Positions 1 to 64,000 of a stretch of DNA of 64,000 nt are shown piece after piece. Positions within the stretch are counted from its first letter, which is position 1. Every line of letters begins with the position of its first letter. A program made the position numbers and the translations under genes. Location: the NCBI GenBank assembly GCA_949289565.1, contig CASEOO010000002.1, forward strand, positions 124,001 through 188,000. The letters run 5' to 3'. The notes under the pieces were generated by a model. That model saw only the letters and a program-made list of their open reading frames with translations. It made no database searches and was not told where the DNA came from. The stretch comes from an uncultured Bacteroidales bacterium (GTDB taxonomy: Bacteria; Bacteroidota; Bacteroidia; Bacteroidales; UBA932).

Positions 1-318
1 TTCCCCACTGCGAACATGCAGCTTTATGAGCCTCTGAAAGTGGTGCCTGCCAATGGCGTCTATTTCGTGAAGGTGCATACTTTAGGCCGTGAATTCTATG
101 GCATGTGCAATATAGGAAACCGTCCGACCGTGCGCGAGGGCAATGCCCGCACCATCGAGACGAACATTTTCGATTTCAGCGAAGACATATACGGGCTGGA
201 CATCAGGCTTGATTTTCTCCGCCGCATCAGGGAAGAGATTCGTTTTTCTTCATTCACCCAGCTCAAGGCCCAGCTGGCTCGCGACAGGTTCTACTGCCGG
301 TCCTTGATGTCAAGATAA
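1..318 (+). CDS. ribF: Riboflavin kinase/FAD synthetase, C-terminal part (5' end outside window)
   Basis: The reading frame is open from base 1 and starts within FPTANM, the conserved kinase motif (usually GxPTAN) of bacterial RibF. GMCNIGNRPTV and ETNIFDFSEDIYG, typical of the riboflavin kinase fold, follow. The enzyme phosphorylates riboflavin to FMN and adenylylates FMN to FAD in the cytoplasm. Only about 105 residues of the C-terminal kinase domain are present; the N-terminal FAD synthetase domain lies upstream. The stop codon at 316-318 is 36 bp before the recombinase start. This is a core chromosomal gene and marks the left border of the accessory region. Identification rests on motif recognition and is firm. 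Confidence 0.93.
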   Translation, partial: FPTANMQLYEPLKVVPANGVYFVKVHTLGREFYGMCNIGNRPTVREGNARTIETNIFDFSEDIYGLDIRLDFLRRIREEIRFSSFTQLKAQLARDRFYCRSLMSR

Positions 319-325
319 CTAACTT

Positions 326-354
326 GATGCCGTTAATCATATTACAACGGTATC
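326..354. promoter_or_regulatory. Inverted repeat directly ahead of the recombinase start
   Basis: GATGCCGTT (326-334) and AACGGTATC (346-354) form a 9-bp inverted repeat with one mismatch (a G-U pair in RNA) around an 11-nt spacer. The right arm ends at the base before the ATG at 355. It could be an operator for autoregulation, a recombinase-binding site, or a hairpin that hides the start codon. No T-run follows, so it does not look like a ribF terminator. The repeat is visible; its role is inferred. Confidence 0.4.
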
Positions 355-1008
355 ATGACAATCGGTTATTTACGTGTAAGCACGGGAAAGCAGCACCCGG
401 CGAATCAGAAAGACGAAATCGAAAGATTTGCTGCGCAGAAAAACATCACTGTGAACCGCTGGGTAGTGGAGGTGGCCAGCGGGAGCAAGAGCGAGAAAGA
501 TCGCAAGCTGGGGAGGCTGCTTAAGACAATGCAGCCCGGAGATACGCTTATCGTTACTGAAATATCGCGTCTGAGCAGGACTCTCACTGAAATCATGTCT
601 ATCATGGGCAAGTGCCTGGAAAAGGGGATTCTGCTTTACACTACAAAAGAAGGCTATACATTTGACAATACGATCAACAGCAAAGTCCTTTGCTTCGCTT
701 TCGGCCTGGTGGCAGAGATTGAACGTAACCTGATATCAATGCGGACGAAAGAGGCTCTGGCGATGCGCAAGGCAGAGGGTGTCAAGCTCGGCCGCCGCCA
801 TGGAAGCTATACGAAGATGAATGTTTTGAAGGAAAATATAGCCCATGTGGTTTCAATGCTCAATCAAGGGAGCACCATAGCAGATGTATGCCGGAAATTC
901 CATGTCTCCCGCGAAACCTTTTCAAGATTCCGCGCATCCTTTTCCGAAGTGGATGCCGCCGTCAGCTTCACACCATATTATCAATACAAGAAAAAGAAAA
1001 AACTTTAA
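355..1008 (+). CDS. Small serine recombinase (resolvase/DNA invertase family)
   Basis: The 217-residue protein has the resolvase/invertase layout. The N-terminal catalytic domain starts GYLRVST with the presumed nucleophile Ser9. EISRLSRTL near residues 63-71 carries the conserved arginines, and the linking helix contains GLVAEIERNLI. The C-terminal helix-turn-helix is around residues 170-195 (STIADVCRKFHVSRETF). The length fits small invertases and resolvases, not the large serine integrases. Such enzymes cut and rejoin paired short sites, inverting or resolving the DNA between them; in Bacteroides relatives control surface-structure promoters. It lies between ribF and a fimbrial operon and beside a transposase remnant. 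The lysine-rich C-terminus runs into the terminator hairpin. Family is certain; substrate is unknown. Confidence 0.92.
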   Translation: MTIGYLRVSTGKQHPANQKDEIERFAAQKNITVNRWVVEVASGSKSEKDRKLGRLLKTMQPGDTLIVTEISRLSRTLTEIMSIMGKCLEKGILLYTTKEGYTFDNTINSKVLCFAFGLVAEIERNLISMRTKEALAMRKAEGVKLGRRHGSYTKMNVLKENIAHVVSMLNQGSTIADVCRKFHVSRETFSRFRASFSEVDAAVSFTPYYQYKKKKKL

Positions 1009-1054
1009 AAAAGAGAAAAACATTCAGTGGAATGCGAATGTTTTTCTCTTTTTT
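1007..1054 (+). terminator. Rho-independent-type terminator after the recombinase
   Basis: A perfect 19-bp inverted repeat (1007-1025 with 1036-1054) surrounds a 10-nt loop. The left arm is A-rich and overlaps the stop codon, and the right arm ends in a pyrimidine run (TTTTTCTCTTTTTT). The A-tract/stem/T-tract arrangement would work on both strands. Confidence 0.8.
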
Positions 1055-1103
1055 ATGTTCCCTATCCCGCATCTTTCCATATATTCGCTGACCTCCGGTG
1101 TAT

Positions 1104-1480
1104 TTCATAGGACTCCTGGACAAGGACCTGTAGGACTTGCAGAAGTTTTCACCCGAGGACAGCATCATCTCAGAATATACTTTCCGTGAAAAAACACGAT
1201 GATGGTTCCCGATGAGACTATTTTTACTATCTTCGTGGAACTGAACCGCTTCGGGAAGGAACTTGAGGAGTGTGAGACGATGCTGGACAAGTGGTGTTTC
1301 GCCCTTACTCACATCAGCACGCTTGACCGACTTCCCGATGAACTGAGGACGGAGGCTTTTGAGCGATTGTTTAAGGCTTGTGAGATCGCACGGTTCGAAC
1401 CGGAAGTAAAATTGACATACGAGAAAGATCTGTTTTCCATGAATTGGAAACCCCATTCCAACGACAGCAACCAACTTTGA
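1104..1480 (+). pseudogene. Rpn-family recombination-promoting nuclease/transposase remnant
   Basis: The intact frame from 1199 gives 93 residues. IFTIFVELNRFGKELEECE followed by a TMLDKW segment and a helical tail matches the C-terminal part of PD-(D/E)XK nuclease family transposases (Rpn). A neighbouring frame just upstream (from about 1104) encodes EYTFREKT, the segment expected immediately before it, but contains an internal TAG and needs a frameshift near 1197-1202. The N-terminal two-thirds with the PD-(D/E)XK catalytic motif is missing. It is therefore a decayed fragment, and probably not translated. Its position beside the serine recombinase suggests past mobile-element activity between ribF and the fimbrial locus. 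Confidence 0.75.
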
Positions 1481-1481
1481 A

Positions 1482-1499
1482 CAACTTTACGTAAAGTTG
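1482..1499. repeat. 18-bp perfect palindrome
   Basis: CAACTTTACGTAAAGTTG is a perfect palindrome two bases after the Rpn remnant stop. The surrounding sequence repeats ACTTTGAACA twice (near 1474 and 1523), about 49 bp apart. It may be part of a transcription end or a protein-binding site. No function can be read from the sequence. Confidence 0.45.
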
Positions 1500-1516
1500 A
1501 TCGGCTTTAATGAAAT

Positions 1517-1552
1517 ATCCCGACTTTGAACAGACCTCGTCAAAGTCGGGAT
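1517..1552. terminator. Probable bidirectional terminator between recombinase remnant and fimbrial operon
   Basis: A perfect 13-bp stem (ATCCCGACTTTGA at 1517-1529 with its complement at 1540-1552) has a 10-nt loop. Short T-rich stretches follow on both strands but no long T-run. It lies about 80 bp past the end of the leftward fimbrial operon (stop at 1635), so it most likely ends that transcript. Confidence 0.6.
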
Positions 1553-1634
1553 AACTTTATGAACTTAGCAGGATACAGTTCGCCGGAGGCTTACCTTTAG
1601 TCCGGCATGTGTTTGGGGCAGATGATGCCGCAGA

Positions 1635-4600
1635 TCAGTTTGTGTCTTTGACGCAGCGGACGTAGCCGACATCATCATTTCTGTTATTTTGTAACATAAA
1701 TACATCGCTACTGTATATCCAGCCGAAACCTTCTCGCTGTTTGTCTGTATCAGTTGTTTTATAAGGCGGAATGTCCTTCATTGAGAAAGATGTATGACAC
1801 AAATAATAGTTTGGAGTTAATGTGTAAGTCTTTGCCTTTTGCTCTTCCTCAAATCTTATTAGTTCTCCCCACCTAGATGTTCGCTGCCAGTAATATGCTG
1901 TTACTGTATATTGAGGCCACTGGGAAGAAGAAAGTCTTGATGTCATAATTAATAGCTCCCGGTGACTTGGAATGCGATATCCTTCAGGACAAGGATTATA
2001 ATTCTGGTAGCTATTCCAATAGCTATCATTGATTAAATTAGCGCTGGTTTCCCATTCTGTGTTATCTGGAACACTATGAGCAGTTGTGTGTCCGCCATTT
2101 GTTATTTCCGTAATATCGGCACCTTTAATTCCATACGCATCTTTCCCTACAGTGAATTTTCTATATGGTCTGTTATTACTGCCTTTTTCATTGTCAAGCG
2201 GCAATGGCTGACCGCCGTCCATGGATGTCCTAAGTGACTTCGGATTCATACGGGAAAGGTCCATGGTGAATGTTCCGTCACCGTTATCAGTGACTTGTAC
2301 CAGATCTTCGGGCTCTTTATCCGGCTGGTCTATAGGAAGTCCGAGATTTCTGACACACCTGTATGAATAATATGACCCGTTGAGCTCTGTCGAACCGTTG
2401 TCATAGTTGCCTCTGGAGGCGCCTTCCTCTGCCCATAAAACGTTAGGATAGTTGCTTCTGGCAGGGTCTGGACTGCTGGACGTGTAGTGCCAGTAAACCT
2501 TGTCAGTCGGAGGATAGTCGTTGTTTGCAGGGTCGTACGGATAGAGTTTGGACGCTTTATCCAGTGCCCATTCTCCGATGAAGATGTCAGTGAGCTGGTC
2601 TATGGATGCAAGATACCATCTGACTTCCTCCGCGTCGACCTCATCATCTCCGTCAAGATCTCTGTTCCGAAGCAGACAGGCGTATGCCGCATTGTTGTAA
2701 GCCGGATTCAGACCATAACGCTGAGATGTCTGTACTATGTCTGTCCAATTCTTGTTAATCATCCACTGTAAACAGTTCAGCCGCCCGTTGCTATTGTAAG
2801 TGTCTTCGCCAAGTCTGGAAGCTGCCGAGACATCTCCAACCTCCAAACGTCCATTGTATCCGTTGTCTTCTCCTTCCATCACTGATTCAAGACCCCATGC
2901 CGTCTTCAGATCCATGTTCGTAGCATCATATACCGTACGGATAGCTTTCTGAACAAATGAATATACTGATGTCAGCATGCTTGTATTTCCGTCAGGACTG
3001 TAATATTCACCATTCGATTCCACAGGTACTACCATGATATGCATCATCCTGTCGGAGACATCCACACACTTATGCCATAGTTCCGGCTTCGGTGTGCTCT
3101 GATCAGGATCTTCCACTGGATCATAATAGTACAGAAATTCATCTACAAATGCAGTTATGCACACATGGTCCAGCGAGGTGTCGGTTTTCAGAGATGACAG
3201 ATCTGGATCAGTCTTTTTGACGAGTTTAAGATATTTTACCAGCTGGTCTATATCTATCAAATTAGGAACATTGTTCAAGTCTGCGTTTGATGGTTCCCAA
3301 TCCTTGTTATAAATTTTCTCTCCCGGGAATTTCACATACTGACCGTGGCCGACATTGAATTTTCTGTTTATCGCAAATTTTATCCATCTGAAGTCTTCGA
3401 CATCCTTGTACGTATTATCACCGATAGTGTGAACTCCTGAACTGAACGGAGTCTTGATACTCCAGGTCATGCTTTCGGAAACATCCGCAGGACGTATTTT
3501 TAGCAAACAACGGTCATAGTGAGAGTCCAGATAGTAGATTTCGTTGTTGCTATAGACTATATCTCCTTCATATCCGGGACGCACTTCGTTGTCATTGCTG
3601 ACTTCGACAGTAAGGTTGTTCACTCCTTTTACCGTAACGGTATAAGTATATTTGCCGTTACGTCTGGTGTCGTAGTCATTCGGATCTTCAAAATAATATC
3701 CGAGATGTACAATATATCTGGTATCGGTATTGACTACCGTACCGTTTGTTGTATATGACAGATAGCCGGTCAGGATCAGATAAGTGGAGTTTGGGTTGGC
3801 ATATGTGAAGCCGCTGTTTTTATATTCCTGTCCCGGCTTGCTGGAGAAATCACCTTCAAAGGATTGGTCTTGTTTTTCTCGCAATGCATATCCTGCAGGA
3901 CCTGATTCTGTTATTTTTTGTTTGAAATGTTTGCGGTTTTCCGGCATATAGAAAGTAAAACTTCCGCCTTTATAGTAAGATGTGTTGTCATTTTCATCCG
4001 GAACCATTATTTCGAATGCTCTTTCCTCGGTATCGAAATAAGCGGCATCGTCTTCTGAGTAGTCCCAGTCCTTGTCGTCAGTATCTTCCCACGGTCCTTT
4101 TTCAGTCTTACCGTTTGCCTCATCATAAGGCAACAGCAGAGTCTGGGCAGGGACTCTCATCACTCTCCATGTTTTCGGTTCGAAAGAGAAATTTGTCCAA
4201 CTTTTATCGGCTGGTTCCGATGTGACATTTACTACAACTTTCGCATCTACTCTGGTCAGTTCGATTGAGCACCCCAGTTCCGCGTTGCCTCCTTCAGACC
4301 CGATTATGTCAAAAGAGGAATTCCCATCAGAGTCTTTTGCATAGCCGGTCATCATGAACAGAGCGTTACGCTCTATGGTATGGCCGTCTTCCATTCTCAC
4401 TACGACTGATTCCAGTTCATCAAGAGTCTGTATGTCATCCATATCGTCTGTCGTTACATTGAAAGCTGTAGCAGTCGTGGCAGTCGTCAGATTGGCGATA
4501 CCCACTATGGATGCATTTGATACGGAGCCTACCGTAAACGTTACAGAACCTTTGGTGAGATTCCCTTCCGAACCGTCTCCATTGGTCACTGAGAGGCCGT

Positions 4601-4898
4601 TTGACGTAGTGAAGAAACTGAGCGGATTATTATGGTCATCATTGTCTACAGTCGGTACCCTGTTCCCGTCTGAGTCGAATACGAAGACATACATATTGTC
4701 CACGCGGTTTTCATATTCTGCAGACTGGGCGGCCTTGGTCATGACCTGCTCCTGGGACACATTGTAATTCAGTGTCACAGTGGTCGGAATCCCTTCCTGT
4801 ACAGGCATGATATACAATTCTTCCACAGTACAGCTGTACAAAGGAAGAATCATCTGTCCCAGCAGAAACAATATGCTGTATTTTGCAAATCTGTTCAT
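1635..4898 (-). CDS. Large fimbrial tip-like lipoprotein (DUF4906-type) with FISUMP-like C-terminus
   Basis: This 1087-residue protein has a lipoprotein signal (hydrophobic stretch ending LPLYSC, Cys about 23). A fimbrillin-like N-terminal region follows: VMTKAA near residue 55, then NMYVFVFD and FMMTGYA. The C-terminal region carries NPCPEGYRIPSHRELL and ends GYVRCVKDTN, as in FISUMP-type domains. I assign it to the DUF4906-type group by overall layout, from memory rather than a search. It is the last gene of the leftward operon, 12 bp after the preceding fimbrial gene. In related fimbriae the final long genes encode minor tip or accessory subunits that mediate adhesion; that role is inferred. 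The TKA after the lipid-anchored N-terminus resembles protease-processing sites of Porphyromonas-type fimbrillins. Confidence 0.72.
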   Translation of the reverse strand: MNRFAKYSILFLLGQMILPLYSCTVEELYIMPVQEGIPTTVTLNYNVSQEQVMTKAAQSAEYENRVDNMYVFVFDSDGNRVPTVDNDDHNNPLSFFTTSNGLSVTNGDGSEGNLTKGSVTFTVGSVSNASIVGIANLTTATTATAFNVTTDDMDDIQTLDELESVVVRMEDGHTIERNALFMMTGYAKDSDGNSSFDIIGSEGGNAELGCSIELTRVDAKVVVNVTSEPADKSWTNFSFEPKTWRVMRVPAQTLLLPYDEANGKTEKGPWEDTDDKDWDYSEDDAAYFDTEERAFEIMVPDENDNTSYYKGGSFTFYMPENRKHFKQKITESGPAGYALREKQDQSFEGDFSSKPGQEYKNSGFTYANPNSTYLILTGYLSYTTNGTVVNTDTRYIVHLGYYFEDPNDYDTRRNGKYTYTVTVKGVNNLTVEVSNDNEVRPGYEGDIVYSNNEIYYLDSHYDRCLLKIRPADVSESMTWSIKTPFSSGVHTIGDNTYKDVEDFRWIKFAINRKFNVGHGQYVKFPGEKIYNKDWEPSNADLNNVPNLIDIDQLVKYLKLVKKTDPDLSSLKTDTSLDHVCITAFVDEFLYYYDPVEDPDQSTPKPELWHKCVDVSDRMMHIMVVPVESNGEYYSPDGNTSMLTSVYSFVQKAIRTVYDATNMDLKTAWGLESVMEGEDNGYNGRLEVGDVSAASRLGEDTYNSNGRLNCLQWMINKNWTDIVQTSQRYGLNPAYNNAAYACLLRNRDLDGDDEVDAEEVRWYLASIDQLTDIFIGEWALDKASKLYPYDPANNDYPPTDKVYWHYTSSSPDPARSNYPNVLWAEEGASRGNYDNGSTELNGSYYSYRCVRNLGLPIDQPDKEPEDLVQVTDNGDGTFTMDLSRMNPKSLRTSMDGGQPLPLDNEKGSNNRPYRKFTVGKDAYGIKGADITEITNGGHTTAHSVPDNTEWETSANLINDSYWNSYQNYNPCPEGYRIPSHRELLIMTSRLSSSQWPQYTVTAYYWQRTSRWGELIRFEEEQKAKTYTLTPNYYLCHTSFSMKDIPPYKTTDTDKQREGFGWIYSSDVFMLQNNRNDDVGYVRCVKDTN

Positions 4899-4910
4899 GA
4901 TTTTTGTCTC

Positions 4911-5942
4911 CTATTCAAACGGCGGGACTGTAACTGGCCGATCGTCCCATCCCAAGACTGTGAAATCCAGCTGTACACCCATTGTAGTAGTGATTCTTGC
5001 TCTCAGATTCACCTGGGTGTTTCTGATAAAATATGCTGTATTGCTTGCGAACACAAGCGGTTTGTAAATATTGTTGCTAGTCTCCAGCCCGATAGTGAAC
5101 GGACTGTTTCCTTCTGTGAAGTCCGGATGTGTAGGATAAAAATATGCGGACAGAGTCTGAGTCTGAGGCTCTTCTCCATCGGCATTTAGGGCACCGGGAA
5201 TTGTGATTGACAGATTGTCGTATGTCATCCCTGTATATTGTATGCCGTCTGGTACGTCCAGTGTCAGATCTCTGAACATATAATATCTGTCACCGAAAAA
5301 TTCTCCGAAAGACACTTTTCTCAGTGTTACAGGGGATTTAGTGGCATTCTCGACTACGAGGGCGAGTTTTACTACTGACCTGTACAGGTCAATGGTGACA
5401 GACCGGTCTCCTGTCAGTTCCACCGAGGTGTAGCCCGACATCGGAATTCCGTTTTTTACAATATCAGGCCCTCGGGCTGGAAAATGTTTCGGGTTCGCAA
5501 TGTCCGCAAACAGCAGTTTGTGATTTTCGGCAAGGTTTGATGTTATGGTCTCATCATTATATTCCATACCGAGGCTCTCCTCATTGGCTATTGCGTAGAA
5601 TGTAAGGCTGCCGTGAGGCAGGTCAGGTATGGTGGTCGTATATGTAATCAGATTCTCCAGACCGTCAATTTTCTGATTGTATAAAATAGTCCTTGATTCC
5701 GCAGGACCGGAGGTTACGATAATCCTGAGTGTGCGGACACCTTCATATTGCGATGCATCCACATAGTCGCCGTCTGCCTTGGTCCATGGTCCTGTCTCGA
5801 CATCGAGATTTCCTGGCAGGTCTATGCTTAACTGCACTTCTGACGAGTTCTCAGGGGTTATATTCTCCTCGCATGAAGAGAAAGTCCAGAGGACCAATCC
5901 AGTCATGAAAGCCTGTGTGATATGTGAAAAATTCTTTCTCAT
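4911..5942 (-). CDS. Fimbrial subunit lipoprotein (FimA/Mfa-type fold)
   Basis: The 343-residue protein has a lipoprotein signal ending FSSC (Cys about 24). GPWTKADGD lies near residue 52, followed by a region typical of FimA/Mfa1-like proteins: VRTLRIIVTSG, then NGIPMSGYTSVEL near residue 167, where the family usually has a PMTG/PMSG motif. It ends with the common C-terminal strand pattern QLDFTVLGWDD. It lies 12 bp from the genes on both sides in the leftward operon, so it should be co-expressed with the major subunit and the tip protein. It could be a minor shaft subunit or an anchor-type subunit; the sequence does not separate these. Confidence 0.72.
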   Translation of the reverse strand: MRKNFSHITQAFMTGLVLWTFSSCEENITPENSSEVQLSIDLPGNLDVETGPWTKADGDYVDASQYEGVRTLRIIVTSGPAESRTILYNQKIDGLENLITYTTTIPDLPHGSLTFYAIANEESLGMEYNDETITSNLAENHKLLFADIANPKHFPARGPDIVKNGIPMSGYTSVELTGDRSVTIDLYRSVVKLALVVENATKSPVTLRKVSFGEFFGDRYYMFRDLTLDVPDGIQYTGMTYDNLSITIPGALNADGEEPQTQTLSAYFYPTHPDFTEGNSPFTIGLETSNNIYKPLVFASNTAYFIRNTQVNLRARITTTMGVQLDFTVLGWDDRPVTVPPFE

Positions 5943-5954
5943 GACAGGTCGGAT

Positions 5955-6992
5955 TTAGAATTCAACGGAAAAATTCCTTTCGTCCCACTTTACAATGTTT
6001 ACATTCAGTCCAACGTCTGCACCGCTGACCATCAGCGTATATTTGTAGTGCTTACCGGATTCCCATGTGGTGGTTGAGGGTAGGTACACTTCATCGCGTT
6101 GCTCCTGTCCGGTTTCTGTCTGGTATGCAATATCTATTTTGACGGGATTCTCAGCATTCGCACTTCCACCGGGGGTCTGGGGAATGAGAAGCAGGTCTGG
6201 CAAGACTGTGACCGGAGTACCGTCTGACGGCAACGGGTTCTGGATATTATCCTGATTCGCGGAAAAATTGCCTGGCTGAACATTTGATAATTCCGGAATG
6301 CTTGTCAGCAGATTCCATTTGCCGACACCGCTTGTCTGGGTATTGAACTCTCCAAGCATGCTCATGCCGCTAAAAGTAAGTGAGTGCAGGAATACGTCAT
6401 TTCCGTATGCCTTGACGGCAATGCTGACGCGGGACAGCAGATGACTGAATGTGAATTGTACAGGAGCAGAGTTCGGGGTGGTTTCTGAGTATGTCCGGTC
6501 GTGTGATGCTGTCATCAGGTCATGAGAGGCGGTCGGACCATAGTAGTAATTGATGTTCAAGCCTGTCGGACCAGTCAATGTTCCGTCTTTGGAAATAGTG
6601 AAATTCCATTCCAAAGCATCTTTCTCAGACGTGATTTCAGAGGTTTCCAACGAAGACGGAAGCGGATACAAGGCTTCGAAATGCCAGTCGCCCTCTTTCC
6701 AAGTCTGTAATTCAGCGTATGACCAGCTGTTGTCCGATTCTCTATGTACTTTTATATTCTCCATTTGAATTTCAGCAGAACCGTCAGCGGTCTGATAATA
6801 TGCCCATACTGCGAATTCTGACATGTCATCGGCGGAGTTGACGGGGGTTTTGGTGATGGCGGAGGCGAATTCTATATATGTCCTTGTTCCGGACCCGATG
6901 TCGATGCGGGTTTTGGTACACGACGAGGCGGATGCCAGCAGGGACAGGGCGGCTGCGGCATTCAGCAGTGGTATGAGGTTTTTCATATTCAT
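5955..6992 (-). CDS. Fimbrillin family lipoprotein
   Basis: I start the gene at the ATG at 6992 (another ATG is at 6986), because the signal peptide follows directly: MKNLIPLLNAAAALSLLA, then SASSC as lipobox. A longer frame upstream would add a non-signal-like tail over an intergenic palindrome. The mature part has AITKTPVNS near residue 45 and the fimbrillin hallmark FTFSHLLSRVSIAVKA, a strand seen across Fimbrillin_like proteins. It ends VGLNVNIVKWDERNFSV, the usual C-terminal strand with K/E-W-D. At about 345 residues it has normal fimbrillin length. It is the second fimbrillin of the leftward operon and follows the attenuator-like palindrome, which suggests lower expression than the gene before it. 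Confidence 0.82.
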   Translation of the reverse strand: MNMKNLIPLLNAAAALSLLASASSCTKTRIDIGSGTRTYIEFASAITKTPVNSADDMSEFAVWAYYQTADGSAEIQMENIKVHRESDNSWSYAELQTWKEGDWHFEALYPLPSSLETSEITSEKDALEWNFTISKDGTLTGPTGLNINYYYGPTASHDLMTASHDRTYSETTPNSAPVQFTFSHLLSRVSIAVKAYGNDVFLHSLTFSGMSMLGEFNTQTSGVGKWNLLTSIPELSNVQPGNFSANQDNIQNPLPSDGTPVTVLPDLLLIPQTPGGSANAENPVKIDIAYQTETGQEQRDEVYLPSTTTWESGKHYKYTLMVSGADVGLNVNIVKWDERNFSVEF

Positions 6993-7031
6993 CGCGTATT
7001 GTTTTGTGCGGCAGGGCAGGTTGTTATTTAT

Positions 7032-7063
7032 TGTTCCGGCAGATTTCGAAATCTGCCGGAACA
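7032..7063. terminator. 32-bp perfect palindrome between two fimbrillin genes (possible attenuator)
   Basis: Positions 7032-7047 (TGTTCCGGCAGATTTC) and 7048-7063 are exact reverse complements with no spacer. In RNA this gives a GC-containing stem with a small terminal loop, about 90 bases after the upstream fimbrillin gene ends. No T-run follows on the minus strand, so complete termination is unlikely. Partial termination or 3'-end protection of the major-subunit mRNA is more likely. Confidence 0.5.
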
Positions 7064-7154
7064 GCAACACTCGGTCGCGACTAATTCTGGTAAATTCCCC
7101 TGGTATCGGTCTGTGCCAGACATCTGCCTGTGGCATTTTGCCGCATGCAATCGG

Positions 7155-8153
7155 TTATTCTCCTATGAACTGACCGGAATTGTCAGGGTTGTTGACCATG
7201 TTGATGTTTTCATCAGTCCATTTGTTGACAACAGGCGCGTCGAACGTGATGAAGTCGAGGGTCTGGCCGTCAATGGTCACGATGTAGTTGTAGCGATAGC
7301 CTTTGGTCCAAGTATCGGCCGGAATTTTCGCAGTGATGACCTTGTCTACAATAGCTGTGGCTATGCTTGTGCTTGTCAGTACGTTCAAAGTGAATTTGGC
7401 ATAGACGAAATTGTCTGAGAAAGTCTGAGGCATCACTACGCAGTTGTCTACATAGTCTGTAGAAGCAGGCTCTGTTGCCTGAGCTGCACCTTCCTTGAGA
7501 TTTATGCCATTGCCCTCAGCCAGCTGCTCAGAGGCCGCAGTCCATTCGTCGGCTGTTCCTGAAGCATTGAAAGATGCCTTGCTGTTCAGGCCGTAAAGCT
7601 CGAAATCGGAAATGTTCAGAACCACATCTTCAGGGAAACCGCTCTTGATAGTGAACTGAACCATTGAAAACAGATGGTTGAATGTGAATTGCACTTTGTC
7701 CCTTACCGTGCCCTCCGTGCCTGATGATACGTTAGTAGTTTCTGCATAAATGAAGTCTGTCTGATTATCTGTGCCGTTAACTGTGACATCGGAGAAAGTC
7801 AGACCATCCGAGTATGAATACGCAGGAGTGACGGAAACGCCTGAATATGCGTAGAAATTGTAAGTCTGGTTGTCTTCCCACTTCACAAGCGGAGAGTAAG
7901 TCCATTCTCCGTTGGCGTTAGGAGTCACTTCACGTCCGTTTTCGAAGACATCATCATCGGCAGTATAACCACCGTAAACAAAGAAGCTTTTGATGTTGTC
8001 GGTAGTGACTTCGTCAATAATCTTCGTCGGATTGCCGATCCAGGCACTGTCGAAGCCGATGTACTTCGCATCGGAGACCTCGACGGTTTCGGTCTTGGCG
8101 CAGGAGGCGAGCACTGTGCCTGCCGCCGCGGCGATGATCAAAAATTTTTTCAT
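7155..8153 (-). CDS. Fimbrillin family lipoprotein, probable major subunit of leftward operon
   Basis: The 332-residue protein has a clean lipoprotein signal (MKKFLIIAAAAGTVLASC, Cys18). YIGFDSAWIGNPTKIIDEV near residues 31-50 contains the TK motif shared by the fimbrial subunits here. The hallmark strand FTFNHLFSMVQFTIKSG is near residue 160, and the C-terminus has the alternating strand TFDAPVVNKWTDENI. It is the first fimbrillin after the DUF3575-DUF5119 pair, has a 139-bp AT-rich leader of its own, and is followed by a strong palindrome, all of which suit a highly expressed shaft subunit. That role is inferred from position. I found no good TAnnTTTG promoter in the leader. Confidence 0.85.
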   Translation of the reverse strand: MKKFLIIAAAAGTVLASCAKTETVEVSDAKYIGFDSAWIGNPTKIIDEVTTDNIKSFFVYGGYTADDDVFENGREVTPNANGEWTYSPLVKWEDNQTYNFYAYSGVSVTPAYSYSDGLTFSDVTVNGTDNQTDFIYAETTNVSSGTEGTVRDKVQFTFNHLFSMVQFTIKSGFPEDVVLNISDFELYGLNSKASFNASGTADEWTAASEQLAEGNGINLKEGAAQATEPASTDYVDNCVVMPQTFSDNFVYAKFTLNVLTSTSIATAIVDKVITAKIPADTWTKGYRYNYIVTIDGQTLDFITFDAPVVNKWTDENINMVNNPDNSGQFIGE

Positions 8154-8292
8154 AACATTAAAAATTTAATTGTTAGTACTTTAGTTTGGTTTGATTTATC
8201 ATAAAATAATATGTCTGTTTTGTCTGCCGGCATCGTTGCCCGTGAGGGCCTCTGGTCTTTTGCGTGCCGATAGACAATAGCCTGCCGCCCCG

Positions 8293-9381
8293 CTATAGGG
8301 GCAGCACAATATCCTCATAGTCACCCCATCCTCCTACTTCGACATCGAACGCACCTCCGCTTCCGAACTCATCCTCGCTCACCGTCAGGCCCTCCACTTC
8401 GATCACACCTCCGCGCGGCTGGTCCGCCATCTGTCCGGAAATGTCGAATTCGAAGCTCTTCAGACTCCCGTCAGGCAGCATCACTTCGAGATTCAGCCCG
8501 AACACGTCAGGTACATCCCGGGCTGAAAGGCCCTGATAATATTTGTCAGGGTAGTCAGGCACGCCGAAAGTGCTGACCACCGCGCTGACCTCTGAACGCT
8601 CCGCGTCAATGCGTGCGTCATCGAACAGCACAGTCACTTTCTCCGGTCCGGTATGCCCGTTGCGCAGATAGACCGACTCCGCCATCCCTGCCAATGCTCC
8701 ACGCGCCTGCCTGACATGCTCTATCCCCGACTCGAACCTGTACACAATGACATATTTGTACACCAGCGGCCGCAACGTCACCGGCAGGTCCATCAGCGAA
8801 ACACCGGGCGTCCCCTCTATCATGATGTCCTCGATCCATGACCCGAAAAGCATGTCCGGAGAGTTCACTGTGCTCTCTGCCCCGTGATTCTGTGCATAAG
8901 ATGCCCGCGTGCGGGTTCGGGTAGCTGCCGATGCCTCTGCGTATGAATCCATAGAGCTGAATACGATATATTCCGTATCGTCGTTGTAGAGCAGCACAGA
9001 GCGATGACCTTCCCCGACAGGAAGTTCACCGCCTGAGGCGGCAATATGTCTTTCCGTATGATGCCCGTTTCCGTCGTATACGAAAGCTGCCAGTCCGTTC
9101 CCCGGAGAAGGCCGCAAGTCATCATATGCATATCCTGCAGGCGAATCCCAGTCCGTCTCCCAATCCCTGCCGTAATCCCTCTCCCAGGCCAGTTCCCACT
9201 CAGGCTCGACATTCACTTTCCAGTGATCATGGTCGTAGCACAGGTCTTTCCTGCACCCGGAAAGTGCTGAAGCCAGCATGAAGGCAAACGCAGACCATAT
9301 TGCGAACCCGGATGTCGCTTTTCTGAATCCGTCCGTCCTCCTGCGAGGGAGGGAGCTTCTGATAGTGCCCAGTCCTTTCAT
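8293..9381 (-). CDS. DUF5119 domain lipoprotein (fimbrial accessory/anchor, leftward operon)
   Basis: The 362-residue protein has an extended charged N-terminus before the lipoprotein signal (hydrophobic segment ending ALSGC, Cys43). The mature part begins CRKDLCYDHDHW, a start seen in DUF5119 proteins, and ends in an acidic GGWGDYEDIVLPL tail. Its start codon overlaps the stop of the preceding DUF3575 gene by ATGA, so the two are translationally coupled. The counterpart at 12405-13424 has the same position, overlap, length class and acidic WDDIVIDIPI ending. DUF5119 proteins in Bacteroidales sit in fimbrial clusters and resemble Mfa2/FimB anchors; the exact role is not established. An outer-membrane anchor or assembly role is inferred. 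Confidence 0.75.
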   Translation of the reverse strand: MKGLGTIRSSLPRRRTDGFRKATSGFAIWSAFAFMLASALSGCRKDLCYDHDHWKVNVEPEWELAWERDYGRDWETDWDSPAGYAYDDLRPSPGNGLAAFVYDGNGHHTERHIAASGGELPVGEGHRSVLLYNDDTEYIVFSSMDSYAEASAATRTRTRASYAQNHGAESTVNSPDMLFGSWIEDIMIEGTPGVSLMDLPVTLRPLVYKYVIVYRFESGIEHVRQARGALAGMAESVYLRNGHTGPEKVTVLFDDARIDAERSEVSAVVSTFGVPDYPDKYYQGLSARDVPDVFGLNLEVMLPDGSLKSFEFDISGQMADQPRGGVIEVEGLTVSEDEFGSGGAFDVEVGGWGDYEDIVLPL

Positions 9382-10697
9382 CTCGCACCTCCTTTCCTGT
9401 CATCCCAGAGCCGCCACACCAGGGCCAGCTTGAATTTCAGCGGCCCGAACCAGTGCATCTGCGAAGTCTGCTGATAGACATAGTGAGTTCCTCCCATATA
9501 TGGCACAGGCAGATATTCCTCGTATTTCGTATAGAGATAACCAGCCCCGATCCCGGCCTCTATCGACAGCCGTTTCCCGACAGGGAACATATATCCGTAG
9601 CTCAGCCCCACGAAACCGCCTTCACCTTTATAACCACGGCCTCCGTTCTCCAGATCGTACCATGCTCCTCCGGCGAAAGCGCCGAGGTAATGCCCGTGCC
9701 ATGGCTTGCGTGTCCTGAACCACCATCGCGCTTCAGGATATATGGAGGCCAGCTGATAATATTTGTGCGCAGAATCCTTGCTCCACCATGCCACAGCCCC
9801 GTGCGCTGCCACTGTCCATTTCTCGTTTATAAGATATTCAGCCTCCAGCGATGGCATTAGAGCTATGTCAGACAGGAGGTTTGTCTTCAGCGCAAGCCTG
9901 TAATTCCCCGCATCCGAAGTGGCTGCATGCATTGTCTCTTGGTGTGTCTTTCCCTGGAATTCCTGTACAGTCCGTGTCTTGATGCCGGGCCGCCTCAGTG
10001 GATGTCCTGTCTGCGAGATGACAGGGCCAGGCCCTTTGACAGACGGCAGGACCGGCAGCGGCTCAGGGACAGTATAGTATACAGTGACACTTACGCGGCG
10101 CAATTCAGGAAATACATGGTCCATCATGTATCTGAACACATCTCCGCGATGCAGGTCCATAAGCGACTTTTTCCTGCCGCCCGTAATTTTCCCGTCTTCA
10201 ATGACATAAAGAGGCATTTCTTTCACTATGGAAAGAACTTCGTCAGATCCTTTGAAAGCAAGGCCTCCGGCAATGAGCTTCGCCAGCCCGTCCCAGTCCA
10301 CGCCGACGCTGACCGTATCCACCGCAGAATCCGGGAACTTTTCTCCGGTCAGATTTTCAAGCCGCCGCATCACATCTTCCACACGGCGGGCAGAAAGCCA
10401 GTCGTTGTATCTGACAGTGCCGTCAGGCGATGCGTATCCCGTCATGGACATCCGGAAATCAGGAAGATTGCCATACCGCAATATAATTCTTCTCAGGCTG
10501 TCAGTTTTCTGGCCGTTGCCGGCCAATGCTGGATCAGCTTTCCCGCTGCTGATTTCAAAATATATCGTAAGGCTGTCTTTTCGGCCGGTATATGCCGGAA
10601 GATTGCCGGCATAAATATCAATCGTCCCGGACATCAGTATCCAGGACGACAGTATACAAACGCACACAGCCAATCCATGCCTTACCCTTAATAACAT
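9378..10697 (-). CDS. DUF3575 domain protein with OmpA-like N-terminal region (leftward operon)
   Basis: I start at the ATG at 10697. The frame extends upstream only to a TTG at 10733, and that extension would cover a regulatory palindrome. The protein of about 439 residues starts with a secretion signal (MLLRVRHGLAVCVCILSSWI). The first half has an OmpA-like pattern (MSMTGYASPDGTVRYNDW, then LSARRVEDVM). The second half (from about residue 265) is a membrane-barrel-like DUF3575 region with alternating aromatic strands, including LALKTNLLSDIALMPSLEAE and PEARWWF. It probably sits in the outer membrane as an assembly or peptidoglycan-linked anchor. It heads the leftward operon and is the mirror image of 11038-12408. 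Function is not established for the family. Confidence 0.78.
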   Translation of the reverse strand: MLLRVRHGLAVCVCILSSWILMSGTIDIYAGNLPAYTGRKDSLTIYFEISSGKADPALAGNGQKTDSLRRIILRYGNLPDFRMSMTGYASPDGTVRYNDWLSARRVEDVMRRLENLTGEKFPDSAVDTVSVGVDWDGLAKLIAGGLAFKGSDEVLSIVKEMPLYVIEDGKITGGRKKSLMDLHRGDVFRYMMDHVFPELRRVSVTVYYTVPEPLPVLPSVKGPGPVISQTGHPLRRPGIKTRTVQEFQGKTHQETMHAATSDAGNYRLALKTNLLSDIALMPSLEAEYLINEKWTVAAHGAVAWWSKDSAHKYYQLASIYPEARWWFRTRKPWHGHYLGAFAGGAWYDLENGGRGYKGEGGFVGLSYGYMFPVGKRLSIEAGIGAGYLYTKYEEYLPVPYMGGTHYVYQQTSQMHWFGPLKFKLALVWRLWDDRKGGAR

Positions 10698-10698
10698 T

Positions 10699-10714
10699 TT
10701 AAACGTACGTTTAA
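10699..10714. promoter_or_regulatory. Perfect palindromic operator-like site TTAAACGTACGTTTAA
   Basis: This 16-bp perfect palindrome lies two bases upstream of the leftward DUF3575 ATG. Related copies occur about 165-200 bp away ahead of the rightward operon. A dimeric regulator bound here would cover the ribosome-loading region of the leftward gene. The site is visible; the regulator is unknown. Confidence 0.6.
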
Positions 10715-10840
10715 TCTTGAAGAGAGCAGTCAATATGGCTAGGCTCGTTTAAATATTGATATTCAATGTGTATTTATGCTTATTACTCATTAGTTTATGA
10801 AAAATATTCATTTTTAAATCTTAATTTGAAAAATTATAAT

Positions 10841-10848
10841 TACTTTTG
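10841..10848 (+). promoter_or_regulatory. Bacteroidetes-type -7 element, rightward fimbrial operon
   Basis: TACTTTTG matches TAnnTTTG exactly. A TTG at 10826-10828 is only 12 bp upstream, short of the usual 19-20 bp, so the -33 part is weak. Transcription would start near 10855, just before the operator-like copies at 10865-10899, leaving a leader of about 180 nt. Confidence 0.45.
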
Positions 10849-10864
10849 TGGCTCGACTATCGCT

Positions 10865-10899
10865 TTAAACGTACGATTGAAGATTAAACGTACATTTTT
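10865..10899 (+). promoter_or_regulatory. Two tandem near-copies of the fimbrial operator motif
   Basis: TTAAACGTACGATTGA (10865-10880) matches the palindrome at 14 of 16 positions, and TTAAACGTACATTTTT (10884-10899) at 13 of 16. The two starts are 19 bp apart, about two helical turns, so bound proteins would sit on one face. They lie just downstream of the predicted start site, where a bound protein would block transcription. Confidence 0.55.
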
Positions 10900-11037
10900 T
10901 GAGAGTGGGCAATGTTTTTCGAAGGAGTCGTTTTGTGATGTCAGATACCTGTTGGTTTTATCCCCTCCATGTACGCGATGTTTTATTATTATTGATGTGA
11001 ATTGATTTTTGTAAAACGAATTGGCTGACAGTCAGGG

Positions 11038-12408
11038 ATGTGTAGTGTAACACGGGAAATCAAGTTGGTATGTTTCTGCATAGCGGCATTGTCGTTATGC
11101 TCTTTTTCTGTGGCAGGCTATGCTGAGGCCGGCGCTATGGGCAGTACCATGTCTTGTGCATCCAGCGGCGAAACATCTGGGACTGAAGCAAAGCATGATG
11201 CCAGCTTTCAGGAATCATCGCCGGAAACAGATGCCGACGGACCTAAGACCATAGTCAAGACTTTCCAGAAACAGTACACGATATTTTTCAGAATCAATAA
11301 ATGGAACATAGACACTACATTCCGCGGAAACGGCGAGACCATCCGCAGGATGCAGGCCGAGATAGACAGCCTCATCTCAAAAGGCACTATCACGGCTGAT
11401 TCCATTTCCATCGTCTCGGCGGCCTCTCCCGACGGAGGGAATGCCTTCAATGTCTGGCTTTCGAAGAAAAGAGGGCTTTCTACGATGGACCTGCTGGAGG
11501 AAAGATATCCCGACATCGACCCTGAGATCATTTACATCGATCCGACGGGCGAGGACTGGAGCACGTTCCGGAAGGTGGTTTACGAGGACAGGAATATCCC
11601 TGCGCGTGATGAACTGATAGCGCTGATGGAGTCGGACCTGACGAACGATGAGAAGGAAAAGGTCCTGAGAAAGATGGATCCGACATTCAGATATATATTG
11701 AAGCATCATATTTATCTGATGAGGGCCTCGGCGGTGACTTTCAACGTTTCGGTGCCGATGGTGCTGATGCCGCCGATTGCAGGACCGCAGGCATTGGCCG
11801 AAGGCCCGGAAGGAAACATATTGTACCGGCAGGTACAGCCATTGCCGCAGGCTCCGGTAGAAAAGAAAATGATATTGGCCGTCAGGACAAACCTGCTTGT
11901 GCCGGCTTTGAATGTCGGTGTGGAGGTGCCGGCGGGGTACAGCTGGTCGGTGGGCGCGGACTATTATTTCCCGTGGTGGCTGGCCCGGAGCAACAAGTAT
12001 TGTGCGGAGATGCTGGGCTGGTTCGTGGACACGAAGTACTGGTTCGGGAAGGACAGGGGCGAGGAGGATAAGCTGACGGGGCATGCGCTCGGGGCTTATG
12101 CAGGGTTCGGCTACTATGACTATCAGTGGGAGAAAAGCGGGAATCAGGGCGAGTATATAGATATAGGTGTGGACTACACGTATGCGATTCCGCTGGCGAA
12201 GGACAGGCTGAGGATGGAGTTCAACATCGGGCTGGGATGGATTCATACGGTGGCGAGGCATTATACTCCGACAGACGACTATACAGACTTGATCAAGGAC
12301 CCTGGGATCAAGCACCGGAAATACAATTTTTTCGGGCCGACCCGGGCGTCAGTTTCTCTGGTAGTGCCTATACGTGTGAAAGTGAAGCAGAAAGGAGGCG
12401 GGGCATGA
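11038..12408 (+). CDS. DUF3575 domain protein with OmpA-like N-terminal region (rightward operon)
   Basis: The 456-residue protein has a signal sequence (IKLVCFCIAALSLCSFSVAG). A Ser/Glu-rich linker is followed by an OmpA-like segment (YTIFFRINKWNIDTTFRGNG, then IVSAASPDGGNAFNVWLSKK). The C-terminal DUF3575-type barrel region starts near residue 280 with ILAVRTNLLVPALNVGVEV and continues with DTKYWFG and HALGAYAGFGYYDY. It has the same architecture and length as the leftward DUF3575 protein, in mirror orientation. It likely spans or attaches to the outer membrane and supports fibre assembly, but no function is established. The stop overlaps the next start by ATGA. The leader of about 180 nt carries operator-like repeats. 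Confidence 0.78.
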   Translation: MCSVTREIKLVCFCIAALSLCSFSVAGYAEAGAMGSTMSCASSGETSGTEAKHDASFQESSPETDADGPKTIVKTFQKQYTIFFRINKWNIDTTFRGNGETIRRMQAEIDSLISKGTITADSISIVSAASPDGGNAFNVWLSKKRGLSTMDLLEERYPDIDPEIIYIDPTGEDWSTFRKVVYEDRNIPARDELIALMESDLTNDEKEKVLRKMDPTFRYILKHHIYLMRASAVTFNVSVPMVLMPPIAGPQALAEGPEGNILYRQVQPLPQAPVEKKMILAVRTNLLVPALNVGVEVPAGYSWSVGADYYFPWWLARSNKYCAEMLGWFVDTKYWFGKDRGEEDKLTGHALGAYAGFGYYDYQWEKSGNQGEYIDIGVDYTYAIPLAKDRLRMEFNIGLGWIHTVARHYTPTDDYTDLIKDPGIKHRKYNFFGPTRASVSLVVPIRVKVKQKGGGA

Positions 12409-13424
12409 GTGTGCAGAGGATTTTTAAGGTGGCGTCATGCCTGACGCCAATGCGGGTGTCTCCTTCGTTTCTGACTGCGGCTGCGCTGCTCTCGGCTGTC
12501 TTTATTTCAGGAGCGTGCAAGAGGCGGCCGCTGACTGTGGGGGACAACAATGTGCAGGTGAATATCTCTATCGACTATGATATAGTGAATTATCCTGACC
12601 CTGAAGAGCCGGGGATGATGAGGGTGATGTTCTTTGATTCCGAGGATGGCGGCTTCGCTTCCCATGCTTTTCTTCCTGTTTCGGGCGGACGGGTGAATGT
12701 GATACCGGGGAGAACATATCATGTGCTGGCGTACAATTTTGATACTGAGAGCACTATAGTGGGGAACGAGTATCTGTGGCACGGGATTCATGCGACGACC
12801 AACGAAGTGCCCGAGAGTTATAAGAGCCGTCTGAAGAGCCGTGCTGACGCCGACCCTGAAGAGCTGATAGTGTATGAGCCGGACCATCATTATGTGGCGA
12901 GGGAGAGGGATGTTTATGTGCCGGCGAGGAGCGTGGAAGCTCCGCCAGTGGTGATAGACCTGGATGCAAGCACTATTGTGGAGACGTGGAAGGTATATAT
13001 AGACAGGGTGGAGGGAATACAATATGTGGCAAGTGTGGCCGGGGTGATTTCCGGGCTGGCTCTGTCGAACACTCTGGCTTCTGACGAGGAGTCGGAAGAT
13101 AAGGCTTCGGTGTTTTTCGAGACGATGAGCGTGACGAAAGAGGGCGTGCTGGAGATTCAGTTCAATACGTTCGGATATGTGCCGTCGGAGAAGCAGGTGA
13201 TCACGCTGGTAGTTACCGACACTGCCGCGGAAGGCCATGAGTTCAATTTCGATGTGAGCAGCCAGTTCGTGGACAATCCTGAGCAGATCATCAGGGTGAA
13301 TACAGGAGAAGACGGGAATCCGGACATAGTGATAGACGAACCTGATGCTCCTGAAAGCGGGGGAGGCGGCCTGGCGCCTGAGGTGGATGAATGGGATGAC
13401 ATCGTCATCGATATCCCGATTTAG
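12405..13424 (+). CDS. DUF5119 domain lipoprotein (fimbrial accessory/anchor, rightward operon)
   Basis: I use the ATG at 12405, which overlaps the previous stop as ATGA and has AAAGGAGG 7-14 bases upstream, a strong ribosome-binding site that is unusual for this group. A longer frame starting at 12126 lies inside the preceding gene. The 339-residue product has a lipoprotein signal ending FISGAC (Cys about 38), an immunoglobulin-like region with VQVNISIDYDIVNY, and the acidic C-terminus EVDEWDDIVIDIPI. MRVMFFDSEDGGFASHAFLP resembles DUF5119 and Mfa2-type anchor proteins. It is the partner of the DUF3575 protein in both operons, so the two probably act together at the outer membrane. Function is inferred from context. 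Confidence 0.76.
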   Translation: MSVQRIFKVASCLTPMRVSPSFLTAAALLSAVFISGACKRRPLTVGDNNVQVNISIDYDIVNYPDPEEPGMMRVMFFDSEDGGFASHAFLPVSGGRVNVIPGRTYHVLAYNFDTESTIVGNEYLWHGIHATTNEVPESYKSRLKSRADADPEELIVYEPDHHYVARERDVYVPARSVEAPPVVIDLDASTIVETWKVYIDRVEGIQYVASVAGVISGLALSNTLASDEESEDKASVFFETMSVTKEGVLEIQFNTFGYVPSEKQVITLVVTDTAAEGHEFNFDVSSQFVDNPEQIIRVNTGEDGNPDIVIDEPDAPESGGGGLAPEVDEWDDIVIDIPI

Positions 13425-13522
13425 CCTGCAAGAGCCTGTCTCAAGGCAAGATGGAAGAGTTTATTATGCAAACGGAAGGATGCCGGCAATGGTTTTAAAA
13501 AGCAAATGAAGAAAAGGTGAAA

Positions 13523-14908
13523 ATGAGAAGCGGTTTGTTGAAAATATCGATGCTGACGGTGTGGACGGCTATGATGCCGGGCCTGGCTTCCTGTGTCCAG
13601 GAGGCTGTGGTCTATGACGATGCCGTGGCAGAAATCGGCTTTTCCCCTGTGGCAGGCATGGCTACCAAGGCTCTTCCAGGAGCAGTAGACGGGCCTGATG
13701 ATTCCGATTTCGACTATGAGACCATCGGAATTTTCGCTTATCACAAGATCACAGGCACTTCTCAGAATTGGGCGGATTTCTATAATGCGGAAGATGCCGG
13801 CAGTCTGGTGACCTATATCGATGGCAAGCCGTTCGCAAAACCAGCGGATGGAAATTATTGGGCAGGAGGTGCAAATGCCCTCGATATCGAAATTACGAGA
13901 AAAGGCAGAGCCTTGACTGCCAATGTTTCAGCCCCGGCTGACGAATACAAGCATATGCCGAAATATTGGCCGAAAACAGGATATCTGGCCTTTGCCGGCT
14001 ATAGCCCGTATTACAGGCTGAAGATTTCCAAGGCCGAAGACGGGGAACTGACATACGGCACTTCTACGCCTCTGTCTGATGTCAAATATATTGTTGACGA
14101 GCATCATCCGCATCTGAGTATTGAAGGATTCGAACAAGGGAGGTTTGTGTGGGAGAAGGATGATCATTGGGCCACCAATGAGACATTGGATCTGATGTGG
14201 TTCGATGTGAATGACCAGAATACGGCCAATTCATTGACGACACCAGGAATCGGGGTTTCTGAGTCGGCTGTGCCTGTCAAATTCAATCATGCCTGCGCAT
14301 GGATCGATTTTAATTTCAGGGCGAAGGATGAAACAGCTGACGGAAAATTCGTGATCCTGAAGGCTGAACTGAGCAATGTCTACTGGAAAGGGGACTTCAG
14401 TTCTGATATGGCTGAGGGAGAATCTGCGCCTGAGTCGCCGGGGTGGACAAAGCTTGATGGTTTGAGAAATATCACATTGTATTATAACATAGGCTCAGGG
14501 GACAGTTCTTCAGAAGGAGACTGGGGTGAAAAGTTCAATTTTATCACGCTCGATGATTATTTCAGGATCGGCGGAATGATGACCATACCTCAGAACATCA
14601 GCAAGACAGTCGGGGGAGCGTCAATGCATTCGGTGCTCACTGTCTATTATAAACAGCTGACTTCTGACACTGCTTACGAGGCGGCCGAGGACAAATACTA
14701 TAAGGGTACTAAAGAATACGATGAAACCAGCACATTATATAGCGGCACTCCGCTGACCGAGGTCTTTACCTACAGCTTCGACGGGCAGGCCCGATGGGAG
14801 ATGGGAAAACATTATGTATACGATATAGTATTCGGACTGAATGAAATACTGGTGTCTCCGAGCGTGACGGAGTGGGATGATGTGCAGACATCTGTCCCGG
14901 TCCAGTGA
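13523..14908 (+). CDS. Fimbrillin family lipoprotein, first of a tandem trio
   Basis: I use the ATG at 13523 (a GTG two codons earlier is also open). The 461-residue protein has a lipoprotein signal ending PGLASC. EAVVYDDAVAEIGFSPVAGM then ATKALPG follows; the same block recurs in the next two genes. YWPKTGYLAFAGYSPYYRL and the hallmark VKFNHACAWIDFNFRAKD are typical of Fimbrillin_like proteins, and the C-terminus SPSVTEWDDVQ is the usual final strand. It is longer than its two sister proteins (381 and 364 residues) through an insert around residues 95-135. A shaft subunit role is likely. The gap to the anchor gene is about 100 bp with no obvious hairpin. Confidence 0.83.
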   Translation: MRSGLLKISMLTVWTAMMPGLASCVQEAVVYDDAVAEIGFSPVAGMATKALPGAVDGPDDSDFDYETIGIFAYHKITGTSQNWADFYNAEDAGSLVTYIDGKPFAKPADGNYWAGGANALDIEITRKGRALTANVSAPADEYKHMPKYWPKTGYLAFAGYSPYYRLKISKAEDGELTYGTSTPLSDVKYIVDEHHPHLSIEGFEQGRFVWEKDDHWATNETLDLMWFDVNDQNTANSLTTPGIGVSESAVPVKFNHACAWIDFNFRAKDETADGKFVILKAELSNVYWKGDFSSDMAEGESAPESPGWTKLDGLRNITLYYNIGSGDSSSEGDWGEKFNFITLDDYFRIGGMMTIPQNISKTVGGASMHSVLTVYYKQLTSDTAYEAAEDKYYKGTKEYDETSTLYSGTPLTEVFTYSFDGQARWEMGKHYVYDIVFGLNEILVSPSVTEWDDVQTSVPVQ

Positions 14909-14980
14909 TGGAAATGCCGTTCATGGAGGAAAATATGAGACAATATATTGAGTATGAAAGTAAATGAAATTCTAACAGAT

Positions 14981-16126
14981 ATGAAAGCAAGACAATTTTT
15001 TATGGTTGCGGCCGCCGCCGCAATGCTCGCCGCCTGCACGAAGAGCGAGGTGGTCTATGATGACTCGGATGTCGCCATAGCCTTCAGCCCTGTAGCTCAG
15101 ATGTCGACGAAAGCACCGGTGTACGGGCCGATGGATGAAGGTGACGGGACATTGTACAATACTTCAGAGTCATTTGGGGTGACAGCCTTGCACAAGGTTA
15201 CAGATGAGACTTCCTGGGACGACTTTAAAAATGGTGGAGGTATGGTGCTCTATATTGACAAAGGCAAGTTTGTCAACAGGGAAACTGGAGATACATGGGG
15301 CGGAGAGACGCCATATTACTGGCCTAAGACTGGGTTGCTGGCTTTCGCAGGTTTCAGCCCGTATGAATATCTGAATCCATATGTTGTGATTGACGACAGC
15401 CCGAATGTGAAGTTTGATAATTTCGTGCAGGGCACATATGACTATTCTGAAGGTCACCTTACCAACGAGACAGTAGATGCCATGTGGTTCGACTTCGATG
15501 ATCAGTATGCATGCAATTTAGGTTCTGCTGGTCAGGCTTCGACAGGAGTGCAGGTGAAATTCAAGCATGCCTGCTCATGGATAGATTTCACTATGAAAAG
15601 GGATGAAACGATCAAAAATCAGGATGTGCATTTTGTCATAGAGAAGGTGGAACTGACAAATGTCTACACGAAAGGAACTTTCAATTCAAAGTCTACGAGC
15701 TTCAGTACCACCACAGGCGATCCTGCTGTAACTGTACCTGGAAATGAAACACCATGGACTGGCCATGACGAATTGAAAACAATCACTTTGTATGAAAAGC
15801 CAGCCGACGGAAATGGTTATGATCTGACACATATTTCAGGTTCACAGCTTGAAATGCATGATATGATAGCAATACCTCAGCAAATAAATTCTAGAACCGG
15901 AGTTGGGAATATTCAGCTGGTGATTACATATAAACAGTATCCTGTGGCTGCAGGAGTGACTCCTAACTCGGAGACAGTCACCAAGTCTATTACAGGTGAA
16001 ACTGATGCTCAGCACTGGCTGTATGGAAGGCATTATGTTTACAATATCACAATGGGTGTGGATGAAATACTTATCGCGCCTTCTGTTGTGGACTGGGTGG
16101 ATGAAAATAAAACTATAAACAACTAA
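14981..16126 (+). CDS. Fimbrillin family lipoprotein, second of a tandem trio
   Basis: I use the ATG at 14981, which gives a compact signal MKARQFFMVAAAAAMLAAC (Cys19); an ATG at 14954 would lengthen the N-terminus by nine residues. The next residues, TKSEVVYDDSDVAIAFSPVA, are near-identical in layout to the following gene. MSTKAPVYGPMDEGD carries the shared TKA motif, YYWPKTGLLAFAGFSPYEYL follows, and the hallmark strand is VKFKHACSWIDFTMKRDE. It ends ILIAPSVVDWVDENKT. Recent tandem duplication explains the similarity to its neighbours. It is probably a structural subunit; which of the three dominates the fibre cannot be told. Confidence 0.85.
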   Translation: MKARQFFMVAAAAAMLAACTKSEVVYDDSDVAIAFSPVAQMSTKAPVYGPMDEGDGTLYNTSESFGVTALHKVTDETSWDDFKNGGGMVLYIDKGKFVNRETGDTWGGETPYYWPKTGLLAFAGFSPYEYLNPYVVIDDSPNVKFDNFVQGTYDYSEGHLTNETVDAMWFDFDDQYACNLGSAGQASTGVQVKFKHACSWIDFTMKRDETIKNQDVHFVIEKVELTNVYTKGTFNSKSTSFSTTTGDPAVTVPGNETPWTGHDELKTITLYEKPADGNGYDLTHISGSQLEMHDMIAIPQQINSRTGVGNIQLVITYKQYPVAAGVTPNSETVTKSITGETDAQHWLYGRHYVYNITMGVDEILIAPSVVDWVDENKTINN

Positions 16127-16137
16127 ATAACAAGACA

Positions 16138-17232
16138 ATGAAAAAGTTTTTGATCCTCGCGGCGGCTGTTGCAGCAATGGCGGCCTGCACCAAAAGCGAA
16201 GTCGTCTATGACGACAACGACACCGAGATCGGACTGGCTCCGGTGAACTACAAAGCAACGAAACTTTGGGGCCCTATTGATGGTTCGGACTATCCTGTAA
16301 ATGAGAATTTTGCAGTTTTTGCAAAGCACACTACAAGCCCGTCCGGAACATCTTCTAAAACTGACGTGGGAATCACAAAGTGGTATTTGAAGGATGTCGA
16401 ATTCACTCATATGGAAGATAAAATATGGCATGGAAATCCATCGTACTATTGGCCAAAAACAGGGTCTTTGTATTTTATGGGATACAGCCCGGCAGAGATT
16501 AATGATGGTGCTTCAGTAGATTGTGTTATCGAAACTAATTATGATCCATATTTGGTAATAAATGGCTTTGAGCAGAATGACTATTCGTATACAAATGGCG
16601 CAGTCCAGACTCCGACAAATTCCGGATACCCTAATCAAATGTGGGATTTGATGTGGTTTGATCCGTCTGCGAGGTCCTATACATCCACTGATGGTGTACC
16701 GTCAATAACTTTCCATCATGCTCTTTCCCGTATGAGATTTGTCATGACATGTGATGAAGGACTGGAGGATTTGTTCAGAGTGACAAAAGTGGTGTTGAAA
16801 GGTGTAAGAATGAAAGGAAATCTGACAGCGTATGACAATAGCAAGGCTGTGCCTTCGTGGACCTTTGACGATAATAATACTGAAGATTTGACGTTGTATG
16901 ATGTAAATGTAAATGGAAACTCTACATGGCTTCAGAACAATGCCGGATTCAATATTGAAGATGTCCTTTTGATTCCTCAAACTACGGCTGTTATTGAAAT
17001 TTATTATGATCAGAAGCCATATAAAAATGCTCCGGATGAGCTTACAAGCACTCATCTTTATACTGCGACCTTGTCTGGAGGAAGTGACCAGGAAAATATA
17101 TATAATCAATGGGTATACAGCCGTTATTATACTTACCAGTTCCAGTTCGATGCTACGGAAATTAAACTTACACCTACAATTGTAGATTGGGCGGAACTTA
17201 CTTTTGTTAATGGCCAGATACAGAAGAATTAA
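16138..17232 (+). CDS. Fimbrillin family lipoprotein, third of a tandem trio
   Basis: The 364-residue protein starts 11 bp after the previous stop. The signal is MKKFLILAAAVAAMAAC (Cys17), followed by TKSEVVYDDNDTEIGLAPVN and KATKLWGPIDG, matching its two upstream neighbours. The central block YYWPKTGSLYFMGYSP and the strand ITFHHALSRMRFVMTCDE are conserved. It ends IKLTPTIVDWAELTF. The DNA is visibly more AT-rich than the genes on either side, as if it were less ameliorated or under different selection. It is a third paralogous shaft-type subunit. A gap of 70 bp follows before the next fimbrillin, with no strong terminator. Confidence 0.85.
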   Translation: MKKFLILAAAVAAMAACTKSEVVYDDNDTEIGLAPVNYKATKLWGPIDGSDYPVNENFAVFAKHTTSPSGTSSKTDVGITKWYLKDVEFTHMEDKIWHGNPSYYWPKTGSLYFMGYSPAEINDGASVDCVIETNYDPYLVINGFEQNDYSYTNGAVQTPTNSGYPNQMWDLMWFDPSARSYTSTDGVPSITFHHALSRMRFVMTCDEGLEDLFRVTKVVLKGVRMKGNLTAYDNSKAVPSWTFDDNNTEDLTLYDVNVNGNSTWLQNNAGFNIEDVLLIPQTTAVIEIYYDQKPYKNAPDELTSTHLYTATLSGGSDQENIYNQWVYSRYYTYQFQFDATEIKLTPTIVDWAELTFVNGQIQKN

Positions 17233-17302
17233 ATTTCCAGTTTAGTTCTTGGTTTCGACAGATTTATGCCGGAACAGATATTATGTTTTGATTTAAAAAC
17301 TA

Positions 17303-18199
17303 ATGCAAAACTTTTTCAGAACGATATTGCCTCTGGCTGCAGGAGTGCTGATGATGACTTCCTGCCTGTCGTCCGTCAGACCGGATGACAGACAGGGCAT
17401 TGTCAGATTCCGGCCTGTATTGGGCACTGAAGTGCGTTCTGGAAACATTGGCGAAGCCTCTTTCCCCGAAGATATTGCCATAGGCGTATGGGCATTGACC
17501 GACGGGCAGGAGGTCTATATGAATGGCGAGAAAGCAGAGTTTGACGGGGAAGACTGGACTACGGCATCGCCATTCCTGTGGCCGGAAAAAGAATTGAGAT
17601 TCATCGCTTTCGCTCCGTTTGAGGCCGGCGCTGAAGTGAAAGACGGGCGGATAGTCCTTGATGATTATGATTTGTCGGCAGGATCGGCCGGATTTTTCGT
17701 GACAGAAATGACCCCGCCGCACAGCAGGACTGACAGCGCGATACACCTGCCTTTCCGGCTGGCGACTTCGAAGGTGGATTTCCGGGTGGCGAACGGGCTG
17801 AACGAGGCGACGTCTGTGAGAGTGGAGAGAATTACGCTGAAAGGGGTGTATCTGCATGGAAGTTTCGATTCCGAGGCTGATCCTGAGTGGTCGCTCTCTG
17901 GCGAGCCGGCTGATGTAGTGGCTTATGACAGCGCGCGTGACGGGGAAGGACCGGCCGCGACTCGTGATCCGCAGCTTTTCGGACTTACTCTGGAAATCAT
18001 TCCGCAGCAGTCAAAGCCGGTGGTGGAGGTGGTGTATGCATTCCAGACAGCTGACAGCGAGTGGCTTCCTGGGCAGGCCAACACTACCGGGGAGCTGAAG
18101 GCGGAATGGAAGCCGGGCAGGCACTATACCTACACGCTGACTCTCACGGAAACCATAGTGAAGCATTCGCCGGGAATAAGCACGTCGGCAGACATGTAA
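17303..18199 (+). CDS. Short fimbrillin family lipoprotein
   Basis: The 298-residue protein has a lipoprotein signal (MQNFFRTILPLAAGVLMMTSC, Cys21). Fimbrillin-type features include FLWPEKELRFIAFAPFEA, LPFRLATSKVDFRVANG in place of the usual F-x-H strand, and a C-terminal block KPGRHYTYTLTLTETIV. It is shorter than the preceding trio and lacks a final W-D-E strand, so it may be a cap or minor subunit. The TKA motif is replaced by GTEVRSGN, with an arginine at the corresponding place. The stop overlaps the next start as TAATG, which implies translational coupling. Confidence 0.75.
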   Translation: MQNFFRTILPLAAGVLMMTSCLSSVRPDDRQGIVRFRPVLGTEVRSGNIGEASFPEDIAIGVWALTDGQEVYMNGEKAEFDGEDWTTASPFLWPEKELRFIAFAPFEAGAEVKDGRIVLDDYDLSAGSAGFFVTEMTPPHSRTDSAIHLPFRLATSKVDFRVANGLNEATSVRVERITLKGVYLHGSFDSEADPEWSLSGEPADVVAYDSARDGEGPAATRDPQLFGLTLEIIPQQSKPVVEVVYAFQTADSEWLPGQANTTGELKAEWKPGRHYTYTLTLTETIVKHSPGISTSADM

Positions 18200-19404
18200 T
18201 GCAAAATGATAGAAAAAAGCCATTTAATGAACATCTGATGAGAAGAACGACAGGAAATATTTTCATGGTTATGGCGGTCGTGCTGACGGCCTCTATGGCT
18301 GTCGTATCCTGCCGGAAAACCGAAGTCGAAGTCAATGGCGGCCTCGATTCCGGAGAATCCGTGTCTGAGGGTGTTCCCATGACATTCTCTGTCTCTTCCG
18401 AGGCGCACCAGTCCACCAAGGCCGTTCTCGTCCCTGATGATTCTCCTGACGGCAATAAGCTCAGCATCGCCGGAAATCAGATAACTGTCTACGACAGACT
18501 GACTGTCGGAAACCGCACAGACTTGTATATCAACGGACGGGATGCGGAATACCGCAATGACCCCCAGATATTTCCGGATGGCACGGTGACATCCACCGGC
18601 TGGCATTTCATGGATGGAGGCAGATATTGGACTCGTTCCGGGACGCACCTGTTCACTGCATTCCTGAGCGGATATCATGTCGCCGACAAGGATGAGCCTG
18701 GCGGATCGTTTTTCAACGACATTGATAAAATCATCGCCGACCCTTCAGACCCGAGCGAGCCGAAGCTGGCTGTGGAATACAATGATGCTGACGGCTCGTT
18801 GAAAATAGAGAACTGGAGAATATCCACTTCGAACCAGTTTGATTTCATGTATGCATCGCATACGCGGAATGTGGAGACGGCCATTTCTCCGTATGCACCT
18901 GTCCCGCTCAAGATGGAACATCTGTTCGCTGCAGTGCAGTTCAATATTACAAATATGGTGGATTATTATCAGGATTTAAAGGTCACTGATGTCATTTTGA
19001 AAGATCTGAATCTGTTGGGATCAGCCACCGTCACGCCTGTGGCTTCGGGGTGTGACGTGAATACGGAAATAAACGACGATACGGGGCAGCTGACGGTGAG
19101 CAGTACTTCTGCCCTTGCCTACAACCAGCCGTACAATGTCTTCGCCAATGTAGGGAATATCGGGGATGACGGCTGTCTGCTGATATGGCCTCATTCGCAG
19201 TCGAAACTCGAAGAGGCATCCGTCGAACTGCATTTGAGTGGCAGTATAGGAAAGCGTTATAAATTGCCTCTGGTAAATGAGGATGTCACGAGGTGGGATG
19301 CCGGCAACAGGTATATTTACAATTTCTATATTCAGGACAACCGTATTACTTTCACTGTCGAGGTTGTCGGCTGGATATATGACGATGTCATTATAGAAGG
19401 ATGA
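18199..19404 (+). CDS. Fimbrillin family lipoprotein
   Basis: I chose the ATG at 18199 because it shares bases with the previous stop (TAATG); longer frames begin inside the upstream gene. The product of about 401 residues has a basic N-terminus, then a lipoprotein signal ending MAVVSC (Cys about 40). VPMTFSVSSEAHQSTKAVLV has the shared TKA motif near residue 75. The hallmark strand is MEHLFAAVQFNITNMVDYYQ, and the C-terminus has RYIYNFYIQDNRITFTVEV followed by a W-x-D strand. It overlaps the following gene at ATGATG/TGA. It is probably a minor subunit made together with its two neighbours. Confidence 0.78.
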   Translation: MQNDRKKPFNEHLMRRTTGNIFMVMAVVLTASMAVVSCRKTEVEVNGGLDSGESVSEGVPMTFSVSSEAHQSTKAVLVPDDSPDGNKLSIAGNQITVYDRLTVGNRTDLYINGRDAEYRNDPQIFPDGTVTSTGWHFMDGGRYWTRSGTHLFTAFLSGYHVADKDEPGGSFFNDIDKIIADPSDPSEPKLAVEYNDADGSLKIENWRISTSNQFDFMYASHTRNVETAISPYAPVPLKMEHLFAAVQFNITNMVDYYQDLKVTDVILKDLNLLGSATVTPVASGCDVNTEINDDTGQLTVSSTSALAYNQPYNVFANVGNIGDDGCLLIWPHSQSKLEEASVELHLSGSIGKRYKLPLVNEDVTRWDAGNRYIYNFYIQDNRITFTVEVVGWIYDDVIIEG

Positions 19405-20471
19405 TGGGAACTATAAGACATATTCTCCATGTTTTCGCTGTCCTGACTGTAGCGACGGCGGTCTCCTGCGTGAAGATGGAGCCGTCATCTCCGGCGGAGG
19501 ACAGCGGGGAAAACATAGCTTTCTACGTCAAGACACCGGATACGAGAGCCATGATAGAGGATGCTGCCTCTCTGGCTGACAGAGGGCTTTCAATCCATGT
19601 GTCCGATATGAGGGATGCAGGTACGTTCAGCAATACGGCTGTCGACTATTCCGGAAACGGAGCATGGAGGTCCGACAGATCCTGGACTGCGGGCAAGAGT
19701 TACGAGTTCTTCGCATACGTCAGCAGCCCGGGGAATGTCGCTGGGGCATCGGTGTCGTCTATCAGCGACAATGGCCGCACTGTGACAGTCAGCCAGCCGT
19801 CTTCCTATTCCGATTCTCCGGACGGCTACAGCGACTATCTCCTGTCATACAGGGTGACGGCTTCCGGAAGCCGCCCTGCTCCAGTCGCTCTCATGCTGGA
19901 GAGGGTCACTACCGGAGTGGAACTGTATATGTCGACGCCTAATCCCAAGGGTGAAGCCAGAGTGATTTTGAAGGAGGCTTCGTTTATAAACATAGCACGA
20001 AGTGCGACATTTTCCATCGCCAATCATGCCTCATCTTCGTCGGTGTCAGGCTCTGCCCAGATTATGAACACATGGAGGATGGAGCGCAGCACCCAGAGAG
20101 TGACTTATTTGAAAAATACAGGGGAGGAAGGTCTGGAACTGGAATATTTCGACCCGGCAAGGGGAGACTTCGGTTATGATTATTCCAAATACGGAATCAT
20201 GCGATTCCTGACGGTCCGGCAGCCACTCACGGAGACTGTGTCAACAGGCGTGACGGATGTCGTGCTTCATCTGGAGTATGCCGTGGAGGAAAACGGGCAG
20301 ACCGTGGATTATGAAGTGGACATGCCTCTGAAAAATTACAGGCCGACGATGTGGTCCATAGGCCACAAGGTGAGGTATTATGTGACCATTGATTCCAGTA
20401 TCGACCTGGTCGGTACGGTGGTCAAGTGGAATGAAGTGGACTTTATAGAAGGTACATTGCTCCCTGACTGA
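19401..20471 (+). CDS. Fimbrillin family lipoprotein
   Basis: The 356-residue protein has a signal ending TAVSC (Cys about 23). IAFYVKTPDTRAMIEDAASL carries TRA where neighbours have TKA. SWTAGKSYEFFAYVSSPG and PVALMLERVTTGVELYMST fit the fimbrillin strand order, and it ends LVGTVVKWNEVDFIEG. The start overlaps the previous stop by four bases. The stop lies inside a small hairpin (CCCTGAC at 20462-20468 with GTCAGGG at 20473-20479), which may weaken read-through into the large tip genes. It is probably a minor fimbrial subunit; I cannot say more. Confidence 0.76.
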   Translation: MMGTIRHILHVFAVLTVATAVSCVKMEPSSPAEDSGENIAFYVKTPDTRAMIEDAASLADRGLSIHVSDMRDAGTFSNTAVDYSGNGAWRSDRSWTAGKSYEFFAYVSSPGNVAGASVSSISDNGRTVTVSQPSSYSDSPDGYSDYLLSYRVTASGSRPAPVALMLERVTTGVELYMSTPNPKGEARVILKEASFINIARSATFSIANHASSSSVSGSAQIMNTWRMERSTQRVTYLKNTGEEGLELEYFDPARGDFGYDYSKYGIMRFLTVRQPLTETVSTGVTDVVLHLEYAVEENGQTVDYEVDMPLKNYRPTMWSIGHKVRYYVTIDSSIDLVGTVVKWNEVDFIEGTLLPD

Positions 20472-20532
20472 CGTCAGGGTCAGGCAGGGGTGGATGCATT
20501 GTCCGTGAGGACAGCCATAAAAAGAAAGTCAT

Positions 20533-23500
20533 ATGCTCAAGGGATTTCTTAAATATTTGATTGCGGCCTCGGCCGTGTGTTTCTTGCCAGCCGGATGCGT
20601 GAGGGAAAATCTGGAAGAGGCTGCAGGCGACATGAGAATCTGTGTCGGGGCTAAGGTGGATGCCGTGAGGGTGGCTACCAAGGCGGCCGTGGATCAGACT
20701 ACCGCTCTGGACAGTGATATGAAAATCAACCTTATACGCTGGGATGAAGGCGGAAGTGCAGTTACGGCCGGGCGCGAGGAGCTTTCTGCTGAAATGGGGG
20801 CAGTGCCTGAAGCCGGGACATGGTACAGGGATATCAGGGTGTCGCCTGCGCAGTTTTACGTGGACAGGACGAAAGAAGTGGGTTTTGCCGGGTGGTATCC
20901 TGCCAAGGATTCGCCTGAAGGTGCCGGCTGGGTGCTCGACGAGAGAACTGAAAACGAAGTGACGGACAGCTATGTCATCCATGAAGATAATACGATGACA
21001 TTCCGTATAGACGGGACGACTGATGTGATGGTCAGCAATTTCGTCAAGGGAAACTATACTTCCGGCATTCCTGCGATGGAGTTCAGCCATGCACTCTGCT
21101 GGTACAACATATATGCTTATGCTGTGGATGCAGATACCAAGGCGGAATGGGGAGATCTAACCCGCCTGACGCTTACGAATCTTCCCGAAGAGGTCGTGAT
21201 AAAGCTGCCGGATGACATCTCGCAGTCGGATGACATAGAGTTCAGCTATCGTGGAGGCGAGGAGACAGGAAACGAGGATTGGGCTCAGGACGGCATCATC
21301 ATCTGGGATACGGAAAAGCATCCGGATACCAATCCTGCCAAGGATCTTCCGGTAGGTCTTCCTGCCGTCGTCAAGGATCAGGCTTTCGTGGGGACGCTTC
21401 TCGGCGGCGCACCTCTGCAGAAGGTGCTGGGAATCGAGGCACGGACCACGAGGCAGACATCCGGGAACTCCGTGTCCATAGCGAGGAATTTCAAGCCGGG
21501 GTATATCTACAATATTTTCCTGCGCTTTTCGTCAAAGGGCATCATCAATGCCGAGGTTTCGGCTTCGGAGTGGCATTATAACGAAAGTGATATTGTCGTA
21601 GACCAGAATTTCGACCTGCTGACGGATCTGTCCAGGTACGGAACGTCAAATTCGTATATAGTTTCTTCGGCGAACAGGGGATACTGCTTCACCGGAAACG
21701 TGAAAGGAAACGGCGAGGACGGGAATATCATCACGGACAGGACCGGAGCTCAGATAGTAAGGCTCGATGACAGCGGGGTGAACCTGAATGTGGACCATAT
21801 CGGGATAGTCAGGTCTGACGCCATGATGAAACTCGTGAACGGACAGTGGGAGCTGATAGATGATGAGAACGAACGCAAGAACACGAAGATACTCGAACTG
21901 GTATCGAACCGGCTGAGCAACGGAAGGATAATCTTCAAGGTACCGGGGGCGGTGGAGTGGACGGCCTCGGGCGACACCATCAAGACAGAGTCTGGAGAAG
22001 TCGTCTATGACAGCGATGACTTCAGTCTCCAGTACAAGGGAAATGTCAAGATCGCCGCTTTCGACAAGGCCGGGAACATCATCTGGAGCTGGCATATCTG
22101 GGTCACTGACAAGCCTAAGAATCAAGGATATTCAAACGGATATGTGGCTTTGGACAGAAATCTGGGGGCAGTCACTACGGACTATGCCTCTTTCATGAAG
22201 GACAGATCGGCCTGGTCGGGACTGTATTACCAGTGGGGCAGGAAGGACCCGATATTCCGCGCCACCGTGGAAGAAGGTTCTGCATGGGGCAGGGAAGTGG
22301 TCGACCATCCCGTTTCCGTGGCGGAAGCCACCATGCATCCGGTGACATACTATTACGACGAACAGGGCGGGAACAACTGGACTACCGACCCGAAAAGCGA
22401 CTATTTCTGGGGATATGTATCAGTCAGGGACGATATCCGCAAGACGATTTACGACCCATGTCCGCCTGGATACCGCGTGCCGGGCAATCCTATCTGGGAG
22501 AATCCTTCGAAGGACATGACCCATGAATCCCTTACGGGGCGTGATGGTTTCGCCGGCTATAAGTTCTCCCTCGGCGGAGGCATGATCGACATCTATTATC
22601 CTAAATCCTATTGCATCTCCGATGCAATGGTCATACATGGCGATTTGCTGTCCGGAACTCCGGCAGACGAAGATTTCGTGTATCTGTATTCGGCTACGCC
22701 TTATGAGCCGGAAGACGGGGAGTCCGTGGATAAGTACGGAAGCCTTTCCTATCATTTCAGGTACAATGACGGGGAGCTGTCCGGGAATTATTCGCAGGTG
22801 CTTGTATCCGACCCTGACGTTTACCGGGTGAAACGTTCGGATGCCTATCCGGTAAGGTGCGTTTTCGAAAATTCCGCTCCTGTAGTCTCGGACTTGAGCG
22901 AGAATCAGACTGCCAATTCGTATGTAGTGGCAGAATCGGGATTCTATGAGTTCAAGGCTGATGTCAGAGGAAACGGGGTGACAAACCTTAATGTGGTCTC
23001 CGGCGATACTTTCGTAAACAGGGATTTCGATGCCGGAATGGGCGCCTCCATTTCGGACATAGACCATGTGGAGGTACTCTGGTGGCAGGGTAATTTGAGG
23101 CAGGATGCAGGATGGAACCAGTGGCTGGAATGGGTGAATTCCGGACCTGGTCAGGAGGAGATAGAGCAGAGCTGTCCTGTCCGCGTGCTCGATGACGGCA
23201 AACTGGCCGACGGGAAGGTCCTGCTTTATGTCACAGTGAACGAAAGGACCATCGGCAATGTCGGACTCGCCGCCTATGACAGGAACGACAGGATTCTGTG
23301 GAGTTGGCACATCTGGATACAGCCTGAAATCAGTCTGATCCCGTTCGGAGACTACACGCTGATGGACAGGAATTTAGGCGCGACATATTCTCCGACCCCG
23401 GGTGCAAGTGAAAGTTTCGGAGCGGACAAGGTTTTCGCAGGTATGGGACTGTACTATCAGTGGGGCAGGAAAGATCCGTTTTTCCAGCCCGGCGCTTTTT

Positions 23501-24159
23501 CCGGTTCCTCTACGAATACATCCACGCAGCCGTGGCTCTACAAGGAGAAAGGACAGTGGAGGATAATGCGAAACAATATCATAGGTTCGAAAAATACTAT
23601 CAGCGCATCAGCGGCCAGCCCTCTGACATATTTCGCATCTTCCGACAATGCATGGCAGACTACCTATCCGTCAGGAAATGGCCCTATAAACGATCTCTGG
23701 GGCTATGTAGGAGTGATTGGAACTATCGGAGACTCGTTCGCGAAGACCATGTACGACCCTTGCCCTCCGGGCTACCGGGTCATGCAGCATAATGTCTTCG
23801 AGACCGCGAATGTCTGCACGGCCAATGACGAAACTACTTATAGATTCCGGCAGCCGAACCGCCAGTACGGCATCTATCTGGCAGAGGATGTACATAGCAT
23901 GGGCTATATTCGCACGACGGGAATGTGGTTCCCGAATGCGAGAGCCATCAACAGTGCGGGAAATTATGTGGATTCGAATTACAGGCTCAGTACGGCCACT
24001 CCGTATTCAGGTATCGGTACCCGTGAGATGAGATGGTGGACTAATGACGGAGGTACGAATTATTCGATACAGCAGAACAGTAACCACTATGAAAACGATA
24101 ATCCTGTAGCAAATAACTGGATGTCTGACGGACGAGTGGTGAGGTGCCAGATGGAATAG
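20533..24159 (+). CDS. Very large fimbrial tip-like lipoprotein with two tandem FISUMP-type modules
   Basis: The 1208-residue protein has a lipoprotein signal ending FLPAGC (Cys about 22) and a fimbrillin-like first third with VATKAAVDQT and MEFSHALCWYNIYAYAVD. Two copies of one module follow. Copy 1 covers about residues 370-785 and copy 2 about 790-1208. Each has NSY[IV]V near its start, WSWHIW in the middle (about 517 and 922), YYQWGRKDP (about 565 and 975) and YDPCPPGYRV (about 640 and 1073). The layout suggests a fimbrillin domain that joins the fibre and two C-terminal domains at the tip, probably for binding. Binding targets are unknown. It is the ninth gene of the rightward operon, 61 bp after the last small fimbrillin. 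Confidence 0.75.
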   Translation: MLKGFLKYLIAASAVCFLPAGCVRENLEEAAGDMRICVGAKVDAVRVATKAAVDQTTALDSDMKINLIRWDEGGSAVTAGREELSAEMGAVPEAGTWYRDIRVSPAQFYVDRTKEVGFAGWYPAKDSPEGAGWVLDERTENEVTDSYVIHEDNTMTFRIDGTTDVMVSNFVKGNYTSGIPAMEFSHALCWYNIYAYAVDADTKAEWGDLTRLTLTNLPEEVVIKLPDDISQSDDIEFSYRGGEETGNEDWAQDGIIIWDTEKHPDTNPAKDLPVGLPAVVKDQAFVGTLLGGAPLQKVLGIEARTTRQTSGNSVSIARNFKPGYIYNIFLRFSSKGIINAEVSASEWHYNESDIVVDQNFDLLTDLSRYGTSNSYIVSSANRGYCFTGNVKGNGEDGNIITDRTGAQIVRLDDSGVNLNVDHIGIVRSDAMMKLVNGQWELIDDENERKNTKILELVSNRLSNGRIIFKVPGAVEWTASGDTIKTESGEVVYDSDDFSLQYKGNVKIAAFDKAGNIIWSWHIWVTDKPKNQGYSNGYVALDRNLGAVTTDYASFMKDRSAWSGLYYQWGRKDPIFRATVEEGSAWGREVVDHPVSVAEATMHPVTYYYDEQGGNNWTTDPKSDYFWGYVSVRDDIRKTIYDPCPPGYRVPGNPIWENPSKDMTHESLTGRDGFAGYKFSLGGGMIDIYYPKSYCISDAMVIHGDLLSGTPADEDFVYLYSATPYEPEDGESVDKYGSLSYHFRYNDGELSGNYSQVLVSDPDVYRVKRSDAYPVRCVFENSAPVVSDLSENQTANSYVVAESGFYEFKADVRGNGVTNLNVVSGDTFVNRDFDAGMGASISDIDHVEVLWWQGNLRQDAGWNQWLEWVNSGPGQEEIEQSCPVRVLDDGKLADGKVLLYVTVNERTIGNVGLAAYDRNDRILWSWHIWIQPEISLIPFGDYTLMDRNLGATYSPTPGASESFGADKVFAGMGLYYQWGRKDPFFQPGAFSGSSTNTSTQPWLYKEKGQWRIMRNNIIGSKNTISASAASPLTYFASSDNAWQTTYPSGNGPINDLWGYVGVIGTIGDSFAKTMYDPCPPGYRVMQHNVFETANVCTANDETTYRFRQPNRQYGIYLAEDVHSMGYIRTTGMWFPNARAINSAGNYVDSNYRLSTATPYSGIGTREMRWWTNDGGTNYSIQQNSNHYENDNPVANNWMSDGRVVRCQME

Positions 24160-24228
24160 CGGACGGGGCATTTGTGTCGGGCCGGACGGTTTCGTCGAGT
24201 CATGCTTCCCGGATACGGAGTATGGAAA

Positions 24229-26997
24229 ATGAAAAAATTTGGAGCTATGAAAATGAGAACTGAAATATACGCGGTCATTGTGGCCTTGCTTCTTCCGGCA
24301 GCCTGCGTCAAGTCCGGCCCGGACGGGAAACCTGCCGTCCCGGCTCCATCGTCTCCGGCATCGGGCGAGATGGATGCAAGCTGTTCGGTGATCCAGCTTT
24401 CGGATGATGGACCTGCAGCCGGCATGATGACCAGAACAGTCATAGGCCAGACCACGGCCGTGTCCCTGTCGGCGAATTTCATCAAGCTGGACGAGAATCC
24501 GCCGGCCGGCTGGGGCGGCATGTCTACGCGGGAGGACTATGCCCGCACCCCGTTCCAGGGCTGGTCGGATTCGCAGACCGAGATTCTGGACGCTTCCATC
24601 TTCGCCTCTCCGGACAATACGGAGGGGATTCATTTCCGCTCCATAGTCTTCAATCCGCGCCAGACTTACGACTATTTCAAATATGATGTGGACGGGAATC
24701 CCGAAACGGAGGAGGATACCGTGAATGTGGGTTTCATAAGCAGGATGGTAGGCTGGTATCCGAGGGTTTTCGAACTTCAGACAGATGCGCAGGGCCGTCC
24801 GGTGAATACGGCTTTCAATACCCTGACCGACATCTATACCACGATAGAGAAGGACGGTGTCACATATGACTGCGTGCGTTTCAAGAACAAGCTTGACGGC
24901 CAGACAGATGTGATGATGACCGATATGCGCGAGGGCCGTTACGACCTGAGAGCCTTCGGCAATGGCTTCAAGAACAATGATTCTGATATCGATGTCCAGC
25001 CTTACGGACATGTGTTCCATAATCGCAGGAATCCCGATGATGGATATGACTATTGCAATTATTTTACGTTCAATCATTATCTGACGGCAGTCCGGCTTTT
25101 CGTGCAGGCTGACGAAAGCGACCTGAGCCTGATTTCATGGAAGCAGATTTCCGACGTGGTGTTTACGAACCAGCCGTCGACCGTGACCATTGCTCTGCCG
25201 ACAGTGCAGAGCAGGCAAGAAGGTGTCAAATCCGATATCATTAGGGATAATTATGCTGAAAAGACGCTTCCGGTAGAGGGAGTGGAGCCGGTTTTCGGAC
25301 AGGCATTGGAGTGGACGGATTTCAGGAATATGCCTATCATCCGGACGCCGATGGCGGAGAATGACCCTGATCATGAGGAATTTGCGATGACACCGGATTA
25401 TCCTGTAAGCATGGAGCACGGGGTGGAACTGCAGAAGGAGTATTTGGGCTATATGTTGCTGCAGCCGGATGTGGAGACTACGCTGGAGCTGCATACCGAT
25501 GCGGGAATCTTTTCCGCTACTATTCCCGTGATGGCGTCATATGTCATTGAAAATGCGGACGGCACCACGACTGAGGTCAAGGATGCTCCTATTCTGAAGG
25601 CCGGGCATATCTACAATATCGTCATCGACATCAAGACCGATGGAAGTCTGGACGTGGTGATAGGAAACGAGGATTTCGAACGGTTCAGGAATCTGGCTCC
25701 CTACAATCCGAAAATTGCGTCCAATTTCGAATATTCGAACTGCTACGTGGTCACTCCGCAGATGATGATGAAGGATGAAGATACAGAGTCATATTACGAC
25801 GGATTCTATTTTCAGGCGATGGTGGCCGGCCGGGGCGAACTCGGGGTCATCGGCAGTACGGCCGGAGCCGAACTTTATCCGGATGACGTGTATTTCGACC
25901 CTTATTCCGCCAGGATATTGTGGCAGGACGAGCCGTATCTCATCACTCATGTCGAACTTCTCCAGGGCTATGTGCGGTTCACACTTAACGAGGCATGCAG
26001 GTCGGAGACGGAGACTGATCGGTTGACGGGGAATGCCGTCATAGCCGTATATGACAGGGCAGGGGAGATAATCTGGTCATGGCATATCTGGGTGACCGAC
26101 CAGCTGAAGGATGTCTCATATTCTCTGCCAGGGACTGCAGGATATGAGAAATTCACCATGCTGAACATGAATCTGGGGGCGACGGCGGATGTGGTCGGTT
26201 CTGCAGATACCGTGCTGGATACTTACGGCTTTTATTACCAATGGGGCAGGAAGGATCCTTCACCGGGGCCTGCGGCGTATGACTATGCCCAGGCGGACTT
26301 GACCACGGCTCCGTATTATTATATGGACCAGGGTGTGATGGGCAGTGTCAGTGCCATGTATGTGGACAATCCTACAGTGGAGCTGAGCGCGCGCAATCCG
26401 CTGGCCATCATGGGGCCGTCCATTATCGGCGATTATCCGAACGACTGGCTTTTCTATCAGATTGACGGTCTGTGGGGGTATTCCGGTTCGTCTGTGACCA
26501 AGACCATTTATGATCCGTGTCCGTATGGGTACAGGGTGGCTGATGATGAACTGGAACTGTTGTTCGATTATTGCAAGAAGGCGAAGTCGTGGAGCGAGGT
26601 TTCTGTGAGCGGTGATCCTGTAGGGGTGTCTGTGCCGTCTTCCGTTTCGACTGCTTCTGGAGGCGGAAGCCAGAGAGACAATTTCTTCCCGTTCACGGGA
26701 TGGAGGGGTCATGACCGCGGCCGTACCGACAGGACTCATGCATGGTTTTATGTGGGTGATCTGGCTGATTATCAGGATGCCAGGGTGAATCATGATGAGA
26801 ATAATGCCGAGTATTACAGGCACAGGGGGCGTTCTCTGCTGATTCAGAGTACGTTGTTTACCAATGGGAGTTTTTCCATTCAGGATGCGGGTACTTATAG
26901 TTCAAACCTGACGGCCGATTATGCGAACCGTACCAGCGCGGCTCCGGTGCGGTGCATCAAGTATTCTGACGAACCGTCTGTCCAGAATCGCTGGTAA
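24229..26997 (+). CDS. Large fimbrial tip-like lipoprotein with one FISUMP-type module
   Basis: I use the ATG at 24229; the open frame reaches a TTG at 24172 without signal-like residues. The product of about 922 residues has a basic start and a lipoprotein signal ending LLLPAAC (Cys about 25). MMTRTVIGQ replaces the TKA motif, and YFTFNHYLTAVRLFVQADE is the fimbrillin-type strand. The C-terminal half carries NCYVV near 505, WSWHIWVTD near 615, YYQWGRKDP near 670 and YDPCPYGYRV near 760, a single copy of the module found twice in the upstream gene. It ends the rightward operon. It is a paralogue of the preceding tip protein and probably an alternative or second tip subunit; ligand unknown. 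Confidence 0.75.
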   Translation: MKKFGAMKMRTEIYAVIVALLLPAACVKSGPDGKPAVPAPSSPASGEMDASCSVIQLSDDGPAAGMMTRTVIGQTTAVSLSANFIKLDENPPAGWGGMSTREDYARTPFQGWSDSQTEILDASIFASPDNTEGIHFRSIVFNPRQTYDYFKYDVDGNPETEEDTVNVGFISRMVGWYPRVFELQTDAQGRPVNTAFNTLTDIYTTIEKDGVTYDCVRFKNKLDGQTDVMMTDMREGRYDLRAFGNGFKNNDSDIDVQPYGHVFHNRRNPDDGYDYCNYFTFNHYLTAVRLFVQADESDLSLISWKQISDVVFTNQPSTVTIALPTVQSRQEGVKSDIIRDNYAEKTLPVEGVEPVFGQALEWTDFRNMPIIRTPMAENDPDHEEFAMTPDYPVSMEHGVELQKEYLGYMLLQPDVETTLELHTDAGIFSATIPVMASYVIENADGTTTEVKDAPILKAGHIYNIVIDIKTDGSLDVVIGNEDFERFRNLAPYNPKIASNFEYSNCYVVTPQMMMKDEDTESYYDGFYFQAMVAGRGELGVIGSTAGAELYPDDVYFDPYSARILWQDEPYLITHVELLQGYVRFTLNEACRSETETDRLTGNAVIAVYDRAGEIIWSWHIWVTDQLKDVSYSLPGTAGYEKFTMLNMNLGATADVVGSADTVLDTYGFYYQWGRKDPSPGPAAYDYAQADLTTAPYYYMDQGVMGSVSAMYVDNPTVELSARNPLAIMGPSIIGDYPNDWLFYQIDGLWGYSGSSVTKTIYDPCPYGYRVADDELELLFDYCKKAKSWSEVSVSGDPVGVSVPSSVSTASGGGSQRDNFFPFTGWRGHDRGRTDRTHAWFYVGDLADYQDARVNHDENNAEYYRHRGRSLLIQSTLFTNGSFSIQDAGTYSSNLTADYANRTSAAPVRCIKYSDEPSVQNRW

Positions 26998-27022
26998 TGG
27001 CTGATCTTGTTTTTTTCTTCGT

Positions 27023-27046
27023 CACTTCAGGCTCGAACCTGAGGTG
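27023..27046 (+). terminator. Hairpin after the rightward fimbrial operon
   Basis: CACTTCAGG (27023-27031) pairs with CCTGAGGTG (27038-27046), with one G-U pair and a 6-nt loop. It starts 26 bases after the operon stop codon. No T-run follows, so it may be a weak or factor-assisted terminator. Confidence 0.45.
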
Positions 27047-27116
27047 AAACCATCATACGTCTTTCTCCGAAAGAAAAATTTAATCGCAAAATTCTCGGAA
27101 AGATGATAAAAACGAT

Positions 27117-27124
27117 TAAATTTG
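27117..27124 (+). promoter_or_regulatory. -7 element for pgi
   Basis: TAAATTTG matches TAnnTTTG. No clear TTG is present at the expected upstream distance. The predicted start near 27131 leaves a leader of about 50 nt before pgi. Confidence 0.5.
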
Positions 27125-27180
27125 CAAAGATTGGATGAATAATCCGGCAATGTAGAAATTCTACACTAAAAGATAATGCT

Positions 27181-28518
27181 ATGCTAAAAGTCAATTTGGG
27201 AGGCTGCAGCTCCTTTGTTAAAGATGCAGATTACAAAAAATATGTAGAAAAGGCTCTCGCTGCTTTCGATGTCCTTGAAAGCGAGACTGGTGCGGGAAAT
27301 GATTTTCTCGGATGGAAGCATCTTCCGACCACGACTCCGGAATCATTGATTGCAGATTGCGAAGCTGTCAGGGATGCCTGGAAGGCAAAAGGAGTGAATC
27401 TGGTCATAGTTATCGGGATCGGAGGATCATATTTGGGCGCAAAATGCGCGCTGGAGGCTCTTTCCCACTCATTTGCGAAGCAATTGGCGTCAGCCAAAGA
27501 TTCGATGGAAGTAGTTTTTGCAGGGCAGAACCTCTCGGAGGAATATATCAGCGAACTGATGGACCTCGCCAAAGAGCGCAACATCGCCGCTGTGGTGATC
27601 TCGAAGTCCGGCACTACTACTGAGCCTGCCGTTGCTTTCAGGCAGATTAAAAATTACATAGAGGAAAAGTACGGGAAAGCTGAGGCCGCAGAGAGGATTG
27701 TCGCTGTCACTGACGCGAAGAAAGGTGCATTGAAATCTCTCTCCACCCAGGAAGGATACAAGACTTTCGTCATCGAAGACAATGTCGGAGGACGTTTCTC
27801 AGTGCTTACTCCAGTGGGAATCCTCCCTATCGTGCTTGCTGGTTTCGACATCAGAATGATGCTGAAAGGCGCTGCAGAGATGGAGGAGACTTCATCCCGC
27901 CGTTCTGCAGAAAACCCTGCCGTGCAGTATGCGGCCATGCGCAACCTGCTTTATGACCAGGGAAAGAAAATCGAGATTCTTGTGTCATTCAACCCTAAGC
28001 TTCAATATCTGGGCGAGTGGTGGAAGCAGCTTTACGGCGAGTCTGAAGGCAAGGACGGAAAAGGCATTTTCCCTGCTTCAGTCAACTTCACCACAGACCT
28101 GCATTCCATGGGCCAGTACATTCAGGACGGCGAACGCATCCTCATGGAGACCGTGGTGTCGGTGGAGAGCAGCAACCGCTCTATGGCTATCGTAAATGAT
28201 CCGCAGAATCTGGATGGACTGAATTTCCTTTCAGGGAAACAGATAGAACACTGCAACGCTATGGCTGAACTCGGGACAAGGCTGGCTCATATTGATGGCG
28301 GCGTTCCTCAGCTTCAGGTTTCTATCGAAAGGATAAACGAGTACAATCTCGGAGCGCTCTTCTATTTCTTCGAAAAAGCTTGCGGAATCAGCGCCTACAT
28401 TCTCGGTGTGAATCCGTTCAACCAGCCTGGCGTAGAGGCATACAAGAAGAATATGTTCGCTCTGCTCGGCAAACCTGGGTATGAGGCTCAGGCGGAAGAA
28501 CTGAAAAAGAGACTTTAA
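27181..28518 (+). CDS. pgi: Glucose-6-phosphate isomerase
   Basis: The 445-residue enzyme interconverts glucose 6-phosphate and fructose 6-phosphate in glycolysis and gluconeogenesis, in the cytosol. IGIGGSYLGAK lies near residues 80-90. The first family signature DNVGGRFSVLTPVG begins near 200, GESEGKDGKG near 287 carries the expected catalytic glutamate, and the second signature NPFNQPGVEAYKKNMF is near 411. Length matches the short bacterial form. It has its own promoter and appears separate from the fimbrial operon upstream. The stop is 22 bp before pnuC, so the two may be co-transcribed. Confidence 0.97.
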   Translation: MLKVNLGGCSSFVKDADYKKYVEKALAAFDVLESETGAGNDFLGWKHLPTTTPESLIADCEAVRDAWKAKGVNLVIVIGIGGSYLGAKCALEALSHSFAKQLASAKDSMEVVFAGQNLSEEYISELMDLAKERNIAAVVISKSGTTTEPAVAFRQIKNYIEEKYGKAEAAERIVAVTDAKKGALKSLSTQEGYKTFVIEDNVGGRFSVLTPVGILPIVLAGFDIRMMLKGAAEMEETSSRRSAENPAVQYAAMRNLLYDQGKKIEILVSFNPKLQYLGEWWKQLYGESEGKDGKGIFPASVNFTTDLHSMGQYIQDGERILMETVVSVESSNRSMAIVNDPQNLDGLNFLSGKQIEHCNAMAELGTRLAHIDGGVPQLQVSIERINEYNLGALFYFFEKACGISAYILGVNPFNQPGVEAYKKNMFALLGKPGYEAQAEELKKRL

Positions 28519-28540
28519 CTGCCTGCAGACAGGCGTAAAT

Positions 28541-29242
28541 ATGCCGCAGATGGGGAAAAAAGGTGTACTTTCCGTTTTTGACATCTGCCTGATTATCGGA
28601 ATAGGGGTGACAAACATCCTCTATTCCGTTTTTTCAGGCTCTGTCGACTGGCTCGGTTCTGTTACAGGGATTGCAGGGGTGCTGTGTGTCGTGCTTGTCG
28701 CAAAAGGCAGCATATGGAACTACCTGTTCGGCCTGGTGAATGTTTCCCTGTATGCATTCATATCTTTCAAGACCGGGCTCTACGGAGATGCCGCCTTGAA
28801 TGCGTTGTATTATGTGCCGATGCAGTTTGTCGGATGGTGGCAGTGGCGGAAAAGAGGAGCATCTGCGGCTCGTGGAGAAGATGGTGAAGCATCTCTTGTA
28901 CATGCACGTCGGATGACATCTGGCCAGCTGGCTGTTCTGGCTGCAGTATGCGCCGCAGGCATAGTCCTCGGGGCTCTGCTCCTTGAACACTTAGGCGACC
29001 CTCAGCCATGGAAAGACTCGGTGACCACAGTGCTCAGCATTATCGCCCAGTTCCTGATGGCGCTTGCATTCATGGAACAATGGGCTTTGTGGATTATTAC
29101 GAACGTGGTCAGTGTAGCCATGTGGGCAATATGCGCCGTGAACGGCGACCCGCATTCAGAACTGATGGTGATTATGTGGACCTTCTATCTGGCTAACTCT
29201 ATAAATGGCCTAAGGGTATGGCTGCGTCTCAGCCGCCAGTGA
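28541..29242 (+). CDS. pnuC: PnuC-family nicotinamide riboside/mononucleotide transporter
   Basis: The 233-residue protein is strongly hydrophobic with about seven membrane segments. The PnuC signature region is IWNYLFGLVNVSLYAFISFK followed by GLYGDAALNALYYVPMQ and FVGWWQWRKRG. These carriers import nicotinamide riboside or related pyridine precursors across the inner membrane for NAD synthesis. The start could also be the ATG at 28550. A charged cytoplasmic loop with GEDGEASLVHARR separates the third and fourth segments. The last 33 bases overlap the end of the convergent HAD gene. Substrate could also be thiamine or riboflavin, as for PnuT/PnuX relatives. Confidence 0.88.
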   Translation: MPQMGKKGVLSVFDICLIIGIGVTNILYSVFSGSVDWLGSVTGIAGVLCVVLVAKGSIWNYLFGLVNVSLYAFISFKTGLYGDAALNALYYVPMQFVGWWQWRKRGASAARGEDGEASLVHARRMTSGQLAVLAAVCAAGIVLGALLLEHLGDPQPWKDSVTTVLSIIAQFLMALAFMEQWALWIITNVVSVAMWAICAVNGDPHSELMVIMWTFYLANSINGLRVWLRLSRQ

Positions 29243-29881
29243 TGGCAGCCCGAATCCGGTTTTCAGCGCTTCCATGATGCCTCTGAAATCATCTATGACG
29301 ATGTCTGAATACGGTGCCACAGCCTCTCTCGGATTTGTCGTAGCCAGCCCGATGACATGACCGCCAGAGCCGCGTGCAGACTTGAGCCCGTTAAACGAGT
29401 CTTCGAAAATGTATGTGTTCTCCGGAATGGCCCCGAAAGTCTTCATTCCCAGCAGATAGCAGTCAGGGAATGGCTTCGATCTGGAAAAATCGTCTCCTGT
29501 CAATACTTTGCATACCATCTCAGGCACCTCAGGCCTGGACTTGTATACCTGCGCCATCTTGTCTCTGTTTGAACTGGTCACTATGGCCGTGCTGAATCCA
29601 TTGTCTTTCAGATATTGAAGGAATTCGTATGCTCCCGGCACGTATTCGAATTTCATTTGCGATTCGAAGTCGTACAGCAGTTTCCTGACCTGTTCACGTT
29701 TCAGCGCATCGTCAGGGAAGCATCTCAGCAATGACTGCGCAATCGTTTCTCCTTTCAGCTTTTCCGCTAAATCCGGATCTCCCAGCCAGTCTCTGCCTAT
29801 TCCATTCCAGAATTCAGTATATTGACCTTCAGTGTCGAAAATGACCCCGTCCAGGTCAAAAAGAAATGTCTCTTTTTTCAT
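29210..29881 (-). CDS. HAD-superfamily phosphatase (beta-phosphoglucomutase-like subfamily)
   Basis: The 223-residue protein has the HAD motifs: LFDLDGVIFDTE with nucleophile Asp9 and general acid Asp11, TAIVTSSNRDKM (motif II, Ser/Thr), DFSRSKPFPDCY (motif III, Lys) and IFEDSFNGLKSARGSG (motif IV). The helical cap between residues 17 and 80 places it with beta-phosphoglucomutase and small sugar-phosphate phosphatases. The exact substrate cannot be read. The C-terminus overlaps the 3' end of pnuC by 33 bases in convergent orientation. Confidence 0.88.
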   Translation of the reverse strand: MKKETFLFDLDGVIFDTEGQYTEFWNGIGRDWLGDPDLAEKLKGETIAQSLLRCFPDDALKREQVRKLLYDFESQMKFEYVPGAYEFLQYLKDNGFSTAIVTSSNRDKMAQVYKSRPEVPEMVCKVLTGDDFSRSKPFPDCYLLGMKTFGAIPENTYIFEDSFNGLKSARGSGGHVIGLATTNPREAVAPYSDIVIDDFRGIMEALKTGFGLPSLAAETQPYP

Positions 29882-29902
29882 GCTCTATTTAGATTTGCCT
29901 CC

Positions 29903-29962
29903 GGCTGCCGCCAATTATTGTCTGGCTCACGCCAATCCTGTCTTTGGCTTACGCCAATAAGA
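29903..29962. repeat. Three degenerate 21-22 bp tandem repeats
   Basis: GGCTGCCGCCAAT, GGCTCACGCCAAT and GGCTTACGCCAAT begin at 29903, 29924 and 29946. They lie between the HAD gene start and a terminator hairpin. The rest of the roughly 200-bp spacer (29882-30080) holds only that hairpin. Function unknown. Confidence 0.5.
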
Positions 29963-29987
29963 GGGTGACCCGGATCGGTTCACCCTC
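29961..29987. terminator. Terminator-like hairpin downstream of the rubrerythrin gene
   Basis: GAGGGTGA (29961-29968) pairs exactly with TCACCCTC (29980-29987) around an 11-nt loop, 93 bases past the leftward rubrerythrin stop. The minus-strand continuation is only mildly T-rich (TTATTGG), so termination may be partial. Confidence 0.5.
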
Positions 29988-30080
29988 AAACGTTTTTCTT
30001 CGAAAGACTTGTCCCTTCCAATCGCGGTTGCTTCCTGACTTGACCTGGCCGCCACGTCCTGAATTTCCGCTATCCAGGGA

Positions 30081-30635
30081 TTATTTCTTGAAATACCTGT
30101 TGTAAAGGCCCTGGAAGCCTGCACCATGGCGAGCTTCATCCTTGCACATTTCATGCACGGTGTCATGGATGGCATCGAGGTTGTGTGCTTTTGCGAGCTT
30201 GGCGATACGGAGCTTGTCCTCGCATGCGCCTGCCTCTGCTTCCATTCTCTTCTTCACATTGGTCTCAGTGTCCCATACTACTTCGCCGAGAAGCTCTGCA
30301 AACCTTGCCGCATGATCTGCTTCCTCGTATGCATATCTCTTGAATGCCTCGGCTATTTCAGGGTAGCCTTCTCTGTCTGCCTGGCGGCTCATGGCGATAT
30401 ACATGCCCACTTCTGTGCACTCGCCTGCGAAGTGGTCTTTCAGTCCCTGGAGAATCTCAGGATCGATGTCCTTGGCCACTCCGAGCCTGTGTTCGTCAGC
30501 CCATGAAATTTCGCCTTCTGATTCAACGACTTCTACGAATTTGTCTGATTTTGCATGGCATACAGGGCACTCTGCAGGTGCGCTATCTCCCTCGTGTACA
30601 TACCCGCAAACGAGGCATCTGAATTTCTTTTTCAT
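30081..30635 (-). CDS. rbr: Rubrerythrin with N-terminal rubredoxin domain
   Basis: I start at the ATG at 30635; upstream in-frame codons cover the promoter. The 184-residue protein opens with a rubredoxin-like domain: Cys7-x2-Cys10 (CLVCGYVH) and Cys23-x2-Cys26 (CPVC). A ferritin-like di-iron domain follows with [20 protein letters not shown] and [14 protein letters not shown]. Such proteins reduce hydrogen peroxide in the cytoplasm of anaerobes. Classical rubrerythrins have the rubredoxin at the C-terminus, so this is the reversed arrangement. It is monocistronic, with a strong promoter on one side and a hairpin on the other, which suits an oxygen-stress gene. Confidence 0.92.
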
Positions 30636-30707
30636 ATTCAATGTCCTTTTTAATTGTTGTTCTGAAAATATAGGTTCTAAATTTGAATTATTCAAAATTA
30701 ACTGATG

Positions 30708-30738
30708 CAAAGGTACTCTTTTTCTCTTAAACTCCAAA
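30708..30738 (-). promoter_or_regulatory. Strong Bacteroidetes-type promoter for rubrerythrin
   Basis: On the minus strand the -33 element TTTG (30735-30738) and the -7 element TACCTTTG (30708-30715) are separated by exactly 19 bp. Transcription should start near 30701, about 65 nt before the ATG. Confidence 0.78.
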
Positions 30739-30807
30739 TATTTTTCAAGAAAAAATGATTTTTTTAAATTTTTTCGAATTGTGTACTGCTTTGGCACAAG
30801 CAAGTGC

Positions 30808-30815
30808 TATCTTTG
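30808..30815 (+). promoter_or_regulatory. -7 element for the AddB/AddA-like operon
   Basis: TATCTTTG matches TAnnTTTG. A TTTG at 30790-30793 is 14 bp upstream, shorter than ideal. Transcription would begin near 30822, which supports translation from the ATG at 30862 rather than the one at 30823. Confidence 0.55.
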
Positions 30816-30861
30816 CTTTTGAATGGCCGGACAGCCTGGTCTGGCGGTGAAATTTATTGTT

Positions 30862-33855
30862 ATGACACCATTTCTGAAACAGGTCGCATCTGCGTATTAT
30901 GAGAAGGGCGGCATTGAAGATACATGCTTTATTTTTCCGAACAGGCGTTCGGAGGTTTTCTTTGTGAAATATCTTTCTGAGCTGGTGGCGGAAAAGAGCT
31001 CCGGAGGTGAGAGGGCTGAGCCTCTGATTGTGCCTGAGACGTGCACTATAAATGATTTTGTGTATAAGATATATGGCATAGCCCCTGTTGAAAGAGTTGT
31101 CTTGCTTCTGGAGCTGTATGAGGTGTATTCCGGAGTCTGCAAAAAGGCTGAGCCTCTGGATGAATTTATATTCTGGGGAGATGTCATCCTGGCTGATTTC
31201 AATGATGTGGACAAGTATATGGCAGATGCTTCGCAGCTGTTCATGAATATAGCTGACTTGAAGAGCATCCAGGATTCCTTTTCGTATCTGACGGACACCC
31301 AGAGGAAGGCTATCGAGTCTTTTGTGAACCATTTCAGCGACGGGCACGGGCATCTCACTGTGAAGCTGGACTCTGACGACCCGAAAGTGAAAGAGCGTTT
31401 TCTCATGATTTGGAATATTCTGTGTCCTCTGTATGCATCGTACAGAAAAAGGCTGGCAGAGAAAGGCATGGCATACGACGGCATGGTTTACAGAGAGGTG
31501 GCTGAGCGTTTCATAAGCGGCTCTCCTGAAGATGTCTTGAAGAAAAATTTCCCATATGTCCGGAAGTTCGTTTTTACAGGGCTGAATGCGCTGAATGAAT
31601 GTGAGCGGACTGTGCTCAAAAAAATGAAGGATGCTTCGCTTGCGGAGTTTTGCTGGGATTATTCCGGGGAGATGATAAAGGACAGGTACAACAAGTCTTC
31701 TTTTTTCATGGAGACGAATGTCCGGGAATTTCCCCAGTCAGTGCACCTGGGCTCTGAGCGGCTTCCGCTTCCCGATGTCAGGGTGGTAAGTGTGCCGTCT
31801 GCGTCAGGCCAGGTGAAACTGCTTCCTGGCATTTTCAAAGAGATAGCTGACAGCCGTACGGGAGGTGATTTGTCCAGGGTCGGGATTTTATCCGGGAAAT
31901 CCGGAATGACAGGTGCAGACTGTGCCGTGGTGCTGCCTGATGAGGGTTTGCTGATGCCGGTCCTGAATACTGTCCCTCCTGAAATCAAAGATATAAATGT
32001 GACCATGGGGTATCCTGTCTCGTCCAGCTCTTTCTATATGTTTATGATGCTGGTGACGGATGTCCAGATGAACCTCAGAAAGAAAGGTGATACGTGGTAT
32101 TGTTATCACAGGCCTCTCCATGCTATTTTTTCAGATCCGGTTTTTCGTGCCGCTTCCGGTGCTGAAGGACGGGTTCTGGCTGATAGAATAAAGTCGGAAG
32201 CGCAGCTGTATGTTCCTCTTTCAAGTCTGGATGCCGGATGTGTTTTGCAGACGGTCTTCCGTCCTGTTGTCACCGACAAGTCATCGGCTTCTCAGGATGA
32301 TACGGACAGGCTGGCTTCGTATCTGCTTGAAGTCATAGAGTGTGTGGTGCCTGCCTTGCGTGCCGGTTCGGCCGACAGAGTCGAGCTGGAGTTCGCCGCG
32401 GAATTTCACAGGACTATTTCTTTTTTGAAAAAGTCGCGGCTGCCTGTAAGGCCGCAGACATGGATACGGATACTAAGGCAGATACTTGCTCCTGTCGCAG
32501 TGCCTTTCAAAGGCGAGCCTCTCCAGGGGCTGCAGATTATGGGCCCGCTGGAGACCAGGGCCTTGGACTTCGAGAACCTGGTTATACTTTCTGCAAATGA
32601 GGGGGTCTTTCCGCGCAGGAATATTTCTTCGTCGTTCATTCCTCCTGAACTGAGGAAGGGCTTCGGACTTCCTTCGAACGAATACCAGGATGCGGTTTGG
32701 GCGTATTATTTCTATCGTATGATTTCCAGGGCTTCGAATGTCTGGCTGCTGTATGATTCCAGAACCGAGGGTGTGAAATCCGGCGAGGAGAGCCGTTTTA
32801 TCAAACAGCTTCAGTATCATTTCGGCCTTCCGCTGAAGCGGTATGCTGTGAGCGTGGCTCTGTCAGATTCTGCCGTCGGGAAATCCATAATGAAGACTGA
32901 GAATGATGTGCAGATTCTGAAAAACCTGAATTATTCAGCTAGCTCTATATCAGAGTATCTGGACTGCCCGGCCAAATTTTATTATGGCAGGGTGAAGAGT
33001 CTCGGGAAGGAGGAAGATGTGGCAGAATCCTTGGATGCCGGTCTGTTCGGCACTGTATATCATGAGGTGATGCAGGCTCTATATCTCGGGGAAAAGGCAA
33101 TGGAAAGCGATCTTCCGGCATCAGACTGGGCCATGTCGGCTTCTTCAGGAGAGCGTCTTCAGGAAATCTCGGCTGATTATCTGTCTTCATGGCTTCGCAG
33201 GGAGCATGATATCCGCAGAAAGGTGAGAAGTGTTGTAATGCGTGAGCTTCATTCCATAGAAATAGCCGGGAAAAATTTGGTGACAGTGGATGTGATTGTC
33301 AGATATGTGATGAAGACATTGTCGTCAGATTTGGAGATATTGAAGCGGTCAGGAAGCTCGCGTTTCCAGATTCATGGCCTTGAACTGCATTGCAACGGCA
33401 GTTTTGCCGGGTTCAAAATCAAGGGAATTGTGGACAGGGTAGACAGCCTGGCTGACGGGACAGTGAGGATTGTAGATTACAAGACAGGAAAGGTGGAGCC
33501 CAAGGATTTGGCTGTCACCGATTCCTCTGCAGACAAGATGGCGGAGGCTGTATTTTCGCCTTTGCCGTCGAGGAAGCGTCCGAAAATAGCATTGCAGCTG
33601 TATCTTTATGACAAATTAGTGTCGCAGGACTTTGGCATGGACGGCATGTGCCTGTCAAATTGCGTATATTCTGTCAGGAATTTGTTTTCATCTTTGCCGG
33701 AGAGTTTTTCTGTTTCCGGGCGCTTTGTCAAAGCTATGGATTCTAAACTGGAAGCTTTTTTCAGCGAACTGACGGATGCCGCAGTGCCGTTCAGGCTTAC
33801 TGATGATACGTATTTTTGTGAAAATTGTGATTTTAAGACCATTTGCGGAAGATGA
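30862..33855 (+). CDS. AddB/RecB-like PD-(D/E)XK nuclease family protein
   Basis: The 997-residue protein has an N-terminal helicase-relic region starting with CFIFPNRRSEVFF. The C-terminal RecB-family nuclease includes SASSISEYLDCPAKFYYGRV, GTVYHEVMQALY, GIVDRVDSL and VRIVDYKTGK (the D-x-K catalytic core). Cysteines in LDCPAKF and in the terminal CENCDFKTIC resemble the iron-sulphur cluster of AddB. I choose the ATG at 30862 because the predicted transcript starts around 30822. The stop overlaps the next start as ATGA. With its partner it should process double-strand DNA ends for recombination repair. A full set of helicase motifs is not evident, as expected for AddB-type subunits. Confidence 0.85.
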   Translation: MTPFLKQVASAYYEKGGIEDTCFIFPNRRSEVFFVKYLSELVAEKSSGGERAEPLIVPETCTINDFVYKIYGIAPVERVVLLLELYEVYSGVCKKAEPLDEFIFWGDVILADFNDVDKYMADASQLFMNIADLKSIQDSFSYLTDTQRKAIESFVNHFSDGHGHLTVKLDSDDPKVKERFLMIWNILCPLYASYRKRLAEKGMAYDGMVYREVAERFISGSPEDVLKKNFPYVRKFVFTGLNALNECERTVLKKMKDASLAEFCWDYSGEMIKDRYNKSSFFMETNVREFPQSVHLGSERLPLPDVRVVSVPSASGQVKLLPGIFKEIADSRTGGDLSRVGILSGKSGMTGADCAVVLPDEGLLMPVLNTVPPEIKDINVTMGYPVSSSSFYMFMMLVTDVQMNLRKKGDTWYCYHRPLHAIFSDPVFRAASGAEGRVLADRIKSEAQLYVPLSSLDAGCVLQTVFRPVVTDKSSASQDDTDRLASYLLEVIECVVPALRAGSADRVELEFAAEFHRTISFLKKSRLPVRPQTWIRILRQILAPVAVPFKGEPLQGLQIMGPLETRALDFENLVILSANEGVFPRRNISSSFIPPELRKGFGLPSNEYQDAVWAYYFYRMISRASNVWLLYDSRTEGVKSGEESRFIKQLQYHFGLPLKRYAVSVALSDSAVGKSIMKTENDVQILKNLNYSASSISEYLDCPAKFYYGRVKSLGKEEDVAESLDAGLFGTVYHEVMQALYLGEKAMESDLPASDWAMSASSGERLQEISADYLSSWLRREHDIRRKVRSVVMRELHSIEIAGKNLVTVDVIVRYVMKTLSSDLEILKRSGSSRFQIHGLELHCNGSFAGFKIKGIVDRVDSLADGTVRIVDYKTGKVEPKDLAVTDSSADKMAEAVFSPLPSRKRPKIALQLYLYDKLVSQDFGMDGMCLSNCVYSVRNLFSSLPESFSVSGRFVKAMDSKLEAFFSELTDAAVPFRLTDDTYFCENCDFKTICGR

Positions 33856-36800
33856 TACAGATTATGAAAGCTTCGGCCGGGTCAGGAAAGACTTTCAACC
33901 TTGCCAGAAAATATATTACTCTGCTGTTCAGAAAGAATGACAGGACTGCGTACCGCCATATCCTGGCTGTGACATTTACAAACAAAGCTACGGACGAGAT
34001 GAAAGGCCGGATATTGAAGGAACTTTATATACTTTCTGTTGATCCTGAGTCGTCGGGCTATCTGAAATGGTTCATTCCTGGCCGTTTCACTCAGGAGCAG
34101 CTGGCGGATGTAGACCCGGATGACATAGTGAAGGAACTTCCTGGGAAGCCAGGTGTCCCTGTCTCGCTGGATGGCATAAAGGAGTGCGCCAGAGAGATGC
34201 TGTGCTGCATCTTGCATGACTACAGCGCTTTTTCGGTCAGCACTATAGACAGATTCTTCCAGCAGACTCTCAAGGCGTTCTCCAGAGAGATCGGCCAGTT
34301 TTCCTCATATCAGGTGGAGCTCGACAAAGACAGGCTCATAGCAGAGACTGTCGACAGAATATTTGATTCCCTTACAGAGGATGGAGACAGGTCTGATTTG
34401 CTGAAATGGCTGACTGCATGTGCGATTGAGCAAGTGGAAAACGGCGGAGGCTATGATATTACCAGAAGTCTGGTGAAAATGGCCGGCAGGCTTAAGTCCG
34501 ACCAGCATCGGGATTTGGTTGAGAAGTGCGGTATAGATGAAGCCCAGGCATATTCACGGGAGAATCTGAAAAAACTTCTTGAATTGTGCCATGCCGCCAT
34601 GTCCGCTTTTGCTCTGAAAGTCAGGCAGAAAGCAGAGGCGTCGGTCCAGGCCATGGCAGAATGCGGCCTCAAGGCTGAAGATTTTTATAAAAGTTTTACG
34701 AAGGTGCTGTATGACTATGCAAAGGTCGATGCCAGGTCTGTGATAAAAGTTCCCAATACTTTTCTTTCCAGAGGGGAGGACCCTGACGCGTGGTTCACGA
34801 AGGCCGCGAAAAAGGCAAACAGTGGAAAGGCTTCCGGGCTGGAGGTCCCGTTCGGTGAATTCTGCTCTCTCTTCGGGGACGAATTCAATGTCTACAACAC
34901 AGCCAGACTGATAGCGGGGCAGCTTTATGAGCTGGGCTTGTCCGCTGACATCAGCCGGGAGTTCGAGGCTGTCCTGAGGGACAATAATGTATTGAGCATC
35001 GATGATTCGAACCGGATTCTGAAAGATATCATAGATGGTTCAGATGCACCGTTTGTGTATGAAAAAATTGGTGTGCGGTATGAGAATTTTCTGCTGGACG
35101 AGTTTCAGGATACTTCCAGGATTCAATGGGAGAATTTCAGGCCGCTTTTGGAGAACAGCCAGTCGCAGGGCTTTGAGAATCTGGTGGTGGGCGATGTGAA
35201 GCAGAGCATTTACCGCTGGCGTGGCTCTGATTGGAAACTGCTGCAGGAGAGTTTGGAGAAAGAGTTGAAAGAGTGTTCATCTAAGGTGTTGGACAGCAAT
35301 TTCAGAAGCTGCAGGAATATCGTGGAGTTCAACAATGCTTTCTTTCCATACGCAGCCCGGATGCTGGATGATATATATGGCTCGGGAGATGGTGTTATTT
35401 CCGGCATATATTCAGATGTGCGTCAGAGATCCGCTTATAAGTCCTCGATGGATGGCGCTGTGGATGTATCTTTCTGCGACGGCGGCAAACAGACGGATGC
35501 GGTGCTGAAGGTTATAGAGAAGCTTAGGAATGCAGGGGCGGAATATGGTGGCATTGCTGTCCTGGTCAGGAACAACAGCTCGGGTGCCGCGGTGGCAGAA
35601 GAACTTATCAGAAATTCTGTTCCTGTGGTTACGGATGATTCCCTGAAGGTGAAATCATCGTCAATAGTCCGCCGTATGGTGTCGCTCATGGCGTATATAG
35701 ACAATCCGCAGAATACCCTCGGCGGCTATCTGGCATCTTCAATGAATATATGTGTCCCTGAGAGATTCAGGTCGTTGCCAGACCTCTGCGAGGCTCTTGC
35801 GCGTGCCATGCAGAAGGAAGACGAGGGTGCTTTCATGGCTGAGTCCACTTATGTGCAGTCGTTCGTGGATTGTGTGCTGGATTATTCTTCGAAGAACGGA
35901 AATTCCTTGCACGGCTTCCTCTCTTACTGGGATGATGTAGATCCCAATGTCTCTTCTCCATCGCTTTCCGATGCAGTCAGGGTCATCACAGTGCACAAGT
36001 CCAAAGGCCTTGATTTCAAGTATGTAATTTTCCCTTTTGCAGAGACGGTCACTCTTTATAAGGCGTCTGATGTCTGGTGCAGCCCCGATTTCAGAGGTAC
36101 AGACCTGGAAGAGGCCGGAAGATGTGTCTTCGATGTGAATCTGTCGGGAGGAAGCGCTTCCACTCTGTTCGCATCTGATTATCAGAAGGAAAGGCTGATG
36201 CAGTATATAGACAACCTGAATGTTTTCTATGTAGCTCTGACCAGGGCTGTGAAAGGAATGCACATCATAGCTGAATCCCCTTCTGATGCATTTCTCCAGA
36301 CTGTCGACAATGAAATCCCGGACTGCAAGAATATGAGCCATGTATTGTATGCGTATATTCATAAGCATGGCGTCTCTGCTGGTTTCAGACAGGGGGATAA
36401 GGTAGATGAAGGCGTCAGCGAATCATTTTCCAAAGGTGTCATGCCTGATTTCCATGATAAAACGGGGAAAGATGATGCCTGGCAGTCATTGGAGTCTTCA
36501 TATCCTTCATATCCGCTGAATCCTGAGCCTTCGGATTTGTCCGAGGGGAGATCTCCCGAAGACAGACTGCTTTTCAGTACGGACCGGTCCGATTATTTTT
36601 CAGAGGATGGAAAATCCGGATTGTATTCATCAGGACGGCTCAGGGGCATCATTCTGCATCGTATATTGGCGTCAGTGCGTGTGCCTGAGGATTTGCATGA
36701 CGCAGTGTGCGATGCTGTGGCCTCCGGTTTCCTGGACGGAGCGGATGCGTCTGATGCCGAGTCGATATTGTCATCGAAGATAGCATCTGCGGCAGGCAGA

Positions 36801-37058
36801 GGCTGGTTTTCTGAGAACAGCGGGAGAGTGTTGAATGAAGTGTCTATGATAGACTCGGACGGCAGTATTTACCGCCCTGACAGAGTGCTTGTCAATGATG
36901 ACGGGAAGGTGACCGTCCTGGATTACAAGTTTGGAATGAAGTCCAGCCAGCACCAGAGGCAGGTGCTCAGATATGCCGATATGTGGAAAAGAAAAGGATA
37001 CAGTGAAGTCTCTGCCTGTCTGTGGTATGTGATGGAAGATGAAGTGGTGGAAGTATAG
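33852..37058 (+). CDS. AddA/RecB-like UvrD helicase-nuclease
   Basis: The 1068-residue protein has all main superfamily 1A helicase motifs: Walker A ASAGSGKT at residues 7-14, AVTFTNKATDEM near 40, LLDEFQDTS near 413, VVGDVKQSIYRWRGSDW near 445, VHKSKGLDFKYVIFP near 714 and YVALTRAVKGMHI near 793. The C-terminal nuclease domain has RPDRVLV and VLDYKFG near 1010-1025, a second PD-(D/E)XK centre. I use the ATG at 33852, overlapping the AddB-like stop as ATGA. Together the two proteins form the helicase-nuclease that resects double-strand breaks and loads recombinase. Identification as AddA-like is firm. Confidence 0.9.
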   Translation: MIQIMKASAGSGKTFNLARKYITLLFRKNDRTAYRHILAVTFTNKATDEMKGRILKELYILSVDPESSGYLKWFIPGRFTQEQLADVDPDDIVKELPGKPGVPVSLDGIKECAREMLCCILHDYSAFSVSTIDRFFQQTLKAFSREIGQFSSYQVELDKDRLIAETVDRIFDSLTEDGDRSDLLKWLTACAIEQVENGGGYDITRSLVKMAGRLKSDQHRDLVEKCGIDEAQAYSRENLKKLLELCHAAMSAFALKVRQKAEASVQAMAECGLKAEDFYKSFTKVLYDYAKVDARSVIKVPNTFLSRGEDPDAWFTKAAKKANSGKASGLEVPFGEFCSLFGDEFNVYNTARLIAGQLYELGLSADISREFEAVLRDNNVLSIDDSNRILKDIIDGSDAPFVYEKIGVRYENFLLDEFQDTSRIQWENFRPLLENSQSQGFENLVVGDVKQSIYRWRGSDWKLLQESLEKELKECSSKVLDSNFRSCRNIVEFNNAFFPYAARMLDDIYGSGDGVISGIYSDVRQRSAYKSSMDGAVDVSFCDGGKQTDAVLKVIEKLRNAGAEYGGIAVLVRNNSSGAAVAEELIRNSVPVVTDDSLKVKSSSIVRRMVSLMAYIDNPQNTLGGYLASSMNICVPERFRSLPDLCEALARAMQKEDEGAFMAESTYVQSFVDCVLDYSSKNGNSLHGFLSYWDDVDPNVSSPSLSDAVRVITVHKSKGLDFKYVIFPFAETVTLYKASDVWCSPDFRGTDLEEAGRCVFDVNLSGGSASTLFASDYQKERLMQYIDNLNVFYVALTRAVKGMHIIAESPSDAFLQTVDNEIPDCKNMSHVLYAYIHKHGVSAGFRQGDKVDEGVSESFSKGVMPDFHDKTGKDDAWQSLESSYPSYPLNPEPSDLSEGRSPEDRLLFSTDRSDYFSEDGKSGLYSSGRLRGIILHRILASVRVPEDLHDAVCDAVASGFLDGADASDAESILSSKIASAAGRGWFSENSGRVLNEVSMIDSDGSIYRPDRVLVNDDGKVTVLDYKFGMKSSQHQRQVLRYADMWKRKGYSEVSACLWYVMEDEVVEV

Positions 37059-37068
37059 ATTTTTTTTG

Positions 37069-37076
37069 TACCTTTG
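37069..37076 (+). promoter_or_regulatory. -7 element for the DUF4290-ftsK-LolA genes
   Basis: TACCTTTG matches TAnnTTTG, in the 31-bp gap after the helicase gene. The -33 element is not evident. Transcription would start near 37083, only a few bases before the ATG at 37090, so the leader would be very short. Confidence 0.45.
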
Positions 37077-37089
37077 CTAGGTTTGAAAG

Positions 37090-37794
37090 ATGGAAAACAG
37101 GAACGAAATGGAGAATCAGAACGAATATCAGGATGAGAAGATGAAAGCGGCCATGAGGCTGACCTACAATACACAGAAACGCCGTCTGCAGCTTCCGGAG
37201 TATGGCCGGAATGTGCAGAAAATGATTGAATATGTCAAGTCCATTCCTGACAGGGAGGAGCGCAACAGGCAAGCCAGGGCAGTGATAGATGTGATGGAGA
37301 CTGTGAATCCCCAGGTGCATCTTCAGGACGACTATGAGCATAAACTGTGGGACCATATGTACATTATCTCTGGATTTGACCTGGATGTGGATTCTCCGTA
37401 TCCGGCGCCCAAGCCGGAGGAGCTTTCTACGCCTCCGGTGGAGATAAAGCACAAGAGGACGCCTGTGAAGATAGCTCATTACGGAAGAAATATAGAGAAT
37501 ATCATAAATCTTATAGCTGATGAAAAGGATGGAGAAGTGAAGGACGCTATGATACGTTCGATAGCGATGTATATGCGTCAGCAGTATATGATATGGAATA
37601 AAGACAGCGTAAATGACGAAACTATCTTCAATGACCTGGTGAAGCTTTCCGGCGGGCGTATCAGGATTCCGGAAGGACTGCATCTGGGCAGGATTCCAAA
37701 TGATCAGGCGTTTAGCCGTCCTGGGCAGGGGAATCCTAAAAACCGCATGGCAATGCGCCAGAAGAACAGCCGTATGAAGAATTTCAAGAAATAA
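37090..37794 (+). CDS. DUF4290 domain protein
   Basis: The 234-residue protein has the conserved start of this Bacteroidetes family: LTYNTQKRRLQLPEYGRNVQ then KMIEYVKSIPDREERNRQA. HKLWDHMYIISGFDLDVDSPY is near residues 97-115. It is soluble, with no signal or membrane segment, and ends in a basic tail (MRQKNSRMKNFKK) that could bind nucleic acid. Function is unknown. In other Bacteroidetes it often sits beside core cell-envelope genes; here it precedes ftsK by 18 bp, consistent with a conserved housekeeping role. Confidence 0.88.
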   Translation: MENRNEMENQNEYQDEKMKAAMRLTYNTQKRRLQLPEYGRNVQKMIEYVKSIPDREERNRQARAVIDVMETVNPQVHLQDDYEHKLWDHMYIISGFDLDVDSPYPAPKPEELSTPPVEIKHKRTPVKIAHYGRNIENIINLIADEKDGEVKDAMIRSIAMYMRQQYMIWNKDSVNDETIFNDLVKLSGGRIRIPEGLHLGRIPNDQAFSRPGQGNPKNRMAMRQKNSRMKNFKK

Positions 37795-37812
37795 AGGTGA
37801 GGCGCATAGAAT

Positions 37813-40416
37813 ATGGCGGCAGTTAAGAAACGACCGGACAGGAAACCGGAAAAGAAACCTGGGAAAAAAAATCCTGCGGGCCATGTCTCCGGCAGGAGTC
37901 TTTCTTCGTGGGTTGTGAATCTTGATGAAAGCAAGAAGAAAGTGCTGAAAAAGATAGGCGGCCTTCTGCTTGCGGCTTTCGCTATATTTACATTTTTGGC
38001 AGTTTTTTCATATCTTTTTACGTGGAAGACTGACCAGAGCCTCCTTGCCGACCCGCGGATGATGGACCAGAATGTAAATGTCAGCAACTTGGCGGGGAAA
38101 TTAGGCTATAAGTGGGCTTTCTTCTTGGTTTCCAGCTGTTTCGGTTTGGGAAGCTTTTTTGTAGTTTACTTGTTTGCGGCATTTTCGTATCGTCTTTTGT
38201 ACGGAAAGGAGGGTCTCAGCCGTATGCGCATATTCCTGGTGTCTGGCACCGGGGCTTTTGTCTTTTCTCTGCTTCTTGCATATTTTTCTGACATTTTTGG
38301 ATGCAGGACAGTTTTTGGCGGAGGTTTGGGAGGCGACTGCGGGGAAGTGGCGGTAGCTTCGCTTTCAAACCTGACAGGAAGCATTGTCACTCTGGTTATT
38401 CTGCTTATATTTCTGGTGATGTGGCTTTTACTGGTCAGCGGACGCTTTTCACATTGGCTTGCCCGTCTTGGCGAGAAAAAGGAATCTGCCGTTTCTGCCG
38501 ATGAACCTGCTTCATCTCCTGCCGTCTCGGGAATTGACTCCGGCGCCGTCATCTCTGAAACTGAAACACATGCAGGCTCAAGCTTCTCTGGAAGTGATGC
38601 CGTCCTGGATGATGACGATGATGAAAGCCGTGAAATCATAGGAAATGATGATGGCTATTCACCGGATGGCGGGTATGAAGAGCCAGTTGATGATTCATAT
38701 TCTCCTGACACTGATGAAGCTGGCTTGGAAGACAGCGGAGAAGATGACGGTGACAGTTCAGATGAAGACGAGAGCCTGTCAGACGAGCCTGGGCTTGAAG
38801 TAATCAAGGGAGATGATTTCTCGGCCAGGGTGACAGCTGACCTTCCGCGAATAAATATCCGTGATGAACTGGAGAATTATGTTTTCCCTCCATTGAGCTT
38901 GCTGGATGACTATGCCTCCGGACGTCATGAGGTCGCCTCTGAAGAGCTGGAAAGAAACAACAACAAGATCCGCGCGACGCTCCTGAGCTATAAGATACAG
39001 GTGGAGAAAGTTACAGCTTGTGTGGGCCCTACAGTGACGCTTTATAAAGTGGTTCCAGCCCCGGGTGTGAAGATCTCTGCTATCAAGAATCTGGAGCAGG
39101 ATATCGCCATGTCATTGAAAGCCAGGGGAGTGCGTGTTGTCAGTCTGCCTGATTCCGTCGGAATAGAAGTGGCTAATGACTACCCGTCCATAGTGCCTCT
39201 CAAGTCCATGCTGAATGATCCGGCTTTCCGTGAGAGCAAGGCAGAGCTTCCGGTGGCAATAGGATACACGATCACCCAGAAAGTCAAGGTGTTTGATTTG
39301 GCTGATGCCCCTCATTTGCTTGTAGCGGGTGCTACCAAGCAGGGCAAGTCTGTGGGGCTTAATGTGATAGTGACTTCTCTTCTATATGCGAAGCATCCTT
39401 CAGAGCTGAAGTTTGTGTTCATAGATCCGAAAATGGTCGAGTTCACGGTGTATTCAAAGCTTTTGAAGCATTATCTGGCTGTGCTTCCAGATGCGGCTGA
39501 CGAGGAGGAAGAGATGGACAAGGCTGTAGTCAAGTTCGCCGACCAGGCCGAGCAGGTCCTCCGCTCTCTGTGCATTGAGATGGATGAACGCTATAAGCTG
39601 TTCAACAAGGCTGTGGTTAATGATGTGAAACTTTACAACGACAAATTTCGTGACAGGCATCTTCTCCCTACCAAGGGACATCATTACATGCCGTATATTG
39701 TCGTAGTGATAGATGAGTATTCAGACCTTCTCATGACAGGCGGCATGGGAGCCAACGCTAAAAAGCTGGCCCAAAGCATAGAGAACTGCATCATCCGTCT
39801 TGCGCAGAAAGGACGCGCGGCCGGAATCCATGTAATTATAGCGACGCAGAGGCCTTCAGTGGATGTGATCACCAGTGTCATCAAGGCGAACTTCCCTGCA
39901 AGAATAGCATTCAGAACATCATCACGTGGCGATTCCACTACCATCATAGGATCTCCAGGCGCAGTGAATCTGATAGGAAAGGGTGATATGCTTTATTATT
40001 CAGGCATAGATTCGGAGCGTATCCAGTGCGCCCTCATCAGCCTGAAGGAACTGGACAGGGTCACCAGGTTCATAGCTGACCAGAAAGGATATAAAAAGTC
40101 TTTCAATATTCCGTATTATCTGCCGGCCGTCAATTCTATGGAAGACGAGGGAGGCGGCGGAGACGGCGGAATGGTGGATATGCAGAATCTGGACAAAAGG
40201 TTCGAAGAAGCCGCCAAACAAGTGGTCATTGCCCAGCAGGGCTCTGTTACTGCTCTGCAGAGAAAGCTCGGCATTGGGTTTGCGAGAGCCGGAAAGGTCA
40301 TGGACCAGCTCGAGGCTGCAGGCATAGTCGGGCCTCAGGATGGCTCTAAGCCTCGCCAGGTCCTGGTTCCGGATTTGGACAGCCTCGAGCCTATATTGAG
40401 AGCTTTTGTCAAGTAG
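37813..40416 (+). CDS. ftsK: DNA translocase FtsK/SpoIIIE
   Basis: The 867-residue protein has a Lys/Pro-rich N-terminus and four membrane segments at about residues 47-70, 100-127, 137-156 and 187-210. An acidic Asp/Glu/Ser-rich linker runs from about 215 to 335. The motor domain has Walker A VAGATKQGKS near 504 and Walker B VIDEYSDLLMTG near 632, followed by IIATQRPSVDVITS. The C-terminal gamma domain (about 795-867, LQRKLGIGFARAGKVMDQLE) recognises KOPS-type polar sequences. It pumps chromosomal DNA at the division septum and activates XerCD dimer resolution. Length and layout are normal for Bacteroidetes. Confidence 0.96.
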   Translation: MAAVKKRPDRKPEKKPGKKNPAGHVSGRSLSSWVVNLDESKKKVLKKIGGLLLAAFAIFTFLAVFSYLFTWKTDQSLLADPRMMDQNVNVSNLAGKLGYKWAFFLVSSCFGLGSFFVVYLFAAFSYRLLYGKEGLSRMRIFLVSGTGAFVFSLLLAYFSDIFGCRTVFGGGLGGDCGEVAVASLSNLTGSIVTLVILLIFLVMWLLLVSGRFSHWLARLGEKKESAVSADEPASSPAVSGIDSGAVISETETHAGSSFSGSDAVLDDDDDESREIIGNDDGYSPDGGYEEPVDDSYSPDTDEAGLEDSGEDDGDSSDEDESLSDEPGLEVIKGDDFSARVTADLPRINIRDELENYVFPPLSLLDDYASGRHEVASEELERNNNKIRATLLSYKIQVEKVTACVGPTVTLYKVVPAPGVKISAIKNLEQDIAMSLKARGVRVVSLPDSVGIEVANDYPSIVPLKSMLNDPAFRESKAELPVAIGYTITQKVKVFDLADAPHLLVAGATKQGKSVGLNVIVTSLLYAKHPSELKFVFIDPKMVEFTVYSKLLKHYLAVLPDAADEEEEMDKAVVKFADQAEQVLRSLCIEMDERYKLFNKAVVNDVKLYNDKFRDRHLLPTKGHHYMPYIVVVIDEYSDLLMTGGMGANAKKLAQSIENCIIRLAQKGRAAGIHVIIATQRPSVDVITSVIKANFPARIAFRTSSRGDSTTIIGSPGAVNLIGKGDMLYYSGIDSERIQCALISLKELDRVTRFIADQKGYKKSFNIPYYLPAVNSMEDEGGGGDGGMVDMQNLDKRFEEAAKQVVIAQQGSVTALQRKLGIGFARAGKVMDQLEAAGIVGPQDGSKPRQVLVPDLDSLEPILRAFVK

Positions 40417-40428
40417 GGGCAAGTATCC

Positions 40429-41046
40429 ATGAAACATTTCGCTGTCATTTTATCTTTTCTGCTGTGGGGCGTTTTTCCCCGCGCTTCGGCGCAGGATGCA
40501 TTGTCCGGATTTATTTCCGGACTGTCTTCGCATGCCGCCGTATTTTCATATTCTTATGTCATCGATGACGGCCATACCAAGATTGCCGGCGATGGAACAG
40601 CTGAGATTCAGGGCGATTCTTATCTGGTGAAAGGAGATGGCCTGGAAGTCTATTGTGATGGCGCCTGCCGGTGGACTGTCGACAGGCAAAGCATGGAGGC
40701 GGTTGTCGAGTCTTATGATCCGGAAAGTCCTGACTATACCGTAAATCCTGCCGCTTTGCTGAAAAATTTCGACAAATTATTTTCTGTAAAAGGCTGCGAA
40801 AGTACGTCGTCAGGGTATGATTATGTTTTGTCTCCGGTTTCTGGGAAAACGGATGTCGAGAGTATGGAGCTGAGCCTTTCTGCTGACGGCAAGAGGCTGA
40901 TGTATGCCGGCCTGAAAATGAAAAACGGGGCAGTGGCCGCGTTCACTGTCCCGTCATTCTGCTTCGCCCCGGTATCTGATGCCTCGCGTTTCTGCTTTGA
41001 TGTTTCAGCCCTTCCCGCAGACTATATTGTCACGGACCTGCGCTGA
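40429..41046 (+). CDS. LolA-like periplasmic lipoprotein carrier
   Basis: The 205-residue protein has an N-terminal signal peptide (FAVILSFLLWGVFPRASA). The body is predicted beta-rich with VFSYSYVIDD, YLVKGDGLEVYCDGACRWTV and an NPAALLKNFDKLFSV helix, the LolA/LolB-like half-barrel pattern. It lies 12 bp after ftsK, the usual Bacteroidetes neighbour, which strengthens the call. LolA proteins carry lipoproteins across the periplasm; many surface lipoproteins are encoded nearby. Two conserved cysteines (YCDGAC) could form a disulphide. It converges on the sialidase gene with a 27-bp gap and no obvious terminator. Confidence 0.8.
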   Translation: MKHFAVILSFLLWGVFPRASAQDALSGFISGLSSHAAVFSYSYVIDDGHTKIAGDGTAEIQGDSYLVKGDGLEVYCDGACRWTVDRQSMEAVVESYDPESPDYTVNPAALLKNFDKLFSVKGCESTSSGYDYVLSPVSGKTDVESMELSLSADGKRLMYAGLKMKNGAVAAFTVPSFCFAPVSDASRFCFDVSALPADYIVTDLR

Positions 41047-41073
41047 ACGTGTTCTCAGAATCCCTGGTTCAAT

Positions 41074-42225
41074 TTAGTTTTTCCCGGATCTGAAAATTTT
41101 GGCCGGGATTATGGTGAATGTCATGGTTTCATAGCATGATTTATCTCCTGTTTCATAAAATATGGCGACATCTCCGTTTTTAAGTACCAGAAGGTCGGAA
41201 TATGCCGCAGGGCGGTTGTCCAAGACATAAGCTTCCTCCCAGGTCTTGCCAGAATCATCGCTTTGCTTTATCGTCATATTTGTCCGTGAAACAGAATGTG
41301 CCGGATTGGAAAACAGAAGGGTTTCAGAAAGCTTTCCTTGGCGTGTGTAATTTATGATGCTTGCATTGCATACCGGTTCTATCAGGCTCTTTTCATAATA
41401 TGGACTTTCGAATGTAATTCCGCCATTATGGCTTATTGCCGCCAGCCTTCCTGCTCCGTTTGCAAGCCTGTCTTTATCTTTAGTCCATTTGGCATCTCGC
41501 ATATTGAGCATGATATCGCCATTCTTCAGTTCTGTTACTGTGCTTTCGTTTCCTACGTCCAATATTCCGCCTATATGCCATGTGTCGCCTGCATCATCGG
41601 AGTATATCACATGTGATGCAGTGCCTTTGCCGAAATTCCCGTGGTCGCAGGGTATTACTATCCTTCCTTTGTGAGGGCCTTTGGCAAGCTGTATCCCATG
41701 GCACGGTCCGGTGGCATACCATGTCCATTCTGGCAATTTCGCCGATGAAGTTATTTCGCGAGCTTCGGACCAGGTGAGTCCATTGTCGTCAGAATATATG
41801 ACGAATACTCGCCTGGTGTCAACAGATGTTCTTTCGTGTATTGCCTTTTCTGGGTCTTTCCCGTGATTCCATGTTGACAGCAGAATAATTCGGCCTGTTC
41901 TCTTGTCCACAACAGGGCAAGGATTCCCGCATACATTTTCTCCGTCATCCCATATGGTGATGATTTCTCCCCATGTTTTGCCTCCGTCAGAAGAGCGTCT
42001 GGCTACCAGGTCTATATCTCCAGTGTCGCCTCCTCCATTCTGGCGGGCTTCCGCGAATGCGATTATCGTTCCGTCATTGGCCTGCACTATTGCCGGAATT
42101 CTGTATGTATGGACACCTTCATCTCCTTTCTGAAACAAAATCTCAGAGTGTACAGATGCCGGATGCTGGCATGAAGCCGTCAAGCATGCAATAGCTGCAA
42201 GCCCAAGAATAATTTTGCTTGTCAT
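41074..42225 (-). CDS. Exo-alpha-sialidase (GH33), last gene of the sialic-acid operon
   Basis: The 383-residue enzyme has a lipoprotein-type signal (IILGLAAIACLTASC, Cys about 19). It shows the sialidase YRIP motif (TYRIPAI, first catalytic arginine), GDIDLVARRSSDGGKTW, and Asp-boxes SSDGGKTW, SDDNGLTW, SDDAGDTW and SDDSGKTW. AYSDLLVLKNGD carries the probable nucleophilic tyrosine. It cuts terminal sialic acids from host glycans, probably at the cell surface or in the periplasm. It follows the DHDPS-family gene by six bases and is the most distal of three sialidases in the operon. Linkage preference cannot be read. Confidence 0.92.
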   Translation of the reverse strand: MTSKIILGLAAIACLTASCQHPASVHSEILFQKGDEGVHTYRIPAIVQANDGTIIAFAEARQNGGGDTGDIDLVARRSSDGGKTWGEIITIWDDGENVCGNPCPVVDKRTGRIILLSTWNHGKDPEKAIHERTSVDTRRVFVIYSDDNGLTWSEAREITSSAKLPEWTWYATGPCHGIQLAKGPHKGRIVIPCDHGNFGKGTASHVIYSDDAGDTWHIGGILDVGNESTVTELKNGDIMLNMRDAKWTKDKDRLANGAGRLAAISHNGGITFESPYYEKSLIEPVCNASIINYTRQGKLSETLLFSNPAHSVSRTNMTIKQSDDSGKTWEEAYVLDNRPAAYSDLLVLKNGDVAIFYETGDKSCYETMTFTIIPAKIFRSGKN

Positions 42226-42231
42226 AACTAT

Positions 42232-43164
42232 TCAAATAAATTCAGGTATTAAATTGTGTGCCCGTTTTCTGACACCTTCTACATATTTTTCAGGAATGGA
42301 TTTGTATGGCCATCTGAGATTTGGGCCGATATCGGCCCAATTTCCCACAATAGCCATGAATCTGTCGCATGCATGGTTCGGATAATGCATATCCGCAATG
42401 AACGGATCTATACATTCCGCCATGAACTGCTGTATGCGTTTTTCAAGCTCGAGCGCCGATTCCATGTCGTCAAGCATCATATTGTACCATTTCTGTGCTG
42501 CCGAGGGGTTCAGGCAGCTTACATTTGAATATGCTCCGGACGCCCCGTTCTTGATTCCTGTGGCCAGATGGTGCCCGGGAACGAATACAGAGATTCCTGT
42601 AGAGCATCTTCTCATTTCATTGTACCATTCATCCGAACAATTGTTATCAAAAACTTTTACGCCGATGAACGACGGGACACTCTTTTTAAGCGTCTGCCAG
42701 CATTCTGGAAGGAGGACTCTTTTGGCGTGCGGAGGGTTGTACAGCACCAAAGGTATTCCTTCGGCATGTCTTTCCATTTCTGTCATGAATGAAAGGGCTG
42801 TATCGTCACTGGCTGGAAACCAGTCTGGCAGAATGACCTGGACAGCCCCCGGCTTAAACGAGGTCGCCGCCATGAGTCTTTCAAGAGATTCATGTGCGCA
42901 GGGATGGCTGACACCTATCTGGTATGCAGTTCCTGAAGCGGTGCATTTTGATGACAGCATCTCGCTGATGCTTATGAATTCCTTCATATTTTGCGAGTAG
43001 AATTCGCAGGCGGTGCCGTTGGAGTATATCCCGTCAGGCGATGACGCTATCAAGGCATCAATCTCGTCTGACATGCGGGACCAGTCTATCCTGCCTCTGC
43101 TGTCAGTGGCAAGAAGCAGGGTAGCCCAGTTCCCTTTAAGTTCTGATGATGTCAAAGGTTTCAT
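42232..43164 (-). CDS. Divergent DHDPS/N-acetylneuraminate lyase-family aldolase
   Basis: The 310-residue protein has the TIM-barrel aldolase pattern. The probable catalytic Tyr142 is in LVLYNPP and the Schiff-base Lys170 in FIGVKV. The usual GTTGE substrate loop is altered to NGTACEF (residues 49-55), so substrate specificity likely differs from the canonical lyase NanA encoded at 53913-54827. It has no signal peptide and is cytoplasmic. Its start overlaps the GH3 stop by four bases, and a sialidase follows six bases later. It may act on a sialic-acid derivative or another 2-keto sugar acid. Family is firm; reaction is open. Confidence 0.82.
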   Translation of the reverse strand: MKPLTSSELKGNWATLLLATDSRGRIDWSRMSDEIDALIASSPDGIYSNGTACEFYSQNMKEFISISEMLSSKCTASGTAYQIGVSHPCAHESLERLMAATSFKPGAVQVILPDWFPASDDTALSFMTEMERHAEGIPLVLYNPPHAKRVLLPECWQTLKKSVPSFIGVKVFDNNCSDEWYNEMRRCSTGISVFVPGHHLATGIKNGASGAYSNVSCLNPSAAQKWYNMMLDDMESALELEKRIQQFMAECIDPFIADMHYPNHACDRFMAIVGNWADIGPNLRWPYKSIPEKYVEGVRKRAHNLIPEFI

Positions 43165-45242
43165 CGCGTTTCAAATGAAAGTGTGCAGCTTATGTTCCTG
43201 GATGAATTTCCTATCAATGCCTTGTAGACACCTGGATTTACTTTCCAATTATGAGATGTCTCATCCCAGAATGCCAGGTCTTCATAGCTGATATTGAACT
43301 TGACTGTTTCAGTTTCTCCAGGGGCCAGATAGACTTTCTTGAAATGTTTGAGTTCTTTCTCAGGTCTCAAGACAGATGGCTTCTCTTCGCTTATATACAG
43401 CTGTATGACTTCTGCGCCCTCCATTTCACCCTCATTTTTTATTTGTACAGATATTGTGATATATCCGTCATCTTCTATTTTTCTGGAGGATTGCTGCGGC
43501 TTGGAAATGCTGAAGCTTGTGTAGGAGAGCCCATGCCCGAAAGGGTACAATGGCTCTATTTTCTTTGTGTCATACCATCTGTATCCCACAAGGATGCTTT
43601 CATCGTAGTGGATGTCATAGACGTTTATCATCATTTCGTTTCTCAATTCATTATAGAATTGGGCCCCTTTCGGGAGATAGCCGTATGCAGGGGAGTCCTT
43701 GAATGACTTTTCTATAGTCATAGGGAGTTTCCCTGATGGGTTTTTCTTTCCGGTGATGATGTCCGCCAATGCTTTGTATCCTGACTGGCCTCCGTACCAG
43801 CCGTAGATGACAGCCGCCGCCCTGTCATTCCAGCCTGCCATATCTATTGCCGAACCTGAATTTACAACTACTACAGTATTGGGATTATGCGCTGTCACAT
43901 AGTTGGCAAAAGATTTTTCACAGGCAGGAAGCGAGAATGACCTTTCCACAGATTCCCTGTCTTCAGTCCCTATGCTCAGTATGACTGCGTCAGCTTCCTC
44001 CAGTTCGGCCACTGTTGGCTTCTCGATGTAGTATATCGTTCTCCCGAATTCGTTTTCGAGGGCTTCTTTCATTGAAATGTTGCCATAGCCTGAAACCTCT
44101 GCCGCCCCATATCCGCAGGCTATTTTATTTACAAATTTGCCGGTCAGAAGGATTTTCCTGTTCACCCCGGGGTCAAGCGGCAGAATGTGTCTTTCATTTT
44201 TCAGCAATACGATACCTTCTGCCGCGACTTGCTCAGCCAGAGCTGCATGTTCCGGGAATTTTGAAAGCAAGGATGTGTCCTGCCGAGGCCTGGAATAGAA
44301 CCCCATTGCCAGGCTTGTCGCGATGACAGGCCTGGCCATATTGTCCAGGTCGCTTTCTGAGATTTTCCCCGCTTTATAAAGATCCATGACTGAAACCCCG
44401 AAATCATAGCTGCCGGGCATTTCTATATTTTGTCCGGATTTTATGACTTTTTCCAGATCCCATACGGAATTCCAGTCTGTCATCACCATCCATTTGAAGC
44501 CAAGCTCCCGCCTTAGTATGTCCTGGATGACATAGCTGCTTTGTCCGGCCCATTCTCCATCTATCTGGTTATATGATGTCATCACGCAGGCGGCTCCTGC
44601 GTCAATGCCTGCTTTGAAGCCAGGAAGATATATCTCATGCATGGCTCTTTCCCCTATGACAGAATTGCTCCTTTTCCTGTAAAATTCTGTCTGGTTGCCA
44701 AAGAAGTGTTTAAGGCATGCCGCTGTCCCTGTGCTTTGCAATCCTTTTACATAATTCGACACCATTTCTGAAACCAGATAAGGATCTTCACCGAAGTATT
44801 CGAAATTTCTCGTGCATTGGGATTGTCTCTGGATGTTCAGCCCAGGACCGAGCAGTATATCTATGCCTCCTGCCCGGCATTCCTCGCCTATTGCCTTAGC
44901 ATAGCTGTATGCAAGTTCCGGCGAGAAAGAAGAAGCGAGCATGATTGTGGCCGGAAATGCTGTGGAACTGTCCAGCTGGTCCACAAGTCCCGGCGAAGGG
45001 TGGTTGTTCCTCAGGTTGACTCCCATGCTGGCGTCAGACATGTATACAGGCTTTATACCATATTGATCAAATCCGCGTATCCAGAATTTGTCGAATCCGC
45101 GTACTATCTGGGCTTTTTCTTCTATTGACATTTTTCCCAGAATCTCATCCGCCGCTTTGTATGCGGCGGATGGGTCCATGGATGGCTGGGCAGAGAGATT
45201 GACGCAAACTGCCGCCAAAATTGTTATAAGTCCTTTTTTCAT
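43161..45242 (-). CDS. Glycoside hydrolase family 3 (beta-glucosidase-like)
   Basis: The 693-residue protein has a signal peptide (MKKGLITILAAVCVNLSAQ), the GH3 N-terminal barrel with GPGLNIQRQ and FEYFGEDPYL, and the catalytic nucleophile in VMTDWNSVWD (about residue 254). The second domain carries SIGTEDRESVERSFSLP near 420, the usual place of the acid/base glutamate, and a C-terminal fibronectin III-like domain (about 590-690). GH3 enzymes of this type remove terminal beta-linked sugars in the periplasm. Its position between a LamG lipoprotein and a lyase in a sialidase operon suggests it trims the same host glycan after sialic acid removal. Sugar specificity is not determined. Confidence 0.92.
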   Translation of the reverse strand: MKKGLITILAAVCVNLSAQPSMDPSAAYKAADEILGKMSIEEKAQIVRGFDKFWIRGFDQYGIKPVYMSDASMGVNLRNNHPSPGLVDQLDSSTAFPATIMLASSFSPELAYSYAKAIGEECRAGGIDILLGPGLNIQRQSQCTRNFEYFGEDPYLVSEMVSNYVKGLQSTGTAACLKHFFGNQTEFYRKRSNSVIGERAMHEIYLPGFKAGIDAGAACVMTSYNQIDGEWAGQSSYVIQDILRRELGFKWMVMTDWNSVWDLEKVIKSGQNIEMPGSYDFGVSVMDLYKAGKISESDLDNMARPVIATSLAMGFYSRPRQDTSLLSKFPEHAALAEQVAAEGIVLLKNERHILPLDPGVNRKILLTGKFVNKIACGYGAAEVSGYGNISMKEALENEFGRTIYYIEKPTVAELEEADAVILSIGTEDRESVERSFSLPACEKSFANYVTAHNPNTVVVVNSGSAIDMAGWNDRAAAVIYGWYGGQSGYKALADIITGKKNPSGKLPMTIEKSFKDSPAYGYLPKGAQFYNELRNEMMINVYDIHYDESILVGYRWYDTKKIEPLYPFGHGLSYTSFSISKPQQSSRKIEDDGYITISVQIKNEGEMEGAEVIQLYISEEKPSVLRPEKELKHFKKVYLAPGETETVKFNISYEDLAFWDETSHNWKVNPGVYKALIGNSSRNISCTLSFETR

Positions 45243-45252
45243 GACATGATAT

Positions 45253-46833
45253 TTATCTGTGGCTGTACAGCGCCTGGATTTCTTCTTCAGAAATAGCTCT
45301 GTTGTATAATATGAAATCGTCTATGAGGCCGTTCATGAAATTTTCAGGAGAGAAAACATTGTCTGTACTGCGGTAGTTGCATCCGATATAGAATGGCGTG
45401 GTTTCCACGATCTTTTCCGGCTTGTCCATTGCGGAAGCCGCTATTTGTCCGTCAATATACAGCCAGCTGTCGCGTTTCCCGCTTTCATCTTTTTTGTATA
45501 TGCATACATAATGATGCCATTGTCCATCATCGTATTGTGTCTCGCCTTGATATTCATTCCAGTTTCCGCTTTGCCCTGAGTATTCCACGCAGAATACAAC
45601 ATGCTTCTTGTCTGTCGTGATTCTGAACCACGACTGCCGGCTGGCGTTTGGCATTCCTGGAGCTGCTCCATAATGGAAGACCGCGGCTTTTTTCCCGGAA
45701 GGAAGTTCGTCTATTTTAACCCAGCATGATACGCTGAAGTCGCCTGAGGCATCGAAGTGCTGGATGATCTTCTCATCTGGAACTCTTAGTACAGAGTATG
45801 TTTCGGCGTCTATGCTGTTGAATTTCGCCGCATGCCTGTCAGCTGAACCATCTCCTGAGAATCTGGTTTCTGCATTGAAGTCTATCGAGCATTCTCCGAT
45901 GGTTGCTTCGGATGCGTTGATGTCAAATGGACCCGCATCCTGGCAAGATCCGTCGAACGGATAGAACAATATCAGTCCGTCTGACGGGATGACGTTTATG
46001 TAGCCTTCTTTTGTGACGGCGTCTTCATAGTCTCCGTTGACCACTTTCAGTGAAACTTTGTATTTTCCTGCCTGGCTATAAGTTACAGTCGGGTTCTGCT
46101 CTGTGGAAGAAGCCGGATTTCCTCCTTCAAAAGTCCACTCCCAAGTGTCGGGCTCGCTTCCGATGGATGCATCATTGAATGTTATAGACCCTCCTGCATA
46201 TGTGTCTCTGCATAGTGCGGTAAAATCAGCCGACACAGCGTTTTTGTCTATGACAGTTATGTATCCAGGCATTTCTTTTTCACCCTTGGCTTTTGGATTT
46301 TCAGCCACCAGTTTGACTGAATATACTCCTGGTTCTTCGAATGCAATCTGCGGATTCTGCAGATCAGAGGTCAGAACAGTGCCGGATCCGGATGTGAAAG
46401 TCCATGCCCATTTTTCTGGATACCCTGTAGATTTGTCTGTGAACGTTACAGTCTCTCCATCCGTGACAGAGGTTTTGTCAGCTGTGAAATCAACACTGAT
46501 TTCAGACGGATAATTCACGGTGATGTATTGGCTTTTAACTATTTCACTCTTTTCATCTCCCCTCTGGACGGTGAGGGTTACTGAATATGTGCCAGGCTGA
46601 TTGTAAACCACTTCAGGTCCGAAAAGAATAGACGTTTCCGGATCACCGCCTTCGAAAATCCAGTTCCATCTGGTCGGATTCCCTGTGGATATATCCTGAA
46701 ATGTCACTTTGTCCCCTATGCCTATTTCTGTGGCATCTGATTCGAAATCAGCTGCCAATGGCGCTATTTCTGATTTTTGGCAGGCGGCCGCCAGCAATGC
46801 CGCCGCGATCAATATAAAGGTATTGGTTTTCAT
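45253..46833 (-). CDS. Surface lipoprotein with three PKD domains and a LamG-like domain
   Basis: The 526-residue protein has a lipoprotein signal (FILIAAALLAAAC, Cys about 18). Three PKD-type repeats follow at about residues 28-110, 113-200 and 203-285, each with the W-x-W/F motif (RWNWIFEGGDP, KWAWTFTSGSG, TWEWTFEGGNP) and a GxYxVxL strand. The last 230 residues form a concanavalin-like LamG fold with FSVSCWVKIDELP, WHHYVCIYKK, GLIDDFILYNRA and a C-terminal EEEIQALY. It has no catalytic motif and probably binds glycans as a surface accessory protein (SGBP-like) for the operon. Position six bases after a sialidase supports that role, which is inferred. Confidence 0.8.
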   Translation of the reverse strand: MKTNTFILIAAALLAAACQKSEIAPLAADFESDATEIGIGDKVTFQDISTGNPTRWNWIFEGGDPETSILFGPEVVYNQPGTYSVTLTVQRGDEKSEIVKSQYITVNYPSEISVDFTADKTSVTDGETVTFTDKSTGYPEKWAWTFTSGSGTVLTSDLQNPQIAFEEPGVYSVKLVAENPKAKGEKEMPGYITVIDKNAVSADFTALCRDTYAGGSITFNDASIGSEPDTWEWTFEGGNPASSTEQNPTVTYSQAGKYKVSLKVVNGDYEDAVTKEGYINVIPSDGLILFYPFDGSCQDAGPFDINASEATIGECSIDFNAETRFSGDGSADRHAAKFNSIDAETYSVLRVPDEKIIQHFDASGDFSVSCWVKIDELPSGKKAAVFHYGAAPGMPNASRQSWFRITTDKKHVVFCVEYSGQSGNWNEYQGETQYDDGQWHHYVCIYKKDESGKRDSWLYIDGQIAASAMDKPEKIVETTPFYIGCNYRSTDNVFSPENFMNGLIDDFILYNRAISEEEIQALYSHR

Positions 46834-46839
46834 GATGTG

Positions 46840-47982
46840 TTATTTTTTAATGATTTTGAAGCTTATTTTCTGATAGGGATTTTGAACCCCGTTCTCATAT
46901 AATATGGCTATTTCATGTTCATTAAGTTCCACAATGTCAGAATAGGCTGACGGCCCGTCATAAATCAGGATGCCGCTGTCCCAGTTTTTCCCGTTGTCGG
47001 AACTTTTCTTGACAGTCATGTGGTCGCGGGTGGAGCTGGCGGCATTTGAAAAATACAGCATATGTTCCCCATCCACAAGTGCATTGAGCATGCTCCCTTG
47101 ACAGACAGGGTCGATAAGGTCTCTGTTTTCTTCGCTTTTACTCCATGTTTGTCCCCCGTCTTCACTGCAGGCAAGCATCCGGAATGTCCCTGGGTTGCGC
47201 ATGTTCAGAACAAGCCTGCCGTCAGAAGTCTCGGCCACGGTGCATTCGTTCCCGTTTACCAAGGTTTCTCCGTATTCCCAGGTCTTGCCATGGTCGTCGG
47301 ACCATATGACGAAAGAATATTGTTTTCTTCCAGCCCCTATTTCTATGCAGTCGCATGGTATTACAAGCCTGCCCTGATATTTGCCTGCAGATATGGCTAT
47401 CCCGTGGCACGGTCCGGTGGCATACCAGCCCCACTCCTCATTCTTTGCCTGGGATGTGATTTCTTCCGGTTTTGACCAGGTAAGCCCGTCGTCATCGGAG
47501 AATAAATGGAATACGCGTCTGGTGTCGTTGCTGGTGCCCTGGTTTATCATGCCTATAGTGTCGTCTCCGTGATTCCAGGTAGAGAGAAGATGTATTCTGC
47601 CTGTGGCAGGGTCCACTACCGGCGCTGGATTTCCGCATGTGTTGCCGCCGTCATCCCATATGACGCTGAGAGCGCTCCATGTTTGCCCTCCGTCTTCAGA
47701 CCTTCTCACTACGAGGTCTATGTCTCCTGAATCAGACCCGCTGTATTTCCTTCCCTCGGCAAATGCCAGCAATGTGCCTTCTTGTGTGGCAATGATAGCT
47801 GGTATGCGGAAAGACCTGTAGCCATCGGTGTTTTCCTGATATATGTCAGGAGAATTTACAGTCTCGCCTTTATCGGGCCTGTCTCCTGCTGCACTGCCGG
47901 CTCCTGCCTCTTCTTTCCCGCACCCTGCAAGTGCCTGGACGCATGATGCCAAGAGCAATAATATTGATAAAACTTGCTTCAT
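46840..47982 (-). CDS. Exo-alpha-sialidase (GH33), middle gene of the operon
   Basis: The 380-residue protein has a lipoprotein-like signal (LSILLLLASCVQALAGC) with two possible lipidation cysteines. It has FRIPAIIAT, GDIDLVVRRSEDGGQTWS, the Asp-boxes SDDDGLTW, SDDHGKTW, SEDGGQTW and SSDNGKNW, and AYSDIVELNEHE with the probable nucleophile tyrosine. The WYATGPCHGI block is shared with the third sialidase, so the paralogues arose by duplication. It overlaps the upstream sialidase stop as TAATG, which implies translational coupling. Product is released terminal sialic acid. Linkage preference is unknown. Confidence 0.92.
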   Translation of the reverse strand: MKQVLSILLLLASCVQALAGCGKEEAGAGSAAGDRPDKGETVNSPDIYQENTDGYRSFRIPAIIATQEGTLLAFAEGRKYSGSDSGDIDLVVRRSEDGGQTWSALSVIWDDGGNTCGNPAPVVDPATGRIHLLSTWNHGDDTIGMINQGTSNDTRRVFHLFSDDDGLTWSKPEEITSQAKNEEWGWYATGPCHGIAISAGKYQGRLVIPCDCIEIGAGRKQYSFVIWSDDHGKTWEYGETLVNGNECTVAETSDGRLVLNMRNPGTFRMLACSEDGGQTWSKSEENRDLIDPVCQGSMLNALVDGEHMLYFSNAASSTRDHMTVKKSSDNGKNWDSGILIYDGPSAYSDIVELNEHEIAILYENGVQNPYQKISFKIIKK

Positions 47983-49142
47983 TACAATATTGAACTTTTT
48001 TTGATTATTTTAAAATCCAGCCCGTCAGTATACCTGTTTTCCCCGCCTTCATAATAAACTGCTATCTCTTCATCGTTGATTTCCACGATGTCAGAGTATC
48101 CGGATTTTCCTGAATAGACAGTGTACAGGCCGGTCCATGTATCTCCTTCATCTGCGCTTTTCCTGACAGTCATATTTATCCGTTCGGTTGCAGACGCCGC
48201 ATTGGAGAAGAAAAGAAATTCTCCGTCCGAGAGAATGCATCCCTGGCAGTCGCAATCTATAAGTTCATTGTCTGCCGCCGGCTTGCTCCATGTTGAGCCT
48301 CCGTCCGTGCTTATGCTGTATTTTCTGTAGAATCCGTCAGATGCCCGCATGTTGAGCATCAGGCTTCCGTCATTCAGTTCTGCTATAGAGCATTCTCCGA
48401 CACCTCCTTCCGGGACAGGGCTTCCTGCTTTCCATGTTTTGCCTCCGTCATCGGAAAACGCGGCATGGGAAAAAGATGTCACTTTTCCGTTTTGCTTGAC
48501 AGTGAAGTAATTCGGGGAAATCAGCCTGCCGGCGTATTTGCTGTTTTTCATCATTATCCCGTGACATGGACCTGTGCCATACCAGTCCCATGATTCGTCT
48601 TTTATAGAGGAGGTGATTTCAACAGGCGAAGACCAGGTAAGTCCATCGTCTTCTGAAAAACAGTAAAATGCCCTTCTGGTGTCTTTGCCTGTCCCTGATG
48701 TAATGGTTCCCCATTTGTCTTCTCCATTGTTCCAGGTCATCAGGAGGTGGATGATGCCGTTTTCTCCTGTAATCGGCACCGGATTCCCGCATGTATTAGT
48801 TCCGTCATCCCATACTGTGATAGCGTCGCTCCATGTCTTTCCGTCGTCTGATGACCGTTTAAGCACGAGATCTATGTCTCCGCTGTCTCCGGCGCTTCTT
48901 GTTTTCCTCGCTTCGGCGAACGCCAGCAATGTGCCTTCTTCAGTTTTTACTATGGCAGGTATCCGGTATGCTTCGAATCCATTCTCTCCTTGTTCGAAAA
49001 TATAGTTGAAGACTGACGCAGGCTCCACTGGGTCAGGGATTGTCCCTGGCTCGCCGCCAGGGACAACTTCAGGCTTTTGGCATCCGTATGCGCCATTCAG
49101 CATCACAAAAAGAAGTGTCAGTCCTATGTCAAAGATTTTCAT
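47982..49142 (-). CDS. Exo-alpha-sialidase (GH33), first of three in the operon
   Basis: I use the ATG at 49142, inside the end of the susD-like gene (14-base overlap); a longer frame to 49265 would add 41 basic residues from the SusD coding region. The 386-residue protein has a signal with probable lipobox ending GAYGC. It has AYRIPAIVKT, GDIDLVLKRSSDDGKTW, Asp-boxes SSDDGKTW, SEDDGLTW, SDDGGKTW and STDGGSTW, and GYSDIVEINDEE with the probable nucleophile. It belongs to the same subfamily as its two operon neighbours but is clearly diverged, which could widen linkage coverage. The direct overlap with susD suggests tight co-translation. Confidence 0.92.
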   Translation of the reverse strand: MKIFDIGLTLLFVMLNGAYGCQKPEVVPGGEPGTIPDPVEPASVFNYIFEQGENGFEAYRIPAIVKTEEGTLLAFAEARKTRSAGDSGDIDLVLKRSSDDGKTWSDAITVWDDGTNTCGNPVPITGENGIIHLLMTWNNGEDKWGTITSGTGKDTRRAFYCFSEDDGLTWSSPVEITSSIKDESWDWYGTGPCHGIMMKNSKYAGRLISPNYFTVKQNGKVTSFSHAAFSDDGGKTWKAGSPVPEGGVGECSIAELNDGSLMLNMRASDGFYRKYSISTDGGSTWSKPAADNELIDCDCQGCILSDGEFLFFSNAASATERINMTVRKSADEGDTWTGLYTVYSGKSGYSDIVEINDEEIAVYYEGGENRYTDGLDFKIIKKSSIL

Positions 49143-50592
49143 ACCCTTCTGTTTGTTTGAGATTGTGATTCCTGTCCAGATCGCTGAGCGGAATGGCGCA
49201 GTAAAGCGGGATGATGAGCCCCTGCTCTTTTTTGCTCTTAAGATTCGGGACTTCCTCGTAAACATCGATGACTCCTGCGTAATGGAATCTGAGCATGTCC
49301 GGCCATCTTTTGCGTTCCAGGTAGAATTCCCTGCCTCGCTCTTCCAGAATTTCTTTTTCTACAGATATCTTGTCTGCAGGCCCGGTGTACTTCCCTATCT
49401 TGGCACGGTCGCGCACTTTGTCCAGTTCCGCTATAGCTTCCGGTATCTGATTCAGGGCGGCATAAGCTTCTGCCTTGAACATATACATTTCAGCCAGCCT
49501 GTACAGAATGATGTCACTGTCGTATGACCTGTCGGTTTGGGTCGCTGTCCCTTTCATTTTGTTGTCAAATATTCCCAGTACATTTCCTGATGCATCTACT
49601 GCTGTGATGATTGAAGCATCCTTCCTGATATCTCCAGGATATCTGTCAAACATTGCAATCAACTTGTCGCTAGGTGCATACGTATTCCTTGCTCCGGTCT
49701 TTGACCATGCTATCTGGTCGCGGTTTACAGCATTTTCCACGAAAATATCCCTTGGCTTCAGAGTGCGGCTGTACTGGGCATCTTTTTCGAGGTATTCGAA
49801 ATGAATGGAGAAGATGACTTCCTTGCCCTTTTTGTTTCCGCTGTCGTAGATAGCTGAGAAATCGTCTTCAAGAGCCAGGCCTTCGCTGGCCATATCGGCG
49901 AGCTTGATGACATCTTTCAAATCTTCTTCTGTCCCGTCCAGAACCTTGGCTTTCCACAGGAGGATGTCGGCTTTAAGAGCGTAACATGCTGGTTTGGAGG
50001 CTCTGCTTTTTCCTTCCGGATATCCGTCCTGAGGAAACAGGCTTATGGCTGCATCTACATCGCTCAGCGCCCGGCCTATGACTTCTTCTGCCGGCGATCT
50101 TCCCAGCTTCGGCTTGTCGGATCCTTCTGTCGGCTCCAGCTCGATAGGCGCATCTCCCCAGACGCGGGCTATGCAGAAATACATGTATGACCTGATGAAA
50201 TATGTTTCAGCCATTGCCATGTTCCTTTCAGATTCTATCTGATATTCTATCTGAGGCGCATATTTCAGCAGCATATTGCAGTGCTGGATGACAGTGTAGT
50301 AACTGTCCCATCCCTGGCCGTTCTGCGATGTCAGGTTCTGGGCCCACATGTTGGACGGCCCGCCTTCCAGCCCTGTGACGAATTCATCGCTCCGGTCTTC
50401 CAGATGCAATGTGGAGTTGCAAGCATCGCGGAAGCTGGTGTATATTCCGGTGAGATAGCTTTCCACGTCACCTTTGGTATTCCAGTATCCGTCGCCTGTA
50501 ATGGTGGAGATCGTCTCTACGTCCAGCAGGCTGCAAGAGACAGCCGTGCAAGCCAGAGCCAGTCCTGTTATGAATGATTTTATCTTTTTCAT
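49129..50592 (-). CDS. SusD/RagB-family nutrient-binding lipoprotein
   Basis: The 487-residue protein has a lipoprotein signal ending TAVSC (Cys about 20). The SusD start SLLDVETISTITGDGYWNT follows, with the TPR-like helical region typical of the family and a C-terminal block EEILEERGREFYLERKRWPD then MLRFHYAGVID. It forms the lid of the SusC transporter encoded next to it and binds the glycan or sialic acid at the cell surface. Its length is at the short end for SusD proteins. It lies 26 bp after susC. Specificity is inferred from the operon: free or bound sialic acid. Confidence 0.94.
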   Translation of the reverse strand: MKKIKSFITGLALACTAVSCSLLDVETISTITGDGYWNTKGDVESYLTGIYTSFRDACNSTLHLEDRSDEFVTGLEGGPSNMWAQNLTSQNGQGWDSYYTVIQHCNMLLKYAPQIEYQIESERNMAMAETYFIRSYMYFCIARVWGDAPIELEPTEGSDKPKLGRSPAEEVIGRALSDVDAAISLFPQDGYPEGKSRASKPACYALKADILLWKAKVLDGTEEDLKDVIKLADMASEGLALEDDFSAIYDSGNKKGKEVIFSIHFEYLEKDAQYSRTLKPRDIFVENAVNRDQIAWSKTGARNTYAPSDKLIAMFDRYPGDIRKDASIITAVDASGNVLGIFDNKMKGTATQTDRSYDSDIILYRLAEMYMFKAEAYAALNQIPEAIAELDKVRDRAKIGKYTGPADKISVEKEILEERGREFYLERKRWPDMLRFHYAGVIDVYEEVPNLKSKKEQGLIIPLYCAIPLSDLDRNHNLKQTEGYENL

Positions 50593-50618
50593 GATTGATT
50601 CTTCTAAATGGTTTATTG

Positions 50619-53600
50619 TCAGAACGTGAAATTGACTCCCATATTGAACTGGGTCGGCCTTGGATATGTGCCGTAATCCAGACCCGTGTAAATCTCAGGG
50701 AACATGCCTTCATATGCAGTTATATAGCCGAGATTGTATGCGCCTGCAAATATCTCGAGTCCGCTCATCCTGATTTTCTTCAGCCATTTTTCAGGAAGCC
50801 TCCAGCTCAATGACACTTCCCTGAATGCCAGAAAATCACCTTTGCTGTAGTACAGGCTGTTGTTGGAAGCTCCTTGTGCTGAATTTCCTATCTGGTTGTC
50901 CCATCTGCAGTGATTTCTGTACTGGTAGTCATAGTCGCTTTGAACGGTGTATTTAGGATATTCACTTCCGTCTCCGGCATATTGCCAAGTATTTGTGAGG
51001 CATTCGTCGATAGCATTGTTGTTGTTCCGGCTGCTTCCCATGATTTGCGCCTTGAATCCGTTGTCTATCACATGGCCGACGGCATAGTCCATTACGATGC
51101 GCAGTGTAAGTCCTTTGTATGAGAATGTATTGACAAGCCCTCCTACTTTGTCAGGCCTTATGTATCCCATGAATATCATATCGTGTGAATCAAGCTTTCC
51201 GTCCTGATTTACATCTTCGAATATGGCGTCGCCGGCATGTTTCTTCCTGCTCTGGGCATTCGGGTCTACCGGGGCAAGAGCCGCCTCTTCTTCTGTCTGA
51301 TATGTGCCCAGATAGTGGAATGCCCATCTGCCCCCGAACCGTTCACCTTCAGCGATTCCTCCGACTTTCACTTCTTTTCCTGCTTCCTTGTCCCATGCGA
51401 AATTACCGCCTATCCTGTTCTTTTCTTCGCCATTTTCAGGCAGTTCCACAACTATGGAGCGGTTGAATGCGAAAGTGAAAGTCATATCCCACCTGAAATT
51501 CCTGGACATCACGGGAGTGGCGTTGAGCTCTATCTCGATACCGTTGTTGCGTATGGTTCCATAATTGCTCTTTATAGAGTCGAATCCAGTAGAGCTCCAT
51601 AATGGAAGATCATAGAGCCTGTCATATGTGAGCTTGTGGTAATAGTCTACCAGCAGGTTCAGCCTGTCGTTGAAGAAGCCGAGGTCAATTCCTACATCAA
51701 AAGATTCGGTTGTTTCCCATCTCAGGTCATTGTTTTTAAGTGTGGTGTTCAGTATGCCGACTTCGCCTTCATATGGGGTGCTTGTTATTCCGTATTGCCC
51801 TCTGGAATTCGCTACACTGAGGTTGTTGTTTCCGGTGAGACCATAGCTGGCTCTCCATTTCCATCTGCTGACCACTCCGTCAAGCGGCCTGAAGAAATTC
51901 TCTCTGTGCATGTTCCATCCGGCTGACACTCCCGGGAAGAATCCCCATTTGTGGCCCTCGGAGAAACGTGATGATCCATCGGCGCGCAGGCTGGCTGACA
52001 CCATATATTTTCCGTCATAGTCATAGTTCACACGTCCGAAATAGCTGAGCATAGCTTCGTATGTCCTGGTGGAGCTCGCTCTTTGTGTGCTGTCTGCTGT
52101 TGCGTTCAATGTTGGTATCAGGTCGATTGCGGAGCCTGATCCGCTTCCGTTCAGTCTGTAGCTGTAGTCGTTGGTCCAGCTGGCGCCTGCAACGGCTCCT
52201 ACGTTGTGTTTCCTGATTTTTTTGTCATAAGACAGCAGTACGTCGGCTTGAAGATGTCTGTCATAGCCATGCTCCGCAGACGCAGGGCGGACAGCATTGC
52301 TCGTGGTTTCGTTAAGAGCTTCAAATGCATTGGTTATGCCTTCGGTGCCGAAGTAATATACAGTAGGTTTGAATGTGAGCCCCGGTATGATGTCCCACTG
52401 CGCTCCCACTTGGAAATTCGTTCTGTAAACTACTTGGTTGTTGTATTTTGTCTTGTAGTAGATTTCATGCAGCCTGTTCCTGAATGAAGATATGCCTTCT
52501 CCGGGAGCAGGGGTGCCGTCTTCATAGTATAGCCTGTATGTAGGAGGCATAAGTATATTTCTGGAGATGGCATTGTTCGTATTTCCTGCGCCGTTTATAT
52601 CTCTGACCATAAGCGAGGCCTTTGTGAAAATTGTCCACTTTTTCCCTAATTTGTAGTCTCCGTTGAAAAGGATGCTGTAGTTCTGATAGTCAGTGCCGCG
52701 CAGGGTTCCGTCCTGATTCAAATACCTCAATCCTACATAATAGTTGGCCACATCCGTTCCTCCGGAAACATTCAGGTCTACTTCGTGTTTGTATCCTGTC
52801 TGGAAGGTGGCGTCCTGGAAGTCGTTGTTCTGGAAGATGAGCCCTCGTCCGGTGACTGGGTCGATCATTGTTTCCCATCCTTCATTCTCAAGCAAATTGC
52901 TTACATAGTCCTGTCCATAATTTGCCAGATAGACATCTAGAAATTCCAGAGTGTTGGGAGAATTTCTCGGGTTGCCTGTGGACATTCCGAATGAACCGCT
53001 CAAGAATGTGTCCGGATTAGCTGTCCCGTTGTATGTCAGCTCCGGTGTATTGAACTTGGCTGTGTTTGACCTGGTCAAATAGATATAGTCCCTGGCGTCC
53101 AGCAGAGGCAGTCTCTGAGGCCTTTGTTCTATTCCGAAAGTATATCTAAGGTTTACCTTGGCTTTCCCTTTCTGTCCGGATTTCGTAGTGACCAGGAGTA
53201 TGCCGTTGGCCGCGCGCGCTCCATATATGGCTGTCGACGCGGCGTCTTTAAGAACTACTATGTCTTCGATGTCTGCGGGGTTCATGTCCGATATGCTGCG
53301 GAATCCCTGCGATATGACCCCGTCCACTATTATGAGCGGCGTATCGCCTTCAGGTGAAGTGGAGCTTCCTCCTCGTATGAAGACCGTCGGGTCTGCTCCA
53401 GGCTGGCCGCTTGAAATTTCCAGAGAAAGTCCTGGCACCTTGCCTTGAAGCTGCATAAGCGGGTTCTGTCCAGGAGCCCGCAGGAATTCTTCAGAAGACA
53501 CTCTTGAGATGGAATTGGTCACCAGTGTCCTTGACTGTTTGCCATATCCTATCGCCACGACTTCGTCCAGCATCATGGCATCGGTGGTCATGGTGACATT

Positions 53601-53900
53601 GATTATTGCCCTGCCGTTGACAGGGATTTCTTCGGTGTTCATACCGATAAACGAGAAGACAAGGACAGCGTCATCAGAGACGTTAAGGCTGTATTTCCCG
53701 TTTTCATCGCAGGTTGTTCCTTGGTTTGTTCCCTTTATCTGGACAGATACTCCTGGCAGGGACAATCCATCTTCGTCAGATACTTCCCCTGATACCGTTC
53801 CCCCCCCCGGTGTCTGGGCGAAGGCCGTATTGGCGATTGCCGCCAGTCCGAATGCTAATGACAGGAGAATGTGTCTGGGATTTAGTGTTATCTTGTTCAT
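50619..53900 (-). CDS. SusC/RagA-family TonB-dependent transporter
   Basis: The 1093-residue protein has a signal peptide (to about residue 28), a carboxypeptidase-like N-terminal domain (residues 35-115: GLSLPGVSVQIKGTNQGTTC) and the plug with SusC signatures (VAIGYGKQ, LIIVDGVI, EDIVVLKDAASTAIYGARAA, NGILLVTTKSG). A 22-strand barrel ends FNMGVNFTF. It imports substrate across the outer membrane using TonB energy. It lies 12 bp after nanA and 26 bp before susD. Coding bases for residues 31-34 (Pro-Gly-Gly-Gly) contain nine consecutive G's, so one base slip would shift the frame right after the signal peptide. Confidence 0.95.
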   Translation of the reverse strand: MNKITLNPRHILLSLAFGLAAIANTAFAQTPGGGTVSGEVSDEDGLSLPGVSVQIKGTNQGTTCDENGKYSLNVSDDAVLVFSFIGMNTEEIPVNGRAIINVTMTTDAMMLDEVVAIGYGKQSRTLVTNSISRVSSEEFLRAPGQNPLMQLQGKVPGLSLEISSGQPGADPTVFIRGGSSTSPEGDTPLIIVDGVISQGFRSISDMNPADIEDIVVLKDAASTAIYGARAANGILLVTTKSGQKGKAKVNLRYTFGIEQRPQRLPLLDARDYIYLTRSNTAKFNTPELTYNGTANPDTFLSGSFGMSTGNPRNSPNTLEFLDVYLANYGQDYVSNLLENEGWETMIDPVTGRGLIFQNNDFQDATFQTGYKHEVDLNVSGGTDVANYYVGLRYLNQDGTLRGTDYQNYSILFNGDYKLGKKWTIFTKASLMVRDINGAGNTNNAISRNILMPPTYRLYYEDGTPAPGEGISSFRNRLHEIYYKTKYNNQVVYRTNFQVGAQWDIIPGLTFKPTVYYFGTEGITNAFEALNETTSNAVRPASAEHGYDRHLQADVLLSYDKKIRKHNVGAVAGASWTNDYSYRLNGSGSGSAIDLIPTLNATADSTQRASSTRTYEAMLSYFGRVNYDYDGKYMVSASLRADGSSRFSEGHKWGFFPGVSAGWNMHRENFFRPLDGVVSRWKWRASYGLTGNNNLSVANSRGQYGITSTPYEGEVGILNTTLKNNDLRWETTESFDVGIDLGFFNDRLNLLVDYYHKLTYDRLYDLPLWSSTGFDSIKSNYGTIRNNGIEIELNATPVMSRNFRWDMTFTFAFNRSIVVELPENGEEKNRIGGNFAWDKEAGKEVKVGGIAEGERFGGRWAFHYLGTYQTEEEAALAPVDPNAQSRKKHAGDAIFEDVNQDGKLDSHDMIFMGYIRPDKVGGLVNTFSYKGLTLRIVMDYAVGHVIDNGFKAQIMGSSRNNNNAIDECLTNTWQYAGDGSEYPKYTVQSDYDYQYRNHCRWDNQIGNSAQGASNNSLYYSKGDFLAFREVSLSWRLPEKWLKKIRMSGLEIFAGAYNLGYITAYEGMFPEIYTGLDYGTYPRPTQFNMGVNFTF
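53800..53808 (-). repeat. Nine-base homopolymer (G9 on the coding strand) in susC
   Basis: Positions 53800-53808 are nine consecutive C's on the plus strand, coding for Pro31-Gly34 of the SusC protein. I saw no other G or C homopolymer of this length in the window. Gain or loss of one or two bases would truncate the transporter just after its signal peptide. Slipped-strand control is inferred. Confidence 0.7.
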
Positions 53901-53912
53901 GGTCTGGTGGTT

Positions 53913-54827
53913 TTATAAATTGAATTTGTTCTTGTACTGTTCGAATGGCAGTCTGGACAGATCTTCAGCAAATGACTCGTATTGCCCGTCCGACAGGGTA
54001 TTGAGAGGAGGCCTGCAAGGCCCTAGATCCAGTCCTGCGGCTTTCATGAATGCCTTTCCGCATCCGTTGCCGTATTTGCCCAGAAGCTCGATGAATCTGT
54101 TGGCCGCCAGCTGAAGTTCCGCGGCTTTTTTTATATTGCCTTTTTCGAATTCCTGTATCATTTCATTGTATACAGGCGCATGATAACCATATGTGCTGCC
54201 TACAAATGCCTGTGCTCCGATGGCGATGGCCGGGAGCAGCATTTCATCCCTTCCCCAAAGAATGTCATATTTGCGGTCTTTATAGTTGAGGCAGAGCTGG
54301 TAGTCCATCATGTTCTCAAATGTGAATTTTATTCCGCCCAGATTCGGTATGGCCGCGTCCATTTTCTGCAGCAGGTCATACATGCTGAAGTCCACACCTG
54401 TCAAAGACGGAATGTGGTAATAATAGAATGGGCAGTCCGGTACAGATGCGGCTATGCTATCGCAGAACTTGCATAGTGCAGCGGTGTCGGAAGGCTTTTG
54501 GTAGTACGGGGCTGTGGCGGCAACTGCATCTATGCCGCATTCTTTTGCGTAGAGCGCCAGCTCTTGGCATTCCTTTAAGCTCGTCCCTCCGAGAAAGGCT
54601 ATTATGACGAAGTTTTCGTCTTTGAATTTAGCCCATTCTTTGAAAAGAAGCTTTTTCTCGGGGATTGTCAGCGATGACCCTTCCCCTGTTGTCCCGCAGA
54701 TGAAAGCTCCGGCAATTCCATTGTCCTTGTAGAATTTTTTCTGAGATTCTACTTTGGACAAGTCTATCTCGCCATCTTTTGTGAAAGCGGTGAATGGCGC
54801 GACGATCATTCCTTTGATTCTTTTCAT
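53913..54827 (-). CDS. nanA: N-acetylneuraminate lyase, first gene of the sialic-acid operon
   Basis: The 304-residue protein has the lyase substrate loop CGTTGEGSSL (GTTGEG at residues 45-50), the catalytic tyrosine in FYYYHIPSLTGVDF (Tyr136 or 137) and the Schiff-base lysine in GGIKFTFE (Lys167), close to E. coli NanA positions. It cleaves N-acetylneuraminate to N-acetylmannosamine and pyruvate in the cytoplasm. It has no signal peptide. It heads a nine-gene operon with a near-consensus promoter 60-90 bp upstream, facing a divergent GntR/FCD regulator. The DHDPS relative in the same operon lacks the GTTGE loop, so this is the likely working lyase. Confidence 0.93.
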   Translation of the reverse strand: MKRIKGMIVAPFTAFTKDGEIDLSKVESQKKFYKDNGIAGAFICGTTGEGSSLTIPEKKLLFKEWAKFKDENFVIIAFLGGTSLKECQELALYAKECGIDAVAATAPYYQKPSDTAALCKFCDSIAASVPDCPFYYYHIPSLTGVDFSMYDLLQKMDAAIPNLGGIKFTFENMMDYQLCLNYKDRKYDILWGRDEMLLPAIAIGAQAFVGSTYGYHAPVYNEMIQEFEKGNIKKAAELQLAANRFIELLGKYGNGCGKAFMKAAGLDLGPCRPPLNTLSDGQYESFAEDLSRLPFEQYKNKFNL

Positions 54828-54888
54828 GCTTTTAGGATTTAAGTGCTGAAAAATTGTATTGCTGTTCGTGGTTAGTGAACATGTGCTA

Positions 54889-54918
54889 CAAATGTATTAA
54901 TTATTTATTAATATGCAA
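54889..54918 (-). promoter_or_regulatory. Near-consensus promoter of the sialic-acid operon
   Basis: On the minus strand, TTG (54916-54918) and TACATTTG (54889-54896) are separated by 19 bp, fitting the Bacteroides consensus. Transcription should start near 54882, about 55 nt before nanA. An inverted repeat GTATTAA/TTAATAC (54894-54900 and 54922-54928) overlaps both elements and could be an operator. Confidence 0.72.
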
Positions 54919-54997
54919 TATTTAATACACGAAAAATAACTATAAATACTGCGATAAGTATGAAAATATTATTATAAGTAATATTTATTGAAATTAT

Positions 54998-55029
54998 TTT
55001 GTATTATTTATTTTTTATTGTTAAGTTTG
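54998..55029 (+). promoter_or_regulatory. Promoter of the GntR regulator-transporter operon
   Basis: TTTG (54998-55001) and TAAGTTTG (55022-55029) are separated by 20 bp. Transcription should start near 55036, leaving a leader of about 80 nt. Confidence 0.68.
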
Positions 55030-55066
55030 CATTGTGACCACATAATGTGTGTTGAAAACATTGTGT

Positions 55067-55086
55067 ACAGCCGGTGTCGGCTTTGT
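55067..55086. promoter_or_regulatory. Operator-like inverted repeat in the regulator leader
   Basis: AGCCG (55069-55073) and CGGCT (55078-55082) flank GTGT, with partly symmetrical ACA/TGT outside. It lies between the predicted start site and the regulator ATG, where binding would give autorepression. GntR-family dimers bind such short palindromes; this assignment is inferred. Confidence 0.4.
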
Positions 55087-55117
55087 GTAACTTTAAATAA
55101 ACCTGAAATTTATTGTC

Positions 55118-55849
55118 ATGAAAGAGGATGTGTCGCTTGTCGAACAGACGCAGAGGGATATCTTGAAGTATATATCCCAGAATGGAAATTCTTCTCGCCT
55201 GCCGAAAGAGCAGGAGTTTGTAGAACTGCTGGGTGTGAGCCGGGTGGTGGTCAGAGAGGCGCTCAGCAGGCTGCGGGCAGTGGGCATTATAGAGACTAAA
55301 AGAAAAAAGGGGACTGTAGTGGTCGTCCCCGAAGTGTTCGGGGTTCTGAAGTCTATTGTTGCTTCAGGGCTTTTGGACAAGGATACTTTGAGGGATTTGT
55401 ACCAGCTTCGCCTGATGCTGGAGATAGGAATGGCAGACTTTGTTTATATGAACAAGACAGAGGAGCAGATGGCAGACCTGGACAAAATAGTGGCGGAGGA
55501 AGTTCTTCTGAATAATGAAATGTCCGTGGCTTCTGATATCGATACACAATATGAGATAGCGAGGAAGCTGACAGATGTCGATGTGCGTTTCCATAGCAAG
55601 CTTTTCGAGATGACGGGCAACAAGAGCCTGATAGATTTCCAATATATACTCAGGCATCTTTTCACATTGTACTTTCCCAAAGTGAAGACCGACTATCATT
55701 CGAGGGCTCTTGTTTCTCATGTGAGCCTTTTCAATATATTGAGGACCAGCACTCCTGATGCGTTCAGGATGGGAATGAGGCTTCATCTGAAGACGCAGTT
55801 TGACAATATGGAGTCTATACTCGACAAAACATTTAACGGCAATCAATAA
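55118..55849 (+). CDS. GntR-family regulator, FadR/FCD subfamily
   Basis: The 243-residue protein has an N-terminal winged helix: LPKEQEFVELLGVSRVVVRE then ALSRLRAVGIIETKRKKGT (residues 25-68). The all-helical FCD ligand domain is at about 90-235, with DVDVRFHSKLFEMTGNKSL, and histidines at 169-170 positions typical of metal-binding FCD members. It probably represses the divergent nan operon and its own gene until a sialic-acid-derived ligand binds, as NanR does in enteric bacteria; here that is inferred from position. It is 11 bp upstream of the transporter gene, so both are likely one transcript. Confidence 0.9.
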   Translation: MKEDVSLVEQTQRDILKYISQNGNSSRLPKEQEFVELLGVSRVVVREALSRLRAVGIIETKRKKGTVVVVPEVFGVLKSIVASGLLDKDTLRDLYQLRLMLEIGMADFVYMNKTEEQMADLDKIVAEEVLLNNEMSVASDIDTQYEIARKLTDVDVRFHSKLFEMTGNKSLIDFQYILRHLFTLYFPKVKTDYHSRALVSHVSLFNILRTSTPDAFRMGMRLHLKTQFDNMESILDKTFNGNQ

Positions 55850-55860
55850 TTATTGGCAAA

Positions 55861-58455
55861 ATGAAACTTGTCTGCAAACCTGTTTATCTTCTTGCCGCCG
55901 TGCTCATGCTTGCCACGGCGCCGTCTCTTGCGGCTAAGACGGAATGCGAGGTGCGCTGTGTGGCTTCAATGCCTGGCGCATCATCGTCGCACGCCGGCGT
56001 GTCCGGTGCATTTGTCGGCGTATCCGGCCATACTGTGATTATCGCCGGCGGTTCCGATTTCCCGGATTTGAAGCCATGGGAAGGAGGCCATAAAAAATAT
56101 TATGACACTGTCTATACGCTGGCATTGCATGACGGTGAATATGTTTGTGAAGTTTCAGATGCCAGGCTGCCTGTGCCGTTGGCGGGAGGATGCGCCGCAT
56201 CCGATGGGCGGACTGTTTATTGTTTTGGAGGCAGGAACGATGAGGTGGCCAGTGATAAAGTTTACGCTATATCTCTGGACGGAGGCGAAGTGAATGTATC
56301 TGAAATTTCGACTCTTCCCGATGGGTTCGTGCCAGCTTCTGCAGTATATTATAAGGAAGGCGGCATATTTGTCCATGGAACGGCATATGGGCAGAATGCC
56401 ATGTACAGGTACTCTATTCCATCGGGGAAATGGCATGCCGGGCCAGGGTGTCCTGACCGGACAATATCAGAAGGCTGTTCATTTGTCTATCAGCACAATG
56501 GAAGGGAAGATGCTCTGTATCTTATCGGAGGCCGCGGTGTGGACAGTGACGGGCTGTATATGTCGTCTGCCATATGGGAATATCTTCCGGTTCATGGCAA
56601 ATGGAACAGAAAGACCGGTATAGTCATTGACGGCAGGCCGTCACCCCTGATGTATTCGTCGGCTGTGCCATATGGTTCTGCGCATATAATCGTGGCTGGC
56701 GGAGATGACGGGGTGGAATTCCAGAAGAGATATGCTCTGGAAGCGATGCTTGAACAAAAGATGACGTCAGAAATGCGTGACAGCCTTGAACGTGAACTGG
56801 CTGACGCCAGCACGCATCATGCAGGTTTCTGCAACAAGATTTTTGCTTATCATACAGTCACAGACACCTGGACGGAGATAGGGGAGGCAGATGTCGCTAT
56901 CCCAGTAGGAACCGCTCCTGTGCTTGTAAATGGCAAGATTCTGATGCCTTCTGGAGAAATACATCCTGGGATAAGGACCGGGGATATCCTTGAGATAACT
57001 GTTGCGGATGAAGTGCGTTTCGGCTGGATAAATTATGCTGTCATAGCCGTTTATCTGCTGGGGATGATGTGCGTGGGATTTTATTTTTCCCGCAAGGCCA
57101 ATAATACTGATCATTTTTTCAAAGGAGGAGGCAAGATTCCATGGTGGGCCGCCGGCATAAGTATTTTTGCTACGGCATTGAGCGCCATTACTTTCCTTTC
57201 TATTCCCGCGAAGGCTTATATGGCTGATTGGGGAATGTTTATTTTCAACATGGGAATACTGATCATCGTGCCTGTCGTCATTCATTTTTATCTTCCTTTT
57301 TTCAGAAAACTTAATGTGGCGTCGGCATATGAATATCTTGAACAGAGGTTCAGTGCGCCTGTGCGGTATCTGGCTTCGCTTTTCTTCTGCCTGTTTATGT
57401 TTGCAAGGGTTGCTATTGTGCTTTTCCTGCCGTCGCTGGCTTTAAATGCTGTCACAGGGCTGGATGTTTATCTCTGCATTCTTCTCATGGGGCTTGTGAC
57501 TCTGGCGTATTGCACGTTGGGAGGCATCGAGGCTGTTATTTGGGGCGATGTCATTCAAGGAATTATACTTGTGGGAGGTGCAGTAGTCTCACTGGTGTAT
57601 CTGGTGGCAGGCGTGGATGGAGGCCTTGGCGCTTTGGTGAATATCGCCATTGATGACCATAAGTTCAATATTTTGGATTTTTCTTTCGACTGGACCAAGC
57701 CAGTATTCTGGGTTACGCTGCTTGGCGGCATAGCAAACCAGCTTCTTACATACACCAGCGACCAGTCAGTAGTGCAGCGGTATATTACGGTCAAAGATAC
57801 TGCCGGGACTAAAAAAGGCCTGTGGCTGAACGGCATCATGGCAGTGCCTATAGCGCTGATATTCTTTTCTATCGGGACTGGCTTGTATGTGTTTTTCAAA
57901 CAGCATCCGGATATGCTGAATGCGGGCATGTCAAATACCGATTCGATTTTCCCTCACTATATTATGTGCGGGCTTCCTGTGGGGGTGGCAGGACTGCTGA
58001 TAGCGGCGATTTTTGCGGCGGCGATGTCTACGCTTTCGGCTAATATAAACTCTACTTCCACTGTGATGACAGAGGATTTCTATGCCAGGCTGAAGAAAAA
58101 TGTTACTGATAAAGGCAAAATGAAATTTGCCAGATGGACAGGAATCGCAATAGGAACATTCGGCATCGTTATGGCAGTTCTGCTGGCCACTTTTGATATA
58201 GCTTCTCTTTGGGATCAGTTCAATTTCTTTCTTGGCCTTCTCACTAGCGGCCTGGGCGGATTGTTCATGATGGGTATCTTTACTAAGCGGATTGGCACAC
58301 GCAGCGCTTTGACGGGCTTTGCGGGCAGCATAGCTGTCCTGTTGCTATGCCATGGTTTTTCACATGTGTCGGTAATACTTTATGGTTTCATCGGCCTCGT
58401 GTCGTGCTTTTTGACAGGGTGGCTTTCGAGTTTCCTTTATGGCTATGGAAAATAA
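55861..58455 (+). CDS. Fusion of Kelch mutarotase-like domain and sodium/solute symporter
   Basis: The 864-residue protein starts with a signal peptide (VYLLAAVLMLATAPSLAA), then a six-bladed Kelch domain (about 30-375) with repeats such as VIIAGGSDFPDLKPWEGGHK, YCFGGRNDEV, YLIGGRGVD and IIVAGGDDGVEFQ. This resembles NanM/YjhT sialic-acid mutarotase and its permuted relatives. From about residue 388 the rest is a sodium:solute symporter: GGGKIPWWAAGISIFATALS followed by AITFLSIPAKAY, LAYCTLGGIEAVIWGDVIQG, and about 13 membrane segments. The Kelch part would face the periplasm and convert anomers for uptake by the attached transporter. Length and continuous frame show a true fusion. Sialic acid as substrate is inferred from the operon. 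Confidence 0.88.
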   Translation: MKLVCKPVYLLAAVLMLATAPSLAAKTECEVRCVASMPGASSSHAGVSGAFVGVSGHTVIIAGGSDFPDLKPWEGGHKKYYDTVYTLALHDGEYVCEVSDARLPVPLAGGCAASDGRTVYCFGGRNDEVASDKVYAISLDGGEVNVSEISTLPDGFVPASAVYYKEGGIFVHGTAYGQNAMYRYSIPSGKWHAGPGCPDRTISEGCSFVYQHNGREDALYLIGGRGVDSDGLYMSSAIWEYLPVHGKWNRKTGIVIDGRPSPLMYSSAVPYGSAHIIVAGGDDGVEFQKRYALEAMLEQKMTSEMRDSLERELADASTHHAGFCNKIFAYHTVTDTWTEIGEADVAIPVGTAPVLVNGKILMPSGEIHPGIRTGDILEITVADEVRFGWINYAVIAVYLLGMMCVGFYFSRKANNTDHFFKGGGKIPWWAAGISIFATALSAITFLSIPAKAYMADWGMFIFNMGILIIVPVVIHFYLPFFRKLNVASAYEYLEQRFSAPVRYLASLFFCLFMFARVAIVLFLPSLALNAVTGLDVYLCILLMGLVTLAYCTLGGIEAVIWGDVIQGIILVGGAVVSLVYLVAGVDGGLGALVNIAIDDHKFNILDFSFDWTKPVFWVTLLGGIANQLLTYTSDQSVVQRYITVKDTAGTKKGLWLNGIMAVPIALIFFSIGTGLYVFFKQHPDMLNAGMSNTDSIFPHYIMCGLPVGVAGLLIAAIFAAAMSTLSANINSTSTVMTEDFYARLKKNVTDKGKMKFARWTGIAIGTFGIVMAVLLATFDIASLWDQFNFFLGLLTSGLGGLFMMGIFTKRIGTRSALTGFAGSIAVLLLCHGFSHVSVILYGFIGLVSCFLTGWLSSFLYGYGK

Positions 58456-58459
58456 CTCG

Positions 58460-59269
58460 TCACCAGCTGCCGCTGGCGCCTCCTCCGCCGAAGGAGCCGC
58501 CTCCAAATCCGCCGAATCCTCCTCCGAAGCTCCCTCCGCCAAAAGAGCCTCCGCCGGAATAGCCTCTGCCGCTTCCGCCGAGGATATTCCCGATGATGAG
58601 GCCTCGCATGAAGTCTCCGCTGTCATGGTCTTCGAACCGTCCGCCGCCTTGGTTCCCTCCGTTTCTTCCTCCGCGCCCTGCGATGGCTGCAATGATGAAT
58701 ACCATGATGAACAGGGCGAGCCCGGCTATCATTCCGGCCGGAAGTCCGCGTTCTTCGGCAGGCTCGGAAATTTCCCCTGATGCAAGCTTCATCAGCACGG
58801 TGCATGCCTTGTCTATCCCTGCATAGTAGCTGCCGGCTTGAAACGCTGGAATCATATAGGCGGATATTATCCTGCTGGCATAGCTGTCAGGTATCGCACC
58901 CTCAAGACCATATCCGACGCTGATGTTTACCTGCCCGGGGGAGTCTGATGTCTTGGGTTTGACCAGGATGACTATCCCGTTGTCAAATTTTTCTGACCCT
59001 ACGCCCCATGCATGTCCCAGCTCTGTCCCGTATTCAGATGGGGACATGCCTTCCAGATCATAGACAGTAACTACGGCTATCTGGTTTGATGTAGAGTCAT
59101 TGAAATTTGTCAGCTTCGTTTCCAGCATATAAGCCTGGCGGTAGTCAAGCAGCCCTGCGAAATCATTTACAAGCCTGGGCGGCTGCGGCCTGGCCGGTAT
59201 CGCGGCAGAAGAGATGGCGATACATAAAAGCGCGATGAAAACTGCTGTAATTTTCTGTATTTTCTGCAT
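58460..59269 (-). CDS. YgcG-type TPM domain membrane protein
   Basis: The 269-residue protein has a signal peptide (ITAVFIALLCIAISSAA), a TPM domain at about residues 33-155 (VNDFAGLLDYRQAYMLETKL, QIAVVTVYDLEGMSPSEYG and DNGIVILVKPK), one membrane segment near 178-200, and a Gly/Ser-rich tail (SGGGSFGGGSFGGGFGGFGG). TPM proteins face the periplasm and are linked to membrane or photosystem quality control; precise function is unknown. It is the last of a LemA-TPM-TPM gene set, and its stop lies 4 bp from the convergent transporter gene stop. Confidence 0.87.
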   Translation of the reverse strand: MQKIQKITAVFIALLCIAISSAAIPARPQPPRLVNDFAGLLDYRQAYMLETKLTNFNDSTSNQIAVVTVYDLEGMSPSEYGTELGHAWGVGSEKFDNGIVILVKPKTSDSPGQVNISVGYGLEGAIPDSYASRIISAYMIPAFQAGSYYAGIDKACTVLMKLASGEISEPAEERGLPAGMIAGLALFIMVFIIAAIAGRGGRNGGNQGGGRFEDHDSGDFMRGLIIGNILGGSGRGYSGGGSFGGGSFGGGFGGFGGGSFGGGGASGSW

Positions 59270-59305
59270 GGAAAACGTGGATTCAATGCGGGCTTGCAGA
59301 TGCCT

Positions 59306-59740
59306 CTATTTTCTATAGGAGATTTCGTCAGGCTGTTCGTTTACGTCCCCGCTTTGGTACGGAAAGTAATATTTAAGCTTTTCCCCTGTCATTCTGACTG
59401 CGTCTGCTATGCCTTCGGCGAATCTCCCTGTACTGAAGCATTCATGAATATGTGCAGATATATCCTGCCAGAAGTTTTCCGGGACGATGTCGTTGATTCC
59501 CTTGTCTCCGACGATTGCGAACACTTTTGAAGTGCATGCTACATAGATCAGGACTCCGTTTTTTGCGGCAGTTTTGTCCATGCCGAGTGCATAGAACACT
59601 TCTACAGCTTTTTTATATGCATCTTCGCAAGTGTCGTCTATGTGCACCCGTATTTCGCCGGAAGTATTGGTCTCGGCCTCTTTGATGGCCGAGACTATCA
59701 TTTCCTGTCCTTTTCGGTCAAGAAAGTCTTTGGGGTTCAT
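59306..59740 (-). CDS. Small TPM domain protein
   Basis: The 144-residue protein is nearly all TPM domain: AIKEAETNTSGEIRVHID, a central block with KNGVLIYVACTSKVFAIVGD then KGINDIVPENFWQDI, and a helix with GRFAEGIADAVRMTGEKL. It has no signal peptide or membrane segment, so it may be cytosolic or act with a membrane partner. It lies 12 bp after lemA and 36 bp before the larger TPM gene, the usual Bacteroidetes arrangement. Function is not established. Confidence 0.85.
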   Translation of the reverse strand: MNPKDFLDRKGQEMIVSAIKEAETNTSGEIRVHIDDTCEDAYKKAVEVFYALGMDKTAAKNGVLIYVACTSKVFAIVGDKGINDIVPENFWQDISAHIHECFSTGRFAEGIADAVRMTGEKLKYYFPYQSGDVNEQPDEISYRK

Positions 59741-59751
59741 GGCCGCTATGG

Positions 59752-60333
59752 TCAGAATTCCACCTTAGGAGCTTCAGAGGCATTGGCGTCAGCCTCGAAG
59801 TATCCTTTCTGCCCGAATCCGAAAATCGAAGCGAGGATATTGCGCGGGAACTTGCGCACCATGGTATTGTACGACTTGGCGATTTCGTTGTATCTGCGCC
59901 TTTCGGTGGCGATGCGGTTTTCGGTTCCTGCGAGCTCAGCCTGGAGTTCCGAGAAGTTCTGGTTTGCCTTCAGATCCGGATAGTTTTCTGAAATGGCAAG
60001 AAGCCTGCTGAGAGCGGCCCCGATTTCACCCTGGGCTTCCTGGAAAGCGGCGATGTTTTCTTCGGTCAGCTGGTCAGGGTCGACAGTGATCTGTGTGGCT
60101 TTCGAGCGGGCGGCAACTACGCTTTCGAGTGTTTCCTGCTCATGCTCTGCATATCCTTTTACGGTAGCTACCAGGTTAGGGATGAGGTCGAGCCTCCTCT
60201 GGTAAACATTTTCTACTTGTGACCATGCTGATTTCACGTTTTCTTCATGAGAAACGAGTCCGTTGTAGCCTGTGACGGCCCATATGGCTATGACAGCGAT
60301 GGCCGCGATGACGATTATAAGTCCTTTTTTCAT
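59752..60333 (-). CDS. lemA: LemA family protein
   Basis: The 193-residue protein has one N-terminal membrane segment (GLIIVIAAIAVIAIWAVTGY), then the LemA signature: NGLVSHEENVKSAWSQVENV, YQRRLDLIPNLVATVKGYA, LLAISENYPDLKANQNFSEL and ERRRYNEIAKSYN. The body is a long helical bundle on the membrane. It is encoded directly ahead of two TPM proteins, as in many bacteria, implying shared function at the envelope. The role is unknown. Length is typical. Confidence 0.93.
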   Translation of the reverse strand: MKKGLIIVIAAIAVIAIWAVTGYNGLVSHEENVKSAWSQVENVYQRRLDLIPNLVATVKGYAEHEQETLESVVAARSKATQITVDPDQLTEENIAAFQEAQGEIGAALSRLLAISENYPDLKANQNFSELQAELAGTENRIATERRRYNEIAKSYNTMVRKFPRNILASIFGFGQKGYFEADANASEAPKVEF

Positions 60334-60373
60334 GTTTTTTCGTCAAATGACGCAGTTAATATGTGATAAATTT

Positions 60374-61516
60374 TTACTGTTTGTCCCTTACGCACCTTAC
60401 AGTGGTGGCGAAACTGTTTTTAGATGCATAATTTATCTGGAGTACGGGAGCGTTCCAGTAGATGTATCTGTAGAATGCCTCTCCATCCTCTCCTGAGGGC
60501 CCGATGGCGTCTGTCTGCGCGTTGTATTCATCTGAAGACCAGAATGCCGCGAAAAGATAATAGTCGGAATCGAATGTGCCCACACGCCTTCCTTTTTCAT
60601 CGTATGATATGTTCGCGAATCCGCACGGAATGACAGCCAGGCCTGATTCATTCGTGATTTTTACGTCAGGCCAGTATTCCCACATCTGATTTTCTTCGGA
60701 GTTGAAGCTTGCTTCTACCATCATTTTTCCTGGTATGCCTTCCATGATGTTGAATGCTTCCAGTTCGGCCTCCCCGTCTTTGAGTGCGTTCCCCAGGTCC
60801 AGCCAGTCATCTTCAGACGGCAGTCTCCATCCGTCCGGGCAGGCCTGCGAAGCCTCTTTCCATGTGTAGTATCTGCCGAAGATATCTGACATGGCTTCTG
60901 AGTTTTCGTATGCAATCCCGATTTTAGCAGGCGTTTCTTCTGATTCGCTTTCCCCTGCCTGGGTGGCCGCATCACCGGAGTACTTCAGATTTTCAGCGAA
61001 CCATTCCAGACTGCCGATACGCACGGTGTTGTATGTCTTTCCGTCGCGGCTGTCTGTGTATGTGTCTGTTTCGTATTTTCCGCTGAACCCTTTGTCCATG
61101 TTTATCAAGGATGCCTCCTTGTCCACTGTGGTCACTGTCTTTGATGACGACGTGGAATAATATCCTGATGCGAAAGCTGTGCAGGAAATGGTGTATGTCC
61201 CTAATTCGTCAGGAAATTTGAATGTGCTGTCGCCGTGTTCCGTAAGGTGCTCTGTCTCAGTCCAAGTCGTGTCATTCTTGTCTTTGAAAGAGACTTTCCA
61301 GAAGTAGCCGAATCCCTTTCCTTCGGGATGTATCACCCCTGAGGGCGTATAAGTCTGCGACGAGCCCTTTTCTATATAAGGAGTCACCTCAAACCTCAGC
61401 TGTCCGCTCAGTGACGGCAACGATTCTTCACCTTCTTCATCTTTCTTGCATGCCATGATGGCCATGACGGCCAATGTCATCGCGAAGGCGGCTTTTATAT
61501 ATTTTGAAATATTCAT
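60374..61516 (-). CDS. FISUMP domain lipoprotein
   Basis: The 380-residue protein has a lipoprotein signal (AFAMTLAVMAIMAC, Cys about 23) and an immunoglobulin-like N-terminal part (LGTYTISCTAFASGYYSTSS). The C-terminal FISUMP domain (about 150-380) has NTVRIGSLEWFAENLKY, FGRYYTWKEASQACPDGWRL, LPSEDDWLDLG, FWSSDEYN and the terminal ATTVRCVRDKQ. This domain resembles the C-terminal ends of the fimbrial tip proteins in this window. It is probably surface exposed; function is unknown. A consensus promoter precedes it. The LemA/TPM genes follow 40 bp later and may be part of the same transcript. Confidence 0.85.
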   Translation of the reverse strand: MNISKYIKAAFAMTLAVMAIMACKKDEEGEESLPSLSGQLRFEVTPYIEKGSSQTYTPSGVIHPEGKGFGYFWKVSFKDKNDTTWTETEHLTEHGDSTFKFPDELGTYTISCTAFASGYYSTSSSKTVTTVDKEASLINMDKGFSGKYETDTYTDSRDGKTYNTVRIGSLEWFAENLKYSGDAATQAGESESEETPAKIGIAYENSEAMSDIFGRYYTWKEASQACPDGWRLPSEDDWLDLGNALKDGEAELEAFNIMEGIPGKMMVEASFNSEENQMWEYWPDVKITNESGLAVIPCGFANISYDEKGRRVGTFDSDYYLFAAFWSSDEYNAQTDAIGPSGEDGEAFYRYIYWNAPVLQINYASKNSFATTVRCVRDKQ

Positions 61517-61546
61517 CTTCGTATCATTTGAATCTTACCCAAGATG

Positions 61547-61577
61547 CAAATATACGTAAAATTTATTTTCCGTCAAA
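61547..61577 (-). promoter_or_regulatory. Consensus promoter of the FISUMP lipoprotein gene
   Basis: On the minus strand, TTTG (61574-61577) and TATATTTG (61547-61554) are 19 bp apart. The transcript should start near 61540, leaving a 24-nt leader. Confidence 0.75.
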
Positions 61578-61658
61578 TGTCAATAATGCCTGTTCCTGAA
61601 AATGCATGTCCATGACAAAATTTGCGCAGATGACGGTCATTCTTGTTGTAAAAATTCA

Positions 61659-61713
61659 TATATTTGCACAAATAAGTATGGATTTATGCGGATTTTCACA
61701 TTTTTTCATACTT
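61659..61713 (+). promoter_or_regulatory. -7 element and inverted repeat ahead of the first AAA ATPase
   Basis: TATATTTG (61659-61666) fits TAnnTTTG; the nearest TTG elements are 10-13 bp upstream, closer than usual. In the leader, TAAGTATG (61673-61680) and CATACTTA (61707-61714) form an 8-bp inverted repeat with a 26-nt spacer, a possible operator or RNA hairpin. Confidence 0.4.
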
Positions 61714-61727
61714 AATAGTGTGATTTT

Positions 61728-63068
61728 ATGGAATTCAAGAGGGAAATGACAGAGACGCTGAAAAGATGGAAGGATGCGTCAGACAGGAAACCGATTCTTT
61801 TGCGCGGAGCAAGGCAGACGGGGAAGACATGGGTCATGGAAGCATTCGGAAAGGAATGTTTCGAACACTATGTAAAATTCGATTTCGACCGGACTCCTGA
61901 ATTGAAATCAGTATTCAAGGATACAAAAGATCCGGAAAGACTTATTCGCGGCCTGTCATTGTATTCCGATGTCCCGATAATTGCAGGAAAGACACTGATA
62001 GTTTTTGATGAGATTCAGGAATGTGAAGAGGCTTTGAACAGCCTCAAGTATTTTTATGAAGAAGCGCCGGAATATCATATTATAGCCGCTGGATCGTTAT
62101 TGGGAGTGGCCGTGAAGCGGAAGCAGATGACGGTGCCGGTCGGAAAGGTAAAGACCTTGACGATGCTTCCGTTGACATTCAAGGAGTTCCTTGCTGCATC
62201 TGACAACCGTACATATCAGTTTATCGAGAATCTGCAGTCGTTAGAGCATTTGCCGGAAATAATTCTGAATAAACTTATTCTGGAGTATAAGCGTTATTCC
62301 GTCTGTGGGGGAATGCCTGCGGCGGCAGTGAGGCTTATAGACAATCATGGCACGAGGGCTGTCGACGATGAACTTAGGGAAATCCTTGACCTGTATGAAC
62401 TTGATTTTTCAAAATATGTGGAACCGCTGCAAGTGTCCCGGATAAATGCTCTGTGGCATTCGCTTCCGTCGCAACTGTCCAAGGAGAACAGAAAGTTCAT
62501 TTATAAAGTCATCAGGACGGGCGCTCGTGCGAAGGATTATGAAGATGCACTGACATGGCTGGAAGATGCCGGTCTGATATACAGGATATTCAATGTCTCC
62601 AAGCCAGGAATGCCTCTAAGCGCATATTCTGATATTGATTCGTTCAAGGTGTATGCGAGTGACTGCGGTCTGTTGAGACGCCTTGCGAATATTCCTCCCG
62701 AAGTGATCTTGGATGGCAATTCTGGATATTCGGAATTTAAAGGGGCGATGGCGGAGAATATGGTTCTGCAGTCTCTTGTATCAATACTTGAATGCGATAA
62801 GCCATATTATTGGACTTCCGGCAATACGGCCGAGGTGGAGTTTGTGACACAGTTAGGCGCAGAAATAATCCCGATGGAAGTAAAGGCAGAGAACAGGATA
62901 AGCGGACGGAGCCTTTCGGAATACACTAAGAAATACAATCCGCATTTCCGCATAAGATATTCTTTTCAAAATCTCCAGTATAACGGGGGACTGCTCAGCT
63001 GTCCATCGCCACTGGCATGCTGGACCGAAGACCTGTTGAGGCTTGCAGATATCAGAGTATCTGAGTGA
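61728..63068 (+). CDS. AAA_14/DUF4143 ATPase
   Basis: The 446-residue protein has Walker A RGARQTGKTW (residues 26-35), Walker B LIVFDEIQEC near 92, HIIAAGSLLGVAV (sensor region), and the C-terminal DUF4143 nuclease-like domain (about 205-440) with YSVCGGMPAA, GAMAENMVLQSL and EVEFVTQ followed by IIPMEVKAE. The D/E-V-E-F...E-V-K arrangement resembles a PD-(D/E)XK site. These proteins are widespread in gut bacteria; their role is unknown, with defence or mobile-element links proposed. A paralogue follows 137 bp later. Confidence 0.9.
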   Translation: MEFKREMTETLKRWKDASDRKPILLRGARQTGKTWVMEAFGKECFEHYVKFDFDRTPELKSVFKDTKDPERLIRGLSLYSDVPIIAGKTLIVFDEIQECEEALNSLKYFYEEAPEYHIIAAGSLLGVAVKRKQMTVPVGKVKTLTMLPLTFKEFLAASDNRTYQFIENLQSLEHLPEIILNKLILEYKRYSVCGGMPAAAVRLIDNHGTRAVDDELREILDLYELDFSKYVEPLQVSRINALWHSLPSQLSKENRKFIYKVIRTGARAKDYEDALTWLEDAGLIYRIFNVSKPGMPLSAYSDIDSFKVYASDCGLLRRLANIPPEVILDGNSGYSEFKGAMAENMVLQSLVSILECDKPYYWTSGNTAEVEFVTQLGAEIIPMEVKAENRISGRSLSEYTKKYNPHFRIRYSFQNLQYNGGLLSCPSPLACWTEDLLRLADIRVSE

Positions 63069-63078
63069 GTAAAGGGAT

Positions 63079-63163
63079 ATATTTCTTTGGATTTTTGCAA
63101 AAACTGGCGATTTATTTCTTTGGTTTTTTCTCTATAGAGACAATTTATTTGTTTGGATAATTC
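63079..63163 (+). repeat. Three copies of a T-rich motif with exact 33-bp period
   Basis: Copies of ATTTcTTTGGaTTTTT lie at 63079-63096, 63111-63130 and 63142-63163. The [CG]TTTGG core begins at 63085, 63118 and 63151, exactly 33 bp apart (about three helical turns). The third copy contains the -33 element of the next gene. They may be regulator-binding sites. Confidence 0.5.
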
Positions 63164-63179
63164 TATATAGCTATTTTTG
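63148..63179 (+). promoter_or_regulatory. Promoter of the second AAA ATPase
   Basis: TTTG (63148-63151) and TATTTTTG (63172-63179) are separated by 20 bp. Transcription should start near 63186, about 20 nt before the ATG at 63205. Confidence 0.65.
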
Positions 63180-63204
63180 CATACAGAAACAAAGCGTTAT
63201 TTTT

Positions 63205-64000
63205 ATGTACTGCAAAAGGCTTATCGACAAATATCTATCGGAGTGGGCATCAAGAGATATCCATAAACCATTGCTGCTTAGAGGTGCCAGACAAGTCGGA
63301 AAATCCACGGCTGTCAAGGAACTCTCTAAAAAGTTTGAGAATTTTGTCGAAATAAACTTTGAAAAACAACCGAACTTTAAAGTTCTATTCAAAGATGACT
63401 TGGATGTCAGGCGTATTGTCCCGCAAATATCCGCCATACACGGAACCTCTATTAAACCAGGTAAAACGCTTTTATTCCTTGACGAAATTCAGGAGTGTCC
63501 GCAGGCTATTATGGCTTTACGCTTTTTCAAGGAGGATATGCCTGAACTTCATGTTATTGCTGCCGGCTCTCTCCTTGAATTTGCATTACAGGAACTTCCT
63601 GCATTCGGGGTCGGAAGAATTCATTCAATGTTTATGTATCCAATGACTTTTGATGAATTCCTGGAAGCAAATGGCCAACAACTGCTCATTGAAGCCCGTG
63701 ATCAAGCTTCAATAGATAATCCTCTCCCTGAACCTTTGCATGATAAGTTGGTAGAATTCCTCCGTACATATATGCTTGTTGGAGGGATGCCTGAATCTGT
63801 CAAGACTTGGGTTGAGCATCATGATTATGTAAGATGCCAGGAAGTCCAGGATGACATTGTTGTTACATACGAAGATGATTTCCCGAAGTACAAGAAAAAT
63901 GCAGATCCAGTATTGTTGCGCCAGACGCTGCGAAGTGCGGCAGTCCAGGCTACAAAAAAGTTCATATATTCAAAAGTCGGTTCTGGTTATAAGACCGTAG
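63205..64000 (+). CDS. AAA_14/DUF4143 ATPase, second copy (3' end outside window)
   Basis: The frame opened by ATG at 63205 runs uninterrupted to the window edge (265 residues) and would be missed if only complete frames were listed. It starts MYCKRLIDKYLSEW, with Walker A RGARQVGKST (residues 26-35), KTLLFLDEIQECPQ (Walker B), HVIAAGSLLEFAL and YMLVGGMPESV, all shared with the upstream neighbour. Sequence identity to that gene is moderate, so it is an older paralogue or a separate import. Smaller frames overlapping here on both strands are shadows of it. Its C-terminal nuclease-like part lies beyond the window. Confidence 0.9.
   Translation, partial: MYCKRLIDKYLSEWASRDIHKPLLLRGARQVGKSTAVKELSKKFENFVEINFEKQPNFKVLFKDDLDVRRIVPQISAIHGTSIKPGKTLLFLDEIQECPQAIMALRFFKEDMPELHVIAAGSLLEFALQELPAFGVGRIHSMFMYPMTFDEFLEANGQQLLIEARDQASIDNPLPEPLHDKLVEFLRTYMLVGGMPESVKTWVEHHDYVRCQEVQDDIVVTYEDDFPKYKKNADPVLLRQTLRSAAVQATKKFIYSKVGSGYKTV

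Follow-up and report, generated by a model that had tools for sequence, protein, structure and literature searches.

A predicted invertible promoter between two divergent pilus-type operons of an uncultured Bacteroidales bacterium

In an uncultured Bacteroidales bacterium, a segment bounded by inverted repeats sits between two divergent pilus-type operons. With a probability of about 85%, this segment is an invertible promoter, predicted to be flipped by the Mpi-like recombinase encoded at 355-1008 and serving either the right or the left pilus operon. All coordinates refer to the window, i.e. the whole stretch of 64,000 nucleotides that was analysed (contig CASEOO010000002.1, positions 124,001 to 188,000). 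Inversion, enzyme identity and exclusive expression are predictions made from the sequence, and an Mpi-like phase switch whose target is two-sided is the best explanation of the feature. The predicted switch consists of:

355-1008, forward strand: Mpi-like serine recombinase of 217 aa (PF00239, HTH_7), predicted invertase of the segment
10699-10714: left arm, predicted recombination site, a perfect 16-bp palindrome, TTAAACGTACGTTTAA
10715-10864: predicted invertible core between the sites, with counterparts facing both ways in relatives
10841-10848, forward strand: predicted promoter -7 box TACTTTTG, of the Bacteroides type TAnnTTTG, reading right
10865-10880: right arm, inner site, two mismatches to the left-arm palindrome
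10884-10899: right arm, outer site, three mismatches, 19 bp from the inner site (start to start)

The perfect palindrome, its two tandem near-copies (14/16 and 13/16 matches, 19 bp apart) and the rightward -7 element just before them had all been pointed out in the original prediction, and each was recovered here at the positions listed. The palindrome had been placed 2 bp before the leftward start codon, whereas a single base (10698) actually separates it from that ATG (complement of 10695-10697). As for the half-site CGTTTAA at 10746-10752, it is present in the window but missing from the corresponding stretch of a related genome (G380), and was therefore dropped as part of the element. In 100 dinucleotide-shuffled versions of the window, three palindrome matches never arose (mean 0.08). 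Beyond the window sites, a search of the 2.54-Mb assembly returned only two lone sites with three mismatches, on contigs C14 and C30, which are considered to be at chance level because the reversed-pattern control gave 18 matches per strand. No further copy with fewer than three mismatches was found in the whole assembly, as had been stated for the gaps inspected earlier.

The palindrome copies form inverted repeats (10701-10721 / 10877-10897, plus 10698-10714 / 10865-10881) that enclose the -7 box. The first of these pairs, with 19 of 21 positions matching, is the best 21-nt inverted repeat in 10640-11040, the values being 13 to 17 in 60 dinucleotide shuffles. The sequence of the arm is GTACGTTTAA; from outer edge to outer edge, the segment is 182 or 201 bp long, for the inner or the outer right site, respectively. 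The palindrome copies are most plausibly the arms of an invertible promoter, rather than operators.

Concerning the promoter, the box at 10841-10848 is the sole TAnnTTTG on either strand within 10640-11100 and currently lies 189 bp before the ATG of the rightward operon (arithmetic on coordinates). Among 5000 shuffles of the window core, 24 had a box at one of three adjacent offsets (24-26) before the site. A TTTG -33 box at the usual spacing is absent in the window, and none was found in relatives either; the TTTG at 10825-10828, only 12 nt from the -7 box, was rejected for this role, and no -33 box is claimed.

The two operons flanking the segment have the following genes:

9378-10697, reverse strand: first gene of the left operon, DUF3575 (PF12099), with homologues in G380 and G261 whose alignment begins at residue 1
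1635-9381, reverse strand: remainder of the left operon, five genes downstream of DUF3575
8293-9381, reverse strand: left DUF5119
7155-8153 and 5955-7136, reverse strand: left fimbrillin-like genes
4911-5942, reverse strand: left 343-aa protein, with an Mfa2 match below cut-off
1635-4898, reverse strand: left 1087-aa protein, putative tip protein from its place and size
11038-12408, forward strand: first gene of the right operon, DUF3575 (PF12099)
12408-24159, forward strand: remainder of the right operon, genes downstream of DUF3575
12408-13424, forward strand: right DUF5119
13517-14908, 14948-16126, 17303-18199 and 18199-19404, forward strand: right fimbrillin-like genes
16138-17232 and 19401-20471, forward strand: two right proteins without family match
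20533-24159, forward strand: right 1208-aa protein, putative tip protein from its place and size

Each operon thus starts with DUF3575 and then DUF5119, contains fimbrillin-like genes and has a last gene of more than 1000 codons. Fimbrillin-like pilins (PF13149) were recognised in two left and four right genes, and we infer that both are type V pilus operons. Type V pili and phase-variable surface loci have been described (PMC12632263).

The left operon also differs from its surroundings in its similarity to a relative: window positions 1478-7022 match positions 6700-12253 of locus L123 (G261) over 5.5 kb at 98% identity, whereas identity to G261 falls to about 72% in the recombinase region and at the start of the right operon. 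Because of this difference, it is likely, on sequence similarity, that the far part of the left operon was recently exchanged between species. In G267 (L063, 3349-12530), the recombinase-side operon is of another type, its first gene resembling the right DUF3575 of the window (51%) and not the left DUF3575 (28%). Between the recombinase gene and the left operon, a 93-aa frame (1199-1480) is probably a remnant, its match to the PDDEXK_2 transposase-family nuclease model being confined to the end of that model.

The distribution of the recombinase and of the sites was analysed in a genus set of 400 genomes, drawn evenly from a larger group, recombinase matches being counted at E 1e-60 or better. 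Twenty matches were found, ten with at least 76% identity (the own genome included) and ten with 55-69%. A genome-contig scan with the recombinase gave 11 loci, eight of them from Bacteroidales at 76-86% identity and three distant; by their same coordinates, G061 to G068 correspond to G380, G267, G381, G146, G422, G142, G073 and G415, respectively. Sites occur in all ten genomes with a close recombinase, nine of them having whole sites and G073 a site cut by a contig end. In six of the ten (the window, G380, G267, G261, G381 and G422), both arms lie 8.8-12 kb downstream on the contig of the recombinase, while G146, G415 and G142 have their sites on contigs other than that of the recombinase. 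Contig ends fall at or within the segment in G073, G146 and G415; mixed orientations would give such breaks, but other repeats could do so too.

A 19-bp promoter-site pattern, searched in the genus set with up to three mismatches, was found in 38 of the 400 genomes. Since the reversed control matched more genomes than the pattern did, only the six genomes with 0-1 mismatch were used, the matches at two mismatches (G328 and G243) being left out of the count. Five of these six are among the ten genomes with a close recombinase. The sixth, G357, carries the element and, about 12 kb away on the same contig, a partial recombinase match (residues 1-109, 83%).

Near the ten recombinases of 55-69% identity, no such inverted repeat with a site was found, the contigs L127, L130 and L068 being short. 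Directly before two recombinase genes of 67-69% identity (L136 of G107, upstream of 9304; L137 of G029, upstream of 7477), TAnnTTTG and ACGTTTG...GAACG are present, with no inverted repeat of at least 13 nt there. Searched as DNA, positions 10600-11100 were matched by none of 36 same-genus genomes, and a search of 61 genomes gave, besides the own one, three weak hits from other genera (39-72 bp, E 1e-8 to 4e-4). The 20 kb around each of these three hits were screened for inverted repeats having a CGTA-like core, the only kind recorded around relatives' loci, and none was found.

The geometry of the segment is shared by relatives, where the element also lies between divergent operons downstream of a close recombinase homologue. 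In 11/11 segments, from ten genomes, a TAnnTTTG box precedes a site by 22-24 bp. Inner sites are 166 or 167 bp apart in six of nine complete segments and 161, 162 and 178 bp apart in the remaining three; in seven of the nine, one side or both carry two or more sites (sites with up to four mismatches counted). A central TA is present in all 31 sites of a consensus, although this consensus is partly circular, as the sites were themselves chosen at four mismatches or fewer. In G142, a second segment of the same kind, with 20-nt arms and a box 24 bp before the site, was found on another contig (C54, L073, 4946-5126), so that the same invertase may act at more than one position in that genome.

Both box orientations occur between species. 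With the recombinase taken as reading right, the box points away from it at five contiguous loci (the window, G380, G267, G261 and G422) and towards it at two (G381 and G357). According to tblastn, G381 and G422 have similar flanking genes and opposite boxes. Less firm are the boxes of G415 and G146, both read from contig edges, into a right-type and a left-type operon, respectively, and that on contig C24 of G142, which points towards a recombinase fragment of only 50% identity. Flipping by the predicted recombinase is likely, because the element occurs in both directions among related genomes; as the two orientations come from different species, they may also fit a fixed rearrangement.

It is unlikely that the segment inverts merely as an ON/OFF switch of one operon, the other being transcribed from elsewhere. 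This is the usual kind of invertible promoter in Bacteroidales, as described in PMC4747536, PMC12632263 and PMC8375218, and a tblastn comparison of G357 recognised a pilus-type operon to one side of the segment only, with no second one on the other. In the window, however, a single base lies between the left site and the leftward ATG, leaving no room for an upstream promoter outside the segment; 10640-11100 holds no second TAnnTTTG, and the G381 box reads into the leftward operon. Beyond the far arm in G357 (L122), the sequence looks by eye like the reverse complement of the leader of the right operon in the window, and an operon has perhaps been lost there.

As for the enzyme, the protein encoded at 355-1008 matches PF00239 (120 bits) and PF02796 (HTH_7, 27 bits), each over its cut-off, and aligns with solved DNA-invertases. 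Among NCBIfam models, the protein scores best against NF009949, the Mpi master DNA invertase; since its score of 253 bits is under the cut-off of 272, it is called Mpi-like and not Mpi itself. All nine relatives' recombinases that were scanned are likewise under this cut-off, at 245-264 bits. Flipping by another recombinase of the genome has a lower probability still than a one-operon switch: two further serine recombinase matches, both on contig C42, and five tyrosine recombinase matches are available, and some Bacteroides promoters are flipped by tyrosine recombinases (PMC4747536), but all seven lie outside the window, whereas the sites accompany close homologues of 355-1008 in all ten genus genomes.

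Perfect dyad symmetry and tandem copies beside a promoter would also suit operators of an ordinary dimeric regulator common to both operons, with nothing inverting, but this very improbable model was set aside, as the copies flank the promoter box as inverted arms, the box is found in both directions among relatives and the repeats resemble described recombination repeats (PMC8375218). The earlier proposal of a single dimeric protein choosing between the fibres is probably right in itself; the protein would be an invertase at recombination sites, not a regulator at operators.

With an invertible promoter as the preferred reading, the closest described systems include those of Bacteroides. The motif had been put forward as one for which no regulator was described, but it is close to the repeats of Mpi-type invertible promoters (PMC8375218). 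Mpi of Bacteroides fragilis falls under the same serine recombinase family model and flips promoters (PMC8375218, PMC4747536); its repeats, ARACGTTCGTN, are close but not identical to AAACGTACGTT in the window (PMC8375218). A single mpi gene serves seven capsule promoters (PMC8375218, PMC4747536), whereas the window sites are at one genomic place, between two pilus-type operons. In B. intestinalis, invertible capsule promoters are flanked by GTTCGTTTAA, close but not identical to the arm sequence of the window, over 183-186 bp as against 182 or 201 bp here, and their transcription is reported to start inside the proximal repeat (PMC8375218). As described there, each of them is ON or OFF for a capsule locus, unlike the two-sided target proposed here. 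Fimbrillin family genes are enriched as inverton targets in gut Bacteroidota, and one segment between two pilus operons is not among the invertons described in the accessible part of that report (PMC11892184). A literature search, with subscription papers mostly outside its reach, gave no report of a two-operon pilus toggle.

In Salmonella, the serine invertase Hin flips a promoter and thereby chooses between two surface fibres; hin is located inside the segment that it flips, and a repressor silences the alternative flagellin. In contrast, the recombinase gene of the window is outside the segment, and one promoter would serve two divergent operons. Hin and its swivel mechanism are named in PMC11868660.

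Mechanistically, recombinase dimers bound to the sites on both arms would come together, cleave the DNA at the central TA and religate the segment in the opposite orientation. In the assembled orientation, it is the right operon that would be ON. Inversion would place the box 33 bp (inner site) or 52 bp (outer site) upstream of the leftward ATG, and the tandem right-arm sites would thus give two leader lengths, whose output may differ. In B. fragilis, a switch operated by a tyrosine recombinase has less transcription when more repeats separate promoter and gene (PMC4747536), and by analogy the tandem sites could grade expression.

From this arrangement, we infer an A-or-B toggle between the two type V pilus operons. 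Its fullest form remains tentative and is given somewhat less than an even chance: a dedicated toggle, in which a local Mpi-like invertase would flip one promoter and thereby choose between two complete type V pilus operons, the tandem sites would grade output, and the recombinase-side operon would be a swappable cassette, species trading the alternative pilus and keeping the switch. If true, a single DNA flip would exchange one pilus for another, beyond ON/OFF control, and the system would be an uncultured Bacteroidales counterpart of the Salmonella flagellar switch, with a population state readable from ordinary metagenome reads.
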